61,572 bases of DNA from positions 1 through 61,572 of the forward strand of contig NZ_JALFLA010000042.1 of NCBI RefSeq assembly GCF_022775115.1, written 5' to 3'. The position numbers were made by a program, and so were the translations under genes. Below the pieces are notes generated by a model. It saw only the letters and a program-made list of their open reading frames with translations. It had not been told where the DNA came from and made no database searches. Shown piece after piece: positions 1 through 61,572 of this stretch (position 1 is the first letter of the stretch; each line of letters begins with the position of its first letter). The stretch comes from Agathobaculum sp. (GTDB lineage Bacteria > Bacillota > Clostridia > Oscillospirales > Butyricicoccaceae).

Positions 1-155
1 ATTGCTCAGCAGCTTGAGTGCAACTACTTGAATAGCCAGCAGGGGTCTGACAAGACCTCAGCTTTGCTATACCTTTTTGGGCCATCTTTTTTCACCACCA
101 CCATTCATTTTGGGGGTTGACTTCTAATAGTTAATCTTTCGATGTTGTCAATCAT
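1..155. other. Unassigned left edge, probable rearrangement junction
   Basis: Read on the minus strand, the cell-wall Gly-Trp repeat coding sequence that follows the SLH gene stops resembling that family at about position 155. The frame then runs through unrelated codons to a TGA at 105-107. I recognise no protein in 1-155. A small insertion-sequence end or a recombination scar is possible, but no inverted repeat or transposase is visible. Confidence 0.35.
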
Positions 156-245
156 CTGGTTATCGGAGAGCCAGCCATTCACTGGCTCCCCATCTTTGTA
201 GTTGCTCCACTGGCCGCTGTCGTTCTGCGTCCAGCCGTTTACGGT
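105..245 (-). pseudogene. In-frame Gly-Trp repeat stranded behind the UAG of the SLH gene
   Basis: Directly after TAG 246-248 the same minus-strand frame encodes 46 sense codons before TGA at 105-107. The first 30 include GWTQNDSGQW and KDGEPVNGW, the usual form of choline-binding-like cell-wall repeats that often follow SLH or adhesin domains. A single C-to-T change (CAG to TAG) would account for the stop. Similarity to such repeats fades after about position 155. Read as a lost C-terminal extension; readthrough is the alternative. Confidence 0.6.
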
Positions 246-3200
246 CTACGGGTCGATGACGATCTCCACAAACCGCCGCAGGACAGCGGCAACCTCGGCG
301 CGGGTGGCGGTTCCTTTCGGGTCGAACCGATTTCCGTCCTTTCCGGCCAGGATGCCCGCCTGCTGCATGGCTTTGACCGCATTCTTTGCCCAGCTACTGA
401 TCTGGCCATTGTCTGCAAAGGTTACTGCCTCCAGTGTTTTCGGGATGGGATACTCCATCTTTTCCGCATAATTTTTCATAATGACTGCCATCTGTTCCCG
501 GGTGATGTTGGTATCCGGGGAGAAGGTGGTTTCAGTCGTGCCGCCCACAATGCCGGTCTGCGCCGCCCAGTTGATATAAGGGACGTAGTAGGCATCCGCT
601 TTTACATCAGTGAACTTGCCTGCTTTGTAGTTGTCCGGGCTGATCCCCGCCAGCCGCCCCAGGGCGGTGACAAACATTCCTCTGGTCATGCCGGTGTTGG
701 GGCTGAAGGTGGTGTCACTGGTGCCGGAGAGCAATCCCCGGCTGGTCACAAAGAGGATGCTGTCCTCTGCCCAATGGCTGCTGATGTCGGTAAAGGCCGG
801 GGCAGGGTTCTTGTAACCTACACCGTAGATGCTGAAATGCTCTGCCTCGAAAATGACCGCTTGCTGGCCGGCGTCATAGCTGGATTTGCTCAGCCATTCC
901 ACCTTGCCGTCATCGTCCACATAGACTGCGTAAAGGTTGCCAGCCTGTTCACCCTTTGCCGGAATGTAAGGAATACGCACTGCGATCGTGTGACCGCCCA
1001 GGCCGGTGATGGAAACTTCCTTGCCGCCGGAGAGATGGGCCAGCGACAGGTCATAGGCCGGTCTTGTGCCGATGGCGGCTTTGGCCGCGGACGAGCCAGG
1101 TACATCCACCTGTTTTACCCGGAAGATAATGTCCCCGCCTGCGGATGTGGTGTCCAGCCATTTGAGCAGGTCAGCGTCCATTCCCTCAACAATCACGCCA
1201 TCAATGTCAATTTTCAGTTGTTTTACCTTTTCTCTGACGAGGGTATCCAACGTCTGGGGCTTTAGTATCACGCTGAAGGAGGTCTGGCCTGCCGCCGGGA
1301 TGATGGGGATGGTGACGGCAATCCTATTTCCGGTGTTGCCGTTCTTATTCGTCTCCGTCTTTGCCGCATTGATTGCAGACTGGACAGCACTGTGATCCAC
1401 CGCCGCGTTGCCGTCTGCATCCGGCTTGACGGGTTTGGTTTCGCTCGCGGCAGGAATGTCCGGCTTGATTTCGTCTGGCCGGTCTGCAATAGTGCGGGTA
1501 ACCGTTTTGTCCTGGTCATTGTATCCATCTACACCGGTATAGTCCGTACTTGAGTCATCGGCGACAGAGATATAGGCCGGATAGCCGCTGTTGCTCACAG
1601 TGGGAATAACCGTACCATCCACCCAGTTCCAGCCTTGGATGCTCAAGGCAGCCTGAGAAAGCGACTGGCCATAAGAAATCCGGTTGGCAGCTGTCGGTTC
1701 TACGACAGCGTCTGTAATGCGGATGGAAAAGGCTTTGGTAAAGTCAGTATTCGCCCCTTTTCCGTCGGCAATCGTCGCTTTCAAAGTAAATGCGCCTATT
1801 TTATTAATCGTTAGCATTTGGCCGTCTATCGCTGCATTTGCGGTATTTTCACCTTCGATGGACCAGACGATATCCTTGTTTGCAGCATTGGCAGGAGCGA
1901 CAGCGGCAAGGCTGCTTAAATTAAATTTACCTGTTTTGCTGATCTCCTCCAGGGTGATATCCTCTACGGGATAAAACATCGCACCGCTTATGGTAAAGGC
2001 CGCACTTGCCGTTCCCCAGATATTTCCTGAATCGTTGGACGTACGGTTGGTGTTAGTTGTGCAGGAGCCGCTATAGGTTCCGTTTACCGTTTTTACTTCA
2101 CTCACCACCGCGCCCTCCGGCAGCCACAGATACAGCTTGCCGTTGCCGTCAGTAAGCATATTGTCCATGCCATACGTATAATTGGAACCACCCCTTTTGA
2201 TGGTCAGCCCAAGCACTTGGGCGTTTTTGGATAGGGTACTGCCGCTGCCGATGGTGAGCGTGGCACAGTAAAGCAGCGCGTCGCTTGTATTCTTCGGCTG
2301 CTTGAAATCGTTTCGCGATGAATTGTGCAGCCTGTTCATATTTACGCTGCCGCCGGTAATGACGGCCTGTGTATATGGATTGGAAAGTGCTCCGCCTTCT
2401 GAGTAAAGCCTTCCGCCTTCCGCATAAACCGTTCCGCCCGTGATAGTCACTGTGCTTGGCGCGTTATATGCCCCGCCGATTCCGGCTGCACCATAGTTGC
2501 CTGACTTTGCTTCTATGCGCCCGCCATGGATACCGATCGTGGTTCCGCGCAGGCCAATCCCATCGCTATTTATCTCTGCCGTCAGCGTAGGATTTCCCTC
2601 GATTGCAAGCGTTTTTGCCCAAATGCCGACATTGTAACTAAACCGGTCCGCTGATTGGGCACTGTTTTTCACCGTCAGGCTGCCCGTTCCCTGGATCGTG
2701 AGCGCAGCTTCCGAGGCCGCCAGCACTGCGCCATGCCTTACGCTTGCCTCCATTGTGCTGCTTCCCGTAAGGACAAGGGTCAGATTTCCGCCGTTGCTCA
2801 CAAGGATGGCAGGCCGATTCTTATCTCCCGCGTTTATCGCCACATCCCGCAGCGTCAGCGTTACATTTGCGTTTTCCGCGATCTGAATCTGATGGTCTGT
2901 GGTAGTCACGCCCTCTGCCATCGTCACCTCAGCCGAGCCGGTCTCGCTGCAAGTCAGAAAGCCGTTATCATAGGTATAGGTGACGCCGGAGGAGTCTTTC
3001 ACCTGAAGCTGCGGCTGGCTGCCCCATATGGCCTCGTTCTGCGTGTCAAGATCGACGGTTTTATCCCCGTAGGTTTGGCCGTTTAACGTCACCGTTATGG
3101 GTTGCTCTCCGTGAAGAAGCATCGCTGCCTCGATTTGTGCTGTGGCTTTTCCGTTCTCCACGGTAAAGCTTGCCTGCTCATCCTTGTATTGATCTTCTCC

Positions 3201-4721
3201 TGTGCCGATGGTCACCGTACCGGTCACCGCTTCGCCGGATGCTGTCAGGCCGTCCGCATAAATGAGCAGCTTCAGGCTGTAACGATGCAGGATATGGCTC
3301 TGATCTACGTTTTGGGTATCAGCATTGATGTCACCGTTTACCTCCACAGAGCCGCCGGATATGGTCACACTGCCGCCGCTGTACTTGCCTGCATCCCCTG
3401 CGTAACCGATGTTGCCATTAGCGGTCACCTTGCCTCCGGTGATGGAGATCGAACCGCAGGGAATGGTCGTGCTGTCCGTATATGTGTTCTGTCCGCTGCC
3501 GATAGCGGCTCCTCTGCCTCCTGCCGTGGCGGTCACCTTGCCGCCTCTGATGGCGATGCTGCCCACCGAACCGCTGAGTCCACCGCCGATACCGGCCGAG
3601 CCATTTCCGCCGATGGCAGTCACATCGCCTTCGATGATTTCAATCACTCCCGTATTTCCGTCAAAGGAGCCGCCGATCCCAGCCGCGGACAGTCCTTCAT
3701 AGGAATGATGGCCGCCCTGGGCTATGACAGTTCCTCCTTCTATGCGGATGGTTCCCATCGTCCGCACGCCCTGCATCTGTCCGTTGAGGAAATAACCGGG
3801 GCCGCACGCGCCGATGCCGGCGGCGCTGCCTCCTCCGCCGTCGCCAACTGCCAGCAGGGAACCGTCGCTCTCACCGGTGATCGTCAATGTGGTTCCTCCA
3901 TTGACGCAGATTCCTGCCCCGCCGGTATAATAGCCTTTCAGCACATTCTCTCCCTTTAAGGTCAGGTTCAGTTTTGCCCCGTTTACAAGTGTAATGACGG
4001 AACAGTAGGAATAATCTGAATCCATGATGCCATAGCCCGCGCTTCGGTCGATGGTCAGATTCTCAATGGTGAGATTTAATGTCACGCCGTCAATGAACAA
4101 ACCCCTTCCACAGTCTGCCTGACCGGTGGAAACTGCGCTGCCGGTCAGAGTCTTTCCTTCATAATCGCTTAGGTTGCCGCTGTCGATACGAATCACTCCG
4201 AAATACGATTCCTGCAGCCTGCCGCCTATGACACTTTTGTCGCTAAGCGGCAGTTCGGCGATATTCAGGGTGTCCCCGTCAGCCATCAGCATCACTTCGC
4301 TGCGTTTCTCCATCAGCTCCAAGGCAGGGACGCCCTCCGCCATGCTGTATCCGTCAGGACGGGCGGCAGTCTCTTTTCCAAGGCAGGCGGAGAGGCCTAT
4401 ACCCTCAGCGGCGCAGACCGGGCAGTCGGGGTTAGCCGCATCCGCCCGGCAGCGAGTTTCACAGATACATTCTGCCGGGTCATCCCCGGATACGCCGGAA
4501 ACGAGTCCGCTGTCCTGCCGATTGCAGATTTCGCACACATAGGCGCAGGGTGTCCCTTCGGTGCAGCCGCATGTCTCCGTATGCTCTGTGTGGTGTTCAC
4601 ACAGACCCGTATGGGCGGTAGCTGCACCGGCACCCACCGCAAATACCGGCATCCCGGACATGGTAAAAGTCATGGCCGCCGCCAGTAAAACTGCGAGGGG
4701 CCGCTTGCAATCCAGCTTCAT
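246..4721 (-). CDS. Large secreted SLH-domain surface protein, C-terminally truncated by UAG
   Basis: This 1491-aa protein begins with a signal peptide (about residues 1-28, basic start then a hydrophobic run ending VFA). A Cys/His-rich segment follows (about 40-110), then a long Gly/Thr/Ile-rich repetitive region typical of right-handed beta-helix or carbohydrate-binding surface proteins. Three SLH repeats occupy about the last 170 residues (FTDISSHWAED, FTDVKADAYYVPYI and a third starting FADNGQISSWA). SLH repeats bind secondary cell-wall polymer, so it should be displayed on the cell surface. Its ATG overlaps the TGA of the upstream receiver-like gene (ATGA), implying translational coupling. 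The stop is TAG at 246-248; the same frame continues with a Trp/Gly repeat to about position 155, so the protein was probably longer. The ligand cannot be told. Confidence 0.85.
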   Translation of the reverse strand: MKLDCKRPLAVLLAAAMTFTMSGMPVFAVGAGAATAHTGLCEHHTEHTETCGCTEGTPCAYVCEICNRQDSGLVSGVSGDDPAECICETRCRADAANPDCPVCAAEGIGLSACLGKETAARPDGYSMAEGVPALELMEKRSEVMLMADGDTLNIAELPLSDKSVIGGRLQESYFGVIRIDSGNLSDYEGKTLTGSAVSTGQADCGRGLFIDGVTLNLTIENLTIDRSAGYGIMDSDYSYCSVITLVNGAKLNLTLKGENVLKGYYTGGAGICVNGGTTLTITGESDGSLLAVGDGGGGSAAGIGACGPGYFLNGQMQGVRTMGTIRIEGGTVIAQGGHHSYEGLSAAGIGGSFDGNTGVIEIIEGDVTAIGGNGSAGIGGGLSGSVGSIAIRGGKVTATAGGRGAAIGSGQNTYTDSTTIPCGSISITGGKVTANGNIGYAGDAGKYSGGSVTISGGSVEVNGDINADTQNVDQSHILHRYSLKLLIYADGLTASGEAVTGTVTIGTGEDQYKDEQASFTVENGKATAQIEAAMLLHGEQPITVTLNGQTYGDKTVDLDTQNEAIWGSQPQLQVKDSSGVTYTYDNGFLTCSETGSAEVTMAEGVTTTDHQIQIAENANVTLTLRDVAINAGDKNRPAILVSNGGNLTLVLTGSSTMEASVRHGAVLAASEAALTIQGTGSLTVKNSAQSADRFSYNVGIWAKTLAIEGNPTLTAEINSDGIGLRGTTIGIHGGRIEAKSGNYGAAGIGGAYNAPSTVTITGGTVYAEGGRLYSEGGALSNPYTQAVITGGSVNMNRLHNSSRNDFKQPKNTSDALLYCATLTIGSGSTLSKNAQVLGLTIKRGGSNYTYGMDNMLTDGNGKLYLWLPEGAVVSEVKTVNGTYSGSCTTNTNRTSNDSGNIWGTASAAFTISGAMFYPVEDITLEEISKTGKFNLSSLAAVAPANAANKDIVWSIEGENTANAAIDGQMLTINKIGAFTLKATIADGKGANTDFTKAFSIRITDAVVEPTAANRISYGQSLSQAALSIQGWNWVDGTVIPTVSNSGYPAYISVADDSSTDYTGVDGYNDQDKTVTRTIADRPDEIKPDIPAASETKPVKPDADGNAAVDHSAVQSAINAAKTETNKNGNTGNRIAVTIPIIPAAGQTSFSVILKPQTLDTLVREKVKQLKIDIDGVIVEGMDADLLKWLDTTSAGGDIIFRVKQVDVPGSSAAKAAIGTRPAYDLSLAHLSGGKEVSITGLGGHTIAVRIPYIPAKGEQAGNLYAVYVDDDGKVEWLSKSSYDAGQQAVIFEAEHFSIYGVGYKNPAPAFTDISSHWAEDSILFVTSRGLLSGTSDTTFSPNTGMTRGMFVTALGRLAGISPDNYKAGKFTDVKADAYYVPYINWAAQTGIVGGTTETTFSPDTNITREQMAVIMKNYAEKMEYPIPKTLEAVTFADNGQISSWAKNAVKAMQQAGILAGKDGNRFDPKGTATRAEVAAVLRRFVEIVIDP

Positions 4722-5098
4722 TTTATTTCACCCTCCTTATCCATTTGCCTAAATCCCTTTGCTGTCTGCAGCAGCTCAAGGACTGCCTGCTGCAAGCTTT
4801 GTTCCGCCACAGGCTTCACCAGAAATGATTCGACCTGCATCCTGCGGCTTTGGGGTTCAAATTCCGCCTGGTCACTGATCCACAGGAGAGGGATTGTTTT
4901 GCTGTACCCCCGTATGCTCATGCAAAAATTCATCCCTTTGGCTCCGTCCTCCATGACCACCACCGCGTCATAAGGCCCATCCCGCTGCATGGCGTAGGTG
5001 CAAAACACGCCGTTGTCAAAGCGGTCTACTTTGCCCAGCTTCATCAGCAAAGCGGTTTCTTTTTCTTTCTGGCTATAACTGCATAATGCAATCCGCAT
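4718..5098 (-). CDS. Receiver-like protein lacking the phospho-acceptor Asp
   Basis: This 126-aa single-domain protein has the length and strand/helix rhythm of a response-regulator receiver, including a final FLVKP motif. The acidic pair expected after strand 1 is absent (it starts MRIALCSYSQ). The residue aligned with the phospho-acceptor Asp is Met49 in YDAVVVM. It is therefore a pseudo-receiver by sequence, unlikely to be phosphorylated in the standard way. It lies 9 bp downstream of a second such gene and overlaps the SLH gene by four bases, so the three form one minus-strand unit. A protein-protein switch or adaptor role is inference. Confidence 0.65.
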   Translation of the reverse strand: MRIALCSYSQKEKETALLMKLGKVDRFDNGVFCTYAMQRDGPYDAVVVMEDGAKGMNFCMSIRGYSKTIPLLWISDQAEFEPQSRRMQVESFLVKPVAEQSLQQAVLELLQTAKGFRQMDKEGEIK

Positions 5099-5107
5099 TT
5101 TATACCT

Positions 5108-5461
5108 CTATTTCGTTATGGGCTTTATTGCTTCATACAGCTCCTGTTCAGAGCAGGCGATCGGCAGAAAAGCAGAAACCCGCAAATGATATGCCATCAG
5201 GGCAAAACTTTCGTCATCGCTGCACCAGATGACCGGTATTTTTGGCGCCAGTGCCCTTGCCTGTATGACCGCTTCAAGCCCTCTGGCCCCCGGCAGGGCA
5301 ATGACAACCGCATGGTATTGGCCCCGCCTGACCGCATGGGCAAGCTGCTTTTCGTTCCATAATTCGTCAATCTCAACCTGTTCATCCCCGCAAAAAGGGG
5401 AGCGCAGCCTGTTTTCAAACTGGTCAGCGTTTCTTAGCTCCGTACAAAGTGCGATCCTCAT
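5108..5461 (-). CDS. Second receiver-like protein lacking phospho-acceptor and Lys
   Basis: This is a 117-aa protein. I start it at the ATG at 5461 because GGAGAGGAGG lies seven bases upstream; an in-frame ATG at 5482 would have that sequence inside the gene. It begins MRIALC like its downstream neighbour, so the two look like a diverged tandem duplication. The acceptor position is Ala55 (YHAVVIA), the acidic pair is missing, and the conserved Lys-Pro near the end is replaced (FLPIAC). It is the first gene of the minus-strand unit running into the SLH surface protein and is divergent from the LytTR regulator. Confidence 0.6.
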   Translation of the reverse strand: MRIALCTELRNADQFENRLRSPFCGDEQVEIDELWNEKQLAHAVRRGQYHAVVIALPGARGLEAVIQARALAPKIPVIWCSDDESFALMAYHLRVSAFLPIACSEQELYEAIKPITK

Positions 5462-5568
5462 GTTCGGCCTCCTCTCCTGCATATTGAGAATAAAAAAACA
5501 GACCTTTCCACCTGAAAAGTCTGGTATTATTAGGGTAACATCTTGTCAAGGGAAAATCAACCGACTTT

Positions 5569-5600
5569 GTTCAAGACGCAGGTTTTCCGTTTAAGACGCA
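5569..5600 (+). promoter_or_regulatory. Candidate LytTR operator (tandem direct repeat)
   Basis: GTTCAAGACGCA (5569-5580) and GTTTAAGACGCA (5589-5600) form direct repeats 20 bp apart start to start. LytTR regulators such as AgrA bind about 9-bp direct repeats two helical turns apart, often containing GTTAAG. The pair ends 23 bp before the -10 of the LytTR regulator's own gene, where an activator would sit. Confidence 0.55.
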
Positions 5601-5620
5601 AGCTTTTTCCTGCGGTTTTA

Positions 5621-5629
5621 TGTTATACT
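5621..5629 (+). promoter_or_regulatory. Extended -10 for the LytTR-kinase operon
   Basis: TGTTATACT gives a TG-extended TATACT box about 30 bp before the regulator start codon. No good -35 is present at the expected distance, which fits activator dependence through the direct repeats just upstream. Confidence 0.5.
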
Positions 5630-5659
5630 GATACTGGGTTATTGTGCAAAGGAGATGGT

Positions 5660-6391
5660 ATGATGCAGATTGCAATCGTTGATGACAGAGCAGAGGACCG
5701 GAACGAATTGTCCGCCTGCCTTGAAAAATATATGCAGCAGAATCATCTGGACTATACGCTTACTGAGTTTGAGGATGCATAGCATTTCTTAAATGCCGCT
5801 GCACAGACAGATTTTCAGCTTGTCTTTATGGACATCTATATGGAGGGCATGGATGGGATGGAAGCAGCCAAAAGGCTGCGTCAGAAAAACAGGCTGTGCA
5901 AGATTATTTTTCTGACCATAACCGAAGATTATGCCAGAATGGGGTATAGCTTGTCGGCCACCTATTATCTGCTCAAGCCGCTTTCGCTTCATCAGTCGGA
6001 CTTTGATGAAGCGATGGAGCTGTGCCGGTTAAAACCGCCCTATGAGGTGATGACGCTCACGGTTACGGTTGACCGCCAAAGGCTGGAACTCCTCACAGAG
6101 AAGATCCTATACATAGATTACCAAAACCGTGTGACGCGGATTCATACGGCTGAACGTGTCACACCTGTCAGTGGGAGTTTTATGGAAGTTACCGCCGCAT
6201 TGCAGCAGGACAAGCGCTTTCTAGCCAGTTATCGCGGTATCTTAATCAACATGGATTATATCAGTCATATCGACAGCCAAACCATTCGGTTGATAAACGG
6301 AGAGGGGCTTCCCATCGCTCTGCGCAATGGAAAGCATATCCGGGAAAATTATCGTCAGTATGTTTTTTCCAAGATGGGAGGCATTGTATGA
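5660..6391 (+). pseudogene. LytTR response regulator split by an in-frame UAG
   Basis: The frame from ATG 5660 (ATG 5663 is equally possible; AAAGGAG lies just upstream) encodes a receiver with the acidic pair (IAIVDDRAED) and acceptor Asp (FMDIYMEGMDG). A LytTR DNA-binding domain follows (about residues 140-243). After 40 codons a TAG at 5780-5782 interrupts, and the same frame then continues without further change to TGA 6389-6391. An internal restart at ATG 5828 would lack the first two receiver strands and has no good ribosome-binding site. The gene overlaps the next one by ATGA. Together with the kinase at 8496 it would form an AgrA/AgrC-like pair. As written it should make only a 40-aa fragment, unless the stop is suppressed or is a sequencing error. 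Confidence 0.8.
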
Positions 6392-8488
6392 GCAAAGTCA
6401 AAATACGCCGGCGCGTTCTGGCTTCCTGTCTGGCCTGCCTTTTCTGTTTTACAAGCAGCCTGACTGTGTTTGCGGCTGCAGCCCCTTCCAACGCTGATGA
6501 AATACCAGAGAATCCTCCCAGTGCACACAGTGAGATGCCGGATGTGTCGGATAGCGGCAATCCAGAACCGCCAAAAGCACAAGCGCAGGTCCTTGTTACG
6601 GCAATACAGAACGAAACGGAACTGGCATCCCTGCCATCTTTTACCCTGCCTCTTAGAACTACCCCATCCAACGATGACCTGGCAGGAATCTATCGGCTGG
6701 CCCTTCAGTATCAGATCATTTCCGCCACTGTAACGGCGGACGGAGACAGCCGTGAGGAAACTTTTTCGGTCGCATGGGATTTTTCCGCCATCGACCAGAC
6801 CGCACTGGGCGAATACACGGCAGTGGGCAGGATTGAACTGCCGGAGGGCTATGCTTTTGGCGAGAATGTGCTGCGGGAACTTCAAATCCCTGTCCGGGTG
6901 GAAGAAATGCCGCCCGTTGTTATCACTTCGGTGGAGCGGTGGTAACCCTTACACAGATGCTTTTGCGCTCTTACAGGGCAGCGAAATGGAAGCGCTGGAA
7001 GAATTATTTACGTTTTCCCCTTACCATTTGGAATGTTATGCGGAAAACGGAAACAGTTACACCGCTATGGTGGAATGGGATTTTTGCGGCATTGATTTGA
7101 GCGCTGTTGGGCTGTACTATGCAAAGGGAAATCTCCCGCCCCCGGAAAACACTGTGTTTGCACAAGCCCTGAATTTGCCGGAGATTTCCATCCCTATTTC
7201 TGTGCAGGCATCCGGAAAGCCGGACATCAACTGTATGCTGGCGGGCAGAGGAAACCTCTATTTCCCGTGGGTGACGCCGCCGGGGAATCTGGAAGAAGTC
7301 AGCGTATGGCTGTCCGAAAACAACGGCCCCTGGATATGCTTGGAGGATGGCGTTTATGTTGGAGCAGAAATGCTTTCCATTGCGACCCGTTTGCTGACAT
7401 ACGGCAGCAGCTACCACCTGCAGGCAGATTATGATGGCGGGCAGACCGATATTCTATCCTTTACTTATTCGGATGAAATCGTCCTTGAGGGGTATCACGA
7501 AGGGGACCGGGACGGAGGGGATGCAGGTGGGAATCCGCCCGATGACATCGTCCAGCCAAGTCCCGAGCCTCCCGGAAATGCCGACGGCAGCAAAGAAAAT
7601 TCTGATGACCGGCCGCCTGTCCAATCTCCCGACCCACCTGCGGATACGCAGGTGGGTGATTCGGGTAAAAACGATGCCCCCTCCATACAGGAAAATGACA
7701 GCACAACCGGGGCAGAGCAACCGCACTCTGACGCTGATACCGATAACAGTCAGAAAAGTGAATCTCCCAATTTATCCGGTCAATCAGCCGGCGGTGCACC
7801 GCAGCCGCAGACCTCTGAAACGGAAGCACAGACCGATGCCGGCGAAATACCCCGCCCCCTCCCCCTTTCTCTTTTGAAGCCTTCGCGGGAAAGAAAAGAA
7901 GCGGACGAAAGCAGCCCAACCGTTCCCGCGGAAAGCAGAGCTTCTGAAAACGCTGCTTTTTTAGAAAGTTTCGGTGAAACCACAGACCGGATTTCCGGTG
8001 TACGCTTTTTCATGATGCTGCAAGCAGGCAACCAAAGAGCCGTGTTTTCCAAGCAGGGTATCACCATCAGCATCCCCAAAGACGCTTTGCCGGATGGAAT
8101 CCAAAACGAAGATCAGATCGCGGTCACCATCCAAAAGGAACAGGACGGTGGTTTCTCTTTCCTGTTTTCCATCAATGGAACCTCGCCTGAATCCCTTCCC
8201 GGTGTTTTTGTCATGCTGCCGTATTCTGGCAAGCCAGCGGCTGACACCCTGTACCTGTTGGATGAAAATGGTGCAGAATACTCTATGACGGGCTACGACG
8301 ATACGGCAAAAGCCGCTTCTTTCCAAATCGACCACACAGGGACTTATACCATTGCGGTAAAGGAAGATACCGCAGCTTCTTTGACAAAGGCAGCCGGCCC
8401 AGAGAGTCACCAGCCGTTCGCACGCTTTCCGGTTCTGTTATTTTTGCTTGTCCTGTCTGCCAGCGTGTTTTTCATAAAAAGGGGATGA
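6388..8488 (+). pseudogene. Secreted, C-terminally anchored protein split by a +1 frameshift
   Basis: The N-terminal part (from ATG 6388) has a signal peptide (basic start, then hydrophobic to VFAAAA at about residue 30). It reads VVITSVERW and then stops at TAA 6943-6945. The other part is open in the +1 frame and continues naturally as NPYTDAFALL; removing the T at 6943 joins them as ERW-NPYTDAF. The downstream part has two related beta-rich segments (MVEWDFCGIDLSAVGLYY mirrors VAWDFSAIDQTALGEY upstream), a Pro/Ser/Asp/Gln-rich linker (about 7500-7950), a further folded segment, and a C-terminal hydrophobic helix ending FFIKRG as an anchor. It sits between regulator and kinase in one operon and may be a cell-surface sensor or adhesin. 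It belongs to no family I can name. Confidence 0.7.
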
Positions 8489-8495
8489 AAATAGG

Positions 8496-10397
8496 ATGGT
8501 ATCTTCTGCTGTAAGAAAGTATGTTGCTTTATGTTTAATCTGCCTGTGTTCGTCCCTGCTTTTTCTTGGCCTGTATCAGTTCAATAATAAGTACAGTCAG
8601 GATACAATCCAGGCGGCAAATGGAATTCTGGTGCTTTCTGAGAGGGAACTGCAACAGTCGCCGCTGCGCTTTCTTGTATCCGGCTGGGCGTTCTACCCTG
8701 ACGCGCTTCTGAGCCCGGAAGAAATACGGCATTCCAGCCATTATATGCGGTATCTTTCCATCGGGGAGCAGACCAATTTTTCCAGTCCGGCAAACCCTTC
8801 TCCTTATGGCTGTGGGACTTACCAGATGACCTTGTTTCTGCCGGAACGCAAAGACGGATATGCGCTGGAAATTCCTGAAGTATTTTCTGCTTACACCCTT
8901 TACCTGAACGACGACCTGATCCTGCAAATGGGGAAACCAGCGTCCGGCACACCGCTGATTCAAAACCGTATAGTCACCTTTTATGGGGGAGAGCCGGTTA
9001 CCCTCACCATGGCGGTCAGCAACTACGATCATTTTTATGGCGGAATCATTTATCCTCCTGCTTTCGGGACGATGATTGCAGTAAGCACCTCCAGAGGCAT
9101 TCGGTTCGCAGTCTGCCTATTCGTCTGTACCATTATGTTCGTCTGTGCGCTGCTGGCCTTTTATTTCAGCAAGCGGATGAAACAGAAAAATACTCTGCTG
9201 TTCGGGCTGATCTGCCTTGCCATGTGCGGCCTTTCTTCCTATCCTGTGCTGCATATGTTAGCGGCGGTTCCTGTGTTCCCCTGGTATGCGTTGGAACTGT
9301 TCTGCATCTATCTGGCTGCATGGCTGATTGTGATCCTGCAAAACCGGATATGCAAGCCAGGATTTCTGCCCGCGGCCATCAGCAATGGGGTGGGCGCTGC
9401 CTTTTGTGTGTATGCGTTGGGGTATGGAATGATAGCCTCCCATCTTTCTCTGGCGGCGATCCGCTTCTTTTCGGCATCTGTCTTTTGCTATAAAGCGGCT
9501 TGCGCACTCTATCTGCTTATCACTGCTGTGCTTGCCATTCACAGGGGACAGAAACGCAGCAAAGCGATTTTCTATGCTACCGTGGCCGCAACCTGCGCCT
9601 TTGTATGGAATCGGCTTCTGCCGGTTTATGAGCCTGTTATTGGGGGATGGTTTGTGGAATGGAGCAGCTTCTTTTTGGCAGCGGCGATCGGCTATTCCCT
9701 CTGGCGCGATGTGGTGGAAGGATATGGGAACAGTCTGGTTTTTCAGGAGGAGCGCAAGCAGGTCATCCGTCAGCTCTCGATGCAGACCGAATATAGCCGC
9801 CAGATTGCTGAAACGGCAGCAGAAAACCGGAGGCTGATCCACGACATCAAACATCATCTGCGCACCATAGACCGGATGGCAGCCGAACACGGACAATCGG
9901 ATATACGTCTATTCCTGTCCCAGGTGGAGGAGCAGGTGGCGGCAGTATCCAGCTATTCCCATGTTGCATTCTGTCAAAATCCCGCCGTAAATGCGCTGAT
10001 CGAATATTACTATGGCATGATGCAGACGCAGGGGACAGAATTTCAGGTGCGGCTCGATCTTCCCGATCAAATACCACTGACAGATGTGGAGCTGTGTACG
10101 GTGCTTGGCAATCTGCTAGACAATTCAGTAGAAGCGTGCGGCCGGCAAAAACATGGTGCGCGCCGTATTCTGGTCGCGGGAGAAACCAGAGGCAGCATGT
10201 ATTTTCTGAAGGTGGAAAACACTTACAACGGTCAGACAATGCAAGAGAGCAGTCTGTTCCTTTCCCGAAAAGGGATCTCCCCCTATCATGGGATCGGGCT
10301 TTCCTCCGTCCGGAAAATTATTGAAAGCCATGGCGGCGACCTTGATATTATCCCCCGCGAGGGCGTGTTTCTTGTGGGGATTACGATAGGGTTGTGA
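8496..10397 (+). CDS. Multi-TM GHKL sensor histidine kinase
   Basis: This 633-aa protein has an N-terminal TM helix (about residues 8-27), an extracellular domain of about 170 residues, about seven TM helices (about 200-400; a 7TMR-DISM-like layout), then a short coiled stretch. The phospho-acceptor box HDIKHHL has His at about residue 449. A GHKL ATPase domain follows with N-box LGNLLDNSVEA (about 536) and G-box GIGLSS (about 600). The H-box and ATPase type match kinases that pair with LytTR regulators. It follows the anchored protein by 7 bp. The kinase looks intact although its presumed regulator is interrupted by UAG. The signal is unknown; peptide or cell-wall sensing is inference. Confidence 0.85.
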   Translation: MVSSAVRKYVALCLICLCSSLLFLGLYQFNNKYSQDTIQAANGILVLSERELQQSPLRFLVSGWAFYPDALLSPEEIRHSSHYMRYLSIGEQTNFSSPANPSPYGCGTYQMTLFLPERKDGYALEIPEVFSAYTLYLNDDLILQMGKPASGTPLIQNRIVTFYGGEPVTLTMAVSNYDHFYGGIIYPPAFGTMIAVSTSRGIRFAVCLFVCTIMFVCALLAFYFSKRMKQKNTLLFGLICLAMCGLSSYPVLHMLAAVPVFPWYALELFCIYLAAWLIVILQNRICKPGFLPAAISNGVGAAFCVYALGYGMIASHLSLAAIRFFSASVFCYKAACALYLLITAVLAIHRGQKRSKAIFYATVAATCAFVWNRLLPVYEPVIGGWFVEWSSFFLAAAIGYSLWRDVVEGYGNSLVFQEERKQVIRQLSMQTEYSRQIAETAAENRRLIHDIKHHLRTIDRMAAEHGQSDIRLFLSQVEEQVAAVSSYSHVAFCQNPAVNALIEYYYGMMQTQGTEFQVRLDLPDQIPLTDVELCTVLGNLLDNSVEACGRQKHGARRILVAGETRGSMYFLKVENTYNGQTMQESSLFLSRKGISPYHGIGLSSVRKIIESHGGDLDIIPREGVFLVGITIGL

Positions 10398-10573
10398 AAA
10401 ATCGAGGCGGACAAGCTGTGCGTATTGCAGACCCCCGCTTAGTCGGCGAATTGGAAAAGACCGCCCGGAAAGTAATGAAGCTGATTCGGAACGGGGGCTT
10501 GTTCCGCTCCTGCACAACCGGACGCCCTGCGCATCAAAAAAAAACGATGCTGACAGAATTGGCAGCATCATAA
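10394..10573 (+). CDS. Possible 59-aa ORF overlapping the kinase stop
   Basis: A GTG at 10394 overlaps the kinase TGA (GTGA). It opens 59 codons beginning VKNRGGQAVRIADPRLV and ending TELAAS before TAA at 10571-10573. The composition is basic and soluble and the overlap would allow coupled translation, but I recognise no family. A hairpin facing the other strand overlaps its end. It may be the remnant of a longer gene at the island's right boundary. Confidence 0.25.
   Translation: MKNRGGQAVRIADPRLVGELEKTARKVMKLIRNGGLFRSCTTGRPAHQKKTMLTELAAS
10539..10570 (-). terminator. Intrinsic terminator
   Basis: The stem GATGCTG/CAGCATC has a ten-base loop and is followed on the minus strand by an uninterrupted run of nine T. 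It would stop transcription coming leftwards from the AraC gene before it enters the kinase gene antisense. Confidence 0.6.
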
Positions 10574-10718
10574 CAGGATGTAAAAATCAGCCTTGCCTGT
10601 ATCGGCTTCCTAACCCGAAAGCATTATCGCGGAAATGCTCAATCACGCAGCAGAAAGAAGAACAGCGTGACTTTACGCCACGCTGTTCGAACTAAACTTT
10701 ATTAAACTTGTGTTATTA

Positions 10719-10747
10719 TACGCTGCCGTCAGCGTGACTTTTTTATT
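10719..10747 (+). terminator. Intrinsic terminator
   Basis: The stem ACGCTG/CAGCGT with loop CCGT is followed by GAC and TTTTTT on the plus strand. It lies between the kinase operon and the convergent AraC gene. Confidence 0.5.
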
Positions 10748-10751
10748 ACTG

Positions 10752-11630
10752 CTATGGCATGGCCTTGCCGTGCATGGCTTCGAGATACTGCTTCTTGTAC
10801 CGCATGGGCGAGATGCCCACCACCTTGGTAAAAATGGTGTTGAAATAATTGGTGTTGTCGTAGCCCACCAGCGTGGCGATGTGCGTGGCTGTGTAGTCCG
10901 TCGTGGTCAGATAGGTCTGCGCCAGCCCAATGCGCCGCCGTATCACATACTGGATGGGCGAATAACCGACACAGCGCTTGAACACATGCGAGATATAGGA
11001 CTCGCTGCACCCAAACGCCTCGGCGATGGCGGCCAGCTGCATCGGCTCGGTATAGTGCGCGTCCAGATAGCGGCGGATGCGGTCGGCCATTTTCATGTCA
11101 TCCTGCGAGCTTTGGTGGACGAAGGAGGCCTCGTCCAGCCCCCGGGCGATCAGTAGAAAGGCCGTGCCCAAGCACTGGGCGAGCGCCTTGCCGGCCAAAT
11201 CGGTATCAAGGCTCTGGTAGGCCTGCTCGCACAGCTGGCTGAGAAACTCAAACTGCATACCGGAGGATCGCACCGGATGGCTGCTCGCCGGGATGATGTG
11301 GTTCTGGGGCAAGCCCTCAAACTGCAAGCCGAAAAAGGCAAAGCAATAGGTGCCGACCTCTGTGCCCGAGATGCTGCGCACCTCGTGGGACTCATCCTGA
11401 TTGTAAAACAGGATATCGCCCTCCTGAATGGGGAAGGAATGGTTGCGGATCGCATAGGAGGCAAAGCCCCGGTAAACCAGCAGCAGCTCGCAGAAGGAGT
11501 CGTGGCTGTGCATCGGGCGGTCGTGCTTTGCGCCGCCGAACTGCTGCTTCGTGATATAGAGGAGCGTTGGATGCTTGCCGCCCGCAAACGCACGCGCAAG
11601 ATGATCGGATTCAAAATACGGATTCAGCAC
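10752..11630 (-). CDS. AraC-family transcriptional regulator
   Basis: This 292-aa protein starts at GTG 11630, with GGGAGG eight bases upstream. An N-terminal cupin sensor domain (about 35-140, HSHDSFCELLLVYRG) is followed by two helix-turn-helix motifs in the last 100 residues (LAAIAEAFGCSESYISHVFKR and HIATLVGYDNTNYFNTIF). The arrangement is typical of regulators of sugar or surface-carbohydrate use; the effector is unknown. It stands alone. It ends with TAG (10752-10754), which shows that UAG works as an ordinary stop codon here. Confidence 0.85.
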   Translation of the reverse strand: MLNPYFESDHLARAFAGGKHPTLLYITKQQFGGAKHDRPMHSHDSFCELLLVYRGFASYAIRNHSFPIQEGDILFYNQDESHEVRSISGTEVGTYCFAFFGLQFEGLPQNHIIPASSHPVRSSGMQFEFLSQLCEQAYQSLDTDLAGKALAQCLGTAFLLIARGLDEASFVHQSSQDDMKMADRIRRYLDAHYTEPMQLAAIAEAFGCSESYISHVFKRCVGYSPIQYVIRRRIGLAQTYLTTTDYTATHIATLVGYDNTNYFNTIFTKVVGISPMRYKKQYLEAMHGKAMP

Positions 11631-11830
11631 ACGGCAGCACCTCCCTTGGGCACAGCGTATTTTTTGCCTATATTATCGCACAAACAGCCCGGACACTTTT
11701 CAACAATCCTGCACTTTTTGCCCAGCGTTCACAAAGAATATTGCACAAAAATAGGGGATGCGGCTTATAAGACTACACATTCTTGGCTGCGGGCGGCAGG
11801 GCGGCCTTATCCCGCAGGGCGCGCCGCCCC

Positions 11831-12574
11831 TCAAGCCTTGCTGAGCCGCTTCTGCATATAATCGTGCGCGTTCTGCTCGAGTGTGTCGTCCAGAATCAGC
11901 AGCGGCTCGGCCGCGCCGTACTTGCGCTCGAGCGCAGTTTGCAGGATAAAATCGCACAAAACCGGGTTTTTGGGCAGCAGCGAGCCGTGCGAATAGGTGG
12001 CGAACACATTGCGGTAGCGCGCCCCCTCGGTCTGGTCCTCGCCGTTGTTGCCAAAGCCCGCCACCACCATGCCGAGCGGCGCGACGCTTTCGCCCAGATA
12101 GGTCTTGCCCGAATGGTTTTCAAAGCCGACCACCAGCGCCCCGCTGCTTTCGGGCGTGGTTTGGAACATATAGTTGCCGATCATGCGCTCCTTCGCGCCG
12201 ACGGTGTGGATATCGAGCGCGCCGATGAAATCGAGCTGCACGCCGTCCCACGTCTTGTAATACTGGCCGAGCATCTGGTAGCCGCCGCAGATGGCGAGAA
12301 AGACCTTGTCCTCCTCGACCGCCGTGCGGATATCGCGCCCCTTGCCCCCGGCAAGGTCGCGCAGCAGCACCTCCTGCTCAAAATCCTGCCCGCCGCCGAT
12401 GAAAAAGATATCGTACCCGTCAATATCGAGCGACTGGCCGATCGAGCACTCGTCTACCGTCACGCCGATGCCGCGCGCGGCAAGCCTGCGGCGCAGGGTG
12501 ATGATATTGCCCCGGTCGCCGTACAGGTTGAGGATATCCGGGTAAAGATGGCAGATATTGAGTTCGGTTTTCAT
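11831..12574 (-). CDS. gatD: Lipid II isoglutaminyl synthase, glutamine amidotransferase subunit GatD
   Basis: This 247-aa class I-type (CobB/CobQ-like) glutaminase supplies ammonia to MurT for amidating the D-Glu of lipid II to D-isoglutamine. The nucleophile Cys is in AICGGYQMLG and the catalytic His in YSHGSLLPKNP; the N-terminal segment MKTELNICHLYPDILNLYGDRGN is characteristic of GatD. It begins 14 bp after murT, with GGGGCGGAGC as ribosome-binding site. The complex acts at the inner face of the membrane, before MurJ-type flipping. Confidence 0.93.
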   Translation of the reverse strand: MKTELNICHLYPDILNLYGDRGNIITLRRRLAARGIGVTVDECSIGQSLDIDGYDIFFIGGGQDFEQEVLLRDLAGGKGRDIRTAVEEDKVFLAICGGYQMLGQYYKTWDGVQLDFIGALDIHTVGAKERMIGNYMFQTTPESSGALVVGFENHSGKTYLGESVAPLGMVVAGFGNNGEDQTEGARYRNVFATYSHGSLLPKNPVLCDFILQTALERKYGAAEPLLILDDTLEQNAHDYMQKRLSKA

Positions 12575-12588
12575 TTGCTCCGCCCCCC

Positions 12589-13959
12589 TTATTCGTAAAA
12601 TGCCTTGACGTTCGTGCGGCGGCCGATCTCGCCGCGCAGGTCGAACATCGCGGTGTAGGTCGGCATCAGAAAGGCGGGCGTGTCGTCCGCGCCGATCTCG
12701 TCGAGCAGCGCGCCGAAGTCACGCACGACCGCCAGCCTGTCCAGCGGAAAGCCGGCGTATTTGAGCCGCAGCGCCATATCGTCCGCGCGGATGCCCGAGA
12801 CCAGCACGCGCGTAAACCGCGCCTGCTGCGCGGCGAGCGACTCAAAATCAACGTCCCATATCCACGAAATATCCGTGCCGTCGGCAAATCGGTCGTTGAG
12901 CAGAAAGGCCAGCTTGCACACCCCGTCGTCATGCGCGATCAGGTTGATGACCTGATTGAAGCCCGCCGGGTTTTTGACCAGCAGCATACGCGCCTGACAC
13001 GCGCCAAGGCTGAACTGCTCGGCGCGGCCAAAGCCGCACTCAAACGCCGCCAGCGCGCCGAGCGCAGTCTCCTCCCCGATGCCGACGACGTGCGCAGCCG
13101 CGGCCGCCGCCGCCGCGTTGTAGATGTTATACCCGCCGGGCAGGTTGATGTGTACCTCATGCTCCCGGCCATACACCGAGAGCAGCACGTCGGAGGCATC
13201 TGCCCCGGCGGACACCACCTTGGTCACCGCGATATCGGGCGCGTGGCGCCGGTAGCCGCATTTGGGGCAGCGGAAGCCACCCAGATGGCCGTAGGTGACA
13301 TAATCGTATTCATATTCGGTCTTGCAGCGGATGCAGTAGGGCGCGTCGGACAGCTCGTGCGCCGCATCCTCGTAGATCGGCACGTTGACGCCGAACCAGA
13401 CCACCTTGTTGGGCAGGGCCCGGGCGAGCGAGGCGGTCAGCGAGCAGTCGGCGTTGAGGCACACGGTCGCCTCCGGGATGTGTGTAATGCCCTCGCGGAT
13501 GGCGTTTAGGGTGTGAGTGATCTCGCCGTAGCGGTCGAGCTGGTCGCGGAAGATGTTGTTGACCACCAGACATTCGACCGGCAGGAACTTGCTCGCCGTG
13601 CGGAAGGCGGCCTCGTCGCACTCGATCAGCGCGTGGGTGTACGGGCATTTGCCGGAAAGCGTGCAGTGCTGCGCGAACACGGCGATGATGCCCGTGAGCA
13701 GATTGGCGCCCGATTTGTTGGCAAAATACCGCAGTCCCGCGTCCTCAAACGCCTTTTCGATCATGCGGGAGGTGGTGGTCTTGCCGTTCGTGCCGGTGAC
13801 GACCGTAACCTTTACCCCTTGCGACAGCGCGCCGAGGATATCGCCGTCTATGCGCAGCGCGAGCTTGCCGGGCAGGTTGGTGCCGCCGCGGCCAAGGCGG
13901 CGCAGCACCGCGCCCGCAGCCTTGCACACGAGCACGGCCAATCTGGTTTTGAGTTTCAT
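12589..13959 (-). CDS. murT: Lipid II isoglutaminyl synthase, Mur-ligase-like subunit MurT
   Basis: This 456-aa protein has a Mur-ligase P-loop (VTGTNGKTTTSRM, about residue 55). A four-Cys zinc ribbon (CIRCKTEYEY to CPKCGYRR, about 205-235) is diagnostic of MurT, and the C-terminal domain ends DLRGEIGRRTNVKAFYE. It activates the second-position Glu of the stem peptide with ATP. Start ATG 13957-13959 is preceded by AGAGGG. The same open frame runs on upstream for another 1.8 kb antisense to the SLH gene, but this is a GC-rich shadow with no MurT residues. Confidence 0.93.
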   Translation of the reverse strand: MKLKTRLAVLVCKAAGAVLRRLGRGGTNLPGKLALRIDGDILGALSQGVKVTVVTGTNGKTTTSRMIEKAFEDAGLRYFANKSGANLLTGIIAVFAQHCTLSGKCPYTHALIECDEAAFRTASKFLPVECLVVNNIFRDQLDRYGEITHTLNAIREGITHIPEATVCLNADCSLTASLARALPNKVVWFGVNVPIYEDAAHELSDAPYCIRCKTEYEYDYVTYGHLGGFRCPKCGYRRHAPDIAVTKVVSAGADASDVLLSVYGREHEVHINLPGGYNIYNAAAAAAAAHVVGIGEETALGALAAFECGFGRAEQFSLGACQARMLLVKNPAGFNQVINLIAHDDGVCKLAFLLNDRFADGTDISWIWDVDFESLAAQQARFTRVLVSGIRADDMALRLKYAGFPLDRLAVVRDFGALLDEIGADDTPAFLMPTYTAMFDLRGEIGRRTNVKAFYE

Positions 13960-14002
13960 AGGTTTATCCCTCTGTCTGTGGTGGATTTTGATAGATGGTA
14001 TC

Positions 14003-14032
14003 AGTATACCGCATTTTGCGGTGCGGCACAAG
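14003..14032 (-). promoter_or_regulatory. murT-gatD promoter
   Basis: On the minus strand TTGTGC (14027-14032) lies 18 bp from TATACT (14003-14008), placing transcription start about 40 bp before murT. Confidence 0.5.
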
Positions 14033-14105
14033 CGCGCCCGCCGCTTTATTTCGGCTTTAAGGGCGGCGCGCAAAAAAATAACTACACAAATGCATGAAAT
14101 AATGG

Positions 14106-14116
14106 TAAAATAGAAA
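14106..14116 (+). promoter_or_regulatory. Extended -10 for the second SLH gene
   Basis: TGGTAAAAT is a TG-extended -10 about 30 bp before the start codon of the SLH gene at 14143; no convincing -35 is seen. Confidence 0.4.
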
Positions 14117-14142
14117 ATAACCATACCAACGAGGTGATTGCT

Positions 14143-16716
14143 TTGAAAAGATTTTTGTCCGCCGTGCTGGCGGCTGCCATGCTGCTGTGCGCGCTGCCGG
14201 CGGCGCTTGCCGTTTCCGACATTGACAGCCACTGGGCCAAGACGTATCTGACCGAGCTGCACAAGATCGGCGTGATAAACCCGTCCTCCTCGGGCAACTA
14301 CACGCCCGATCAGGCGATCATGCGCTGGGAGTTCATGCGCTACATCAACCGCGCGTTTGGCTTTACCCAGACCGCCGAGATCAGCTATACCGACGTACAG
14401 CCGGGCGATGTATACTACGAGACCGTGCAGATTGCGGTCAAATACGGCTACATCAACGGCGTGGGCAACAATAAAATGGCGCCGACCGCCACGCTGACCC
14501 GCGAGCAGGCGGCCACCATCCTCGGCCGGCTGCACAAGTACACGCCGGCCGCCAACACCGACGCGCTCACCTTTACCGACAAGGACAAGCTGGCCGATTA
14601 CAGCCGCGCCTATGTGGCCGAGGCCGCCAAGCAGGGCTACATAGGCGGCTATCCCGACGGCTCCTTCCGCCCCACCGGGCTTGTCACCCGCGCGGAGATC
14701 GCCAAGATCCTCTATTTCTTCCTCGGCTCGCCGCTGCGCACGGAAAACGGCACCTACGGCGACGCCGACCTGCGCAGCACGACCAGCAACGTGACCATCT
14801 CCGCCGCGGGCACGCTGGCCGACGTGACCGTGCCCGGCAACCTGTACATCACCGAGGGTGTCGGCGCGGGCAGCGTGACGCTGACCAACGTCACCGTTGA
14901 CGGCGATATCATCATTGGCGGCGGCCGCGTGACCATGAACGGCGTGTCCGCGGTCAACATGATCGTCTCCGGCGCGCTCGGCCCCGATCCCGAGGTCATC
15001 TGCACGGGCAACACCAACATCGGCTATACCGAGGTACAGACCGACGCTGTGCTGCGCGAAAGCGGCCTGTCGGCCTCGGCCGGCGGCCTGTCCGACCTGA
15101 CCGTTACCGGAAACGGCGTGTCGCTGACGCTTGACGCGGCCGTGTGGAGCACGACGACCACGGGCGCAGCGGCCATCCTGACCACGGGCAGCACCTCGAT
15201 CACCGAGCTGAAGGCGGGCGGCCGCACGACCGTGACGGGCGGCGGCGCGGTACAAAAGGCTATCCTGAACGCCTCGGGCTGCGAGCTGCTGATGCGCCCC
15301 GGCTCGGTCGAGCTGGGCAGCGGCGTAACCGCCACCATCGCGGGTGAAACCGTCACCTCGTCGACCAGCGTGTCCGTCCAGCCGTCCACCCTGTCGATCA
15401 ACTTCGGCAATGCCGACGCGATCGCCCATTCCTACGATTTTACCTTCAACGCGGACAAGAACGACCTCGTCCGCGTCACCGTGGGCAACGATGTCCTGCG
15501 CATGGGCAGCGACTATAACCTGCTGACCGACCGAAACGGCATCCGCATCTACAAATCCTACCTGTCCACACTGACGGCCGGCGTATACACCGCCGAGCTG
15601 GTGTTTGCCGACGGCTCGACCGCTGCCATCGGCCTTTCGATGACCGGCTCGGTGCAGGGGCTGGTAAATCCCACCCAGCTGACCTTCGACCGGTATGACG
15701 CCTCGCCCAATTACGCCGACCTGACCGTTACCGTCACGCTGCCCGCCGGTGTGCTGCTCGATTCGGTCAAGCTGGGCAGCACCGTGCTCGAGCGCGGCAC
15801 GGACTATACCTACAACCACGCCACCGGCCAAGTCACGCTGATGCGGGACGCACTAAACAAGCGGGGCAAAGGCTCGTACACGGTCAGCTTTGTGCCGAGC
15901 AAGGGTCTGCCGCTCTCCTGCCTGCTGAACATTGTCGACACCGCGCCGGTCAACGAGATCCTGCCGAGCGAGGTCGACTTTGACTCCAACGTAAACGCAG
16001 GCGGCTATGCCGATATCACCGTCACGCTCAATCCCGCCAGCGGCGCGACGCTGAAGAACATCCAAGCGCGCGGCAAAACGCTCGAGGAAAACTGGCAGTA
16101 TAAAATAAACGGCAATCAGGTCACCATCAACCGCACGGCCATCGCCGAGCTGGGCCAGAACAACGCGACCTATGTCGATTTCACCTTTATCATGTCCAGC
16201 GGCGTAAATCCGGTGCTGCGCGTCAATTTTGTCACCACCTATCCGCTCACCGCGCAGGTGGTGGACGACCTCGGCCTGCCGATCGAGGGGGCGACCGTCA
16301 CCTTCACGCCGACCGAAAACCTGACCGGCACGGCCACGCAGACCATGCTGACCGATATCAACGGACAGGCCACCGTATACGTCAAGCGCGGCTCGTACAC
16401 GGTCGCGGCCTCGCATGAGCGCTTCACCGCGCCGCTGAGCCAGACGGTCAGCGTATCCTCGCCCCGCAAGGTGCAGCTGGCCGGCGAGATACTGGAAAAC
16501 GTGCAGCTCATCGTCACCAACCGCTACGGCGCAATGCTTTCGGGCGCGTCGGTCACGGTCGGCGGCAAGAGCGTGACCACCGGCGCGGACGGCACGGCCT
16601 CGTTCAGCCTAAAGCGCGGCAACTATGTTGCGCAGGTCTCGTGCGTCGGCTATACCACGCAGTCGGTCACGCTGTCCGTCACCGGCCCGATCCGCGAGCG
16701 CGTCATGCTTGAGTGA
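14143..16716 (+). CDS. SLH-anchored surface protein with Ig-like and carboxypeptidase-regulatory-like repeats
   Basis: This protein of about 857 aa has a signal peptide (FLSAVLAAAMLLCALPAALA), then three SLH repeats (about residues 25-200: DIDSHWAKTYL, YTDVQPGDVYYETV, FTDKDKLADYSRAYV). A Gly/Thr/Val-rich beta region follows (about 210-400), then several beta-sandwich modules. The end holds two modules with GATVTF and GASVTV motifs typical of CarboxypepD_reg-like folds. I prefer TTG 14143 because GAGGTG (14131-14136) is six bases upstream; a GTG at 14134 would lie inside that site. SLH repeats are N-terminal here, opposite to the protein at 246. It is monocistronic, closed by a strong terminator, and probably a structural cell-envelope protein. 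Confidence 0.85.
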   Translation: MKRFLSAVLAAAMLLCALPAALAVSDIDSHWAKTYLTELHKIGVINPSSSGNYTPDQAIMRWEFMRYINRAFGFTQTAEISYTDVQPGDVYYETVQIAVKYGYINGVGNNKMAPTATLTREQAATILGRLHKYTPAANTDALTFTDKDKLADYSRAYVAEAAKQGYIGGYPDGSFRPTGLVTRAEIAKILYFFLGSPLRTENGTYGDADLRSTTSNVTISAAGTLADVTVPGNLYITEGVGAGSVTLTNVTVDGDIIIGGGRVTMNGVSAVNMIVSGALGPDPEVICTGNTNIGYTEVQTDAVLRESGLSASAGGLSDLTVTGNGVSLTLDAAVWSTTTTGAAAILTTGSTSITELKAGGRTTVTGGGAVQKAILNASGCELLMRPGSVELGSGVTATIAGETVTSSTSVSVQPSTLSINFGNADAIAHSYDFTFNADKNDLVRVTVGNDVLRMGSDYNLLTDRNGIRIYKSYLSTLTAGVYTAELVFADGSTAAIGLSMTGSVQGLVNPTQLTFDRYDASPNYADLTVTVTLPAGVLLDSVKLGSTVLERGTDYTYNHATGQVTLMRDALNKRGKGSYTVSFVPSKGLPLSCLLNIVDTAPVNEILPSEVDFDSNVNAGGYADITVTLNPASGATLKNIQARGKTLEENWQYKINGNQVTINRTAIAELGQNNATYVDFTFIMSSGVNPVLRVNFVTTYPLTAQVVDDLGLPIEGATVTFTPTENLTGTATQTMLTDINGQATVYVKRGSYTVAASHERFTAPLSQTVSVSSPRKVQLAGEILENVQLIVTNRYGAMLSGASVTVGGKSVTTGADGTASFSLKRGNYVAQVSCVGYTTQSVTLSVTGPIRERVMLE

Positions 16717-16737
16717 CCGCCAAGGGAAATACAATGA

Positions 16738-16772
16738 AGGGAGAGAACCCCCCCGGGTTCTCTCCCTTTTTT
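16738..16772 (+). terminator. Strong intrinsic terminator
   Basis: A perfect 12-bp stem GGGAGAGAACCC/GGGTTCTCTCCC has a CCCC loop and is followed by six T. It ends the SLH gene. Confidence 0.92.
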
Positions 16773-16797
16773 AAGGCTTTTCGATACGCGCAAAATG

Positions 16798-16806
16798 TGC
16801 TATACT
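16798..16806 (+). promoter_or_regulatory. Promoter of the ABC-F/prfA operon (extended -10)
   Basis: TGCTATACT is a TG-extended -10 located 40 bp before the ABC-F start; the -35 is weak. It probably drives the six-gene run to 23702. Confidence 0.5.
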
Positions 16807-16845
16807 ATAAGCTGATTATGAATGCATCGAAAGGGGCTTGCCTCT

Positions 16846-18747
16846 GTGGCCGATATTACCGTACAAAACCTGACCAAATATTACGGCGATAAGCTGATTT
16901 TGAAGGACATCAGCTTTGACGTCCAGCCTGGGGAGAAGGTCGCCATCCTCGGCGCGAACGGTGCGGGCAAGACCACGCTGCTGCACATCCTGACCGGCCG
17001 CCTGCCCTACGACGGCGGCCATGTGTCCTTCGGACAGAACCGCACGGCGGGCGTGATCGACCAGATGCCCGATTTCGCACCCGACGCGACGGTCGAGGAC
17101 GTGCTTCGGCTGGCGCTGCGCGAGTCGGACGAGCTTGTGCGGGCGATGGACGAACTGACCGACGAGATGACCCGCCGGCCGGACGACGCTTCGCTTTTGC
17201 GCCGCTACGCGCGGCTGGAAACGCGGCTCGAAGCGCTCGGCGGCTATAACCGCGATTACGAGATCGACCGCGTATGCAACGGCCTTGCGATTCCCGCGGA
17301 AATGCGCGCGCAGCGCTTTGATCTGCTCTCCGGCGGGGAAAAGACGCGCATCAATCTGGCGCGCGTCATTTTGGAGCAGACCGATATCCTGCTGCTCGAC
17401 GAGCCGACCAACCATCTCGATATGGACGCGGTCGACTGGCTGGGCACCTATCTTGAGAGCTACCGCGGCACGGTGCTCATCATTTCCCACGATCGCTGGT
17501 TTATCGACCGCTGCTGCGCGCGCGTGATCGAGATCGAGAACTGCGCCTGCCATTTCTATCAGGGCAGCTATTCGTATTACGCGGTCGAGCGCGAACGCCG
17601 CCGCGCGGAGCAGCTCAAGCACCACGAGCACGAGCTGGCCGAGAAAAAGCGGCTCGAGGCCGTCGCGCGCACCATGCACGAGCACGGCACCGAGCATCTG
17701 GCCAAGCGCGCTGCGTCCATTGAAAAGCGCATTGCGCGCATGACTGTCACCGACCGGCCCAAGGCCGACAAGCGTATGACCGTCACCTTTGGCGACCCGA
17801 ACTATGAGACCGAGGAGCTTTTGAAGGTGCGGGATATTTCCAAGACCTATGACGGGCGGGAGATCCTGCGCGATATCAGCTTTACCCTCCGCAACCGTGA
17901 CCGCGTGGCGCTCTTGGGCGCAAACGGCGCGGGCAAGACCACGCTGCTGCGGCTGCTGCTGGGTGAGGAGCAGCCGGACACGGGCGTCATACGCCGGGGC
18001 GTCGGCCTGAAGCCCGCCTACCTGCCGCAGCAGGTGCAGTTTGCCAATCCCCACCGCAATTTGATCGACACGTTGATCTACGATAAGAACGTCTCCATGC
18101 AGGTGGCGCGCAACCGGCTTGGCTCGTTTCAGTTTTCCGGGGAAATACAGTATAAGACGGTGGAAATGCTCTCGGGCGGGGAAAAAAGCCGCCTGCGGCT
18201 ATGCGAGCTGATGTACGACCCGCTCAACCTCCTTATTCTGGACGAGCCGACCAACCACCTCGACCTTGCCTCGCGCGAGTGGATCGAGCAGGCGGTCGAG
18301 GCCTTTGACGGCACGCTGCTGTTCGTCTCGCACGACCGCTACTTTGTCGAGCGTTTCGCCACCCGCGTGCTGTATTTGGAGGACGGCAGACTGACCGACT
18401 TCGCCGGCGGCTACACGGCCTTTCTGGCCTACCGCGAGCGGACGGGAGCACCCGCTACCGCGCCGTCCGCGCCCAAGGCACAGGAGGACACGCCCGCCCC
18501 CTCCCCCAAGCCCCGGCGCGCGGGTGGGGCGAAAACCCTGCAAAAGCAGCTTGCCACGCTCGAACGCGAGGTCGCCGCGCTCGAGCGGCAGGCCGATACG
18601 CTCACGCAGCAGATGGCCGACGCGGCTTCCGATCCCGCGCGGCTGCTCACGCTGATGAGCGAAAAGGAAGCATGCGACGCCGCGCTTGCGGACAAGCTCA
18701 CGGAATGGGAGACGGCCGCCGCCGCGCTGGAGGAAATGCAGACATGA
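16846..18747 (+). CDS. ABC-F type ATPase (ribosome-associated)
   Basis: This protein of about 633 aa has two ABC ATPase domains and no membrane segment. Each has a Walker A GANGAGKTT (about residues 40 and 365), a signature LSGGEKTR or LSGGEKSR, and Walker B ILLLDEPTNHLD/LLILDEPTNHLD. Between them lies the charged linker of about 80 residues that contacts P-site tRNA in the family. The last 80 residues are a coiled coil (KTLQKQLATLEREVAALERQ) as in Uup/YdiF-type members. I start at GTG 16846, which has AAAGGGG upstream; ATG 16822 lacks a site. ABC-F proteins resolve stalled ribosomes or protect them from antibiotics; which applies here cannot be told. Confidence 0.9.
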   Translation: MADITVQNLTKYYGDKLILKDISFDVQPGEKVAILGANGAGKTTLLHILTGRLPYDGGHVSFGQNRTAGVIDQMPDFAPDATVEDVLRLALRESDELVRAMDELTDEMTRRPDDASLLRRYARLETRLEALGGYNRDYEIDRVCNGLAIPAEMRAQRFDLLSGGEKTRINLARVILEQTDILLLDEPTNHLDMDAVDWLGTYLESYRGTVLIISHDRWFIDRCCARVIEIENCACHFYQGSYSYYAVERERRRAEQLKHHEHELAEKKRLEAVARTMHEHGTEHLAKRAASIEKRIARMTVTDRPKADKRMTVTFGDPNYETEELLKVRDISKTYDGREILRDISFTLRNRDRVALLGANGAGKTTLLRLLLGEEQPDTGVIRRGVGLKPAYLPQQVQFANPHRNLIDTLIYDKNVSMQVARNRLGSFQFSGEIQYKTVEMLSGGEKSRLRLCELMYDPLNLLILDEPTNHLDLASREWIEQAVEAFDGTLLFVSHDRYFVERFATRVLYLEDGRLTDFAGGYTAFLAYRERTGAPATAPSAPKAQEDTPAPSPKPRRAGGAKTLQKQLATLEREVAALERQADTLTQQMADAASDPARLLTLMSEKEACDAALADKLTEWETAAAALEEMQT

Positions 18748-19505
18748 GCGAGCGCAGGCTATGGCTGGGGCTTGCCCTGCTGTCCACCGTGCTCGGCGCG
18801 GTGCAGCTGCCGTGGGCGCCGGCGCGTTTTGGCGGGGTGTTTCTGCTGGCGCTGGCCGCGGGCTGCGCGGGCGAAGCATGCATGCTGCACCTGCGGACGC
18901 GGCACAAGCTCTGCGCGACGCTGGCCGTGGCGGGGCGTGCTCTGTTTGCGCTGTTCGTCCTCTCGTTTGCCTATATCCAGCTGGTCGTGATCGGCTCAGG
19001 CTTACGCATGGATGCATACAGCCGCGAGAATGTGCCAAATACCGACTTTTTTCTCGTGCTCGGCGCACTGGTCAATCCGAACGGCCAGCCCTCCGCCGCG
19101 CTGGCTGCGCGGTGCGATACCGCAGCCGCGCTGCTCACGCAATATCCGAAAAGTCAGGCCATCCTATGCGGCGGGCAGGGCGCGAACGAGCCGCGCAGCG
19201 AGGCTGACGCGATGTTCGACTACCTGACGGCACGGGGCATCGACCCGGCGCGGCTGCACCGGGAGGATAAGTCGAACAACACCATTGAAAACATCCAAAA
19301 CGCGCGGGAGTTCCTCGCGCCGAGCGACCGCACAGCGGTCGTCACCAGCGATTACCATGTGGCGCGCGCCCGCGTGCTGCTGCAAAGCGCGGGACTTGAC
19401 CCCGTGGGCATACCCGCGCCCACGCCGTACCCCGGCCAGTGGATCAGCGTGCGCTGCCGGGAATACTGCTCCATTGTGGGGCTGATGCTGACCGGACGCT
19501 GGTAA
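18744..19505 (+). CDS. DUF218/YdcF-like membrane protein
   Basis: This 253-aa protein starts at ATG 18744, overlapping the ABC-F TGA (ATGA). Three hydrophobic segments in the first 85 residues precede a DUF218 domain (NTDFFLVLGALVNPNGQPSA, CGGQGANEPRSEADAMFDYL, VVTSDYHVARARVLL). SanA/YdcF-family proteins are linked to envelope integrity, and the biochemical activity is unsettled. Its place between a translation factor and prfA looks like operon convenience rather than shared function. Confidence 0.8.
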   Translation: MSERRLWLGLALLSTVLGAVQLPWAPARFGGVFLLALAAGCAGEACMLHLRTRHKLCATLAVAGRALFALFVLSFAYIQLVVIGSGLRMDAYSRENVPNTDFFLVLGALVNPNGQPSAALAARCDTAAALLTQYPKSQAILCGGQGANEPRSEADAMFDYLTARGIDPARLHREDKSNNTIENIQNAREFLAPSDRTAVVTSDYHVARARVLLQSAGLDPVGIPAPTPYPGQWISVRCREYCSIVGLMLTGRW

Positions 19506-19548
19506 GCAAAGACCATGGGCTTTCGACCGTCTGAGGGAGGTACACTTT

Positions 19549-20634
19549 GTGTTTGAAAAAGTAAAATCGCTGGCCGCGCGGCTGGACGAGCTGGAAATGC
19601 GCCTGTCCGCGCCCGACCTGTACGACGACCCCGGCCGGGCGGCAGCGCTGCTGCGCGAGCGCAACGAGCTTGCGCCCATCGTCGCGGTGTACCGCGCCCA
19701 CGAGGCCGCGCGGCAGACCATCGCCGAGGCGACCGAAATGCTGTCCGACCCCGATATGCGGGAGCTGGCGCAGGAGGAGCTGGCGCAGGCCAAGGAGGAC
19801 GCGGCGCGGCTGGCCGGCGAGCTGCGCATATTGCTGCTGCCCAAGGACCCGAACGACCGCAAAAACATCTTTGTCGAAATACGCGGCGGCGCGGGGGGCG
19901 AGGAGTCCGCGCTCTTTGCCGCCGACCTATACCGTATGTACACGATGTACGCGGCGGCGCGCGGCTGGCAGACCGAGGTGATGAGCAAATCCGAGACCGA
20001 GCTTGGCGGCTATAAGGAGATCGTGTTCCGCGTGGCGGGTGAGATGGTGTATTCGCGCCTCAAGTTTGAAAGCGGCGTGCACCGCGTCCAGCGCGTGCCG
20101 GAAACCGAGAGCCAAGGGCGCGTGCACACCTCGACCACAACGGTCGCCGTGCTGCCCGAGGCCGAGGAGATCGACTTTTATATCGACCCCAAGGATCTGC
20201 GCATCGACACCTTCCGCTCCTCGGGCGCGGGCGGCCAGCATATCAACAAAACCTCCTCGGCCATCCGCGTCACCCACATCCCGACGAACACGGTGGTCGA
20301 GTGTCAGGATGAGCGCAGCCAGCACAAGAACAAGGACAAGGCGCTGCGCGTGCTGCGCAGCCGCCTGTACGAAGCCGAGGTCGAAAAGCAGCAGGCCGCC
20401 ATCGCGGCCGACCGCAAAAGCCAGGTCGGCACGGGCGACCGCTCCGAGCGCATCCGCACCTATAATTTCCCGGAAAATCGCGTCAGCGACCACCGTATCA
20501 AGCTGACCATCTACAAGCTCGACCAGTTTTTAAACGGTGAGATGGACGAGATACTTGACGCGCTCATCGCCGCCGACACCGCGGAAAAGCTGCGCGCAGG
20601 CGGCCTTGCCGCGGATACCGGGAGTGTGTCATGA
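19549..20634 (+). CDS. prfA: Peptide chain release factor 1
   Basis: This 361-aa protein starts at GTG 19549 with GAGGGAGG upstream. It carries the GGQ peptidyl-tRNA hydrolysis motif (GAGGQHIN, about residues 226-233) and the tripeptide anticodon PET (about 184-186, in RVPETESQGR), matching the PxT of RF1 rather than the SPF of RF2. It should therefore terminate at UAA and UAG. This bears directly on the two in-frame UAG codons at 246 and 5780. The PrmC methyltransferase gene that often follows prfA is absent here; ywlC follows directly with an ATGA overlap. Confidence 0.97.
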   Translation: MFEKVKSLAARLDELEMRLSAPDLYDDPGRAAALLRERNELAPIVAVYRAHEAARQTIAEATEMLSDPDMRELAQEELAQAKEDAARLAGELRILLLPKDPNDRKNIFVEIRGGAGGEESALFAADLYRMYTMYAAARGWQTEVMSKSETELGGYKEIVFRVAGEMVYSRLKFESGVHRVQRVPETESQGRVHTSTTTVAVLPEAEEIDFYIDPKDLRIDTFRSSGAGGQHINKTSSAIRVTHIPTNTVVECQDERSQHKNKDKALRVLRSRLYEAEVEKQQAAIAADRKSQVGTGDRSERIRTYNFPENRVSDHRIKLTIYKLDQFLNGEMDEILDALIAADTAEKLRAGGLAADTGSVS

Positions 20635-21659
20635 TGCAAACACATCTATTATTGCCGGAAAGCGATGTAAACGCGGTGCAGATTGCCGCCGGCCTGATAA
20701 AGCAGGGCGAGGTGGTGGGTATGCCCACCGAAACGGTGTACGGCCTTGCGGCAAATGCGCTGGACGGGCGCGCGGTGGCAAAGATCTTTCACGCCAAGGG
20801 CCGCCCGCAGGACAACCCGCTGATCGTCCACATCGCGGACGCCACGCAGCTGAATACGCTGTGCCCCGCCGTGCCGCCGCAGGCCGCGCGGCTGGCTGAG
20901 GCGTTCTGGCCGGGGCCGCTGACCCTGATCGTGCCCAAGGCGGCCTGCATCCCGGAGGAGGTCTGCTGCGGGCTGGACACGGTGGGCGTCCGCCTGCCCG
21001 CGCACCCGCTCGCGCGCGCACTCATCCGCGCCGCCGGTGTGCCGCTGGCCGCGCCCTCGGCCAACCTGTCGGGACGGCCGTCCACGACAACCGCCGCGCA
21101 TGTGCTGCGCGATATGGACGGCCGTATCGCCGCCGTACTAGACGGCGGGCCATGCGGCGTGGGGGTTGAGTCTACCGTGGTCACACTCGCGCAGGACAGG
21201 CCGCGCCTGCTGCGCCCGGGCGGCGTTACACTCGAGCAGCTGCAAGGTGTGCTCGGCACGGTCGAGCTGGACCGCGCGCTGTATGAAAAGATCGGGGATG
21301 AGGCACGGGTGTCCGCGCCGGGCATGAAATACCGGCATTACGCCCCGAAAGCGCCTGTCACGGTCGTGCGCGGGCAGCCGCAGGCCGCGGCGGCCTATAT
21401 CAAGGCACACGCCGCCCCGGGCGACGGCGTGCTCTGCTTTGACGAATACCGGGACTGCTTTTCCGCCTGCGTAGTGGCCTGCTTCGGCGCGCAGGCCGAC
21501 CTTGCCGCGCAGGCGCGCGCGGTGTTCGACTGCCTGCGCGCGTTTGACGACACTGCCGTGCGGCAGATCTGGGCGCAGTGCCCCCCCAATGACGGGCTGG
21601 GACTTGCGGTCGCCAACCGCATCCAAAAGGCGGCGGGCTTCCGGACGGTCGACGTATGA
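20631..21659 (+). CDS. ywlC: L-threonylcarbamoyladenylate synthase (Sua5/YwlC type)
   Basis: This 342-aa protein has a YrdC domain (about 10-205: GMPTETVYGLAANA, KIFHAKGRPQDNPLIVHI, PSANLSGRPS) and a C-terminal Sua5 domain (about 235-342: SAPGMKYRHYAPKAPV). It makes threonylcarbamoyl-AMP from Thr, bicarbonate and ATP for the t6A37 modification of ANN-decoding tRNAs. It overlaps prfA by ATGA, a common pairing in Firmicutes. Confidence 0.94.
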   Translation: MMQTHLLLPESDVNAVQIAAGLIKQGEVVGMPTETVYGLAANALDGRAVAKIFHAKGRPQDNPLIVHIADATQLNTLCPAVPPQAARLAEAFWPGPLTLIVPKAACIPEEVCCGLDTVGVRLPAHPLARALIRAAGVPLAAPSANLSGRPSTTTAAHVLRDMDGRIAAVLDGGPCGVGVESTVVTLAQDRPRLLRPGGVTLEQLQGVLGTVELDRALYEKIGDEARVSAPGMKYRHYAPKAPVTVVRGQPQAAAAYIKAHAAPGDGVLCFDEYRDCFSACVVACFGAQADLAAQARAVFDCLRAFDDTAVRQIWAQCPPNDGLGLAVANRIQKAAGFRTVDV

Positions 21660-21712
21660 CAGGCCGAAAACCCAAAGCACCGCCCGCATATCCGGACAGA
21701 GGAAGTGGTAAA

Positions 21713-22318
21713 ATGAAAGTGATCGGTCTGACCGGCGGCAGCGGTACTGGCAAGGGCACGGTCGCGGCGCGTATGCGCGACCTTGGCGCGGGCTGGGTGG
21801 ATGCGGACGCAGTCTATCACACGCTGTGCCGCACGAATACCGAGATGCTGGCCGCGCTCGACGCTGCCTTTGGCGGCGTGCTGACGGCCGAGGGCGCGCT
21901 CGACCGCCCGAAGCTCGCGCAGCTCGTCTTTGCCGACCCGGCAAAGCGCGCGCGGCTGGGCGCGCTGACCGCCCCGTATATCCTGCGGGCATCCATGGAT
22001 GCGCTCGAAGCGCAGCGCGGCCATCCCATCGTGCTGCTTGACGCGCCGACGCTGTTTGACGGCGATTACCGCGCGCTCTGCGGGCCGGTGGTCGGCGTGC
22101 TGGCCGACCGCGAAACGCGGGTGCGGCGCGTGATGGCGCGCGACAGCATTTCCGAGCAGGCCGCCCGCGCCCGCATCGACGCGCAGCCGGACGACGGCTT
22201 TTTCCGTGCGCGGTGCGACTATATTCTGGAAAACAACGGCGATCTTGCCGCGCTGTGGCGGGACACCGATGCTTTATATGCTATTCTCATCAAAGGAGAT
22301 GGAAAAAATGACAGCTGA
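21713..22318 (+). CDS. coaE: Dephospho-CoA kinase
   Basis: This 201-aa protein has P-loop GLTGGSGTGKGTV (about residues 5-17) and the typical WVDADAVYHTL segment. It catalyses the last step of CoA synthesis. I start at ATG 21713 (AGAGGAAGTGG upstream) rather than the earlier in-frame ATG 21656. Its last codons overlap the start of the peptidase gene. The substrate-binding loop DAPTLFDGDYR replaces the more usual PLLFE, a mild divergence. Confidence 0.88.
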   Translation: MKVIGLTGGSGTGKGTVAARMRDLGAGWVDADAVYHTLCRTNTEMLAALDAAFGGVLTAEGALDRPKLAQLVFADPAKRARLGALTAPYILRASMDALEAQRGHPIVLLDAPTLFDGDYRALCGPVVGVLADRETRVRRVMARDSISEQAARARIDAQPDDGFFRARCDYILENNGDLAALWRDTDALYAILIKGDGKNDS

Positions 22319-23702
22319 ACAACTGTTTTACGACAAAAAAACCGGCTTTGACCGGCTGACCGACAGCGACAAGCACGCCATCCAGACCTATGCCGAGGGG
22401 TACAAGCGCTTTCTCGACGAGGCCAAGACCGAGCGCGACGCGGTGCGCGAGATCGTGCGCATGGCCGAGGCCAAGGGCTTTCGCGCGTGGACGCGCGACG
22501 GCGGCGTAAAGCCGGGCGACCGGCTCTATCAGGTCAACCGGGGCAAGGGCATCACGCTGGCCGTGATCGGCACGGAGAGCCTGCGCCACGGCGTACACCT
22601 GACCGCCGCCCACCTCGACGCGCCGCGCATCGACATCCGCACCGTGCCGCTCTACGAGGACAACGGTATGGCGTTCTTCAAGACCCACTACTACGGCGGC
22701 ATCAAAAAATACCAGTGGACGGCCATCCCGCTTGAGCTGCGCGGCGTGGTGTGCGTGTGCGAAAACGGTCAGGTCAAGACCGTGCCCGTGCGCGTGGGCG
22801 ACCAGCTGGACGACCCCAAGTTCGTCATCACCGACCTGCTGCCCCATCTGGCCAGCGAGCAAATGACCAAAAAGGCCACCGATATCATCAAGGGCGAGGG
22901 CATGAACATTCTCATCGGCTCCGCGCCGAGCGAGACTGTGGACGAAAAATGCGCGGACAAGATAAAGCTTGCCGTCATGGAGCACCTGAACCGCGCCTAC
23001 GGTATGACCGAGGCCGATTTCCTCTCGGCCGAGCTATGCTGCGTGCCCGCGTTCAAGGCGTGCGACATCGGCTTTGACCGCTCGCTCGTCGGCGCATACG
23101 GGCATGATGACCGCGTCTGCTCCTATCCCGCGGCGACCGCGCTGATCGATTTGCAGACCACGCCCGCGCACACCTGCGTCTGCCTGCTGGTGGACAAGGA
23201 GGAGATCGGCTCGGACGGCGTGACCGGGATGCAGTCCCGCGCGTTTGACACCTTTATTGACGACCTGTGCCGCGCTGAGGACGTGCTGACCGGCGAGTGC
23301 CTTGAAAACTCGGTCTGCCTGTCGGCCGATGTGTGCAACGCGTTCGATCCCAACTTCCCCGAGGTATCGGAAAAGCGCAACGATGCACGCATCAACTGCG
23401 GCTTTGCGCTGGTCAAATACACCGGCTCGCGCGGTAAAGCCGGCACGAACGACGCCCCGGCCGAGCTGATGGCACGCATCCGCTGCATACTGGACAAGGC
23501 GGGCGTCATCTGGCAGACCGGCCAGCTTGGCCGCGTCGATCAGGGCGGCGGCGGCACGGTGGCCATGTATCTGGCCAACCGGAATGTGGATACGGTGGAC
23601 GCGGGCGTGCCCGTGCTCTCGATGCACTCGCCGTTTGAGCTGATCGCCAAGCTCGACCTGTATATGGCATACAAGGGCTTTGCGGCGTTCTATCAGGACT
23701 GA
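22308..23702 (+). CDS. M18-family aminopeptidase
   Basis: This 464-aa cytosolic metallopeptidase has HLDAPRIDIR, VDKEEIGSDG, HDDRVCSYPA and SMHSPFELIAKLDLYMAYKG, the zinc ligand and catalytic blocks of the aspartyl-aminopeptidase (M18) family. ATG 22308 is chosen because AAAGGAG (22292-22298) is nine bases before it. It is the last gene of the operon beginning at the ABC-F gene and is followed by a perfect hairpin terminator. It probably releases N-terminal residues from peptides during protein turnover. Confidence 0.9.
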   Translation: MTAEQLFYDKKTGFDRLTDSDKHAIQTYAEGYKRFLDEAKTERDAVREIVRMAEAKGFRAWTRDGGVKPGDRLYQVNRGKGITLAVIGTESLRHGVHLTAAHLDAPRIDIRTVPLYEDNGMAFFKTHYYGGIKKYQWTAIPLELRGVVCVCENGQVKTVPVRVGDQLDDPKFVITDLLPHLASEQMTKKATDIIKGEGMNILIGSAPSETVDEKCADKIKLAVMEHLNRAYGMTEADFLSAELCCVPAFKACDIGFDRSLVGAYGHDDRVCSYPAATALIDLQTTPAHTCVCLLVDKEEIGSDGVTGMQSRAFDTFIDDLCRAEDVLTGECLENSVCLSADVCNAFDPNFPEVSEKRNDARINCGFALVKYTGSRGKAGTNDAPAELMARIRCILDKAGVIWQTGQLGRVDQGGGGTVAMYLANRNVDTVDAGVPVLSMHSPFELIAKLDLYMAYKGFAAFYQD

Positions 23703-23740
23703 GCAAGCCCCCCGCCGGACACGGCGTAACGATTGCAGCA

Positions 23741-23775
23741 AAAAAGTGCGAAAACACCGGTTTTCGCACTTTTTG
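23741..23775. terminator. Bidirectional terminator
   Basis: AAAAAGTGCGAAAAC and its perfect complement flank a short CCG loop. T-tracts on both strands serve the convergent peptidase and kinase-like genes. Confidence 0.9.
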
Positions 23776-23792
23776 TCGTTTGTGTGGGGCTG

Positions 23793-24878
23793 TCAGGCAA
23801 GGGGAGGCTGATTAAGGCAGCACAGCTCAAACTGCGCGACCGGGCAGCCCTCGTCGAGTATCATGGGCGCATAGGCATGCAGGTCGGCCAGCGCGTCGGG
23901 CAGGCGGGCAAGCGAAAAATGCAGCTCGCTGCCGCCGCCCTCGCGCGGCGAGAGCAGCAGCGTGCCGCCGTGCAGCTGGGCGACGCGCTGCACCAGCGGC
24001 AGGCCAAGGCCGGGCGTCGTACCCTGCCGCACCAGCGCAAGATAATCCTCCAGCGGCGCGGTGCGCTGCCAGCCGGAGAGCAAGCCCTCAAACAGCGCAG
24101 CGTCCAGCCCCGCGCCCCGGTCGGCCACGGTGACGGTCGCAAGCTCGCCGTCGCACCGCAGCGAAAGCGTGATATCGCCCCCGTCGGGCGTGGCCTGCAC
24201 GGCGTTGGTCAGCAGGTTATAGAGCGCAGTCTCGACCAGATGGCGGTCGAGCAGCATTTCGCAGCCGTCCGGCAGCTGCAGCGTGATGCGGCACCCGCAG
24301 TAGGCCGCGGTCTGCCCGGCGGTCTCCCGGCACAGGTCGGCAAGGTCGCAGTGCCGCAGGCGAAGCTGCTCGGTCAGCGGCGGGTCGTGCAGAAAATCCG
24401 AATGCGCCAGCATCCGCTGCATCCGCAGGCATTGCAGGCGCAGCCGCGCGGCCAGCGCGGGGTCGGCCACCTCATCGGCGCAGGCCATCAGCCCGCCGAG
24501 GTAGGTCAGGCTTTTGGTGTGCAGCACGCGCAGGCTACCGTCATACACGGCGCGGTCGTCGCGCAGAAAGGCGAGCAGCGCACCCTGCCGGTGGGGAATC
24601 AGCTCAAGGCGGTATTCGACGCCGTCCAGCTCCTCCCACACGCTGCGCGCGCTTTGCCGCGCGATGCAGTCGCGCAGCGCCTCAAGCGCCGCCGCGCTCA
24701 GGATCGGGTCTACCGGGTCGAGCGGCCGCAGGCCGGTCAAGCCGGCCGCGTGCCGGCTGCAGTTTTCCACCCGCCGCGCCGCGCTGACCGTGATCAGCGC
24801 CGCGTCGCGCAGCGCGGTGCGCTCGAGCAGCGCCAGCAGCGCGCCGCCGTCTGTTTGCGAGAAAAAGGGTTCCGCCAT
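23793..24878 (-). CDS. Soluble histidine-kinase-like ATPase without a clear H-box
   Basis: This 361-aa protein has no membrane segment. The C-terminal half is a HATPase domain with N-box NLLTNAVQAT (about 240), G1 DRGAGLD (about 270) and G2 TTPGLGLPLVQRVAQLHGG (about 305-325). Around 120-135 the dimerisation helix reads RVLHTKSLTYLGGL, where His is followed by Thr rather than Asp/Glu-Leu-Lys/Arg. It may therefore not autophosphorylate in the usual way. The N-terminal 110 residues may be a PAS-like sensor. No response regulator is adjacent. An orphan sporulation- or stress-type kinase is possible; nothing here decides it. Confidence 0.7.
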   Translation of the reverse strand: MAEPFFSQTDGGALLALLERTALRDAALITVSAARRVENCSRHAAGLTGLRPLDPVDPILSAAALEALRDCIARQSARSVWEELDGVEYRLELIPHRQGALLAFLRDDRAVYDGSLRVLHTKSLTYLGGLMACADEVADPALAARLRLQCLRMQRMLAHSDFLHDPPLTEQLRLRHCDLADLCRETAGQTAAYCGCRITLQLPDGCEMLLDRHLVETALYNLLTNAVQATPDGGDITLSLRCDGELATVTVADRGAGLDAALFEGLLSGWQRTAPLEDYLALVRQGTTPGLGLPLVQRVAQLHGGTLLLSPREGGGSELHFSLARLPDALADLHAYAPMILDEGCPVAQFELCCLNQPPLA

Positions 24879-24987
24879 GCTCTATCCTCCATATCCTCCA
24901 AATTCATGCGCTTTCTCTGTGTATTTTATGCCGGCGCGCATAAGGCGTGTGCGCGGCTGAAATACTATATTTTGTGTGATGTGCTTA

Positions 24988-25017
24988 TTATACCACCAGA
25001 GGGGTCGGCTTTGCAAA
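24988..25017 (-). promoter_or_regulatory. Promoter of the kinase-like gene
   Basis: On the minus strand TTGCAA (25012-25017) and a consensus TATAAT (24988-24993) are separated by 18 bp, about 110 bp upstream of the start codon. Confidence 0.55.
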
Positions 25018-25054
25018 GAAAAATATACAAAAACCCCATTGCGGACGACATTAA

Positions 25055-26176
<1,122 letters not shown>

Positions 26177-26253
26177 GCTTTCCTCCTCCGACGCACCGTT
26201 CCATCCGCCCCGCCCGCGCGGCGGCGGCAGGGACACTGTATAAGGCAAAAACC

Positions 26254-26299
26254 GCACCTCTTTCTCCAAGGCACAGCGCCGGGGAAAGAGGTGCTTTTT
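26254..26299 (+). terminator. gapA terminator
   Basis: GCACCTCTTTC (26254-26264) pairs with GAAAGAGGTGC (26284-26294), followed by TTTTT. Confidence 0.88.
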
Positions 26300-26359
26300 A
26301 TGCTGTTCTTTTGTCCTGCGCTGTGCTATACTGAAAGCAAGCAAGAAAGGATGAATGCT

Positions 26360-27481
26360 ATGCAAGAAGCCAAGGTTTATTTTGCGGATTTCCGCACGAC
26401 GCTGACCGAAAACCTTCAGCAAAAGCTGACCCGCCTGATGACCGCCGCCGGCATGGGCGAAATTGATTTTGACAGGAAGTTCACCGCCATCAAGATCCAT
26501 TTCGGCGAGCCGGGCAACCTCGCCTTTCTGCGCCCGAACTGGGCAAAGACCGTGGCCGATTTCGTCCGCGCGCGCGGCGGCAAGCCGTTTTTGACCGACT
26601 GCAACACGCTCTATGTCGGCGGGCGAAAAAACGCGCTCGACCATATCGACAGCGCCTACTTAAACGGCTTTACCCCCTTTTCCACCGGCTGCCATGTCAT
26701 CATTGGGGACGGGCTGAAAGGCTCGGACGAGGCCTATGTCCCGGTTGAGGGCGGCGAATATGTCAAGCAGGCCAAGATCGGACAGGCCATCATGGACGCG
26801 GACGTGTTCATCTCGCTGACCCATTTCAAAGGGCATGAGCAGGCCGGCTTCGGCGGCTGCCTGAAGAATGTCGGCATGGGCTGCGGCTCGCGCGCGGGCA
26901 AGATGGAGCAGCACAATGCGGGCAAGCCGCAGGTCGAGCCGGCGCCCTGCATCGGCTGCGGCACCTGCACACGCATGTGCGCGCACGACGCCATCACCAT
27001 CACAGCAGGCAAGGCGCATATCGACCATGACAAGTGCGTCGGCTGCGGCCGCTGCATCGCCGTGTGTCCGACCGACGCGATCGGCTGCGCGTTCGACGAA
27101 TCGACCGTCATCCTCAACCGCAAGATCGCGGAGTACACCAAGGCAGTCGTGGCCGGACGGCCGTGCTTCCATATCTCGCTTGTCATCGACGTTTCGCCTA
27201 ACTGCGACTGCCACGCCGAAAACGACGTGCCGCTCGTGCCGAACATCGGCATGTTCGCCTCGTTTGACCCGGTCGCGCTCGATCAGGCGTGCGCGGACGC
27301 GGTGAACGCCGCGCCCGTCAACCCCAACTGTCTGCTGCACGATGTACACGAGCACCACCACATCGACGACCCGGACGACCACTTCCACGCCGCCCACCCG
27401 GACACCTGCTGGCAGGCCGCGCTTGAGCACGGCGAAAAGCTCGGTCTCGGCACGCGGGCGTACCAGCTGATCCGCATCTGA
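26360..27481 (+). CDS. DUF362 protein with two [4Fe-4S] ferredoxin motifs
   Basis: This 373-aa protein has an N-terminal DUF362 domain (FGEPGNLAFLRPNWAK, LTDCNTLYVGGRKN, HFKGHEQAGFGGCLKNVGMG). A 2x[4Fe-4S] ferredoxin insert (CIGCGTCTRMC at about 195, CVGCGRCIAVC at about 225) precedes a second half of DUF362. Several related proteins are annotated simply as 4Fe-4S-binding; an electron-transfer role is likely but the partner is unknown. I take ATG 26360, nine bases after AGAAAGG. It is monocistronic, with terminators on both sides. Confidence 0.85.
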   Translation: MQEAKVYFADFRTTLTENLQQKLTRLMTAAGMGEIDFDRKFTAIKIHFGEPGNLAFLRPNWAKTVADFVRARGGKPFLTDCNTLYVGGRKNALDHIDSAYLNGFTPFSTGCHVIIGDGLKGSDEAYVPVEGGEYVKQAKIGQAIMDADVFISLTHFKGHEQAGFGGCLKNVGMGCGSRAGKMEQHNAGKPQVEPAPCIGCGTCTRMCAHDAITITAGKAHIDHDKCVGCGRCIAVCPTDAIGCAFDESTVILNRKIAEYTKAVVAGRPCFHISLVIDVSPNCDCHAENDVPLVPNIGMFASFDPVALDQACADAVNAAPVNPNCLLHDVHEHHHIDDPDDHFHAAHPDTCWQAALEHGEKLGLGTRAYQLIRI

Positions 27482-27497
27482 ATTTGTAAAAGAAAAG

Positions 27498-27557
27498 GCC
27501 GCGCAGGCTCGTCCTCCCTTCCCGGAGGCAAGCCTGCGCGGCTGCTGTTTTTTCGCG
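27498..27557. terminator. Terminator between convergent genes
   Basis: GCCGCGCAGGCT pairs with AGCCTGCGCGGC, followed on the plus strand by TGCTGTTTTTT. It serves the DUF362 gene; aroF converges from the right. Confidence 0.85.
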
Positions 27558-27558
27558 T

Positions 27559-28581
27559 TTACACTTCGGGCTGCAGCGCACGTCCCTCAAACGCTGCGCG
27601 GCGCTTGATATCCTGCATCACCGCGTCAAACTGCGGCAGGTCGAGCGACTGCGCGCCGTCACACAGCGCACAGCGCGGGTTGTTGTGCGTCTCGATGAGC
27701 AAACCGTCCGCACCCGCGGCGATGGCCGCGCGAGACAGCGGCTGCACCATATCCCGGCGGCCGGCGGCGTGGCTGGGGTCGATGATAATGGGCAGGTGGC
27801 TGCACTGCTTGACCAGCGGAATGGCCGAGATATCCAGATTATTGCGGATCATGGTCTCAAACGTGCGGATGCCGCGCTCGCACAGCATGACGTTGGTGTT
27901 TCCGCCGGCGAAAATGTATTCGGCCGCCATCAGAAACTCCTCCATCGTGGCGGACAGGCCGCGCTTGAGCAGGATGGGCTTGTTCGACCGGCCAAGCTCC
28001 TTGAGCAGCATGAAATTCTGCATGTTGCGCGCGCCGAGCTGGATGATATCCACATCAGCGAACAGGTCGAGATGCTTTTCGCTCATGATCTCAGTCACGA
28101 TCGGCAGGCCCGTCTGGCGCTTGGCCTCGAGCAGCAGGCGCAGACCCTCGGCCTCCAAGCCTTGGAAGGAGTACGGCGAGGTGCGCGGCTTGAACGCGCC
28201 GCCGCGCAGAAAGGATGCGCCTGCCTTTTTGACCGTCTCAGCGACCTCGATGATCTGCTCCTCGCTCTCGACCGAGCAGGGTCCGGCCATGACGTTGAAG
28301 TAGCCCGCGCCGATCTTGCGCCCGGCGACCTCGATGACCGTGTCCTCGGGGTGGAACTTGCGGTTGACAGCCTTGAACGGCTCGGTCACGCGCTGCACGC
28401 GCTCGACCACGTCATAGGCAAGGATGTCGCGCTCGTTGACGCGGGTGGTGTCGCCCATCAGGCCGAGGATGGTGGTGTTTTCGCCCTCGGAATAGTTGAT
28501 TTGCAGACCCATATCGGTGAAGTGCCGCATCAGGCGATCGACACGCTCTTTTTCCGGATGCTGTTTCAGTACAACGATCAT
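27559..28581 (-). CDS. aroF: 3-deoxy-7-phosphoheptulonate synthase (AroA type I-beta)
   Basis: This 340-aa enzyme condenses PEP and erythrose-4-phosphate, the first step of the shikimate pathway. An N-terminal ferredoxin-like regulatory domain (about 1-70, MIVVLKQHPEKERVDRLM) precedes the catalytic barrel: MAGPCSVESEEQ, LRGGAFKPRTSPYSFQGL, IQLGARNMQNF, LLKRGLSATMEEFLMAAEYI, DPSHAAGRRDMV. The N-terminal domain is the usual site of feedback by aromatic amino acids or prephenate. A TGCTATACT extended -10 lies just upstream on the minus strand. It stands alone. Confidence 0.96.
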   Translation of the reverse strand: MIVVLKQHPEKERVDRLMRHFTDMGLQINYSEGENTTILGLMGDTTRVNERDILAYDVVERVQRVTEPFKAVNRKFHPEDTVIEVAGRKIGAGYFNVMAGPCSVESEEQIIEVAETVKKAGASFLRGGAFKPRTSPYSFQGLEAEGLRLLLEAKRQTGLPIVTEIMSEKHLDLFADVDIIQLGARNMQNFMLLKELGRSNKPILLKRGLSATMEEFLMAAEYIFAGGNTNVMLCERGIRTFETMIRNNLDISAIPLVKQCSHLPIIIDPSHAAGRRDMVQPLSRAAIAAGADGLLIETHNNPRCALCDGAQSLDLPQFDAVMQDIKRRAAFEGRALQPEV

Positions 28582-28641
28582 GCCAGTTTACTCCTTTATC
28601 AGTTGAAATTTACCTATCTTAGAGTATAGCACCGCCCAGCG

Positions 28642-28683
28642 CAAAAGAAAAGAGGCGATTTGCAACAAAACCGCCTCTTTTTC
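28642..28683. terminator. Terminator of the amidase gene
   Basis: GAGGCG (28652-28657) pairs with CGCCTC (28672-28677), extended by flanking A/T pairs and T-tracts on both strands. It lies between the amidase and aroF, both on the minus strand. Confidence 0.75.
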
Positions 28684-28713
28684 AGCATATCTTTGCACAC
28701 CGCCGCGCTGTGC

Positions 28714-29409
28714 TCAGCTGTTTTTCTGCGCGGCCTTCAGCTCCTCATACCGGTTGGCCACCGCCTCGCAGAATTCGTCCCACCGGCCGTCCCCGATCAG
28801 CTTGGCCGGGCAGACCTTGCCGGAAAAGTCCTGATGCGTGCGCAGCGCCTTGGGCTTTAGGCCGTATTCGAGCAGCAGGCGGGCGCACAGCTTTTCGGCG
28901 TTGATGAGCGCCTGCTCGTAGTTGCCGTCCTCGTTGACGCATATCTCGATGCCGATGCCGTTTAGGTTGCCGCCGTCCTTTTTCTGCCCGTCGCCCGCGT
29001 GATAGGCCGATTCGTCATCGGGCACATGATGGTATATCTCGTGGTCGTCTACCGTGTAGTGCCACGAGACGATGCCCGATTCGGCGTTTGCGTTCTGATG
29101 AATAAAGGAGTTGTGCGCGGCGGCGTTCGCGCCGGGCGAGAAATTGTCGGTCTCGTGCACGACAAGGTACTTGATCTCCCGCAGTTGGCTGGGGCGCGCG
29201 CGGCTGCCTTCGGTAAGGAAGTCGGTCGTTACCGGTATGTCCTCGATATAGGTGATGTTGGCATCCGGCTTGAGCGGACGAGCCAGCGCCTTATGCGTCA
29301 GCACACCGGCGGCAAATGATACCGCCATGAGCGCAAGGACGATCAGCGCCCGGCCGCCGCTTCGCTTTTTCTTCTCCTTGGTGCTGGTGTAAAATCCTAC
29401 TGCTTTCAC
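28714..29409 (-). CDS. Membrane-anchored N-acetylmuramoyl-L-alanine amidase (Amidase_2)
   Basis: This 231-aa protein from GTG 29409 (GGGGAGAGGG nine bases upstream; a TTG at 29430 lies before that site) has a lysine-rich start and one TM helix (about 22-42). An Amidase_2 domain follows from about 75: YLVVHETDN, WHYTVDDHEIYHHVPDDESAYHAGDG, GIGIEICVN, and RTHQDFSGKVCP, with His residues positioned for zinc. It would cleave the MurNAc-L-Ala bond outside the membrane. It has its own promoter (TTGAAA-17-TACAAT). Confidence 0.9.
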   Translation of the reverse strand: MKAVGFYTSTKEKKKRSGGRALIVLALMAVSFAAGVLTHKALARPLKPDANITYIEDIPVTTDFLTEGSRARPSQLREIKYLVVHETDNFSPGANAAAHNSFIHQNANAESGIVSWHYTVDDHEIYHHVPDDESAYHAGDGQKKDGGNLNGIGIEICVNEDGNYEQALINAEKLCARLLLEYGLKPKALRTHQDFSGKVCPAKLIGDGRWDEFCEAVANRYEELKAAQKNS

Positions 29410-29445
29410 TTGCTTATGCCCTCTCCCCAAATCGTCAGTGGTCTT

Positions 29446-29474
29446 ATTGTACTACAATTCGACTGATTTTTCAA
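29446..29474 (-). promoter_or_regulatory. Amidase promoter
   Basis: On the minus strand TTGAAA (29469-29474), 17-bp spacer, TACAAT (29446-29451). Confidence 0.65.
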
Positions 29475-29568
29475 AGCCCCAGCTGTAAACTTTTTGTTTT
29501 ATCCGCCCGAGCCGGCCGCTGGTATGTTAAACCTGTAATAAATCCTTGCATTGCGGCGGTTTTTAGGG

Positions 29569-29595
29569 TATAATAGCCGCAAGACGGCTATTATA
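29569..29595. repeat. Perfect hairpin built on a TATAAT box
   Basis: TATAATAGCCG and CGGCTATTATA flank a five-base loop CAAGA. The left arm plus loop (GGTATAATAGCCGCAAG) is the same core as in the 33-bp repeat 85 bp to the right and at 61515. With TTGCAT 17 bp upstream it also reads as a promoter. Confidence 0.6.
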
Positions 29596-29652
29596 CAAAT
29601 TATTTCACGATTATACCACCAGCGGCGCATCGGCTCATGCTTTCGATTGAAC

Positions 29653-29685
29653 AACTGCCTGCCGCTGTGGTATAATAGCCGCAAG
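29653..29685. repeat. 33-bp dispersed repeat, copy 1
   Basis: AACTGCCTGCCGCTGT followed by GGTATAATAGCCGCAAG matches 61499-61531 with one difference (G for A at the 17th base). TTGAAC lies 18 bp before its TATAAT, giving a good plus-strand promoter. It is followed by an inverted CGATTATACCAC box, so the whole unit is roughly palindromic. Confidence 0.75.
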
Positions 29686-30008
29686 CAGGCATTATATGCT
29701 CTTACGATTATACCACTCGGAGGGGCAAAGCCTTTGCCAGCAGAATTCCTTCAGACCGCTTCCCTGTCCGGGGAACGCCAAGGCCATGCGGACAGCCGGG
29801 TCGAATGCCGAACAAGGCAGCTTTGTTGCCTTATTGAATTTTATAAGTTGGCTGCTTAAAAGCCGTGTGCCGCGGGCACATCACACTTGTGAAACAATCA
29901 ATAAGAGTAGTAAAAGTTAGAAGATTTTCTGCTATATAGACTCTTTCCTCTATCGTTCAGCCGCCGCGCGCTGTTTGCGGGCGCGGGGCGCAGCGTAGAA
30001 AGCTTGTT

Positions 30009-30059
30009 CCTCAAGCAAGGATGCCGCCGCCGGCACACCTGTTTGGGGATTTTTTATTT
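30009..30059 (+). terminator. Terminator/attenuator in the speD leader
   Basis: CCTCAAGCAAGG (30009-30020) pairs, with G-U pairs and one bulge, with CCTGTTTGGGG (30038-30048). Inside it TGCCG/CGGCA closes a four-base loop, and TTTTTTATTT follows (30050-30059). It ends only 20 bp before the speD ATG and no gene lies between it and the promoters upstream. It is either the end of a small RNA or a transcription attenuator of the polyamine operon. Confidence 0.7.
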
Positions 30060-30079
30060 GTGGATGAGGGTGCAAAGAG

Positions 30080-30844
30080 ATGCAGAACAAGCTGAAGCTG
30101 TACGGGTTCAACAACTTGACCAAGGCGCTGTCCTTCAATATTTACGATGTTTGCTACGCCAAGACCGAGCGCGAGCAGCGCGACTACATCGCCTATATCG
30201 ACGAGCAATACAACTCCGAACGCCTGACCAAGCTGATGGAAAACGTTACGGAGATGATCGGCGCGCATGTGCTGCATATCTCAAAGCAGGATTACGACCC
30301 ACAGGGCGCGTCGGTCACCTTTCTTATCGCAGAGGAGCACATGAAGCCCGCCCCGCTGCCGGAGACCATCCTCGCCCATCTGGACAAGAGCCACGTCACC
30401 GTACACACCTATCCCGAATACCACCCGGACACCTGCCTTGCCACCTTCCGTGTCGATATCGACGTGGCCACCTGCGGCGAGATCACGCCCCTTTCCACGC
30501 TGGATTACCTGATCGGCTCGTTCGATTCGGATATCATCACCATGGACTACCGCGTGCGCGGCTTTACCCGCGATATCGAGGGCAAAAAGCTGTTCATGGA
30601 TCACCATATGGCCTCGATACAGGACTATATCGACCCCAAAACACTCGAGCGCTACGACGCCTGCGACGTAAACGTCTACCAGTCCAACCTGTTCCACACG
30701 CGGATGCTGCTCAAAGAGGTCGACCTGCAAAACTACCTGTTCAACACCGATATCTATGAGCTGCCGCCCAAAACCCGGCTGAAGATCCACTCCGACCTGC
30801 GGCGTGAGATGATCGAGATCTTTTCGGGCAAAAATATATACTGA
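30080..30844 (+). CDS. speD: S-adenosylmethionine decarboxylase proenzyme (E. coli-type SpeD)
   Basis: This 254-aa protein is the long class found in E. coli rather than the roughly 120-aa Bacillus class. It self-cleaves between Lys103 and Ser104 in [14 protein letters not shown] to form the pyruvoyl cofactor; the following [23 protein letters not shown] holds the conserved Cys and acidic residues. It makes decarboxylated AdoMet, the aminopropyl donor for SpeE. It is the first gene of the polyamine cluster, behind a leader terminator. Confidence 0.95.
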
Positions 30845-31049
30845 CGAACTTGCAGAAAAACGGCCGTTTTTCCCGCAAAACGCCCGCCGCGCGAAGCGCT
30901 CCGGGCGATCAGCGTTTGGAAAAGGTGCATCAATGCGCCACTTCCGGACACTTGCTGCCAAAAAAGTCACGCACCTGTCGCGGCTTTTTTGGCACTGCAT
31001 ACGCGCTGCGGCGCGGAAAATTTTCTCGCCCCGGCAGGAGGTTCTCACG

Positions 31050-32510
31050 ATGGATCAATCCCGCGCGCCGATCAAGGAGGCGCTCGAACACTTTAAGGAT
31101 ATGCGCATCGTGCCGTTTGATGTACCCGGGCACAAGCGCGGGCGCGGCAACCCCGAGCTGACCAAATTTCTTGGCGAGTCGTGTATGACGGTTGACGTCA
31201 ACTCGATGAAGCCGCTCGACAATCTTTGCCACCCCACCGGTGTTATTCTGGAAGCAGAGCAGCTCGCCGCCGAGGCCTTCGGCGCGGGACATGCCTTTCT
31301 GATGGTCGGCGGCACGACCTCGTCGGTGCAGGCCATGATCCTGTCGGCCGTCGCATGGGGGGATGAGATCATCCTGCCGCGCAACGTGCACCGCAGCGTC
31401 ATCAACGCGCTCGTGCTGACCGGGGCGATCCCGATCTATGTCAACCCGCAGATGAACGACCGGCTGGGCATTTCGCTGGGCATGTCGGTCGCGGATGTGA
31501 AAGAGGCGATCGACAAGCACCCCGCGGCCAAGGCCGTGCTGGTCAACAATCCGACCTACTACGGCATCTGCTCGGATGTGCGGGAGATCGTGCGGCTGGC
31601 GCACGCCAAGGGCATGAAGGTACTGGCCGACGAGGCCCACGGCACGCATTTCTATTTCGGCAAGGATATGCCGGTCTCCGCGATGGCCGCGGGCGCCGAC
31701 CTTGCCGCCGTTTCGATGCACAAATCGGGCGGCTCGCTGACGCAGTCCAGTTTTCTGCTGTGCGGCAAGAGCATGAACGCCGACCACATCCGTCAGTTCA
31801 TCAACCTGACGCAGACGACCAGCGGCTCGTACCTGCTGATGGCAAGCCTCGATATCTCGCGCAAGAGCCTTGCGCTGTATGGCGAGCATATCTTCCGCAA
31901 GGTCACCGACCTTGTCACCTACGCCCGGGAGGAGATCAATCAACTGGGCGATTACTACGCCTACGGCCGGGAGCTGATAAACGGCGACACCGTTTACGAC
32001 TTTGACGTGACCAAGCTTGCCGTCAACACGCTGGACGTCGGCCTTGCTGGTATCGAGGTGTACGACATCCTGCGCGATTTTTACGATATCCAGACCGAGT
32101 TCGGCGACCTCGGCAACCTGCTGGCCTATGTTTCGGTCGGCGACCGGGAGCGCGATCTCGAACGGCTGGTCGCGGCGCTTTCCGATATCCGCCGCCGCTA
32201 TAAGCGGGACAAGGCCGAGCTCATGCGGCAGGAATACATCTCGCCGCAGGTGGTAGCCGGCCCGCAGGAAGCGTTCTACGCCGCGCGGCAGCCCATGCCG
32301 CTCCATGCGGCGGCCGGCCGCGTCTGCGCCGAGTTTGTCATGTGCTACCCGCCCGGTATCCCCATCCTCGCCCCGGGCGAGCGCATCACGCCCGAGATCG
32401 TCGATTATATCCGCTACGCCAAGGAGAAAAACTGTATGCTGCTCGGCACGGAGGATCCCGAAGTCAACAACCTGCAAGTCATCAAGGGGGTGATCAGCCC
32501 ATGCGGCTGA
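31050..32510 (+). CDS. speA: Arginine/lysine/ornithine decarboxylase (SpeA type, AAT fold)
   Basis: This 486-aa PLP enzyme closely follows the Bacillus SpeA layout: FDVPGHKRGRGN, PLDNLCHPTGVI, DEAHGTHF, PLP-Lys225 in VSMHKSGGSLTQSS, and a C-terminal domain with AAGRVCAEFVMCYPPGIPI. It lacks the N-terminal wing domain of E. coli inducible decarboxylases. ATG 31050 is preceded by GCAGGAGG. The family's usual product is agmatine from arginine, but Lys or Orn use cannot be excluded from sequence. The 205-bp gap after speD contains two A/T-rich inverted repeats (30855-30872 and about 30957-30994). No agmatinase gene lies in the cluster. Confidence 0.9.
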   Translation: MDQSRAPIKEALEHFKDMRIVPFDVPGHKRGRGNPELTKFLGESCMTVDVNSMKPLDNLCHPTGVILEAEQLAAEAFGAGHAFLMVGGTTSSVQAMILSAVAWGDEIILPRNVHRSVINALVLTGAIPIYVNPQMNDRLGISLGMSVADVKEAIDKHPAAKAVLVNNPTYYGICSDVREIVRLAHAKGMKVLADEAHGTHFYFGKDMPVSAMAAGADLAAVSMHKSGGSLTQSSFLLCGKSMNADHIRQFINLTQTTSGSYLLMASLDISRKSLALYGEHIFRKVTDLVTYAREEINQLGDYYAYGRELINGDTVYDFDVTKLAVNTLDVGLAGIEVYDILRDFYDIQTEFGDLGNLLAYVSVGDRERDLERLVAALSDIRRRYKRDKAELMRQEYISPQVVAGPQEAFYAARQPMPLHAAAGRVCAEFVMCYPPGIPILAPGERITPEIVDYIRYAKEKNCMLLGTEDPEVNNLQVIKGVISPCG

Positions 32511-33358
32511 CCTTTACCGAAATGCACGCGCCGACCGTCGGCCTGTCGATCCAGATCGACCGGCAGCTTTATACCGAGCGCAGCGATTTTCAGCGCATCG
32601 ACGTGTTCGAGTGCGAGGAATTCGGCCGTTTTCTGACGCTTGACGGCTATATGATGCTGACCGAGCGAGACGAGTTCATCTACCATGAGATGATGGTGCA
32701 CGTCCCGCTGGCCGTGCTGGGCGAGCGCATCGAAACCGTGCTGGTCATCGGCGGCGGGGACGGCGGCTGTGTGCGCGAGCTTTGCCGCTATCCGCATATC
32801 AAGCACATCGACCTTGTCGAGATCGACGAGCGCGTGGTCAAGGTCTGCCAGGAGTTTCTGCCCGGCGTGGCCTGCAGCCTGACCGACCCGCGCGTGCATA
32901 TCCTGTACCAAGACGGGCTGAAGTACATCCGCCGCATCGAGGATAGGTACGACCTGATCATCATCGACTCGACCGACCCTTTTGGCCCGGGCGAGGGGCT
33001 GTTCACCATGGAGTTTTACGGCAACTGCTGCCGCGCGCTCAAGGCGCACGGTGTGCTGGTCAACCAGCACGAAAGCCCGTTTTACAAGGCCGACGCACTT
33101 GCCTGCCAGCGCGCGCACAAGAATATCGTGCACTCGTTTGAGCTTTCGCGGCTGTTTCAGGCGCATATCCCGACCTACCCCTCGGGACATTGGCTGTTCG
33201 GCTTTTCTTCGCGCGGGGTGCATCCCGTGCGCGACTTAAACGCCGATGCATGGAACGCGCGTGGCATCGAGACACGGTATTACAACACCAACCTGCACCG
33301 GGGCGCGTTCTATCTGCCCAATTATGTGCAGAAGCTGCTGGAAAAGGTGGAGGAATAA
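32501..33358 (+). CDS. speE: Spermidine synthase (polyamine aminopropyltransferase)
   Basis: This 285-aa protein has an N-terminal beta domain (RIDVFECEEFGRFLTLDGYMMLTERDEFIYHEMMVHVPL) and a Rossmann domain: VLVIGGGDGGCVREL, DLVEIDERVVKV, DLIIIDSTDPFGPGEGLF. The DSTDP loop is the catalytic Asp motif. It transfers aminopropyl from decarboxylated AdoMet to putrescine, or in some organisms to agmatine. It starts inside the end of speA (10-bp overlap) with AAGGGGGTGAT as ribosome-binding site. Confidence 0.95.
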   Translation: MRLTFTEMHAPTVGLSIQIDRQLYTERSDFQRIDVFECEEFGRFLTLDGYMMLTERDEFIYHEMMVHVPLAVLGERIETVLVIGGGDGGCVRELCRYPHIKHIDLVEIDERVVKVCQEFLPGVACSLTDPRVHILYQDGLKYIRRIEDRYDLIIIDSTDPFGPGEGLFTMEFYGNCCRALKAHGVLVNQHESPFYKADALACQRAHKNIVHSFELSRLFQAHIPTYPSGHWLFGFSSRGVHPVRDLNADAWNARGIETRYYNTNLHRGAFYLPNYVQKLLEKVEE

Positions 33359-33522
33359 ATATACGGGGTATCCATACCCCCTATATACAAAAAGACGCTG
33401 CGTCCTTGACGCAAACGGCTATGCGGTTGCTGCTGCATATCACATTCATGCGCGGCAAGCTGACTTTCTTAAATTCGATTGCGCGCTGCGGCGCGAACAA
33501 ACTATCAGGAGGAAACAAAAAG

Positions 33523-34782
<1,260 letters not shown>

Positions 34783-34783
34783 T

Positions 34784-35914
34784 ATGAGATTTACTGAGCT
34801 GCCCACCCCCTGCTTTATCGTGGACGAAAACCGGCTGGTGCAAAATCTGGCCGTGCTGCGCGATGTGATGGAGCGCACGGGCGCTAAGATCCTGCTGGCG
34901 CAGAAGGCGTTTTCGATGTTCTCGGTCTACCCGCTGCTGCGGGAATACCTGTCCGGCTCGACGGCCAGCGGCCTGTTTGAAGCCCGCCTCGGCCATGAGG
35001 AGTTCGGCGGGGAGACGCACGTCTACGCGCCCGCCTACCCGGAGAGCGAGTTCCGTGAGCTGCTGGGCTATGTTGACCATGTGGTGTTCAACTCCTTCGC
35101 CCAGTGGAAAAAATTCGGCAATGTAGCGCGCGCGGCGGGCAAAAGCTGTGGCCTGCGCGTCAACCCGGAGTGCTCGACCCAGCCCGCCGAGCACGCGCTC
35201 TACGACCCCTGCGGCCCGACCTCGCGCCTCGGCATCACGCTGGATAATTTCCAGCCCGACCTGCTCGACGGCGTGGAGGGACTGCACTTCCACACTCTGT
35301 GCGAGCAGAACGCGGACGATTTGGTGCGCACGGTCGCGGCGTTTGAGCAACGCTTCGGCGCGTATATGGAGGATATGAAGTGGCTCAACCTGGGCGGCGG
35401 CCACCATATCACGCGCGATGATTACGATGTGGAAACGCTGGTGCAGTGCATCCTCCGCCTGCGGGACAAGTACGGCGTGCAGATCTATCTGGAGCCGGGC
35501 GAGGCCGTTGTGCTGAATGCCGGCTGGCTGGTGGCCGGCGTGCTTGAGGTGATGCGCAACCACGCGGACATTGCGATTCTGGATACCTCGGCCGCCTGCC
35601 ATATGCCCGATGTGCTCGAAATGCCTTACCGCCCGCCTGTGTACCGCGCGGGCGAGCCGGGGCAGAAGGCCTTCACCTATCAGCTTACCGGGCGGTCCTG
35701 CCTTGCCGGAGACGTGATCGGCACCTATTCGTTTGACAATATGCTCCGCCCGGGCGATCAGGTCGTGTTCGAGGACATGGCGCTGTACACCATGGTCAAA
35801 ACCAACACCTTCAACGGTGTGCCGCTGCCCTGCATCGGCCTGCGCCGCGCAAACGGCACGGACGAGGTCGTGCGGGTGTTCGGCTACGAGGATTTCAAGC
35901 ACCGCTTGTCATAA
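34784..35914 (+). CDS. nspC: Carboxynorspermidine/carboxyspermidine decarboxylase
   Basis: This 376-aa fold III (alanine-racemase-like) PLP decarboxylase has the PLP Lys41 in ILLAQKAFSMFS. It also has SGLFEARLG, GLHFHTLCEQ, LNLGGGHHITRDDYD, LEPGEAVVLNAGWL and TGRSCLAGDVIGTY. It removes the carboxyl group left by the upstream dehydrogenase, giving spermidine or norspermidine. Its ATG lies one base after the dehydrogenase stop. It is the last gene of the cluster; a GC-rich hairpin lies beyond (about 35929-35966). Confidence 0.94.
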   Translation: MRFTELPTPCFIVDENRLVQNLAVLRDVMERTGAKILLAQKAFSMFSVYPLLREYLSGSTASGLFEARLGHEEFGGETHVYAPAYPESEFRELLGYVDHVVFNSFAQWKKFGNVARAAGKSCGLRVNPECSTQPAEHALYDPCGPTSRLGITLDNFQPDLLDGVEGLHFHTLCEQNADDLVRTVAAFEQRFGAYMEDMKWLNLGGGHHITRDDYDVETLVQCILRLRDKYGVQIYLEPGEAVVLNAGWLVAGVLEVMRNHADIAILDTSAACHMPDVLEMPYRPPVYRAGEPGQKAFTYQLTGRSCLAGDVIGTYSFDNMLRPGDQVVFEDMALYTMVKTNTFNGVPLPCIGLRRANGTDEVVRVFGYEDFKHRLS

Positions 35915-36073
35915 AAAAGGCCGGCCTTGTCTGCCTGCGGCCGCATTTCCGTGGCGGCAAGGCCGCGCTCTCTTGTCAAAACCGTGCGACTGTCGCAGAT
36001 ACCACAGCATATCTTTGTGCAGTTATACAAAAATATCTGGTATTTTCTGTTGCATTTGCCATGGCAAAGGGAC

Positions 36074-36102
36074 TTGCAGAACGGCCGGCTATTTGTTACA
36101 AT
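36074..36102 (+). promoter_or_regulatory. Promoter of the PTS/nag operon
   Basis: TTGCAG (36074-36079), 17-bp spacer, TACAAT (36097-36102). Transcription would start near 36109, just ahead of the RAT element. Confidence 0.7.
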
Positions 36103-36130
36103 AGAAACAACAAATGCATAAGCTCTGATT

Positions 36131-36159
36131 GGATTGCTACCGCGTCGGCGGGCAAAACC
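36131..36159 (+). promoter_or_regulatory. Ribonucleic antiterminator (RAT) for a BglG/LicT-type protein
   Basis: GGATTGCTACCGCG followed by TCGGCGGGCAAAACC matches the RAT consensus (GGATTGTTACTG, then GGCAGGCAAAACC) of sacB, bglPH and ptsG leaders. Its last bases ACC are also the first bases of the terminator stem that follows, so the two structures exclude each other. Confidence 0.88.
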
Positions 36160-36225
36160 AAATTTCGCGCAGGGCGGCTGGAGAAGTCTGTCTTTCTGCG
36201 GAGAAGTTTGGTCTTTTTCGTTTTT
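36157..36225 (+). terminator. RAT-controlled terminator
   Basis: ACCAAATTT (36157-36165) pairs with AAGTTTGGT (36204-36212) with one G-U pair. CGCAG (36168-36172) pairs with CTGCG (36196-36200). CTTTTTCGTTTTT follows. Binding of an antiterminator to the RAT would block this stem. Confidence 0.85.
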
Positions 36226-36278
36226 CGGGATAATTTCCGCAGCAGGAGGCATACTCGTCAAAACAAGGGGATGTTCAA

Positions 36279-36767
36279 ATGTTTGGTAAGCTGAAAAGCC
36301 TGCTTGGCGGTGCGGGGATCGATATCCCCAGCCCGGTCGCGGGCACGGTCGTGCCGCTGGCCGAGGTGCCCGATCCCACTCTGGCGCAGGGCATCCTGGG
36401 CAAGGGCGCCGCGGTGGTCCCCTCGGAGGGGCGCATCACCGCCCCGGCGGACGGCACGGTCGATTTGATATTCGACACGGGCCACGCAGTCAGCCTGACC
36501 ACGCAGGACGGCGTTTCGCTGCTCATCCATATCGGGGTGGACACTGTCCGGCTGGCCGGGGCGCACTTTACCGTGTGCTGCAAGACCGAGGACAGCGTCA
36601 AGGCAGGGGACACGCTCATCCTGTTTGACCCGGTAGCCATTCAGTCCGCGGGCTATGATACCATCACATCGGTGATCGTGTGCAACACGGAAGCTTTCGC
36701 CGCCGTCCGGCCGATTCGGTCGGGCGCTGTGGCTGCGGGTGACCCGCTGCTGCACATTGATAAATAA
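36279..36767 (+). CDS. PTS sugar EIIA component (glucose/GlcNAc family)
   Basis: This 162-aa EIIA of the Crr/Glc family has both active-site histidines: His69 in DTGHAVSL and His84 in LLIHIGVDTV. PSPVAGTVVPLAEV and PSEGRITAPADGTV are the usual beta-sandwich motifs. It receives phosphate from HPr-His15 and passes it to an EIIB Cys. AAGGGGAT lies before the ATG. It is the first gene after the antitermination leader and HPr follows by 35 bp. Confidence 0.94.
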   Translation: MFGKLKSLLGGAGIDIPSPVAGTVVPLAEVPDPTLAQGILGKGAAVVPSEGRITAPADGTVDLIFDTGHAVSLTTQDGVSLLIHIGVDTVRLAGAHFTVCCKTEDSVKAGDTLILFDPVAIQSAGYDTITSVIVCNTEAFAAVRPIRSGAVAAGDPLLHIDK

Positions 36768-36802
36768 TTCACACACATTCATCAGGAAAGGAAGCTGCCA
36801 TT

Positions 36803-37060
36803 ATGAAAGTTGTAGAGTATGTTATCACCGATGACTACGGTCTCCATGCCCGCCCGGCCGGTATGCTGGTCGAGATGGTCGCCAAATTCAAGTCCGACAT
36901 CCAAATCGCTTCACCGAAAAAGGAAGTGAGCGCCAAGCGCATCATGGGCGTGATGAGCCTTGGCGCAAAAAAGGGCGAGACCATCAAGCTGACCATTTCG
37001 GGCGAGGACGAGGCCGAGGCCGCAAAGGCACTTCAGACTTTCCTGAAAGCCAATCTGTGA
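36803..37060 (+). CDS. ptsH: HPr-like phosphocarrier with Arg at position 46
   Basis: This 85-aa protein has the phosphorylation site His15 in GLHARPAG, and the length and fold pattern are those of HPr. The regulatory site that normally reads NAKSIMGVMSLG is SAKRIMGVMSLG, so residue 46 is Arg. HPr kinase could not phosphorylate it there, and it should not act as CcpA corepressor. It is probably a second, pathway-dedicated HPr; a general ptsH-ptsI operon is not in this window. Confidence 0.93.
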   Translation: MKVVEYVITDDYGLHARPAGMLVEMVAKFKSDIQIASPKKEVSAKRIMGVMSLGAKKGETIKLTISGEDEAEAAKALQTFLKANL

Positions 37061-37112
37061 TTGATCTGCCCGCCGTGCGCACGGCGGCAGACCGAGGAGA
37101 GGAGAAATGCGT

Positions 37113-37547
37113 ATGAACATCGAGCTGCCGGCCGGCTTTGCCGGTCTTGTCCTCTCGTCTCCACCTGCCGCCGGCCAGTCGTGGTTGTCCACCGTGTTGC
37201 TGTGCATCGGCGCGGTGCTCGTGCTTTTCGCGCTGGTGCGTATCGTGGGCAGACGGAGACGCAAGCCCCGGGGTGGGGCGGCGGTGCAGCCCCCGGCGGG
37301 CGACAGCGATTATGCCGCGGCTGCGGCCGCCATTCTGGACGGGCTTGGCGGCAAGGAGAATATTGTGTCGTTCGAGCATTGCATCACCCGTCTGCGTCTT
37401 TTGGTCAAGGACTATACCGCTGTGGATGAAAAGAAGATCCGCGCCGCGGGTGTCGCGGGCGTGATGCGCCCGTCCAAGACTCGGGTCGATGTGATCGTAG
37501 GCACGAAGGTCGGGTTCGTCGCGGACGAGCTGGCAAAGCTGCTGTGA
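37113..37547 (+). CDS. PTS EIIB domain tethered by one N-terminal TM helix
   Basis: This 144-aa protein (ATG 37113 with GAGAGGAG upstream; ATG 37107 also possible) begins with a short outer segment and one TM helix (about 22-45), then RRRRKPR on the inside. An EIIB domain follows, with the active Cys90 in ENIVSFEHCITRLRLLVKDY and GVMRPSKTRVDVIVGTKV. This matches the glucose/GlcNAc-family EIIB, usually fused to an EIIC, which is missing in this operon. The tether may hold it beside an EIIC encoded elsewhere; that is inference. Confidence 0.85.
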   Translation: MNIELPAGFAGLVLSSPPAAGQSWLSTVLLCIGAVLVLFALVRIVGRRRRKPRGGAAVQPPAGDSDYAAAAAAILDGLGGKENIVSFEHCITRLRLLVKDYTAVDEKKIRAAGVAGVMRPSKTRVDVIVGTKVGFVADELAKLL

Positions 37548-37722
37548 ATTACTTGATAGGGGGCTTAACAAGCCCCCTATGAGCCGTTGCGCCGGCGGGC
37601 GGCAAGCCCTGTCTGCACGCAGCGGACACGCAGGCGTTTGTCCGCGCGGACGGACAGTGCTCTCCCCTGAGAAAACGGCACAGCCGGAATTTACTGACGA
37701 ACATAGTAGAGGTGTATGCTTT

Positions 37723-38463
37723 ATGAAGATCATCCGTGCAAAAGATTATAACGACATGAGCCGCAAGGCGGCCAACATCATCTCGGCGCAGGTCATCCTG
37801 AAGCCCGATTCCGTGCTCGGTCTGGCGACCGGGTCATCGCCGATCGGCATTTATGAGCAGCTCATCAAGTGGTATAACAAGGGAGACGTGGATTTCGGCG
37901 CGTGCACCACCTTCAATCTGGATGAGTACCGCGGCCTGACCGCTGACCATGACCAGAGCTACCACTATTTCATGCACAAGAACTTTTTCGGCCGCGTCAA
38001 CGTGCCCAAGGAGCGCATCAACCTGCCGGACGGCGCGCAGATGGACGCCGAAAAGGAGTGCCAGCGGTACGATACGGCCATCCGCGCGGCAGGCGGCATT
38101 GATCTGCAGCTGCTGGGCATGGGACTGAACGGCCATATCGGCTTTAACGAGCCGGCTGAGTATTTTTCCAAGGGCACGCACTGCGTCGATCTGACCGAAT
38201 CGACCATCGAGGCCAACAAGCGCTTTTTCGCCTCGGCGGACGATGTGCCGCGGCAGGCGTATACCATGGGCGTGCAGACCATCATGCTCGCGCGCCGCAT
38301 CGTCATCGTCGTTTCAGGCGAAAATAAGGCCGAGGTCGTGCGCGAAGCGTTCTTCGGCCCGGTCACGCCGCGCGTACCGGCTTCCATCCTCCAGCTGCAT
38401 ACCGATGTGTCGGTCGTTGCCGACGAGGCCGCGCTGTCCCTCTGCGGCGACCTCGTTCCCTGA
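37723..38463 (+). CDS. nagB: Glucosamine-6-phosphate deaminase
   Basis: This 246-aa enzyme converts glucosamine-6-P to fructose-6-P and ammonia. It has GLATGSSPIGIYEQL, FNLDEYRGL, GMGLNGHIGFNEP with the catalytic Asp/His region, and ENKAEVVREAFFGPVTPRVPAS. ATG 37723 follows AGAGGTG. It sits 175 bp after the EIIB gene and 14 bp before nagA. Confidence 0.96.
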   Translation: MKIIRAKDYNDMSRKAANIISAQVILKPDSVLGLATGSSPIGIYEQLIKWYNKGDVDFGACTTFNLDEYRGLTADHDQSYHYFMHKNFFGRVNVPKERINLPDGAQMDAEKECQRYDTAIRAAGGIDLQLLGMGLNGHIGFNEPAEYFSKGTHCVDLTESTIEANKRFFASADDVPRQAYTMGVQTIMLARRIVIVVSGENKAEVVREAFFGPVTPRVPASILQLHTDVSVVADEAALSLCGDLVP

Positions 38464-38477
38464 GCGGAGGCATCCGC

Positions 38478-39587
38478 ATGGAACTGAAAAACCTAAGGCT
38501 CTATCACCCGGACGGCACCTTTTCCACCGGCGGCCTGACCATCTCGGGCGACCGCATCTCGTCCGCCCCGCCCTCGGCGGATGCCTGTGATATGAGCGGC
38601 CTGTACGCCGTGCCTGGTCTGGTCGACCTGCATTTCCACGGCTGTATGGGCTATGACTTTTGCGACGGTACGCACGAGGCCATTTCGACCATTGCGCGCT
38701 ATCAGGCGCAGAACGGCGTGGCGGCCATCTGCCCGGCGACGATGAGCTATCCCGAGGAAAGGCTGGCGCAGATCGCCGAGACCGCCGCCAGCTATGTGCC
38801 GCGCAGCAAGGATGCCGCGCTGGTCGGCATCAATATGGAGGGGCCCTTTCTATCAATGGGCAAGCGGGGCGCGCAGAACGGCGCTTACCTCCATGCGCCG
38901 GACGCGGCGATGTTCCGCCGCCTGCAGCAAAAGGCGGGCGGCCTGTTCAAGATATGCAACATCGCGCCCGAGGTCGAGGGGGCGATGGAGACCATCGAAG
39001 CGCTCGCAAGCGAGGTACGCCTGTCCATCGCCCATACCGAGGCCGACTATGAAACGGCCTGCGAAGCCTTCCGCCGGGGCGCGCGGCAGGTGGCGCACCT
39101 GTATAACGCGATGCCGCCGCTGTCCCACCGCGCGCCGGGCGTGATCGGTGCGGCGGCGGATAACGATGAGGTCAGCGTCGAGCTGATCGTCGACGGCGTG
39201 CACCTGCATCCCTCGGTCGTGCGCACGACGTTCAAGCTGTTCGCTGGGCGGGTCATCCTGATTTCGGACAGCATCATGGCTACCGGGTTGGACGACGGTG
39301 AATATTCGGTGGACGGGCAGCCGGTGACCGTGCGGGACGGCTGCGCCACGCTGCACGACGGCACGATCGCCGGCTCGGCCATCAACCTGCTCGACTGTGT
39401 GCGCGCCGCGGTCGGTATGGGCATCCCACTGGGCGAGGCCATCTGCGCTGCATCGACCAACCCCGCGCGCGCCCTCGGTATTTCGCATGACTACGGTACG
39501 CTCGAGCCGGGCAAGCTAGCCAATATCCTGCTGCTGGATGACGAGCTGAACGTACACTCGGTCATTCTGCGCGGGCAAATCATTTAA
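38478..39587 (+). CDS. nagA: N-acetylglucosamine-6-phosphate deacetylase
   Basis: This 369-aa amidohydrolase removes acetate from GlcNAc-6-P, feeding NagB. Metal-binding and substrate motifs are visible: GLVDLHFHGCMGYDF, NMEGPFLSMGKRGAQN, SIAHTEADYE, HLYNAMPPLSHRAPGVIGAA, VDGVHLHP and LISDSIMATGLDDGEY with the catalytic Asp. With nagB and the EIIA/HPr/EIIB genes it marks the operon as GlcNAc or related amino-sugar uptake. It ends the operon. Confidence 0.96.
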   Translation: MELKNLRLYHPDGTFSTGGLTISGDRISSAPPSADACDMSGLYAVPGLVDLHFHGCMGYDFCDGTHEAISTIARYQAQNGVAAICPATMSYPEERLAQIAETAASYVPRSKDAALVGINMEGPFLSMGKRGAQNGAYLHAPDAAMFRRLQQKAGGLFKICNIAPEVEGAMETIEALASEVRLSIAHTEADYETACEAFRRGARQVAHLYNAMPPLSHRAPGVIGAAADNDEVSVELIVDGVHLHPSVVRTTFKLFAGRVILISDSIMATGLDDGEYSVDGQPVTVRDGCATLHDGTIAGSAINLLDCVRAAVGMGIPLGEAICAASTNPARALGISHDYGTLEPGKLANILLLDDELNVHSVILRGQII

Positions 39588-39599
39588 CGCCCTCTTTCC

Positions 39600-39641
39600 G
39601 GAGACGCTTCGGGTCTAACACGCCCGGCGCGTCTTCTTTTT
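39600..39641 (+). terminator. Terminator of the nag operon
   Basis: GAGACGC and GCGTCTTC arms enclose about 20 bases, followed by TTTTTT. Confidence 0.55.
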
Positions 39642-39651
39642 TGGACGGCGC

Positions 39652-39680
39652 TTGACCTGCGCGCCCGATTGTGCTACGAT
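39652..39680 (+). promoter_or_regulatory. Promoter of the AraC gene at 39704
   Basis: TTGACC (39652-39657), 17-bp spacer, TACGAT (39675-39680). Confidence 0.65.
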
Positions 39681-39703
39681 GAAGCAGAGAGGGGGCAGGC
39701 GGC

Positions 39704-40558
39704 ATGGTACAGTGCTTTGTCAAAAAGGAATACGAGCCGCCGTTTGGCCTGAGCACGCTGCCGCGCCTGTTTTCGGTCAGCCGCACGGACGAAAAAGCGT
39801 CCGCGCACCCGCGCGTCATGCACGCGCACGACGATCTGGTCGAGGTCGTGCTGGTGCGTGGCGGCAGCAGCCGCTATTTTGTCGGCGGCACGGTCTACGA
39901 TGCCACGCGCGGCGACCTGTTCATCTACAACAGCGGCGTTGTGCACGACGAGCCCTCCGGGCCTGACCGGCCGGTTTCTACGGTCAGCCTTGCGCTAGGC
40001 GGCTTGCACGCGCCCGGCCTGCGCGAAAACGCGCTCATCGCGGAGGACGCTTCGCCCGTCTGCCGCCTGACCGAGCCGCAGACCGCACGGCTCGAGCGGC
40101 TGTATGACGTGCTGTACGACGAGCTAACCGAGGGCAACGACGACGGCGCACACCACCTGCTGATGGCGCTGCTCTCGCTGGTCGAGCAATACCGCGGCGC
40201 GGCCGGGCAGGGCGCGCACACAGCCGACGAAAACGCCCTTTCCCGCCGCATCAAGGCGTATATCGACGCGCATTTTGCCGAGGAGTTTTCACTCCGGCAG
40301 ATGGCGGACAGCCTGCATGTCAGTCCGTACTACCTGTCCCACGTCTGCAAGGACGCGACCGGCTATTCCCCGCTGCAATATGTGCTGCGCCGCCGCATCG
40401 GCGAGGCGCAGACCCTGCTGATCACCACCGGCCTGCCCATCGCGCGCATCGCCGCGCAGGTCGGCTATGACAACGTCACGCACTTCAACGCGCAGTTTGC
40501 CAAGGCGGTCGGTATGCCGCCGCGCACCTTCCGCCGGGAGTATGTGTATCACAAATGA
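39704..40558 (+). CDS. AraC-family transcriptional regulator
   Basis: This 284-aa protein has an N-terminal cupin sensor (about 35-110, VMHAHDDLVEVVLVRGG) and two C-terminal helix-turn-helix motifs (about 190-284, SLRQMADSLHVSPYYLSHVCK and RIAAQVGYDNVTHFNAQF). It lies between the amino-sugar operon and an inositol-dehydrogenase-like gene and could control either. Its own promoter and terminator set it apart from both. Confidence 0.87.
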   Translation: MVQCFVKKEYEPPFGLSTLPRLFSVSRTDEKASAHPRVMHAHDDLVEVVLVRGGSSRYFVGGTVYDATRGDLFIYNSGVVHDEPSGPDRPVSTVSLALGGLHAPGLRENALIAEDASPVCRLTEPQTARLERLYDVLYDELTEGNDDGAHHLLMALLSLVEQYRGAAGQGAHTADENALSRRIKAYIDAHFAEEFSLRQMADSLHVSPYYLSHVCKDATGYSPLQYVLRRRIGEAQTLLITTGLPIARIAAQVGYDNVTHFNAQFAKAVGMPPRTFRREYVYHK

Positions 40559-40592
40559 GCGGAAAACAAGAATCCAAAAGTCCGCCCGCCCC

Positions 40593-40616
40593 GCCGCCCG
40601 AGAGGCGGCTTTTTTC
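40593..40616 (+). terminator. Terminator
   Basis: GCCGCC (40593-40598) pairs with GGCGGC (40604-40609), followed by TTTTTT. It ends the AraC gene. Confidence 0.8.
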
Positions 40617-40732
40617 GCGCGGCAAAAAGCAAGAACGCTCTGGTTTTTTCGGGCGCGGCGCGGTAAAATGAAAGAAAGTACACAAGCGGGCGGCGCGCCC
40701 GTCCATTCCTAACAAGAAAAGGAGAATGCGAA

Positions 40733-41752
40733 ATGAAAACGGTAAAAGTCGGTTCGGTCGGCCTCGGCCGTCTGGGCTATGAGCACGCGAAAAATCTGGC
40801 CACACAGGTGCCCGGCTGTGAGCTGGCCGCGATCTGCGATGTGGACGCGGCGCGCGTCAAGGAGGTCGCTGAGGAGCTTGGCGTGCCCCATACTTACACA
40901 GATTTTGAGGAGATGTGCAAAAATCCCGCGCTGGACGCGATCGTGATCGTCTCCCCGTCTTTCCTCCACTGCGAGCAGATCGAGATCGCAATGAAAAACG
41001 GCAAGCATGTGTTCTGCGAAAAGCCGCTCGGCACCGATGTCGCCCAGTGCAAGGCCGCGGAAAAGGTGGTCGAAGCCCATCCCGACCTGATCTTCCAGCT
41101 CGGCTTTATGCGCCGGTTCGACAAGTCCTACGCCGAGGCCAAGCGCAAGATCGACGCGGGCGCGATCGGCAAGGTCGTGCTCGTGCGCTCCTACACGCAG
41201 GACCCCCGCACGACGATCGAATCCACCCTCAAGTTCGCGCCGCACTCGGGCGGTCAGTTCCTCGATATGTGCGTGCACGATATCGACCTCATCCGCTGGT
41301 TCACCGGCTCGGATGTTAAAAACGTATGGGCCATCGGCGGCGTGTTCGAGTTTGACCTTTACAAGGAGCTGAACGACGCCGACAACGCCGCCGCGACCGT
41401 GCAGATGGACAACGGCGCGATGGGCTTTATGTTCACCAACCGCACCCACGCCGCCGGCTCGAATGTCGAGACTGAGATCATCGGCACGCACGGCACGCTG
41501 CGCATTGCAAACGTGGGCGCGAAGAACCTGCTCAACATCGTCGACGAGCACGGCTCGCGCGAGGAGTATTACCCGGACTTTATGAGCCGCTGGCATGAGG
41601 CGTTCGTGGCCGAGATGGTCGCCTTTACCGACCATGTGCGCACGGGCACCAAGCCGAGCGACCTGACCGTGTACGACGGCACAGCCGTATCCGAGGCCGC
41701 CTACCGCTGCAAGGAGTCCTTCGAAACCGGCAAAATGCTGCCCATCCGCTGA
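40733..41752 (+). CDS. Gfo/Idh/MocA oxidoreductase, inositol 2-dehydrogenase-like
   Basis: This 339-aa NAD(P)-dependent protein has the Rossmann motif VGLGRLGYEHAKNL, FCEKPLG with the conserved Lys (EKP), and the active-site block GGQFLDMCVHDIDLIRWFTG. The pattern is that of IolG/IolX-type inositol dehydrogenases, but sugar dehydrogenases share it. It is alone, preceded by AAGGAGAATG, and ends in a strong terminator, so no pathway context helps. An upstream AraC regulator is a candidate controller. Confidence 0.85.
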   Translation: MKTVKVGSVGLGRLGYEHAKNLATQVPGCELAAICDVDAARVKEVAEELGVPHTYTDFEEMCKNPALDAIVIVSPSFLHCEQIEIAMKNGKHVFCEKPLGTDVAQCKAAEKVVEAHPDLIFQLGFMRRFDKSYAEAKRKIDAGAIGKVVLVRSYTQDPRTTIESTLKFAPHSGGQFLDMCVHDIDLIRWFTGSDVKNVWAIGGVFEFDLYKELNDADNAAATVQMDNGAMGFMFTNRTHAAGSNVETEIIGTHGTLRIANVGAKNLLNIVDEHGSREEYYPDFMSRWHEAFVAEMVAFTDHVRTGTKPSDLTVYDGTAVSEAAYRCKESFETGKMLPIR

Positions 41753-41767
41753 GGCGGGGCAGCGAAA

Positions 41768-41816
41768 AAAGAGCCTGCCGCAGAGCATTGCACTCTGCGG
41801 CAGGCTTTTCTGTTTT
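41768..41816. terminator. Bidirectional terminator
   Basis: A perfect 14-bp stem AGCCTGCCGCAGAG/CTCTGCGGCAGGCT has a CATTGCA loop and is followed by TTTTCTGTTTT. It lies between convergent genes. Confidence 0.9.
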
Positions 41817-43188
41817 ATACCGAAAGGATGCCCGCGAACTTGAGCAGCTCGCCCGCCAGAATGCAGACGACCAGAATGGGCGCGATAAAGCGCACCATCA
41901 CCTCAAACAGGCGCTTGCGGTGGAAGGGGAAGTTGCTCTCCACCTCGTCGGATACGACCTTCGTGCCGACCACCCAGCCGACCAGCATACAGGTCAGGAA
42001 GGCGACGATGGGCATCAGAATCGAGTTGGAGATAAAGTCAAAGAAGTCAAGGAACTGCATACCGAGCAGCGTCACGCCCGCCCACGGGCCGTAGCCAAGG
42101 CAGGAGGGGATGCCCACCAGCAGCAGGAACACGGCCACCGCCAGCGCGGCCAGCCTGCGGTTCCAGTGCAGCTTGTCGCACACGATCGAGACGACCGTCT
42201 CCATCAGCGAGATCGACGAGGTCAGCGCCGCGAACAGCACGAGCAGGAAGAACACCGTGCCGACGATGTGCCCCATCCACATGCGCTCAAACACCTTGGG
42301 CAGCGTGCCGAACATCAGCCCCGGGCCGGCGTTTATCTTGGCCGGGTCGCCGCCGTTGAACGCGACCACCGCGGGTACGATCATCAGACCCGCGATGAAC
42401 GCGATGGCCGTGTCGAATATCTCGATCTGGCCGACCGAGCGCTCGAGGTTGCTCTCCCGCGGCATATACGAGCCGTAGGTGATCATGATGCCCATGGCCA
42501 ACGACATTGAGTAGAACATCTGCCCCATCGCGGCCAGCACGGTCGTGCCCGAGAAATGGGAGAAGTTCGGCACAAGATAGAACTTCAGCCCCTCGACCGC
42601 GCCCGGCATGGTAAGCGAGAACACGGCAACGACGACCGACAGCACGACCAGCACGGGCATCATAATCTTGGAGACCTTCTCGATGCCCTTTTCCACACCG
42701 AGCAGCACGACAGCCGTCGTCAGCAGCACATACAGCACAAACCAGAACAGCGGCGTGGCGGTCACGCCCGCGCCCGTAAAGCCGATGAAATCACCGAAAT
42801 AGCTGTCTCCCGTCAGCGCCGCGCCGCCGCCGGTGACATATTCAAAGAAGTATTTGAGCACCCAGCCGCCAATGACGCAGTAATACGGCGTGATGATGGC
42901 CGGCACGAGCGAGGCCAGCCAGCCGAGCGCGGAAAAACGCTTATCCAGCGCACGGTAAGCGCCGATGCAGGACAAGCGCGTTTTGCGGCCGGTGGCGATC
43001 TCGGTGATCATCAACGCAAAGCCGAAAGTCACCGCAAGAATCAAATAGACCAGCAAAAAAATACCGCCGCCATACTTTGCCGCCAGATACGGAAAGCGCC
43101 AGATGTTACCCAGACCGACCGCCGAACCCGCCGCCGCCAGCACAAAGCCGATACGGCTGGAAAAACTGCTTCTCTTTTTCTTTTCCAT
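41815..43188 (-). CDS. Neurotransmitter:sodium symporter (NSS) family transporter
   Basis: This 457-aa polytopic protein has about 11-12 TM helices. The first helix carries the Na+/substrate unwound motif AAAGSAVGLGNIWRFPYLAAKYGGG. Other blocks are FGFALMITEIATGRK, YYCVIGGWVLKYF, AMGQMFYSMSLAMGIMITYGSYM and LFAALTSSISLMETVVS. Bacterial relatives import amino acids with sodium. Only a distant AAGGGGAG lies upstream of the ATG. It follows the aromatic-exporter-like gene by 59 bp on the same strand. Confidence 0.94.
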   Translation of the reverse strand: MEKKKRSSFSSRIGFVLAAAGSAVGLGNIWRFPYLAAKYGGGIFLLVYLILAVTFGFALMITEIATGRKTRLSCIGAYRALDKRFSALGWLASLVPAIITPYYCVIGGWVLKYFFEYVTGGGAALTGDSYFGDFIGFTGAGVTATPLFWFVLYVLLTTAVVLLGVEKGIEKVSKIMMPVLVVLSVVVAVFSLTMPGAVEGLKFYLVPNFSHFSGTTVLAAMGQMFYSMSLAMGIMITYGSYMPRESNLERSVGQIEIFDTAIAFIAGLMIVPAVVAFNGGDPAKINAGPGLMFGTLPKVFERMWMGHIVGTVFFLLVLFAALTSSISLMETVVSIVCDKLHWNRRLAALAVAVFLLLVGIPSCLGYGPWAGVTLLGMQFLDFFDFISNSILMPIVAFLTCMLVGWVVGTKVVSDEVESNFPFHRKRLFEVMVRFIAPILVVCILAGELLKFAGILSV

Positions 43189-43247
43189 ACTTGTTGTTTA
43201 AACTCCCCTTATCGTTTTCTCATCGTGTGCCGCGCCGTCCGCCGGAA

Positions 43248-44165
43248 TCATTTGACCGCCGCCGCGCCGGAGGGCGGGATGGACAAAAACTCGCTCAGAT
43301 ACCGGTAGGCGCGCAGCAGGTTGCCCAGATGGTAGTTGCCGACGATATCGGCCTCGCTGCGGCAGGGGGCGACCGGCGCCTCGGCCGCGTCCAGCCCCAG
43401 TATGGCCAGCTCCCGCGCGTTTTCCGGCGAGATGCGGCCGCGCTCGTCCATCGCACACAGCGCGCGCAGCTCCTGCAAGATCGAGCGCGCAAGCTGCTCA
43501 CAGCCGCGCAGGAACGCGGCCTGCTCGGCGCGGTCGCGCATATGGAACACATTCTGCCCCTCGAACACCGCAAGCTCCTGTGCGAGACGCTCAAGCTGGC
43601 GCTCCAGCGGGGTCAGCGCGGGATAGTGGCCGTACAGCGCGCGCTCCTTGACCAGCGACGGCGCGGATTGGATAAAATACATCAGCATCCGCTCGATCTG
43701 CGCACGGTTGTTATACGGCTTGATCGCAATGTTGACCGCCAGTGCGGTCAACAAACCGATCGAGGTGTCCAGCAGGCGATTTGTACCGTAGTGCAGCGCC
43801 TCGCTCGCGGGCGAAAGGCAGACCGAGACAAACACGATACACGCCAGCGGCACGGCAAACCGCAGCCGCAGCTGCACGCAGAGCAGGATGAGCACGATCA
43901 ACCCAAGGCCGATGCCGAAGTAGTGCAGTCCTTCAAACAGCCTGACAAACAGCGTGCCAAAGCTCGCGCCCAGCAGAATGCCGAAAAACTGCGTGCGGCA
44001 GGAGGCGACTGAATCATCCACCGAGCGGCTCATGGCGCTGATCGCGCCGATGGCGGCGAAAATATGCGCCGGTGAGCCGCGCAGGTCGGCAAACAGCAGT
44101 GCCAACGCGACTGCAAGGCCGGTTTTGACCGTGCGCAGGCCGATATGCGGGATGTGCCATGTCAC
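43248..44165 (-). CDS. Aromatic acid exporter/FUSC-like membrane protein
   Basis: This 305-aa protein has six hydrophobic helices in the first 145 residues (IGLRTVKTGLAVALALLFADL to LLTALAVNIAIKPYNN). A cytosolic helical domain follows (SAPSLVKERALYGHYPALTPLERQLERL). This is the layout of the ArAE_1/FUSC family. GTG 44165 is chosen because TTTGGAGG lies nine bases upstream; earlier in-frame starts precede the promoter. The substrate is unknown. Confidence 0.78.
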   Translation of the reverse strand: MTWHIPHIGLRTVKTGLAVALALLFADLRGSPAHIFAAIGAISAMSRSVDDSVASCRTQFFGILLGASFGTLFVRLFEGLHYFGIGLGLIVLILLCVQLRLRFAVPLACIVFVSVCLSPASEALHYGTNRLLDTSIGLLTALAVNIAIKPYNNRAQIERMLMYFIQSAPSLVKERALYGHYPALTPLERQLERLAQELAVFEGQNVFHMRDRAEQAAFLRGCEQLARSILQELRALCAMDERGRISPENARELAILGLDAAEAPVAPCRSEADIVGNYHLGNLLRAYRYLSEFLSIPPSGAAAVK

Positions 44166-44195
44166 AGCTGTCAGCCTCCAAACAGATAATGTGTT

Positions 44196-44225
44196 TATTG
44201 TACCACGAAAAACCGGTTCTAACAA
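44196..44225 (-). promoter_or_regulatory. Promoter of the exporter-transporter pair
   Basis: On the minus strand TTGTTA, a 17-bp spacer and TACAAT lie about 30 bp before GTG 44165. Confidence 0.5.
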
Positions 44226-44230
44226 GCTAT

Positions 44231-44259
44231 TTGCGCAGAAAAGCGCATTGTGCTATAAT
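44231..44259 (+). promoter_or_regulatory. proC promoter
   Basis: TTGCGC (44231-44236), 17-bp spacer, TGC-extended TATAAT (44254-44259). Confidence 0.75.
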
Positions 44260-44357
44260 GCAAGCAGGCCGCGCCGCAAGCCGTGCGCGGCAAGCCACCG
44301 AAAAAAGAGAAAACCGGACGGCGCACGCCGCACCGGCGGAAAAGGAGTGCATCCCTG

Positions 44358-45167
44358 ATGAAAAAATACCGCTTCGGCGTGATCGGCGCGGGCAACATGG
44401 GCACGGCGATCGCGCAGGGCGCGGTACGCGCCGGGCTGTTCCCCCCCGGCGAGGTGCTGCTGGCCAACCGCGGCGCGCAAAGCCGCGCGGCACATGCTGC
44501 GCAGGGCTACGCCGTCACCGGCGACAACGCCGCCGTCTGGCGGGACTGTGAGACGGTCGTGCTGGCTGTCAAGCCGCAGAGTTTTGACGAAGTGCTGCCC
44601 TCTCTGACCGCGTGCGGCGGGGATAAGCCGCTGCTCGTGTCCATCGCGGCGGGCATCCCCTTCGCTCGGATGGAGGCCGCGCTCGGCGCGGACACACCCA
44701 TCATCCGCGTCATGCCCAACACGCCGCTCGTGCTTGGCATGGGCGCGACCCAGCTGGTCAAAAACGCTGCCGCTACCGCCGAGCAGCTGGACAGGGTACG
44801 CGCATTGTTCGACACAATGGGCGTGACCGTTGTGTTTGACGAGGAGCGGATGCTCAACGAGGTCATCCCCTACGCCGGCTCGGCCCCGGCGTACCTCTAT
44901 GCCTTTGCCGACGCGCTGGTGCAGAGCGCCGGGGCGCACGGCATCAGCGCGGACGACGCGCTCTCGCTCGTCTGCCAGACGATGATTGGCGCGGCGCATA
45001 TGCTGCTGCGGCGCGAGCAAACACCGGCCGAGCTGATCCGCGCCGTCTGCTCGCCCGGCGGCACGACGATAGAGGGCATGAAGGTGCTCGAAGCGCACGA
45101 TTTTTACGGCATGATCGCCGAAATGTGCGACCGGTGCATCGACCGCGCCTATGCCCTTGGCAAATGA
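44358..45167 (+). CDS. proC: Pyrroline-5-carboxylate reductase
   Basis: This 269-aa enzyme performs the last step of proline synthesis. NAD(P) site GVIGAGNMGTAIAQG, then VLAVKPQSFDEVL, RVMPNTPLVLGMGAT and the signature AVCSPGGTTIEGMKVLE. ATG 44358 follows AAAGGAG. It is monocistronic; proA and proB are not nearby. Confidence 0.95.
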   Translation: MKKYRFGVIGAGNMGTAIAQGAVRAGLFPPGEVLLANRGAQSRAAHAAQGYAVTGDNAAVWRDCETVVLAVKPQSFDEVLPSLTACGGDKPLLVSIAAGIPFARMEAALGADTPIIRVMPNTPLVLGMGATQLVKNAAATAEQLDRVRALFDTMGVTVVFDEERMLNEVIPYAGSAPAYLYAFADALVQSAGAHGISADDALSLVCQTMIGAAHMLLRREQTPAELIRAVCSPGGTTIEGMKVLEAHDFYGMIAEMCDRCIDRAYALGK

Positions 45168-45187
45168 ATAGCGCATCGCCCCGTACA

Positions 45188-45231
45188 GCGCAAAAATCCC
45201 TCTTGCAGATTGCAAGAGGGATTTTTCTTTG
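45188..45231 (+). terminator. proC terminator
   Basis: AAAATCCCTCTTGCA and its complement TGCAAGAGGGATTTTT form a near-perfect stem with a T-tract. Confidence 0.85.
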
Positions 45232-45283
45232 GCCGTCATGGCTGCACAGGGCAAAGCCAAGCTGCGCCGCACAGCACAGCCCG

Positions 45284-45502
45284 TTACCTTGGCGGCGGCG
45301 CGTCATCATCCGTGCGGCCGAGGAGGTAATCGGTGCTGGTGCCGTAAAAATCAGCCAAGGCGCAGAGCACCTCGGGCGGCAGCATGCGCTGGCCGTTTTC
45401 ATAATAAGAATAAGTGCGCTGCGAAACGCCAATGGCTGCCGCAAGCTGTTTTTGTTTGAGGTCCTTGTCTTCACGCAGGGCGCGGATACGCGGATAGAGC
45501 AT
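45284..45502 (-). CDS. XRE-family repressor
   Basis: This 72-aa single helix-turn-helix protein of Cro/CI type reads KQKQLAAAIGVSQRTYSYYENGQRMLPPEVLCALADFYG (two halves). ATG 45502 is chosen because AGGTGA lies seven bases upstream; TTG 45508 would abut it. It is divergent from a 72-aa gene, with twin palindromes between them that it probably binds. The pair looks like a small autoregulated module of phage or toxin-antitoxin style, but no phage genes flank it. Confidence 0.8.
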   Translation of the reverse strand: MLYPRIRALREDKDLKQKQLAAAIGVSQRTYSYYENGQRMLPPEVLCALADFYGTSTDYLLGRTDDDAPPPR

Positions 45503-45521
45503 CTTCAAATCACCTGCGTTT

Positions 45522-45575
45522 AGTATAGTCTAGAACAAAATGTTCATTGCTATTCAGAACAAAATGTTCTAAAAT
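45522..45575. promoter_or_regulatory. Divergent promoters with twin palindromic operator
   Basis: GAACAAAATGTTC occurs twice (45533-45545 and 45557-45569), 24 bp apart centre to centre. The second copy fills the 17-bp spacer between TTGCTA (45547-45552) and TAAAAT (45570-45575) of the rightward promoter. The first lies six bases upstream of the leftward -10 TATACT (45522-45527). One repressor could shut both promoters. The half-site spacing is five bases, so it is not the Firmicute LexA box. Confidence 0.75.
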
Positions 45576-45593
45576 AGTGATGAGGTGATAAAG

Positions 45594-45812
45594 ATGGCAC
45601 ATGAAGAATTGGATGCCGCATACCTGGAGGACGGTAGTGTGCAGTACGGCGGCGCGCTGCATTATGAAAAGGCGCTGTCCGTGCTGACCAGCAGGATAGA
45701 AGCGATCATCCAAGAGATCGAGACCGATGGGCAAAACCTCAGCGTAAACTACATACAGCGACTGCTCACCCGCTCGCTCGAGGATGCGGAAGAGCGGGTC
45801 ACCCTGCTGTAA
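45594..45812 (+). CDS. Small acidic protein divergent from the XRE gene, unknown
   Basis: This 72-aa protein begins MAHEELDAAYLEDGSV and has a predicted helical core (EKALSVLTSRIEAIIQEIETDG) and a second helix. It is acidic, with no signal or TM segment. GATGAGGTGAT precedes the ATG. I recognise no family. Shared operators with the XRE gene suggest it is the gene being controlled. Confidence 0.6.
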   Translation: MAHEELDAAYLEDGSVQYGGALHYEKALSVLTSRIEAIIQEIETDGQNLSVNYIQRLLTRSLEDAEERVTLL

Positions 45813-45820
45813 CAGCCGCG

Positions 45821-46651
45821 TTATTTGGGCAGGTCGGTCAGCGGGGCGAAGGTGTAGCCCATCTCCTCCCAACGGGTCAGCAGATCGTCTAAAATGCGTG
45901 CATTGGTTTCGCTGGTCGAGTGCAGCAGCACGATCGCGCCGTCATGGATGCGCGGCAGCAGCTTGTCATAGGCCTGCTGGTCGGTGGGCTGGTTGTCGGT
46001 ATACCAATCGACATAGGCCAACGACCAGAACACTGTCGTATAACCAAGCTCCTGCGCCTGCTTGAGATTTTCCTCAGAAAATTTGCCCTGCGGCGGACGG
46101 TAGAATTTCAGCAGCTCCTGCCCGGTCACCTCCTTGTATTTGTCGGCAAGGCCGTTCAGCTCGGCCTCGAATGCGGCGCGGTCAGCAATGCGGGACATAT
46201 CCGGGTGGTGCAGCGTGTGGTTGCCGACGATGTGTCCCTCATCCACCATGCGTTTGACCAGCTCGGGCGCGGTGTCGATATAGTTGCCGACGAGGAAAAA
46301 GCAGGCGGGCGCGTTGTGCTTTTTGAGCGCGTCCAAAATGGCCGGGGTAAAGCCGTTTTCAAAGCCCGCGTCAAAGGTCAGGTAGAGCACCTTTTTGCCC
46401 GTGTCGCCCACATAGTAGGCGTTCCACTGGCGCAGCGTCTCGGCGGAGACATTACCGACCGGCGGCTGACCCTTGGTCTGGAAGGACAGTCCCCAATCGG
46501 TCACGGCGGCGGGTATAGCGGCCTCGGCGCTGGCGCGGGCGGCGCGCTGCCCGGCCATGGGCTGCAGCACAAACAGCGCGGCCAGCAGGCCGCATACACC
46601 GGCCGCAGCCGCAAAACGGTACAGGGTATCGCGTGTGATCGTGATAAACAT
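45821..46651 (-). CDS. pdaA: Polysaccharide deacetylase, PdaA-type
   Basis: This 276-aa protein has one N-terminal TM/signal anchor (about 12-32), then a NodB domain: motif 1 LYLTFDAGFENG, motif 2 GNHTLHHPD with two zinc His, motif 3 FYRPPQGKFSEENL. TFDAG in place of TFDDG and the overall spacing are those of delta-lactam-forming PdaA, which makes muramic-delta-lactam in spore cortex. ATG 46651 follows GAGAGGGG. It is the last gene of the pyk-LCP-M16-pdaA run and supports a spore-forming host. Confidence 0.88.
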   Translation of the reverse strand: MFITITRDTLYRFAAAAGVCGLLAALFVLQPMAGQRAARASAEAAIPAAVTDWGLSFQTKGQPPVGNVSAETLRQWNAYYVGDTGKKVLYLTFDAGFENGFTPAILDALKKHNAPACFFLVGNYIDTAPELVKRMVDEGHIVGNHTLHHPDMSRIADRAAFEAELNGLADKYKEVTGQELLKFYRPPQGKFSEENLKQAQELGYTTVFWSLAYVDWYTDNQPTDQQAYDKLLPRIHDGAIVLLHSTSETNARILDDLLTRWEEMGYTFAPLTDLPK

Positions 46652-46744
46652 AAAAAAACGCCCCTCTCGGTAAAACAGTATGCCGAGGGGGCATGCGGTA
46701 TGCCGCCGTTTATCGGGCGCGGGCGGCGTTTTCATGCTATGGAT

Positions 46745-47992
46745 TTATTGCAGCAGGGCGCGGTAGCCCTCTGCTCTGCCCGGCTGGCCGACGACGGCCA
46801 GCGAGGCCTGCGAAAAATCAAACACACGGCGGGCAAGGCCGAGCAAATCCTGCTCGGTCACCCGGTCGTAGGCGGCAAGCACCTGCTCGACAGAGAGCAC
46901 CTGCCCGCGCAGCAGCTCGCTGCGGCCGATGGTCATCATGCGCGTACCCGTGCTCTCCAGCCCCATCAGCAGGTTGGTCTTGACCTGCTCGCGGCAGCGG
47001 GAAAGCTCATCCGGCGCAGGCCCATCCTCGCAGAACGCGCGCAGCTCGCGCACGATCAGCTCGAGCGCCCGCTGCTCGGTCTCTGCCCCAAGGCCGGTGT
47101 AGACGGAGAACAGGCCGGTATCCAGATGCGGGGTGGTGAAGGAGTAGATCGAGTAGCACAGGCCGTTTTGCTCGCGCACGGTCTGGAACAGGCGGGAGGA
47201 CATGCCGCCGCCAAGGATGGCGCTGAGCAGGCCCATCGCATAGCGCTCCTCGCTCAGCAGCGAAACGCCCGGAAAGGACAGGCAGAGGTGGTTCTGCTCA
47301 ATGTCCTTTTCACGCAGCAGCAGCCCGGGCTGGTAGACGGCGGGGACAAGCTCATTACGCCCCTCGCCCTGCATATCGGCAAACAGGGCGGCAATGTAAT
47401 CGAGGTCATCCTCGGTAAAGTGGCCGGACACCGCCACGACCGTATCCTGTGGGCGGTAGAAGCGGCGCACATAGTCGTGCATGGCCTCGGAGTTGATCGC
47501 TTGCAGCGTTTCCGGCGTGCCGAGGATGGGGCGGCCGAGCGCCGAGCCTGCGTAGCACTGCTCGAACAGCTTGTCGATGGCGACGTCCTCGGGTGAATCC
47601 TCGTACATGCCGATCTCTTCGAGCACAACGCCGCGCTCCAGCTCGATATCGTGCTGGTCAAAGCGCGCATGCATAAACATATCGGCAAGGATGGACACGC
47701 CGGTTTGCAGGCGGCTGTCCAGCACCTTCATATAATAGCAGGTGCACTCTTTATCTGTAAAGGCGTTGGCCTGCCCGCCGAGCGCGTCGATCGCAATGGC
47801 GATGTGGCGCGCCGAGCGCTTTTCCGTGCCCTTGAAGATCATATGCTCGATGAAATGAGAGATGCCGCCGAGCGCGGCCGGTTCATAGCGGCTGCCGTTG
47901 CCGATCCAGATGCCGACCGACGCGGTGCGCACCGTGTCGAGCCGCTCCGAGATCAGCCGCACGCCGTTGGGGAGAACACGTTTGACATACAT
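46745..47992 (-). CDS. M16-family zinc peptidase
   Basis: This 415-aa protein has the inverted zinc motif HFIEH (about 45) with downstream ELERGVVLEEIGMYEDSPED, and the second-domain GGGMSSRLFQTVREQNGLCYSIYS. This is the layout of the single-chain bacterial processing-peptidase-like family (YmxG type) linked to sporulation regions in Bacillus. ATG 47992 has AAAGGA upstream. It is cytosolic, with no signal peptide. Confidence 0.92.
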   Translation of the reverse strand: MYVKRVLPNGVRLISERLDTVRTASVGIWIGNGSRYEPAALGGISHFIEHMIFKGTEKRSARHIAIAIDALGGQANAFTDKECTCYYMKVLDSRLQTGVSILADMFMHARFDQHDIELERGVVLEEIGMYEDSPEDVAIDKLFEQCYAGSALGRPILGTPETLQAINSEAMHDYVRRFYRPQDTVVAVSGHFTEDDLDYIAALFADMQGEGRNELVPAVYQPGLLLREKDIEQNHLCLSFPGVSLLSEERYAMGLLSAILGGGMSSRLFQTVREQNGLCYSIYSFTTPHLDTGLFSVYTGLGAETEQRALELIVRELRAFCEDGPAPDELSRCREQVKTNLLMGLESTGTRMMTIGRSELLRGQVLSVEQVLAAYDRVTEQDLLGLARRVFDFSQASLAVVGQPGRAEGYRALLQ

Positions 47993-48058
47993 GGGCGTTG
48001 TTCCTTTCTTGCAGGACATAGGGGCGGGGGAGAAACGAAACAAACGGTGGCGCGTCCG

Positions 48059-49276
48059 TCAGCCCGCCAGCCGGGCGCGGTAGGTCTGCTGGTCGTAATA
48101 GGTGCGCGAGCCGTCAGGGTTGAGCCGATAATAATCGCCGTCGGAATCGCGGTAGTCGCCGGTCGCGGGGTCGTAGCTGCCGCCCTCCTCGGCGAGCGAA
48201 GCGGGGTCGACGGCAGCGCCGCCGTCCTCGTCCAGTCCGGCAGGGCCGGTCGGCTCCTCGTCAAAGTCAACGCCGCCAAGCGGGCCGTCAGCGGCCGGTG
48301 TATCGGCGGGCACGGTATCGCCGGGGTAAAGGTCGCTGTAAATGTACTGATGGATGTGGTCGGCCGCGGTATCCAGATCATACAGGATATACTCGCCCGA
48401 CGCGCCATAGTAATCCCACTCGTCGTCCAGCGGCACGCGCGTGCGCTCGAGCGCGGGCATGCCCCCGCGCACCGCGCCTGCGATCAGCGGGGCAAGCGCA
48501 GCAGGGGAGAGCGAGGTGGTCACATGGGGCATCAGCTTGTTCATCAGGCCGATCAAGCGGCTGGCGCTCATTTTCTGCACACTGGTGAACAGCGCGTTCA
48601 GTACGATGCCCTGCCGCTCGACGCGCCCCCAGTCATCGCCCGTGTTGCCCTTGCGGATGCGGCCGTAGCACAGTGCCTGTGTGCCGTCCAGCCGCTGCAG
48701 GCCGGCGCGCTCCACCCCCGCGAAGGTCTTGCCCTGCTCGATGCCGTAATCGCGGATGACGCGGTTAAGCTCGTCCACCTCATACGCCTGCACGTCGATC
48801 TCAACGCCGCCCAGCGCGTCTACAATCTCGGCCAGCTGCTCAAAGCCGACCGCGATATAATCCCGGATATCGGTGCCGAAATTCTGGTTGATCGTCTCGA
48901 TGGCGAGCGAAGGCCCGCCGAGAAAGTACGCGGCGTTGAGCTTGTCCTCCCCATAGCCGGGGATGGACACAAGGCTGTCTCGCATCAGGCTGATGAGCTT
49001 GATCTTGCCGCGCGTGTTGTCGATCGTGACGATCATCATGCAGTCCGAATGGCTCTGCGTTTCGCCCGCGCGCGCATCCAGCCCGAACAGCGCGAGGTTG
49101 GTGATATTTTCATCCACCTGTATACCGGCGGCGAGATCCCTTTCAAACAGCGAGGAATCGTAGTTATAGCCGAAAAATACCCGGTAGGCATACAGGCCAA
49201 AGCAGAAAAGGACGGACAGCACGACCAGCACGGTGAGCATCCGGGTCAGCACACGCTGCAAGCGCTTGATCGACAT
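48059..49276 (-). CDS. LytR-CpsA-Psr (LCP) family cell-wall glycopolymer ligase
   Basis: This 405-aa protein has a short cytosolic start, one TM helix (about 14-34) and an LCP domain: LFGLDARAGETQSHSDCMMIVTID, LISLMRDSLVSIPGYGEDKLNAAY, GGVEIDVQ and YGRIRKGNTGDDWGRVERQ with catalytic Arg residues. LCP enzymes attach teichoic acids or capsule to peptidoglycan from polyprenyl-pyrophosphate donors. The last about 90 residues are an Asp/Gly/Pro-rich tail ending with a YDPATGDYRDSDGDYY-like repeat, unusual and probably extracellular. It starts four bases after pyk. Confidence 0.92.
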   Translation of the reverse strand: MSIKRLQRVLTRMLTVLVVLSVLFCFGLYAYRVFFGYNYDSSLFERDLAAGIQVDENITNLALFGLDARAGETQSHSDCMMIVTIDNTRGKIKLISLMRDSLVSIPGYGEDKLNAAYFLGGPSLAIETINQNFGTDIRDYIAVGFEQLAEIVDALGGVEIDVQAYEVDELNRVIRDYGIEQGKTFAGVERAGLQRLDGTQALCYGRIRKGNTGDDWGRVERQGIVLNALFTSVQKMSASRLIGLMNKLMPHVTTSLSPAALAPLIAGAVRGGMPALERTRVPLDDEWDYYGASGEYILYDLDTAADHIHQYIYSDLYPGDTVPADTPAADGPLGGVDFDEEPTGPAGLDEDGGAAVDPASLAEEGGSYDPATGDYRDSDGDYYRLNPDGSRTYYDQQTYRARLAG

Positions 49277-49280
49277 GGTG

Positions 49281-50744
49281 TTAATCCTGCACGAGATGGG
49301 CGAAAGCGTGCTCGGTCAGCTGGTGTACGCGCAGGGTGTTGGTGTAATTGACGCGGCCGACCGGCATACCCGCGGTGACGGTGATGGTATCGCCCACGCG
49401 CAGGTCGAGCGCGGACACGGCCGCCCCAGCCGAAAGCTCATACAGCTCGGTACCCGAATTCGGGCGGCACGACACTAACACCGGCGTAACGCCCCACGAC
49501 ATGGTCAGCCGGTGGAAGGTCTGCTCGCTGGGCGTGGCCGCGATGATGGGCGCGCCCGGACGGTAGGTGGATACCGCGCGCGCGGTCGAGCCGGACTCGG
49601 TAAAGGCGACGATGCACTTCGCCCCAAGGTCGGCCGTGGTCGAGCAGGTCGCGTGCGCGATGGCGTTGGTCTTAAGGTCGCCCGATACATTCATGTTCTG
49701 GAACTCCAGCCGGGTCGAACGGCGGCGGTCATAGTGGATGGTGCGCTCGGCGTTTTCCGCCACACGGCTCATCGTAGCGACGGTCTCGACCGGGTATTTG
49801 CCCACCGAGGTCTCGCCCGACAGCATGATAGCACTCGTGCCGTCGTATACCGCGTTGGCCACGTCGGACACCTCGGCGCGGGTCGGGCGCGGGTTTTTGG
49901 CCATGCTTTCCAGCATCTGTGTGGCAGTCACCACGCGCTTGCCACGCGAGATGCAGGTTTTGATGATGCTTTTCTGAATCTCGGGCAGCTCCTCAAACGG
50001 CACCTCAACGCCAAGGTCGCCGCGGGCGACCATAACGCCGTTTGCCTCGTCCAGAATGGACTGGATGTTGCGCACACCCTCCATGTTTTCGATTTTGGCG
50101 ATGATCTCCACGTCCTCGCGGCCGTTCGCTTTGAGGATGTCCTTGATATCGCGCACGTCCTGCGCGGTGCGGGTAAAGGAAGCGGCGATAAAGTCGATGC
50201 CCTGCGACAGACCGAACTCGATATCGGCGCGATCCTTGTCCGAGACGAACGGCATGTTCAGCTGGATGCCGGGCACGTTGATCGACTTGCGGTTGGACAG
50301 AGGGCCGCCGTTGAGCGCCCGGCAGACGATATCCGTGCCGTCCTTGACCTCGATCACCTCAAACGCCACCAAACCGTCATCGATCAGAATACGGGTGCCC
50401 GGGCACACATCGCCCGGCAGGCCGGCGTAGGTGATCGAAACGATGGTGTTGTCGCCCTCGATATCGCGGGTGGTCAGCGTGAACTGCTGCCCCTCGGTGA
50501 TATCGATCTGGCCGCTCTGATAGGTCTTGGTGCGGATCTCGGGGCCTTTGGTGTCCAGCATGATGCCGACCGGCACACCGAGTGCCGCGCGTGCGGCCTT
50601 GACCGCGTCGATGCGGGCTTTGTGCTCCTCGTGAGAGCCGTGGCTGAAATTCAGGCGGGCGACATTCATGCCGGCCTGTATCATTTCGGTCAGAACGGGC
50701 TCAGCCGCGGGGCCAAGGGTGCAGATGATTTTGGTCTTGCGCAT
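49281..50744 (-). CDS. pyk: Pyruvate kinase
   Basis: This 487-aa enzyme carries RKTKIICTLGPA, ARLNFSHGSHEEH, the catalytic Lys region IIAKIENMEGVRN, ARGDLGVEVPFEELP, and ATQMLESMAKNPRPTRAEVSDVANAV. It lacks the extra C-terminal PEP-utiliser domain of Bacillus enzymes. ATG 50744 follows AGAGAGGAAGC; an upstream ATG 50771 lies before that site. It leads the run of four minus-strand genes ending in pdaA. Confidence 0.96.
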   Translation of the reverse strand: MRKTKIICTLGPAAEPVLTEMIQAGMNVARLNFSHGSHEEHKARIDAVKAARAALGVPVGIMLDTKGPEIRTKTYQSGQIDITEGQQFTLTTRDIEGDNTIVSITYAGLPGDVCPGTRILIDDGLVAFEVIEVKDGTDIVCRALNGGPLSNRKSINVPGIQLNMPFVSDKDRADIEFGLSQGIDFIAASFTRTAQDVRDIKDILKANGREDVEIIAKIENMEGVRNIQSILDEANGVMVARGDLGVEVPFEELPEIQKSIIKTCISRGKRVVTATQMLESMAKNPRPTRAEVSDVANAVYDGTSAIMLSGETSVGKYPVETVATMSRVAENAERTIHYDRRRSTRLEFQNMNVSGDLKTNAIAHATCSTTADLGAKCIVAFTESGSTARAVSTYRPGAPIIAATPSEQTFHRLTMSWGVTPVLVSCRPNSGTELYELSAGAAVSALDLRVGDTITVTAGMPVGRVNYTNTLRVHQLTEHAFAHLVQD

Positions 50745-50902
50745 TGTTTTTGCTTCCTCTCTTACAATCAACAGATTGCCTTTATTATGATTCTTAACGG
50801 CATTATTTTAACAGTTTCCACCCAGATTTGCAATTGCCGGCGCGGCTTTTATGCGATTTTCATTGCTTTTCTACAAAAAAGCCCGTGCGCGGCGCAAACA
50901 TC

Positions 50903-50931
50903 TTGTGTTTTCTGATACGGTCTTGTATAAT
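50903..50931 (+). promoter_or_regulatory. Promoter of the nucleotidyltransferase gene
   Basis: TTGTGT (50903-50908), 17-bp spacer, TATAAT (50926-50931). Confidence 0.65.
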
Positions 50932-50999
50932 GGGTACACAAGAGCGAGAGCGGCGGTATCGTTTTTGATATTTTTCACCGAAAACGGGGGAAGTATGCA

Positions 51000-51920
51000 A
51001 TGGAAAAACCGATTTTAGTCGTGATGGCCGCGGGCATGGGCTCGCGCTACGGTGGCCTTAAGCAGATCGACCCGGTCGGCCCGCAGGGGCAGATCATCCT
51101 CGATTATTCGATCTACGACGCGCACCGCGCGGGCTTTGCCCGGGTGGTGTTCATCATCCGGCCCGAGCTTGAGCAGGCGTTTGAAGCTGCCATCGGCCGC
51201 AAGGCGCGCCGTCTGATGCAGGTGGACTACGCTTACCAGACGCTTGACCGCCTGCCCGCCGGCCTGACCGCACCTGCCGACCGGCAAAAGCCGCTCGGGA
51301 CGGCGCACGCTGTCTGGTGTGCGGGCGATTTGGCCGCGGGCGTGCCCATCGCAGTCATCAATGCGGATGATTTTTACGGCGCGGACGCCTTCCGCAAGGT
51401 CTATGACTACCTGTGCACAGCCGAGGATGACGACAGGTACCGCTACTGCATGGTCGGCTACCGCGTGGAAAACACGCTGACCGAAAACGGCACGGTCTCG
51501 CGCGGGGTGTGCACGGTGGACGAAAACGGCTGCCTGACCGGCATCGTCGAGCGCACGGCCATCTCCCGCGCGGCGGACGGGCGCATCGTCTATGCCGCCG
51601 ACGGCGACGCACCCGCCGGCGAGATCGCCGCGGGTACGCCGGTCTCGATGAACCTGTGGGGCTTCACGCCCTCCTTCCTGCCCGCGCTTACGGACGGCCT
51701 GCGCCGCTTTTTCGCGGAAACACTGCCGCACAACCCGCTGAAGGGCGAGTATTACCTGCCCTTTGCGGTCGATGATCTGATCGGCGCGGGGCGCGCGAGT
51801 GCGCGCGTGCTGCCGACGGACGCGCGCTGGTTCGGCGTGACCTACCGGGAGGATAAGCCGGTCGTGTGCGCCGCGATTGCCGGGATGACCGCGCAGGGCG
51901 CGTATCCCGCCGGGCTGTGA
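51000..51920 (+). CDS. Sugar nucleotidyltransferase-like protein
   Basis: This 306-aa protein has a GT-A nucleotidyltransferase fold: VVMAAGMGSRYGGLKQIDPVGPQGQ (about 7-31), FIIRPELEQAF, PLGTAHAVWCAGD and the metal-binding VINADDFYG. The signature resembles NDP-sugar pyrophosphorylases and choline/aminoalcohol-phosphate nucleotidyltransferases. Substrate cannot be assigned. An unknown 173-aa gene follows 13 bp later and is probably co-expressed. Confidence 0.8.
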   Translation: MEKPILVVMAAGMGSRYGGLKQIDPVGPQGQIILDYSIYDAHRAGFARVVFIIRPELEQAFEAAIGRKARRLMQVDYAYQTLDRLPAGLTAPADRQKPLGTAHAVWCAGDLAAGVPIAVINADDFYGADAFRKVYDYLCTAEDDDRYRYCMVGYRVENTLTENGTVSRGVCTVDENGCLTGIVERTAISRAADGRIVYAADGDAPAGEIAAGTPVSMNLWGFTPSFLPALTDGLRRFFAETLPHNPLKGEYYLPFAVDDLIGAGRASARVLPTDARWFGVTYREDKPVVCAAIAGMTAQGAYPAGL

Positions 51921-51933
51921 AAGAGGGACAGGG

Positions 51934-52455
51934 ATGGACTTTTCGACCGAATTTGTCGCCCTGCGCGACCGGATGCGCGACGGGCAGGGCAACGACTTCG
52001 TCTGCCGCGCAAACGCCGAGGTGGCCGGACGCACGGCCGCGCTGCTGAGCAGCTTTGACGTGTGCACCGAGCGCAAGCTGCTCGGCATAATGCCGACCGG
52101 GGGCACGAGCCGCGCGCATGAATACCGGCTGCTGTTCGGCGTGCCCGTGCTCGACGCGCCCGCGCTGGACGATTGGTGGCGCTACGCCATCGAGGCCGAG
52201 CGCGCCCTCGTGCGGCCGGACGCCTCGCACAGCTTTTCGCTCATCTCGCTGCTGCTGGCCGCGGGCGAGGTCGACCGCGCGGCGCAGAAAAAGCTGAAAA
52301 AGCTCGAGGCTGAGCGGCAGTTCGCGGGCGGGCAGCAGGGCTGGTCGGCCATCCGCGCGGCCGCGGTCGAGCTGGGCAGCGGCGCGATCTATGTCAACCG
52401 CATGGGCCAGCCGCTCAAGAGCATTTTGCGGCCTTTTTTGTCAAAAAACACTTGA
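51934..52455 (+). CDS. Unknown 173-aa protein downstream of the nucleotidyltransferase
   Basis: The sequence begins MDFSTEFVALRDRMRDGQG and contains GIMPTGGTSRAHEYRLLFG. The second half is charged and helical (AAQKKLKKLEAERQF). No signal peptide or TM segment is seen. AAGAGGGACAGGG precedes the ATG. The tight spacing suggests it works with the nucleotidyltransferase. I recognise no family. Confidence 0.65.
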   Translation: MDFSTEFVALRDRMRDGQGNDFVCRANAEVAGRTAALLSSFDVCTERKLLGIMPTGGTSRAHEYRLLFGVPVLDAPALDDWWRYAIEAERALVRPDASHSFSLISLLLAAGEVDRAAQKKLKKLEAERQFAGGQQGWSAIRAAAVELGSGAIYVNRMGQPLKSILRPFLSKNT

Positions 52456-52480
52456 AATACACGCGCTGCTGTGATATAGT
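52452..52480 (+). promoter_or_regulatory. secG promoter
   Basis: TTGAAA (52452-52457), 17-bp spacer, TATAGT (52475-52480). It overlaps the stop codon of the preceding gene. Confidence 0.65.
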
Positions 52481-52557
52481 ACACAGTATATGGGCAGAAA
52501 TGCGCCCGCGTCGCTCCGGCTGCGCGCGCCTATCAATGATTTTGGAGGAATCTGTAA

Positions 52558-52794
52558 ATGACCACCACACAAATCGCACTTTCCGCTGTTATGATCATCG
52601 CCAGCCTGTTTCTTATCATCGTTGTGCTGCTGCAAAGCGGCGCGCAGCAGGGGCTTGGCTCTGTTTCCGGCGGCGCGGAGACCTTCTTCGGTTCGGGCAA
52701 GGCCAGCGCGGCGGATAAGGTGCTCGCCCGCCTGACCTCGGTCATCGGCGTGGTCTTTATCATCGCGGCAATCGTGCTCAATCTGGTGCACTGA
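52558..52794 (+). CDS. secG: Preprotein translocase subunit SecG
   Basis: This 78-aa protein has two TM helices (about 5-25 and 57-76) joined by a loop with GLGSVSGGAETFFGSGKASAADKVLARLT, the SecG signature. It is an accessory subunit of SecYEG. TTTGGAGGAAT precedes the ATG. Confidence 0.95.
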   Translation: MTTTQIALSAVMIIASLFLIIVVLLQSGAQQGLGSVSGGAETFFGSGKASAADKVLARLTSVIGVVFIIAAIVLNLVH

Positions 52795-52796
52795 TT

Positions 52797-53027
52797 GTGC
52801 GCTCGCTTCAATTGGGTCTGCTGGTCTTCTTTCTGGTTTGCGCGGCGCTGACCGCCTTCCAGCAGCTCCGCTACGGCATGATCACAGGCCGCAGCGCGTA
52901 TGACGATCCCCAGTCAGACCCCGCGGCCAAGGACTGCGCCAAGCGCGCGGCGGCCTTTGCCGCGGCGGCCGGCATCAGCTTGGTGCTCTGCATTTTAGTA
53001 GGCGTATACACGCGCCTTGGCGCATGA
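52797..53027 (+). CDS. Small two-TM membrane protein, unknown
   Basis: This 76-aa protein begins at GTG 52797, two bases after the secG stop, with TM helices at about 4-20 and 52-72 and an acidic/basic loop between (AYDDPQSDPAAKDCAKRAA). The tight spacing implies co-translation with secG. I recognise no family. Confidence 0.65.
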   Translation: MRSLQLGLLVFFLVCAALTAFQQLRYGMITGRSAYDDPQSDPAAKDCAKRAAAFAAAAGISLVLCILVGVYTRLGA

Positions 53028-53035
53028 ACGGAACA

Positions 53036-53074
53036 AAAAGGGCGGGCTCTCGGGCGGAGAGTCCGCTTTTTTTA
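53036..53074 (+). terminator. secG operon terminator
   Basis: GCGGGCTCTC pairs with GAGAGTCCGC (one mismatch) around GGGCG, followed by seven T. Confidence 0.8.
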
Positions 53075-53127
53075 TCTGCGCCGGGTGTACGGGAAAATAT
53101 TGTCGCAGCGACGCACGTTTTGTGATA

Positions 53128-53136
53128 CAATAGAAA
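53128..53136 (+). promoter_or_regulatory. Promoter of the DUF3783/glycosylase/trxA run
   Basis: TGATACAAT is a TG-extended -10 about 45 bp before the start at 53182. Confidence 0.5.
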
Positions 53137-53181
53137 AAACCGCCTTGGGCGGACAAAAACACACGGCGGGAGGACATTACT

Positions 53182-53574
53182 ATGCCGGTATCTCGTGAAA
53201 CAGTATTATATTACGACCCCCAAGGCGGCGCACGCGCCGTGGCGGTCAAATCCATTTTGGTGCGCATGGGCGCGCGGATCAAAAACGTCGCGCCTGACGC
53301 GGTCGGACAGACGGTGGGCTGCCTGCTGGGACGCAAGGGCTTCGACGCGCGCGAGCAGGCCGAGGCGCCCGCGCTTGCCGAGCCGGTGCTTGTGCTCGAC
53401 GGCTTTACCGACAAGCGGCTCGAGCTATTGCTGCGCGCGCTGAAGAAAAGCGGCGTATCCGTGCCGTACAAGGCGGTCGTCACGCAGGACAACCTCGGTT
53501 GGCTGTTCCACCAGCTCTATGAGGAGCTGGCCGCCGAGCATGAGGCCATGCAAAATGATCGAACGCATCATTGA
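53182..53574 (+). CDS. DUF3783-like protein
   Basis: This 130-aa protein ends with PVLVLDGFTDKRLELLLRALKKSGV and VPYKAVVTQDNLGWLFHQLYEELAAEH, which match the DUF3783 pattern as I recall it. The function is unknown; it is cytosolic. Its last 20 bases overlap the DNA glycosylase gene, implying coupling with a repair enzyme. Confidence 0.7.
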   Translation: MPVSRETVLYYDPQGGARAVAVKSILVRMGARIKNVAPDAVGQTVGCLLGRKGFDAREQAEAPALAEPVLVLDGFTDKRLELLLRALKKSGVSVPYKAVVTQDNLGWLFHQLYEELAAEHEAMQNDRTHH

Positions 53575-54364
53575 GGATTTTGATATTGGGCAGATCGCGC
53601 GGTCGGGCCAGTGCTTCCGCTTTCGCCCGCTGGGCGAGGGACGCTGGTCGCTTATCGCATATGGCCGCTATCTCGAGCTGACACAGCGGGGGCAGACCGT
53701 GTGCTTTGACTGCGATGCGGACGAGTTTGACACGGTATGGCGGCCGTATTTCGATCTGGACGCTGACTACGGCCGCTACAAGTGCGCCGTGGGCAAGCGC
53801 GACCGGTATCTGCAAGGCGCGGTAGCGGCGGGCTGGGGGCTGCGCATTTTGCGGCAGGAGCTGTGGGAAACCATCGTCTGCTTCATCATCTCCCAGCAGA
53901 ACAATATCGCGCGCATCACGAAATGCGTCGAAAATTTGTGTTTGCTTTTTGGAGAAACCTGCTATAATATAGAGGGGCAGGCATACCATGCCTTTCCCAC
54001 CGCCGCGCGGCTGGCTGCCTGCACGGCGGACGACTTGGCTGCTGTACGGTTGGGCTACCGGGCGCGGTACATCGTCGCTGCGGCGCAGCAGGTCGCCTCG
54101 GGCGAGGTCGATTTGGACGCGATCGGGCGGATGCGCTACCCGCGCGCCAAGGCCGCGCTGATGAAGCTGACCGGCGTGGGCGTCAAGGTGGCCGAGTGCA
54201 TCTGCCTGTTCGCGCTGCACCATACAGCCGCCTTTCCGGTGGACACGCACATCCGGCAGATGCTGGATGCGCATTATCCCAAGGGCTTTCCGCTCTCGCG
54301 GTACAGGGGCTTTGCGGGCGTGATGCAGCAGTATGCATTTTTTTACGAGCTTCAGACAGAATAA
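53555..54364 (+). CDS. 8-oxoguanine DNA glycosylase/AP lyase (OGG1 type)
   Basis: This 269-aa protein has an N-terminal OGG_N-like domain (SGQCFRFRPLGEGRW) followed by a helix-hairpin-helix GPD domain. Catalytic Lys211 and Asp230 lie in LTGVGVKVAECICLFAL and FPVDTHIRQ; ISQQNNIARI is the helical core. It excises oxidised guanine. ATG 53555 overlaps the upstream DUF3783 gene. Confidence 0.93.
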   Translation: MIERIIEDFDIGQIARSGQCFRFRPLGEGRWSLIAYGRYLELTQRGQTVCFDCDADEFDTVWRPYFDLDADYGRYKCAVGKRDRYLQGAVAAGWGLRILRQELWETIVCFIISQQNNIARITKCVENLCLLFGETCYNIEGQAYHAFPTAARLAACTADDLAAVRLGYRARYIVAAAQQVASGEVDLDAIGRMRYPRAKAALMKLTGVGVKVAECICLFALHHTAAFPVDTHIRQMLDAHYPKGFPLSRYRGFAGVMQQYAFFYELQTE

Positions 54365-54384
54365 ACAAAAAGGAGAATGCTGAT

Positions 54385-54690
54385 ATGTCAGTTTTAACCG
54401 TCACGAAGGACAATTTTGAGAGCGAGGTCAAGCAGTCGGACAAGCCCGTGCTGCTCGATTTCTGGGCGACTTGGTGCGGCCCGTGCCGCATGGTATCGCC
54501 CATCGTCGATGAGATCGCCGAAGAGCGCACCGATATCAAGGTCGGCAAGGTCAACATCGACGAGCAGCCCGAGTTGGCGCAGCAGTTCGGCGTGATGAGC
54601 ATTCCGACGCTGGTCGTGCTCAAGAATGGCGAGATCACCAATCAGGCCGTCGGCGCGATGCCCAAGGAGCAGATTCTCCGCCTGCTGTAA
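54385..54690 (+). CDS. trxA: Thioredoxin
   Basis: This 101-aa protein has the WCGPC active site at Cys31/Cys34 and cis-Pro in MSIPTLVVLKNG. It is a general disulfide reductant. AAAGGAGAATG precedes the ATG, 20 bp after the glycosylase gene; an oxidative-damage theme is plausible for the pair. Confidence 0.97.
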   Translation: MSVLTVTKDNFESEVKQSDKPVLLDFWATWCGPCRMVSPIVDEIAEERTDIKVGKVNIDEQPELAQQFGVMSIPTLVVLKNGEITNQAVGAMPKEQILRLL

Positions 54691-54699
54691 GGCGGGGAC

Positions 54700-54740
54700 A
54701 ACAAAAAAGCGGAAACGGGAAAGCCGTTTCCGCTTTTTGA
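54700..54740. terminator. Bidirectional terminator
   Basis: AAAAAGCGGAAACG pairs with CGTTTCCGCTTTTT around GGAAAGC. It serves trxA and the convergent membrane-protein gene. Confidence 0.9.
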
Positions 54741-54747
54741 TTTGCTT

Positions 54748-55404
54748 TTAACCGCGCGGCGCAATATTCTGCGTATAATAGGCCTCAAACAGCCGCATCA
54801 TCAGGCCGATATGGCGCTTCTCCCCCCGGTGGCGCAGATATTTCCAGCAAGAGAACGCGGTGATCAGCCCGCCAATCGTACACACGATGGTGTCCTGCAT
54901 GGTGTCGCTCACGCCGGTGCGTGCCACCTGCTGCGGATCGACGCCGAAAAAGGAGATGAAATACTCCCATATCTCCCACAGCACCGCGCTCATCATAGCG
55001 AACATCCATGTATAGAGCGAGGCGTTGAAGGCATCTGCCGCGTCGAGCGCGTGACCGGGCTTTTTGGCAAAGTACACAATCGTGCCAAGCACGGCGAACA
55101 GAAAGCCTGAGAGAAAATGCAGCAGCTTATCCCAAAACGGGATAAGCGTGTAGCCGCCGAGCAGGCTGGCAAACGGCACCGCCGCGCACACAAAGGCGTT
55201 AAACACGATCTCCAACAGGTAGACCGGGCGCAGGCGGCACACGCGGTACAGCACAAACGGCACCGCCGGCAACGCAAAGGCGGCCACCGGCAGCAGGCCA
55301 TTGTACAGCACCGCTTCATGCCGCGGGCCGAACACCACCGCATAGACCGTGAAGACATAATAAAACACCAGCGTGCCGTTGCGCACGCGCTTCATCCGTT
55401 CCAT
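54748..55404 (-). CDS. Polytopic membrane protein, YjdF/DUF2238-like
   Basis: This 218-aa protein has about six TM helices. FWDKLLHFLSGFLFAV, VLWEIWEYFISFFGVDPQQ and SDTMQDTIVCTIGGLITAF carry the conserved polar residues (DK..H, WE..EY, DT..D) of this family, whose activity is not established. It lies 12 bp downstream of rnhA on the minus strand. Confidence 0.7.
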   Translation of the reverse strand: MERMKRVRNGTLVFYYVFTVYAVVFGPRHEAVLYNGLLPVAAFALPAVPFVLYRVCRLRPVYLLEIVFNAFVCAAVPFASLLGGYTLIPFWDKLLHFLSGFLFAVLGTIVYFAKKPGHALDAADAFNASLYTWMFAMMSAVLWEIWEYFISFFGVDPQQVARTGVSDTMQDTIVCTIGGLITAFSCWKYLRHRGEKRHIGLMMRLFEAYYTQNIAPRG

Positions 55405-55416
55405 AGACCCTCCGTT

Positions 55417-55854
55417 TTATTTGTACTGCTGGTATGCCCCGACGGCCAATTCGTCACAACGGTTGTTATATGGGTTATCCGCATGCCCCTTGACCCAGTG
55501 AAAGCGCACCTCATGCCGTTCGAGCAGGTCGAGCAGCCGCGCCCACAGTTCGGGGTTTTTAGCGGGCTTTTTGTCGCTCTTGACCCAGCCCTTGGCGCGC
55601 CAGCTTTTGGCCCAGCCCTTGGTGATGCCGTCAACGACATACTTGCTGTCCGAATACAGGTCGACTGCGCATGGCTCGGTCAGCGCTTCAAGCGCGGTGA
55701 TCACGCCGAGCAGCTCCATGCGGTTGTTGGTGGTCATTGGCTCGGCACCGGAAAGCTCCTTTTCGGCCTGCCCATATTGCAGGATAGCGCCCCAGCCGCC
55801 CGGGCCGGGGTTGCCCGAGCAGGCGCCGTCGGTATAGATGACAACGTTTTTCAT
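55417..55854 (-). CDS. rnhA: Ribonuclease HI
   Basis: This 145-aa enzyme degrades RNA in RNA:DNA hybrids. The acidic catalytic residues are in [40 protein letters not shown] and [11 protein letters not shown] 55854 follows GGGAGAAACT. Its promoter is CTGACA-17-TATAAT on the minus strand. Confidence 0.96.
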
Positions 55855-55880
55855 AGTTTCTCCCAAATGGTTTTTTCTTA

Positions 55881-55909
55881 ATTATAGCAAATTTTGGCCG
55901 TGCTGTCAG
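55881..55909 (-). promoter_or_regulatory. rnhA promoter
   Basis: On the minus strand CTGACA (55904-55909), 17-bp spacer, TGC-extended TATAAT (55881-55886). Confidence 0.7.
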
Positions 55910-55967
55910 GCGAAATTTCGATTTTACCGCCGGGCGATAGCAAAACTTTCTTGTCTCGCACGCCAGG

Positions 55968-56012
55968 GAAAACAAAACGCCGCCCGGATGTATCATCCAG
56001 ACGGCGCTTGAG
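55968..56012 (-). terminator. Terminator
   Basis: On the minus strand GCCGTCTGGATG pairs with CATCCGGGCGGC (two mismatches) around ATAC, followed by GTTTTGTTTT. It ends the PLC-like gene. Confidence 0.75.
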
Positions 56013-56038
56013 CCGTAAAACAGGGGGTATCCGCTCGC

Positions 56039-56638
56039 TCAGGCGATGACGGCGGCCGATACCTCGGCCTGCTCGTAAACGATGTTGATGATGGACAGCA
56101 CCACCATGGCCGTGGCGCGGCAGATGTGCTCCAAATCATCGTTAATGCCATGATGGCGGTCGGCCGCGCGGTATTCATCGTGCATCGCGCCGATGCGGCT
56201 AATCAGCGCATCGACCGTCACCGGCGGGATGATCGGGCTGGCCCACTGCTCAAAGCGGGCTTCGGTCATACGGCGGCGGATGACAAGCGCAATGCGCTTT
56301 TCATACACATAATGCGCCAGCAGATTGCGGTCGTAGATATCATCGTTGTGCGGAAAGGTGAAAAAGTCGGTGATAAAGTGGCAAATCTCGCCCAAATCGA
56401 CCGACAGCTCGCGGCCGTTGACCGGGCCGATCGTGTACTTTTCGGTAAACGCGCGAATTTTATCCATCACCTCGTCCATCATCAGCGAGGGATAATGGCG
56501 CTTGGTCAGGTAAGTACCCGTCAGGTCGGGCTTGAGATTGCCATAAACAAAGCCGCTTTGGTCAAATGTAACGCCGCACGTCTGCTCTACATAGTCCATC
56601 AGCAGATGTGCAACACGAATATGGGAGACGGAATCCAT
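56039..56638 (-). CDS. Zinc-dependent phospholipase C-like protein
   Basis: This 199-aa protein has spaced His/Asp residues of the zinc PLC/S1-P1 fold: SHIRVAHLLMDYV, GNLKPDLTGTY, DLGEICHFITDFFTFPHND, LAHYVYEKR and HHGIND. No signal peptide is visible, so it would act in the cytosol, unlike secreted PLCs. ATG 56638 is chosen over 56662 because TGGAGGG lies eight bases before it. Its substrate is unknown. Confidence 0.72.
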   Translation of the reverse strand: MDSVSHIRVAHLLMDYVEQTCGVTFDQSGFVYGNLKPDLTGTYLTKRHYPSLMMDEVMDKIRAFTEKYTIGPVNGRELSVDLGEICHFITDFFTFPHNDDIYDRNLLAHYVYEKRIALVIRRRMTEARFEQWASPIIPPVTVDALISRIGAMHDEYRAADRHHGINDDLEHICRATAMVVLSIINIVYEQAEVSAAVIA

Positions 56639-56815
56639 CAACAGCCCTCCAGACAGGCGCATTTTCCTGTTTTGATTTACCGGATCTTTGCGTTCATCCT
56701 TGTTAGTATAGCATACTTTTGCGGCCTTGTCTCCCCTTTTTTGAAAATTTCATAGAAATCACACAATGCACAGGAAATGGCACATGATGAACGGAAAACT
56801 TATCCAAAATGCGCG

Positions 56816-57688
56816 TTATCTGGCGCGGAAGGCTTCGTTTTTGAACTTGACCTTGCCCTCGAGCGCCTGCCGCAGCCGCTCGCACATGGCCTCGCGGTCG
56901 GCGTTGAGCGTGCCGGCAAGGTTGACATAGTTGGAAGCATGGTTTGCGCGGAACACGCTGCCCTCGGCGTCGATATGCTCGAGCAGGATGAGCGTTTCCT
57001 GCGCGATCTCGATCGGGTTCATCAGATAGAAGCGGCCTTCCTTCCAATCGCGCATGAGCGGGGTCTCCAGCTCGAACAGCAGCGTCAGCAGGCCGATGTA
57101 CTCCGGCTTCATGCGCGAGAGCGCCTCGGCTGTGCCGATCGCGTGCTCTTCGCTCAGCTCGAGTGAGCCAAGCCCCGCAATACAGGTGACCGACAGCTTC
57201 ATGCCCGCTTGCTTGACCATCAATCCTGCGCGAACGATCTCGTCGGCAGTCTCGCCCTTGTTGACGCGGCGCAGCACCTCGTCCGAGCCGGATTCCAGAC
57301 CAAGGTAAATCATATCCAGCCCCAGCGTGTGCAGCATATTCAGCTCGTCCTGCGTTTTGCACAGGATAGACGCGGGCGAGCCGTAGCTGGTCACTCGCTC
57401 ACACTCGGGGAAAATTTCCCGAATGTAGCACAATATCTCGGCCATATGCTCGGCGCGGCACATGAGCGCGTCGCCGTCGGCTAGAAAGATGCGGTCGACC
57501 TTGCGGTACATCTGGCGCGCTGCTTCAAAATCGCGCTTTACCTGGTCCAGCCTCCGGATGCGGAAGCACTTTTCGCGGTACATATCGCAAAAAGTGCATT
57601 TGTTGTGGCTGCAGCCGATTGTGACCTGCACAATCAGGCTATGTGCCTCAGACGGCGGCCGGAACACACGGCCTTCGTATTCGATCAT
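56816..57688 (-). CDS. Radical SAM protein
   Basis: This 290-aa protein has a radical SAM cluster motif CSHNKCTFC (about 26-34), then LADGDALM, TSYGSPASIL, LDMIYLGLESGSDEVLRRVNKG and TCIAGLGS. The layout resembles HemN/Elp3-like B12-independent radical SAM proteins of unknown substrate. AAAGGAG lies 11 bases before the ATG. It is monocistronic. Confidence 0.87.
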   Translation of the reverse strand: MIEYEGRVFRPPSEAHSLIVQVTIGCSHNKCTFCDMYREKCFRIRRLDQVKRDFEAARQMYRKVDRIFLADGDALMCRAEHMAEILCYIREIFPECERVTSYGSPASILCKTQDELNMLHTLGLDMIYLGLESGSDEVLRRVNKGETADEIVRAGLMVKQAGMKLSVTCIAGLGSLELSEEHAIGTAEALSRMKPEYIGLLTLLFELETPLMRDWKEGRFYLMNPIEIAQETLILLEHIDAEGSVFRANHASNYVNLAGTLNADREAMCERLRQALEGKVKFKNEAFRAR

Positions 57689-57721
57689 TGGTTTTCAAGC
57701 TCCTTTCTCCCGGTCGCGGAT

Positions 57722-57762
57722 AAAAAACACGGGCGGAGAGGGGTGTTTCTCCGCCCGGTTGC
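57722..57762 (-). terminator. Terminator
   Basis: On the minus strand GGGCGGAGA pairs with TCTCCGCCC and is followed by GTGTTTTTT. It ends the acidic Cys-rich gene at 57766. Confidence 0.8.
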
Positions 57763-57765
57763 CGC

Positions 57766-58089
57766 TTATTCTTCGGTTTCTTCCTCGTCCTGCGCATCCT
57801 CGCCGGACTCGTCGCTCTGCGTGTCAGCCTCCTGCCGGGCGGCTTCGTCCGCACCGGCGGCGCACTCCTCCGCGCAGGCAGCCGCGCATTCCTCCGCGCA
57901 GGCGCAGTCGTCGCAGTCGGCCTCGGCGCGCATCATCTCCTCCAGCTCATCCATTGCTCTGAGCTCGGCCTCGTGATACACCTCTTCCTCCCGCTTTTTT
58001 TGCAGCAGCACAAGCGCCGCCGTTGCGCCGGCCGCGCAGGCCAGACTGGTCAGCAGCAGACCTGCTTTGATTTTTGTCGAATTTTTCAA
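57766..58089 (-). CDS. Membrane-anchored acidic, Cys-repeat protein, unknown
   Basis: This 107-aa protein starts at TTG 58089 (GAGAGGAAG upstream). One TM helix (about 9-29) is followed by a KKREEE stop-transfer, then an acidic helix. A repeat with Cys at regular spacing follows (CDDCACAEEC and AAACAEEC, six Cys within about 20 residues), and the tail is almost entirely Asp/Glu. Topology suggests the Cys-rich, acidic part is inside. The Cys spacing could bind metal, or the run may simply be low-complexity repeat expansion. Confidence 0.6.
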   Translation of the reverse strand: MKNSTKIKAGLLLTSLACAAGATAALVLLQKKREEEVYHEAELRAMDELEEMMRAEADCDDCACAEECAAACAEECAAGADEAARQEADTQSDESGEDAQDEEETEE

Positions 58090-58277
58090 GGTCTACACTT
58101 CCTCTCAACATGGTGCACGATATAGCTTTACTTTACCATACCGCCCGGTCAAAGTCAATGGCGGCGTCGGGGGTTATTTGCCCATGTGGCTTGCGCCTTT
58201 GCGCGCGGGGATGTATTATTTTTTTGTCACAAACCGGACGCCCCCGTTGTGTTTAGGGTGAAAGGAGGCTTTAGAAC

Positions 58278-58763
58278 ATGTATGATTGGCACGGCGAGGA
58301 GGATGCGGCACGCTTTGTCCGCACCTATGCCGACCTCATCCTGCGGCTCTGCCTGTCGCACGGCCTTGACCGCGCGGACGCACAGGATATCTGTCAGGAT
58401 CTGTTCCTCAAGCTGCTCACCCAGCGCCGCAGCTTTCGCAGCGCAGAGCACGAAACGGCGTTTGTCATCCGCGCGGCGGGCAACGCCTGCAAAAACCTGC
58501 TGCGCGCGCCCCATCGCAGCCGCGCGGCCTCGCTCAGCGAGGCGCTGGCCGCCCCCGCGCCCGAAAACGATGGGAGCGAGGTGCTGGCCGCCGTGCGGGC
58601 GCTGCCCCACCGCTGCCGCGACGCAGTGGCCCTGTGCTGCATCGAGGGCTATTCGGCCGATGAGGCCGCGCGGCTGCTCGGCATTTCGTCCGCGGCAGTG
58701 CGCAAGCGGCTCGAGCGCGCCAGAAAGCTTCTCAAAACCGACCTGAAAGGAGCTTTGATATGA
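58278..58763 (+). CDS. RNA polymerase sigma factor, ECF type
   Basis: This 161-aa protein has region 2 (DAARFVRTYADLILRLCLSHG, DAQDICQDLFLKLL) and region 4 (VRALPHRCRDAVALCCIEGYSADEAARLLGISSAAVRKRLERARKLL, split). AAAGGAGG lies ten bases before the ATG. The following gene overlaps by ATGA and has an anti-sigma-like layout. Confidence 0.9.
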   Translation: MYDWHGEEDAARFVRTYADLILRLCLSHGLDRADAQDICQDLFLKLLTQRRSFRSAEHETAFVIRAAGNACKNLLRAPHRSRAASLSEALAAPAPENDGSEVLAAVRALPHRCRDAVALCCIEGYSADEAARLLGISSAAVRKRLERARKLLKTDLKGALI

Positions 58764-59344
58764 GCGATTTTCCCGAAAAGATTCTGTTTTCCGAGCAGGA
58801 GAAGCAGGCGCTGACCACCCGCCTGCAAGCGGCGGCGCGCGCCGCCAAAAAACCCGCGCGGCCGCGCCGTCTGGTATGCGCTGTGGCGGCAGCGCTCGCG
58901 CTGACCGTGGCCGCGGGTGCGATCGGTGCGGCGGGCGGCGCCATCGGCAGGCTGCGGCTGACCATCAACGGCCAGCAGATCGACGCGGACGCTGTGATGG
59001 TGCTGCACGCTGACGGCACGGCGACGATTACGGTCAACCCGGCGGGCGGCGAGCATGTCGAGATCACCGACCCCTCGGGTGCGCTGACTGCCGTCGTGCT
59101 GACCGGCAACGAGCAGGCCGCGATGGACGCGCCCGCGCCCATCGCACAGGAGCGTGACGCAGACGCGCCGCCCTACACGCTGCGCGAGCAGGACGGACGG
59201 CTACTGCTGCACATCAACGGCTACATCCCGATCGACGTAACCGACCGGCTGGCCGAGGGCGTTACCTTTGTCTACACCGACGAGCAGGGCATCGAGCAGA
59301 CCGCGACCGTCTCGGGCACGGTGGATGCGTACACCGTCAAATAA
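58760..59344 (+). CDS. Single-TM protein, probable anti-sigma partner
   Basis: This 194-aa protein has a cytosolic N-terminal 38 residues, one TM helix (about 39-62, LVCAVAAALALTVAAGAIGAAGG), then an extracytoplasmic beta-rich domain of about 130 residues. The N-terminal part is too short for a zinc-binding anti-sigma domain and lacks HxxxCxxC, so the inhibitor role rests only on the ATGA overlap and topology. Confidence 0.65.
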   Translation: MSDFPEKILFSEQEKQALTTRLQAAARAAKKPARPRRLVCAVAAALALTVAAGAIGAAGGAIGRLRLTINGQQIDADAVMVLHADGTATITVNPAGGEHVEITDPSGALTAVVLTGNEQAAMDAPAPIAQERDADAPPYTLREQDGRLLLHINGYIPIDVTDRLAEGVTFVYTDEQGIEQTATVSGTVDAYTVK

Positions 59345-59346
59345 GC

Positions 59347-59385
59347 TGAAAAGTCCTTTACGCCGCCGCGTGAAGGACTTTTTGA
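59347..59385 (+). terminator. Terminator of the sigma operon
   Basis: AAAGTCCTTTACGC pairs with GCGTGAAGGACTTTTT around CGCC (one mismatch). Confidence 0.85.
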
Positions 59386-59403
59386 ATTCCCCGCCCAATG
59401 ACT

Positions 59404-59431
59404 TGACTTTTCTCGGCCAATTGGTTATGCT
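59404..59431 (+). promoter_or_regulatory. Promoter of the DUF2871 gene
   Basis: TTGACT (59404-59409), 16-bp spacer, TATGCT (59426-59431). The leader is about 95 bases. Confidence 0.6.
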
Positions 59432-59531
59432 GAAAGCAGAAAAATTTTGCAGAGACGGAAAGAAATATCCAGCCGCTCCGCACCGGACGGCACGGACGCC
59501 GTCTCATCATAACATCGGGAGGAGAAGCTTT

Positions 59532-59945
59532 ATGAAACGCTATGCAAACACCGCTCTGCTGTATGCCATACTCGCCATGATTGGCGGCGTATTCTACCGC
59601 GAATTTACCAAATTCAACGGCTTTACCGGAAAAACCACGATGGCAGTGCTACATACCCATTATTTTCTGCTAGGTATGGTGTTCTTTTTACTGCTGCTGC
59701 TGCTCGAAAAGCATTTTTCCTTTACGAGCGCCAAAACCGGCAAGATACTGGTCGGCTACCACATCGGCCTGAACCTCACCGTGGCGATGCTGATCGCCCG
59801 CGGCGTGACGCAGGTGCTGGACATGGCGCCGTCCCGCGCTATGGACGCAAGCATCTCGGGCATGGCTGGTATCGGCCATATTATCCTGAGCGTATGCATG
59901 ATCCTGCTGCTTTTGCAGGTCAAGAAAAGCATGCCCGCGCAATAA
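59532..59945 (+). CDS. DUF2871-like four-TM membrane protein
   Basis: This 137-aa protein has four TM helices. TTMAVLHTHYFLLGMVFFLLLLLLEKHF and YHIGLNLTVAMLIARGVTQVL (key parts) with spaced His residues fit the DUF2871 pattern, of unknown function. GGAGAAGC precedes the ATG. It is monocistronic. Confidence 0.75.
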   Translation: MKRYANTALLYAILAMIGGVFYREFTKFNGFTGKTTMAVLHTHYFLLGMVFFLLLLLLEKHFSFTSAKTGKILVGYHIGLNLTVAMLIARGVTQVLDMAPSRAMDASISGMAGIGHIILSVCMILLLLQVKKSMPAQ

Positions 59946-59983
59946 AGCGGCTCGCGTTCCCTCGCCTGCTGTTGTGAATGAAA

Positions 59984-60042
59984 CCCCGGCGGAAACCCTA
60001 TCGGCCTATGTGGTCAAAGGGTGTCCGCCGGGTTACTTTATG
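59984..60042 (+). terminator. Possible terminator
   Basis: CCCGGCGGA and TCCGCCGGG arms enclose about 30 bases, followed only by TTACTTTA, so it is a weak T-tract. Confidence 0.4.
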
Positions 60043-60065
60043 TGCAGAATATTTCCGCTCCGCTC

Positions 60066-60094
60066 TTGACAAACAGGCGTATCCGTTCTATAAT
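60066..60094 (+). promoter_or_regulatory. Consensus cysK promoter
   Basis: TTGACA (60066-60071), 17-bp spacer, TATAAT (60089-60094): a perfect housekeeping promoter, which implies that expression is set by repression rather than by weak promoter strength. Confidence 0.9.
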
Positions 60095-60102
60095 CCCTAT
60101 AT

Positions 60103-60121
60103 ACCTACTCGAAATGTTGGT
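60103..60121 (+). promoter_or_regulatory. Candidate Rrf2-family operator at the cysK start site
   Basis: CCTACTCGAAATGTTGG is an imperfect palindrome (CC-AC, seven bases, GT-GG) just downstream of the -10. This is similar in form to sites of Rrf2 regulators such as CymR and IscR. Binding would block transcription start. Confidence 0.4.
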
Positions 60122-60237
60122 TTTTGTGATCTGCCGTACAAGGGCGCTTGTCAGCCGCCGATGTCGCATCTGCTGACACCGTTTTCAGTTCATATCCCTT
60201 TGCTAATTTCATCTTACTATATTTGGAGGAATATGCC

Positions 60238-61170
<933 letters not shown>

Positions 61171-61244
61171 TTAAAACTGCCGGGGCGAATACGAAGTGCC
61201 CCGATACGGTGAACAATCTAAACAGAGAACATCACCATTGCATA

Positions 61245-61290
61245 ACGGCAACGATCCCCCTGCACGGCTGCACATGCAGGGGGATTGACG
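61245..61290. other. Strong hairpin without T-tract
   Basis: ATCCCCCTGCA pairs with TGCAGGGGGAT around a ten-base loop. It sits between cysK and the small antisense promoter and may insulate the two. Confidence 0.5.
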
Positions 61291-61313
61291 AGTCCGCTCA
61301 CAGGCGGTATATT
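61285..61313 (+). promoter_or_regulatory. Promoter of a putative antisense RNA
   Basis: TTGACG (61285-61290), 17-bp spacer, TATATT (61308-61313). Transcription would start near 61320 and meet the terminator at 61367-61409, giving an RNA of about 90 bases complementary to the 3' half of the small ORF on the minus strand. Confidence 0.55.
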
Positions 61314-61319
61314 AAATAC

Positions 61320-61409
61320 AGAAAAGGTGCTGCCGGCAGACGGTTAGCCCCATATTTCAGGTCTTAGAAGTAACCGATCATGTAGGAATGAGGCGGTTAC
61401 TTCTTTTTT
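61320..61409 (+). ncRNA. Putative antisense antitoxin RNA
   Basis: The span from the predicted start near 61320 to the end of the T-tract covers the last 22 or so codons of the minus-strand small hydrophobic ORF. It contains no ORF with a ribosome-binding site. The arrangement matches type I antitoxin RNAs that overlap the toxin 3' end. Confidence 0.4.
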
Positions 61410-61469
61410 ATTGCTCGAAATGCGCTCGATAAGTACAGGTAATACTACAAGCATTATGAGGCATTCCAT
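61344..61469 (-). CDS. Small hydrophobic peptide, possible type I toxin
   Basis: This 41-aa ORF on the minus strand reads MECLIMLVVLPVLIERISSN then KKEVTASF to WG. A hydrophobic helix of about 12 residues is followed by a charged tail, the shape of small Fst/holin-like toxins. GAAAGGGGGCG precedes the ATG by five bases and sits in a CCCC/GGGG hairpin (61478-61490) that would hide it, another type I trait. A promoter-terminator pair faces it on the opposite strand. Confidence 0.5.
   Translation of the reverse strand: MECLIMLVVLPVLIERISSNKKEVTASFLHDRLLLRPEIWG
61367..61409 (+). terminator. Intrinsic terminator overlapping the small ORF
   Basis: GAAGTAACCG (61367-61376) pairs perfectly with CGGTTACTTC (61394-61403) and is followed by TTTTTT. 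Confidence 0.85.
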
Positions 61470-61498
61470 AGCAACGCCCCCTTTCAGGGGAAAGACTT

Positions 61499-61531
61499 AA
61501 CTGCCTGCCGCTGTAGTATAATAGCCGCAAG
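61499..61531. repeat. 33-bp dispersed repeat, copy 2
   Basis: AACTGCCTGCCGCTGT followed by AGTATAATAGCCGCAAG, one base different from 29653-29685. It lies 30 bp upstream of the small hydrophobic ORF and probably forms its promoter/leader. Confidence 0.75.
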
Positions 61532-61533
61532 AA

Positions 61534-61568
61534 AAACCCCCGTTATTTCATAAGAAAAACGGGGGCTG
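61534..61568. terminator. Hairpin with T-tracts at the right edge
   Basis: CCCCCGTT and AACGGGGG enclose about 13 bases. On the minus strand the hairpin is followed by TTTTTC, so it could end a gene entering from beyond the right edge. Confidence 0.6.
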
Positions 61569-61572
61569 CTTG

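Follow-up and report, generated by a model that had tools for sequence, protein, structure and literature searches.

Probable recent pseudogenisation of a horizontally acquired, mobile LytTR/GHKL surface-signalling island in Agathobaculum sp.

Introduction

Signalling systems in which a LytTR-domain response regulator is paired with a GHKL (HATPase_c_5) kinase include AgrA/AgrC and ComE/ComD, and GHKL/LytTR pairs have many jobs. Acquired genomic islands that decay typically carry pseudogenes and insertion sequences and suffer partial deletion. The locus described here combines the two subjects. It lies at the left end of the window, by which we mean the whole analysed stretch of 61,572 nucleotides. 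The window corresponds to contig C35 in the genome bin of a gut bacterium, Agathobaculum sp., with 88 contigs (2.19 Mb, estimated 95.7% complete); it comprises the entire contig, and its left end starts inside a repeat. A regulator with receiver and LytTR domains, albeit broken, was found with a GHKL kinase close by. An earlier note, made from the sequence alone, had reported three gene-breaking lesions in this region and proposed an acquired surface-signalling system that was being switched off, phase-varied or kept as a silent reservoir. Its observation was right, and somewhat understated. Among the titles and abstract openings of the matches listed in a literature search, no work on the island locus was recognised.

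Results

Gene content and composition

From left to right, the window begins with the 3′ end of an IS110-family element, followed by a gene with SLH stretches and two small receiver-like genes on the minus strand, and by the regulator, anchored-protein and kinase genes on the plus strand (Table 1). The island was described in the earlier note as an A/T-richer block, and G+C content was indeed 53.2% at positions 141-10400 versus 61.3% at 10741-61572. To its right, where some 45 genes had been counted as unbroken, a greedy ORF tiling that takes in apparent wrong-strand ORFs was 86% coding, and 11 out of the 20 ORFs scanned against Pfam matched a family, none of these 11 being visibly split. By this rough test the right-hand genes look whole. 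Three successive small ORFs (66-72 aa) without Pfam matches lie on one strand at 18772-19485. No Rfam family reached gathering scores in L001 and L009 (C18).

Table 1. Coordinates of the island, its left end and its right flank in the window
Feature	Positions	Strand	Basis
IS110-family insertion sequence, 3′ end: final codons of the transposase plus the non-coding right end	1..139	+	Common to contig ends C72, C26, C85
Remnant of the SLH gene's cell-wall-binding tail, past the in-frame TAG, cut by the IS	140..248	-	In-frame translation against the protein of Clostridium fessum, unbroken at this place
Large (1491-aa) surface protein with Cys-rich N-terminus and three SLH stretches, lacking its C-terminal tail	246..4721	-	PF00395 (2e-35); C. 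fessum relative
Receiver-like protein 1 (126 aa), stand-alone and open, lacking the acidic pair and phospho-acceptor Asp	4718..5098	-	PF00072 (0.0014, below curated cut-off); alignments
Stand-alone receiver-like protein 2, 117 or 124 aa depending on start, open, without acceptor residues	5108..5482	-	PF00072 (7e-5, below curated cut-off); alignment
LytTR response regulator, broken by in-frame TAG at 5780-5782	5660..6391	+	PF00072 and PF04397 past the stop; open in two relatives
Exported protein with C-terminal membrane anchor, frame broken near 6943, two pieces	6388..8488	+	Two ORFs in different frames; Pfam; open relatives
Segment shared with one end of C18, fork between locus versions	8381..8664	+	Two mismatches; 8525-8664 identical
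Sensor histidine kinase of the GHKL type (633 aa), open	8496..10397	+	PF14501 (2.6e-18); 83% C. fessum, 82% Roseburia faecis
Right-hand edge of the insertion, reaching the araC-type gene at its 3′ end	10398..10751	.	Same-genus similarity resumes at 10740
araC-type regulator, right flank	10752..11630	-	Pfam; adjoins rbsC-type permease in G005 and G004 (empty site)

When aligned with the regulators, neither small protein has the acidic pair or the acceptor aspartate of receivers, at positions that we presume from general receiver anatomy. Structure prediction offered no help: mean pLDDT was 41.9 for small receiver 1 (and 34.0 for the anchored protein of C. fessum), too poor to use, so the receiver reading rests on sub-cut-off Pfam matches and alignment. 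In small receiver 1, 83 of the first 90 residues were invariant across three genomes. A search of the class sample with this protein returned the window's own copy alone (1 out of 391 genomes at E ≤ 1e-10), and neither small receiver was detected in any of five distant loci (tblastn, E ≤ 1e-3). Stand-alone proteins without a phosphorylatable aspartate appear to be the less ordinary feature of the island. The kinase carries HDIKHHL at residue 449, which we take to be the His box.

Lesions in the regulator, anchored-protein and surface genes

PF00072 and PF04397 were both matched above cut-offs by the part of the regulator that follows the TAG, and the 40-aa piece preceding it had no Pfam match. 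At this position the frame is open in C. fessum and R. faecis, which bears out the in-frame UAG claimed at 5780. The one-base frameshift claimed at 6943 is likewise supported by the relatives, in which the anchored protein is open over 693 and 712 aa; its Big_4 match falls below the cut-off in the window and above it in C. fessum. Unbroken counterparts of all three genes are present in C. fessum, as are those of the two genes reached by the contig of R. faecis, which ends before its SLH gene.

The frame of the SLH gene stops at a TAG (246-248) with a cell-wall-binding-like stretch in frame downstream, and all three SLH stretches precede the stop. The C. fessum copy (L105 867-7631, 2254 aa) reads through this position into choline-binding-type repeats. 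Homology of the window's tail to that protein extends down to about base 140 only, and there the IS110-family element begins. Bases 1-139 show 75% similarity to the terminus of a C32 element whose ORF matches PF01548 and PF02371; DEDD and Transposase_20 domains are both present in this related element, of which the window holds the counterpart of the end only. The window aligns with contigs C26, C85 and C72 up to positions 139, 140 and 145, respectively, and the contig itself stops inside the element. The earlier note had described the SLH gene as ending at a UAG with coding sequence continuing. The stop and the homologous tail are as described, but positions 105-140 are IS sequence, so the supposed coding sequence runs into the element. 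The SLH gene is thus cut twice, by the TAG and by the IS110-family element, the latter being a fourth lesion that the earlier note overlooked. The TAG by itself may be harmless, since in the more distant locus L121 the SLH-protein relative ends just past its SLH domains, near the position of the window's TAG, and nothing like a wall-binding tail was found past its stop.

Other traces of IS110-type elements were seen in the bin. A solo 3′ end, apparently without an adjacent transposase, lies on contig C23 (L011 1609-1732). A roughly 91-bp repeat, which seems to represent the upstream end of an element of this type, occurs at 400-490 of C18 (L009) and 1462-1552 of C32 as well as on C22, C17, C84, C13 and C38, with similar stretches in the genomes G001, G014 and G477.

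Relatives of the island

The contig scan with the kinase, which reaches close relatives only, gave 44 pattern matches, two of which encode relatives: C. fessum (L018, 83% amino acid identity) and R. faecis (L019, 82%). Both carry the regulator, anchored protein and kinase in the same order with open frames. The two kinases are 96% identical to each other though the genera differ, which fits a mobile cluster. Synonymous divergence between these two loci varies by gene, from about 0.05 in the regulator to 0.36 in small receiver 1; this unevenness suggests that recombination may have occurred within the island.

No close copy of the kinase was found among nearer kin. Within the genus, 20 out of 25 genomes (the own genome included) match the kinase at E ≤ 0.001, and the best non-self match is 27% identical. 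A single one of the 86 other genomes of the family passes E ≤ 1e-80, with 31% identity, and none of the 390 other genomes in the class sample passes E ≤ 1e-150. In the sample from the family of C. fessum, which we take to be Lachnospiraceae in GTDB (NCBI places the species under Clostridiaceae), 5 out of 396 others pass E ≤ 1e-120 with 36-42% identity. The right flank, by comparison, is genus-like: all 25 genus genomes (again with the own one) match somewhere in 10400-16000, the part compared.

The order regulator, large protein, kinase was kept in all five distant loci, the large protein being detectably similar in three and an SLH relative present in one. In L120 (9164-13150) the anchored protein and the kinase are fused in a single frame of 1328 aa, which supports a common function of the two. 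The search for a viral or plasmid carrier gave none: no relative of the kinase was found among viral contigs, and matches to 25 plasmid records were all below 60% identity, with none over 80% of the query.

Insertion site and a second version of the locus

Four same-genus stretches with a match to the araC-type gene that flanks the island were compared. In two of them (G005 and G004, which are mutually alike) this gene is the convergent neighbour of an rbsC-type permease gene, the araC-type gene ending at 10723 and the permease gene at 10789 of L099 in G005, and the two alignments lying 63 bases apart in G004. The araC-type stretches of G012 and G014 have other arrangements. G005 also has an SLH-type ORF at L099 8648-9571, on the other side of the araC-type gene. 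In the bin studied here the araC-type gene is on the window and the rbsC-type permease gene on contig C18 (1433-2431), so the two contigs most likely represent two sides of one insertion. The empty site in two same-genus genomes, the restriction of close relatives to distant hosts and the shift in G+C content together give good support to the proposal in the earlier note that the island was acquired.

C18 also shares sequence with the island. Its left end corresponds to window positions 8664-8381; the two sequences are identical over 140 bases from that end, with a mismatch at base 141. An overlap of 140 bases followed by divergence is the signature of a fork in a short-read assembly graph with k=141. 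C18 carries the first 56 codons of the kinase only. Past the fork there follow a short Cys-rich coding fragment, the 91-bp repeat, a 68-codon recombinase-like fragment recognised by eye, and then the permease gene. The regulator, the small proteins and the surface gene are all missing next to this kinase start. Among the listed matches to the kinase region (40 of the 44 candidates scored) no further contig appeared. C18 would run on through the kinase to the araC-type gene. The simplest reading, drawn from contig ends, is that a shorter version of the locus probably coexists in the same sample; it could also be a second copy within one genome.

Codon comparisons

Codon comparisons were made among three sequences without an outgroup, and the rates cover the branches of the window and of the relative together. 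Measured against C. fessum and R. faecis, dN/dS was 0.084 and 0.099 for the broken regulator and 0.122 and 0.123 for the open kinase. The broken regulator thus bears the signature of strong purifying selection; since its ratio is low and not above that of the kinase, its break is recent; a gene left to drift unconstrained over such a span would have looked otherwise. The anchored pieces gave 0.20-0.26 and the small receivers 0.11-0.36, with dS ranging from 0.44 to 1.48 over these genes. The SLH gene, compared separately over 399 codons, gave 0.187. The ratio of the anchored pieces exceeds that of the regulator, which counts against recent decay; however, this gene is also fast between the unbroken relatives (0.50 for the 3′ part, and 1.23, from very few changes, for the 5′ part).

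Discussion

We consider recent pseudogenisation of a horizontally acquired, mobile LytTR/GHKL surface-signalling island to be the best explanation, with a probability of roughly 0.77. Unbroken homologues exist elsewhere, the island is absent from close kin, the site is empty in two of the four stretches compared, and the window's copy is lesioned. Of the fates listed in the earlier note, being switched off is supported in the sense of decay, by the three point lesions, the IS cut and the second version that joins the kinase start. From these observations we infer the order of events, the loss of function and the coexistence of two versions in one population. A mobile island, seemingly from a distant relative, would have entered the genome between the araC-type gene and the rbsC-type permease gene, carrying the SLH surface protein, two receiver-like proteins, the LytTR regulator, its membrane-anchored partner and the GHKL kinase. 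In working copies, to judge from gene order and protein families, the kinase and the anchored partner would probably sense a cue on the outside of the cell, with the LytTR regulator in turn controlling the divergent surface gene. The window's copy has a truncated regulator and a truncated anchored partner, and the wall-binding tail of the surface protein has been lost to the stop and the IS110-family insertion; the circuit is most likely dead, with the kinase and the two small proteins still open. The version on C18 suggests that part of the population is without most of the island. A quorum-sensing role, as the earlier note had entertained, has no specific support because GHKL/LytTR pairs serve many functions, and its silent reservoir, while compatible with the data, is a reading to which nothing points.

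Decay need not be complete. Open frames persist in the kinase, in both small proteins and over most of the SLH protein, and parts of the island may still work. Such openness could even reflect a new role found for the kinase, the small proteins and the shortened surface protein, with loss of everything else. The tail-less SLH-protein relative in L121 and the near invariance of small receiver 1 are in keeping with this, but the conservation mostly dates from before the breaks and C18 lacks the surface gene, the small proteins and the regulator beside its kinase start, and we regard such a domestication as very unlikely. A bolder reading, possible though rather doubtful, is that the island is an undescribed multi-part module that moves between families as a unit, in which the pseudo-receivers might serve as decoys or as brakes that work independently of phosphate; the window and C18 would then capture its loss in progress from a living population.

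Each point lesion could, on its own, be a consensus error, and the genes might be intact in the organism. With an 88-contig bin, a window that begins in a repeat and two locus versions, a mixture of strains is plausible. Errors would, however, have had to place three point lesions beside an IS cut in one 10-kb island while the right-hand ORFs, by the rough test, stayed whole; homopolymers near the lesions do not exceed three bases, unlike typical long-read error, and no contig end in the bin matched the lesion sites (40 of 44 candidates scored). Assembly or consensus error is therefore an unlikely explanation. Surface and signalling genes are frequent targets of phase variation, and the earlier note had offered reversible on/off states as one reading; two arrangements of the locus do occur in the data. 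The proposal finds no support at the lesions themselves, where no simple repeat was found (the longest homopolymer within 11 bases is three, and there is no tandem array), and repeat tracts were rejected as its mechanism. Two of the lesions are moreover single stop codons, which revert at a low rate. Inversion is also unlikely: among 23 short inverted pairs of 14-26 nt, one of 18 nt brackets 6943 and one of 14 nt brackets 5780, both imperfect and, like the whole search, without a chance control, but an inversion would create neither a stop codon nor a one-frame shift within a gene. Taken as a whole, reversible switching seems to us extremely unlikely. Scarcely credible is a reading of UAG as an amino acid in the island, which would turn the two ambers, both in otherwise conserved coding sequence, into sense codons. 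It was rejected: no CUA anticodon was present among the 36 tRNAs found in the genome, a set that is incomplete in that Ile and Pro tRNAs are missing; the release factor gene at 19549-20634, which we take from its motifs to be of the RF1 type, is open; and TAG ends 6 out of the 36 right-hand ORFs of at least 150 aa, including the Pfam-supported araC-type gene, although at least one of the six is apparently on the wrong strand. Recoding would also leave the frame break and the insertion unexplained.

Pseudogenisation of an acquired island is an ordinary process, here with good local detail. The locus offers a checkable case of a borrowed surface-signalling cluster in decay, for which an empty site, a second version and unbroken relatives are all available. 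These relatives, in turn, represent a small signalling module open to direct study, including two conserved receiver-like proteins that lack a phosphorylation site.

Compared with AgrA/AgrC and ComE/ComD, the island is alike in having a regulator with receiver and LytTR domains and a kinase with a GHKL ATPase domain in the same cluster and on the same strand. It differs in the membrane-anchored partner that lies between the regulator and the kinase (and is fused to the kinase in L120), in the divergent giant SLH protein and the two stand-alone receivers, and in its broken regulator. The likeness to IS110-family elements, as outlined in PMC11208160, lies in the DEDD and Transposase_20 domains of the related C32 element and in the non-coding ends; the window differs in holding a 3′ end only. 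With decaying acquired islands it shares a foreign composition, multiple lesions, low dN/dS of a broken gene, a site that is empty in two relatives and the existence of a shorter version, with no essential difference.
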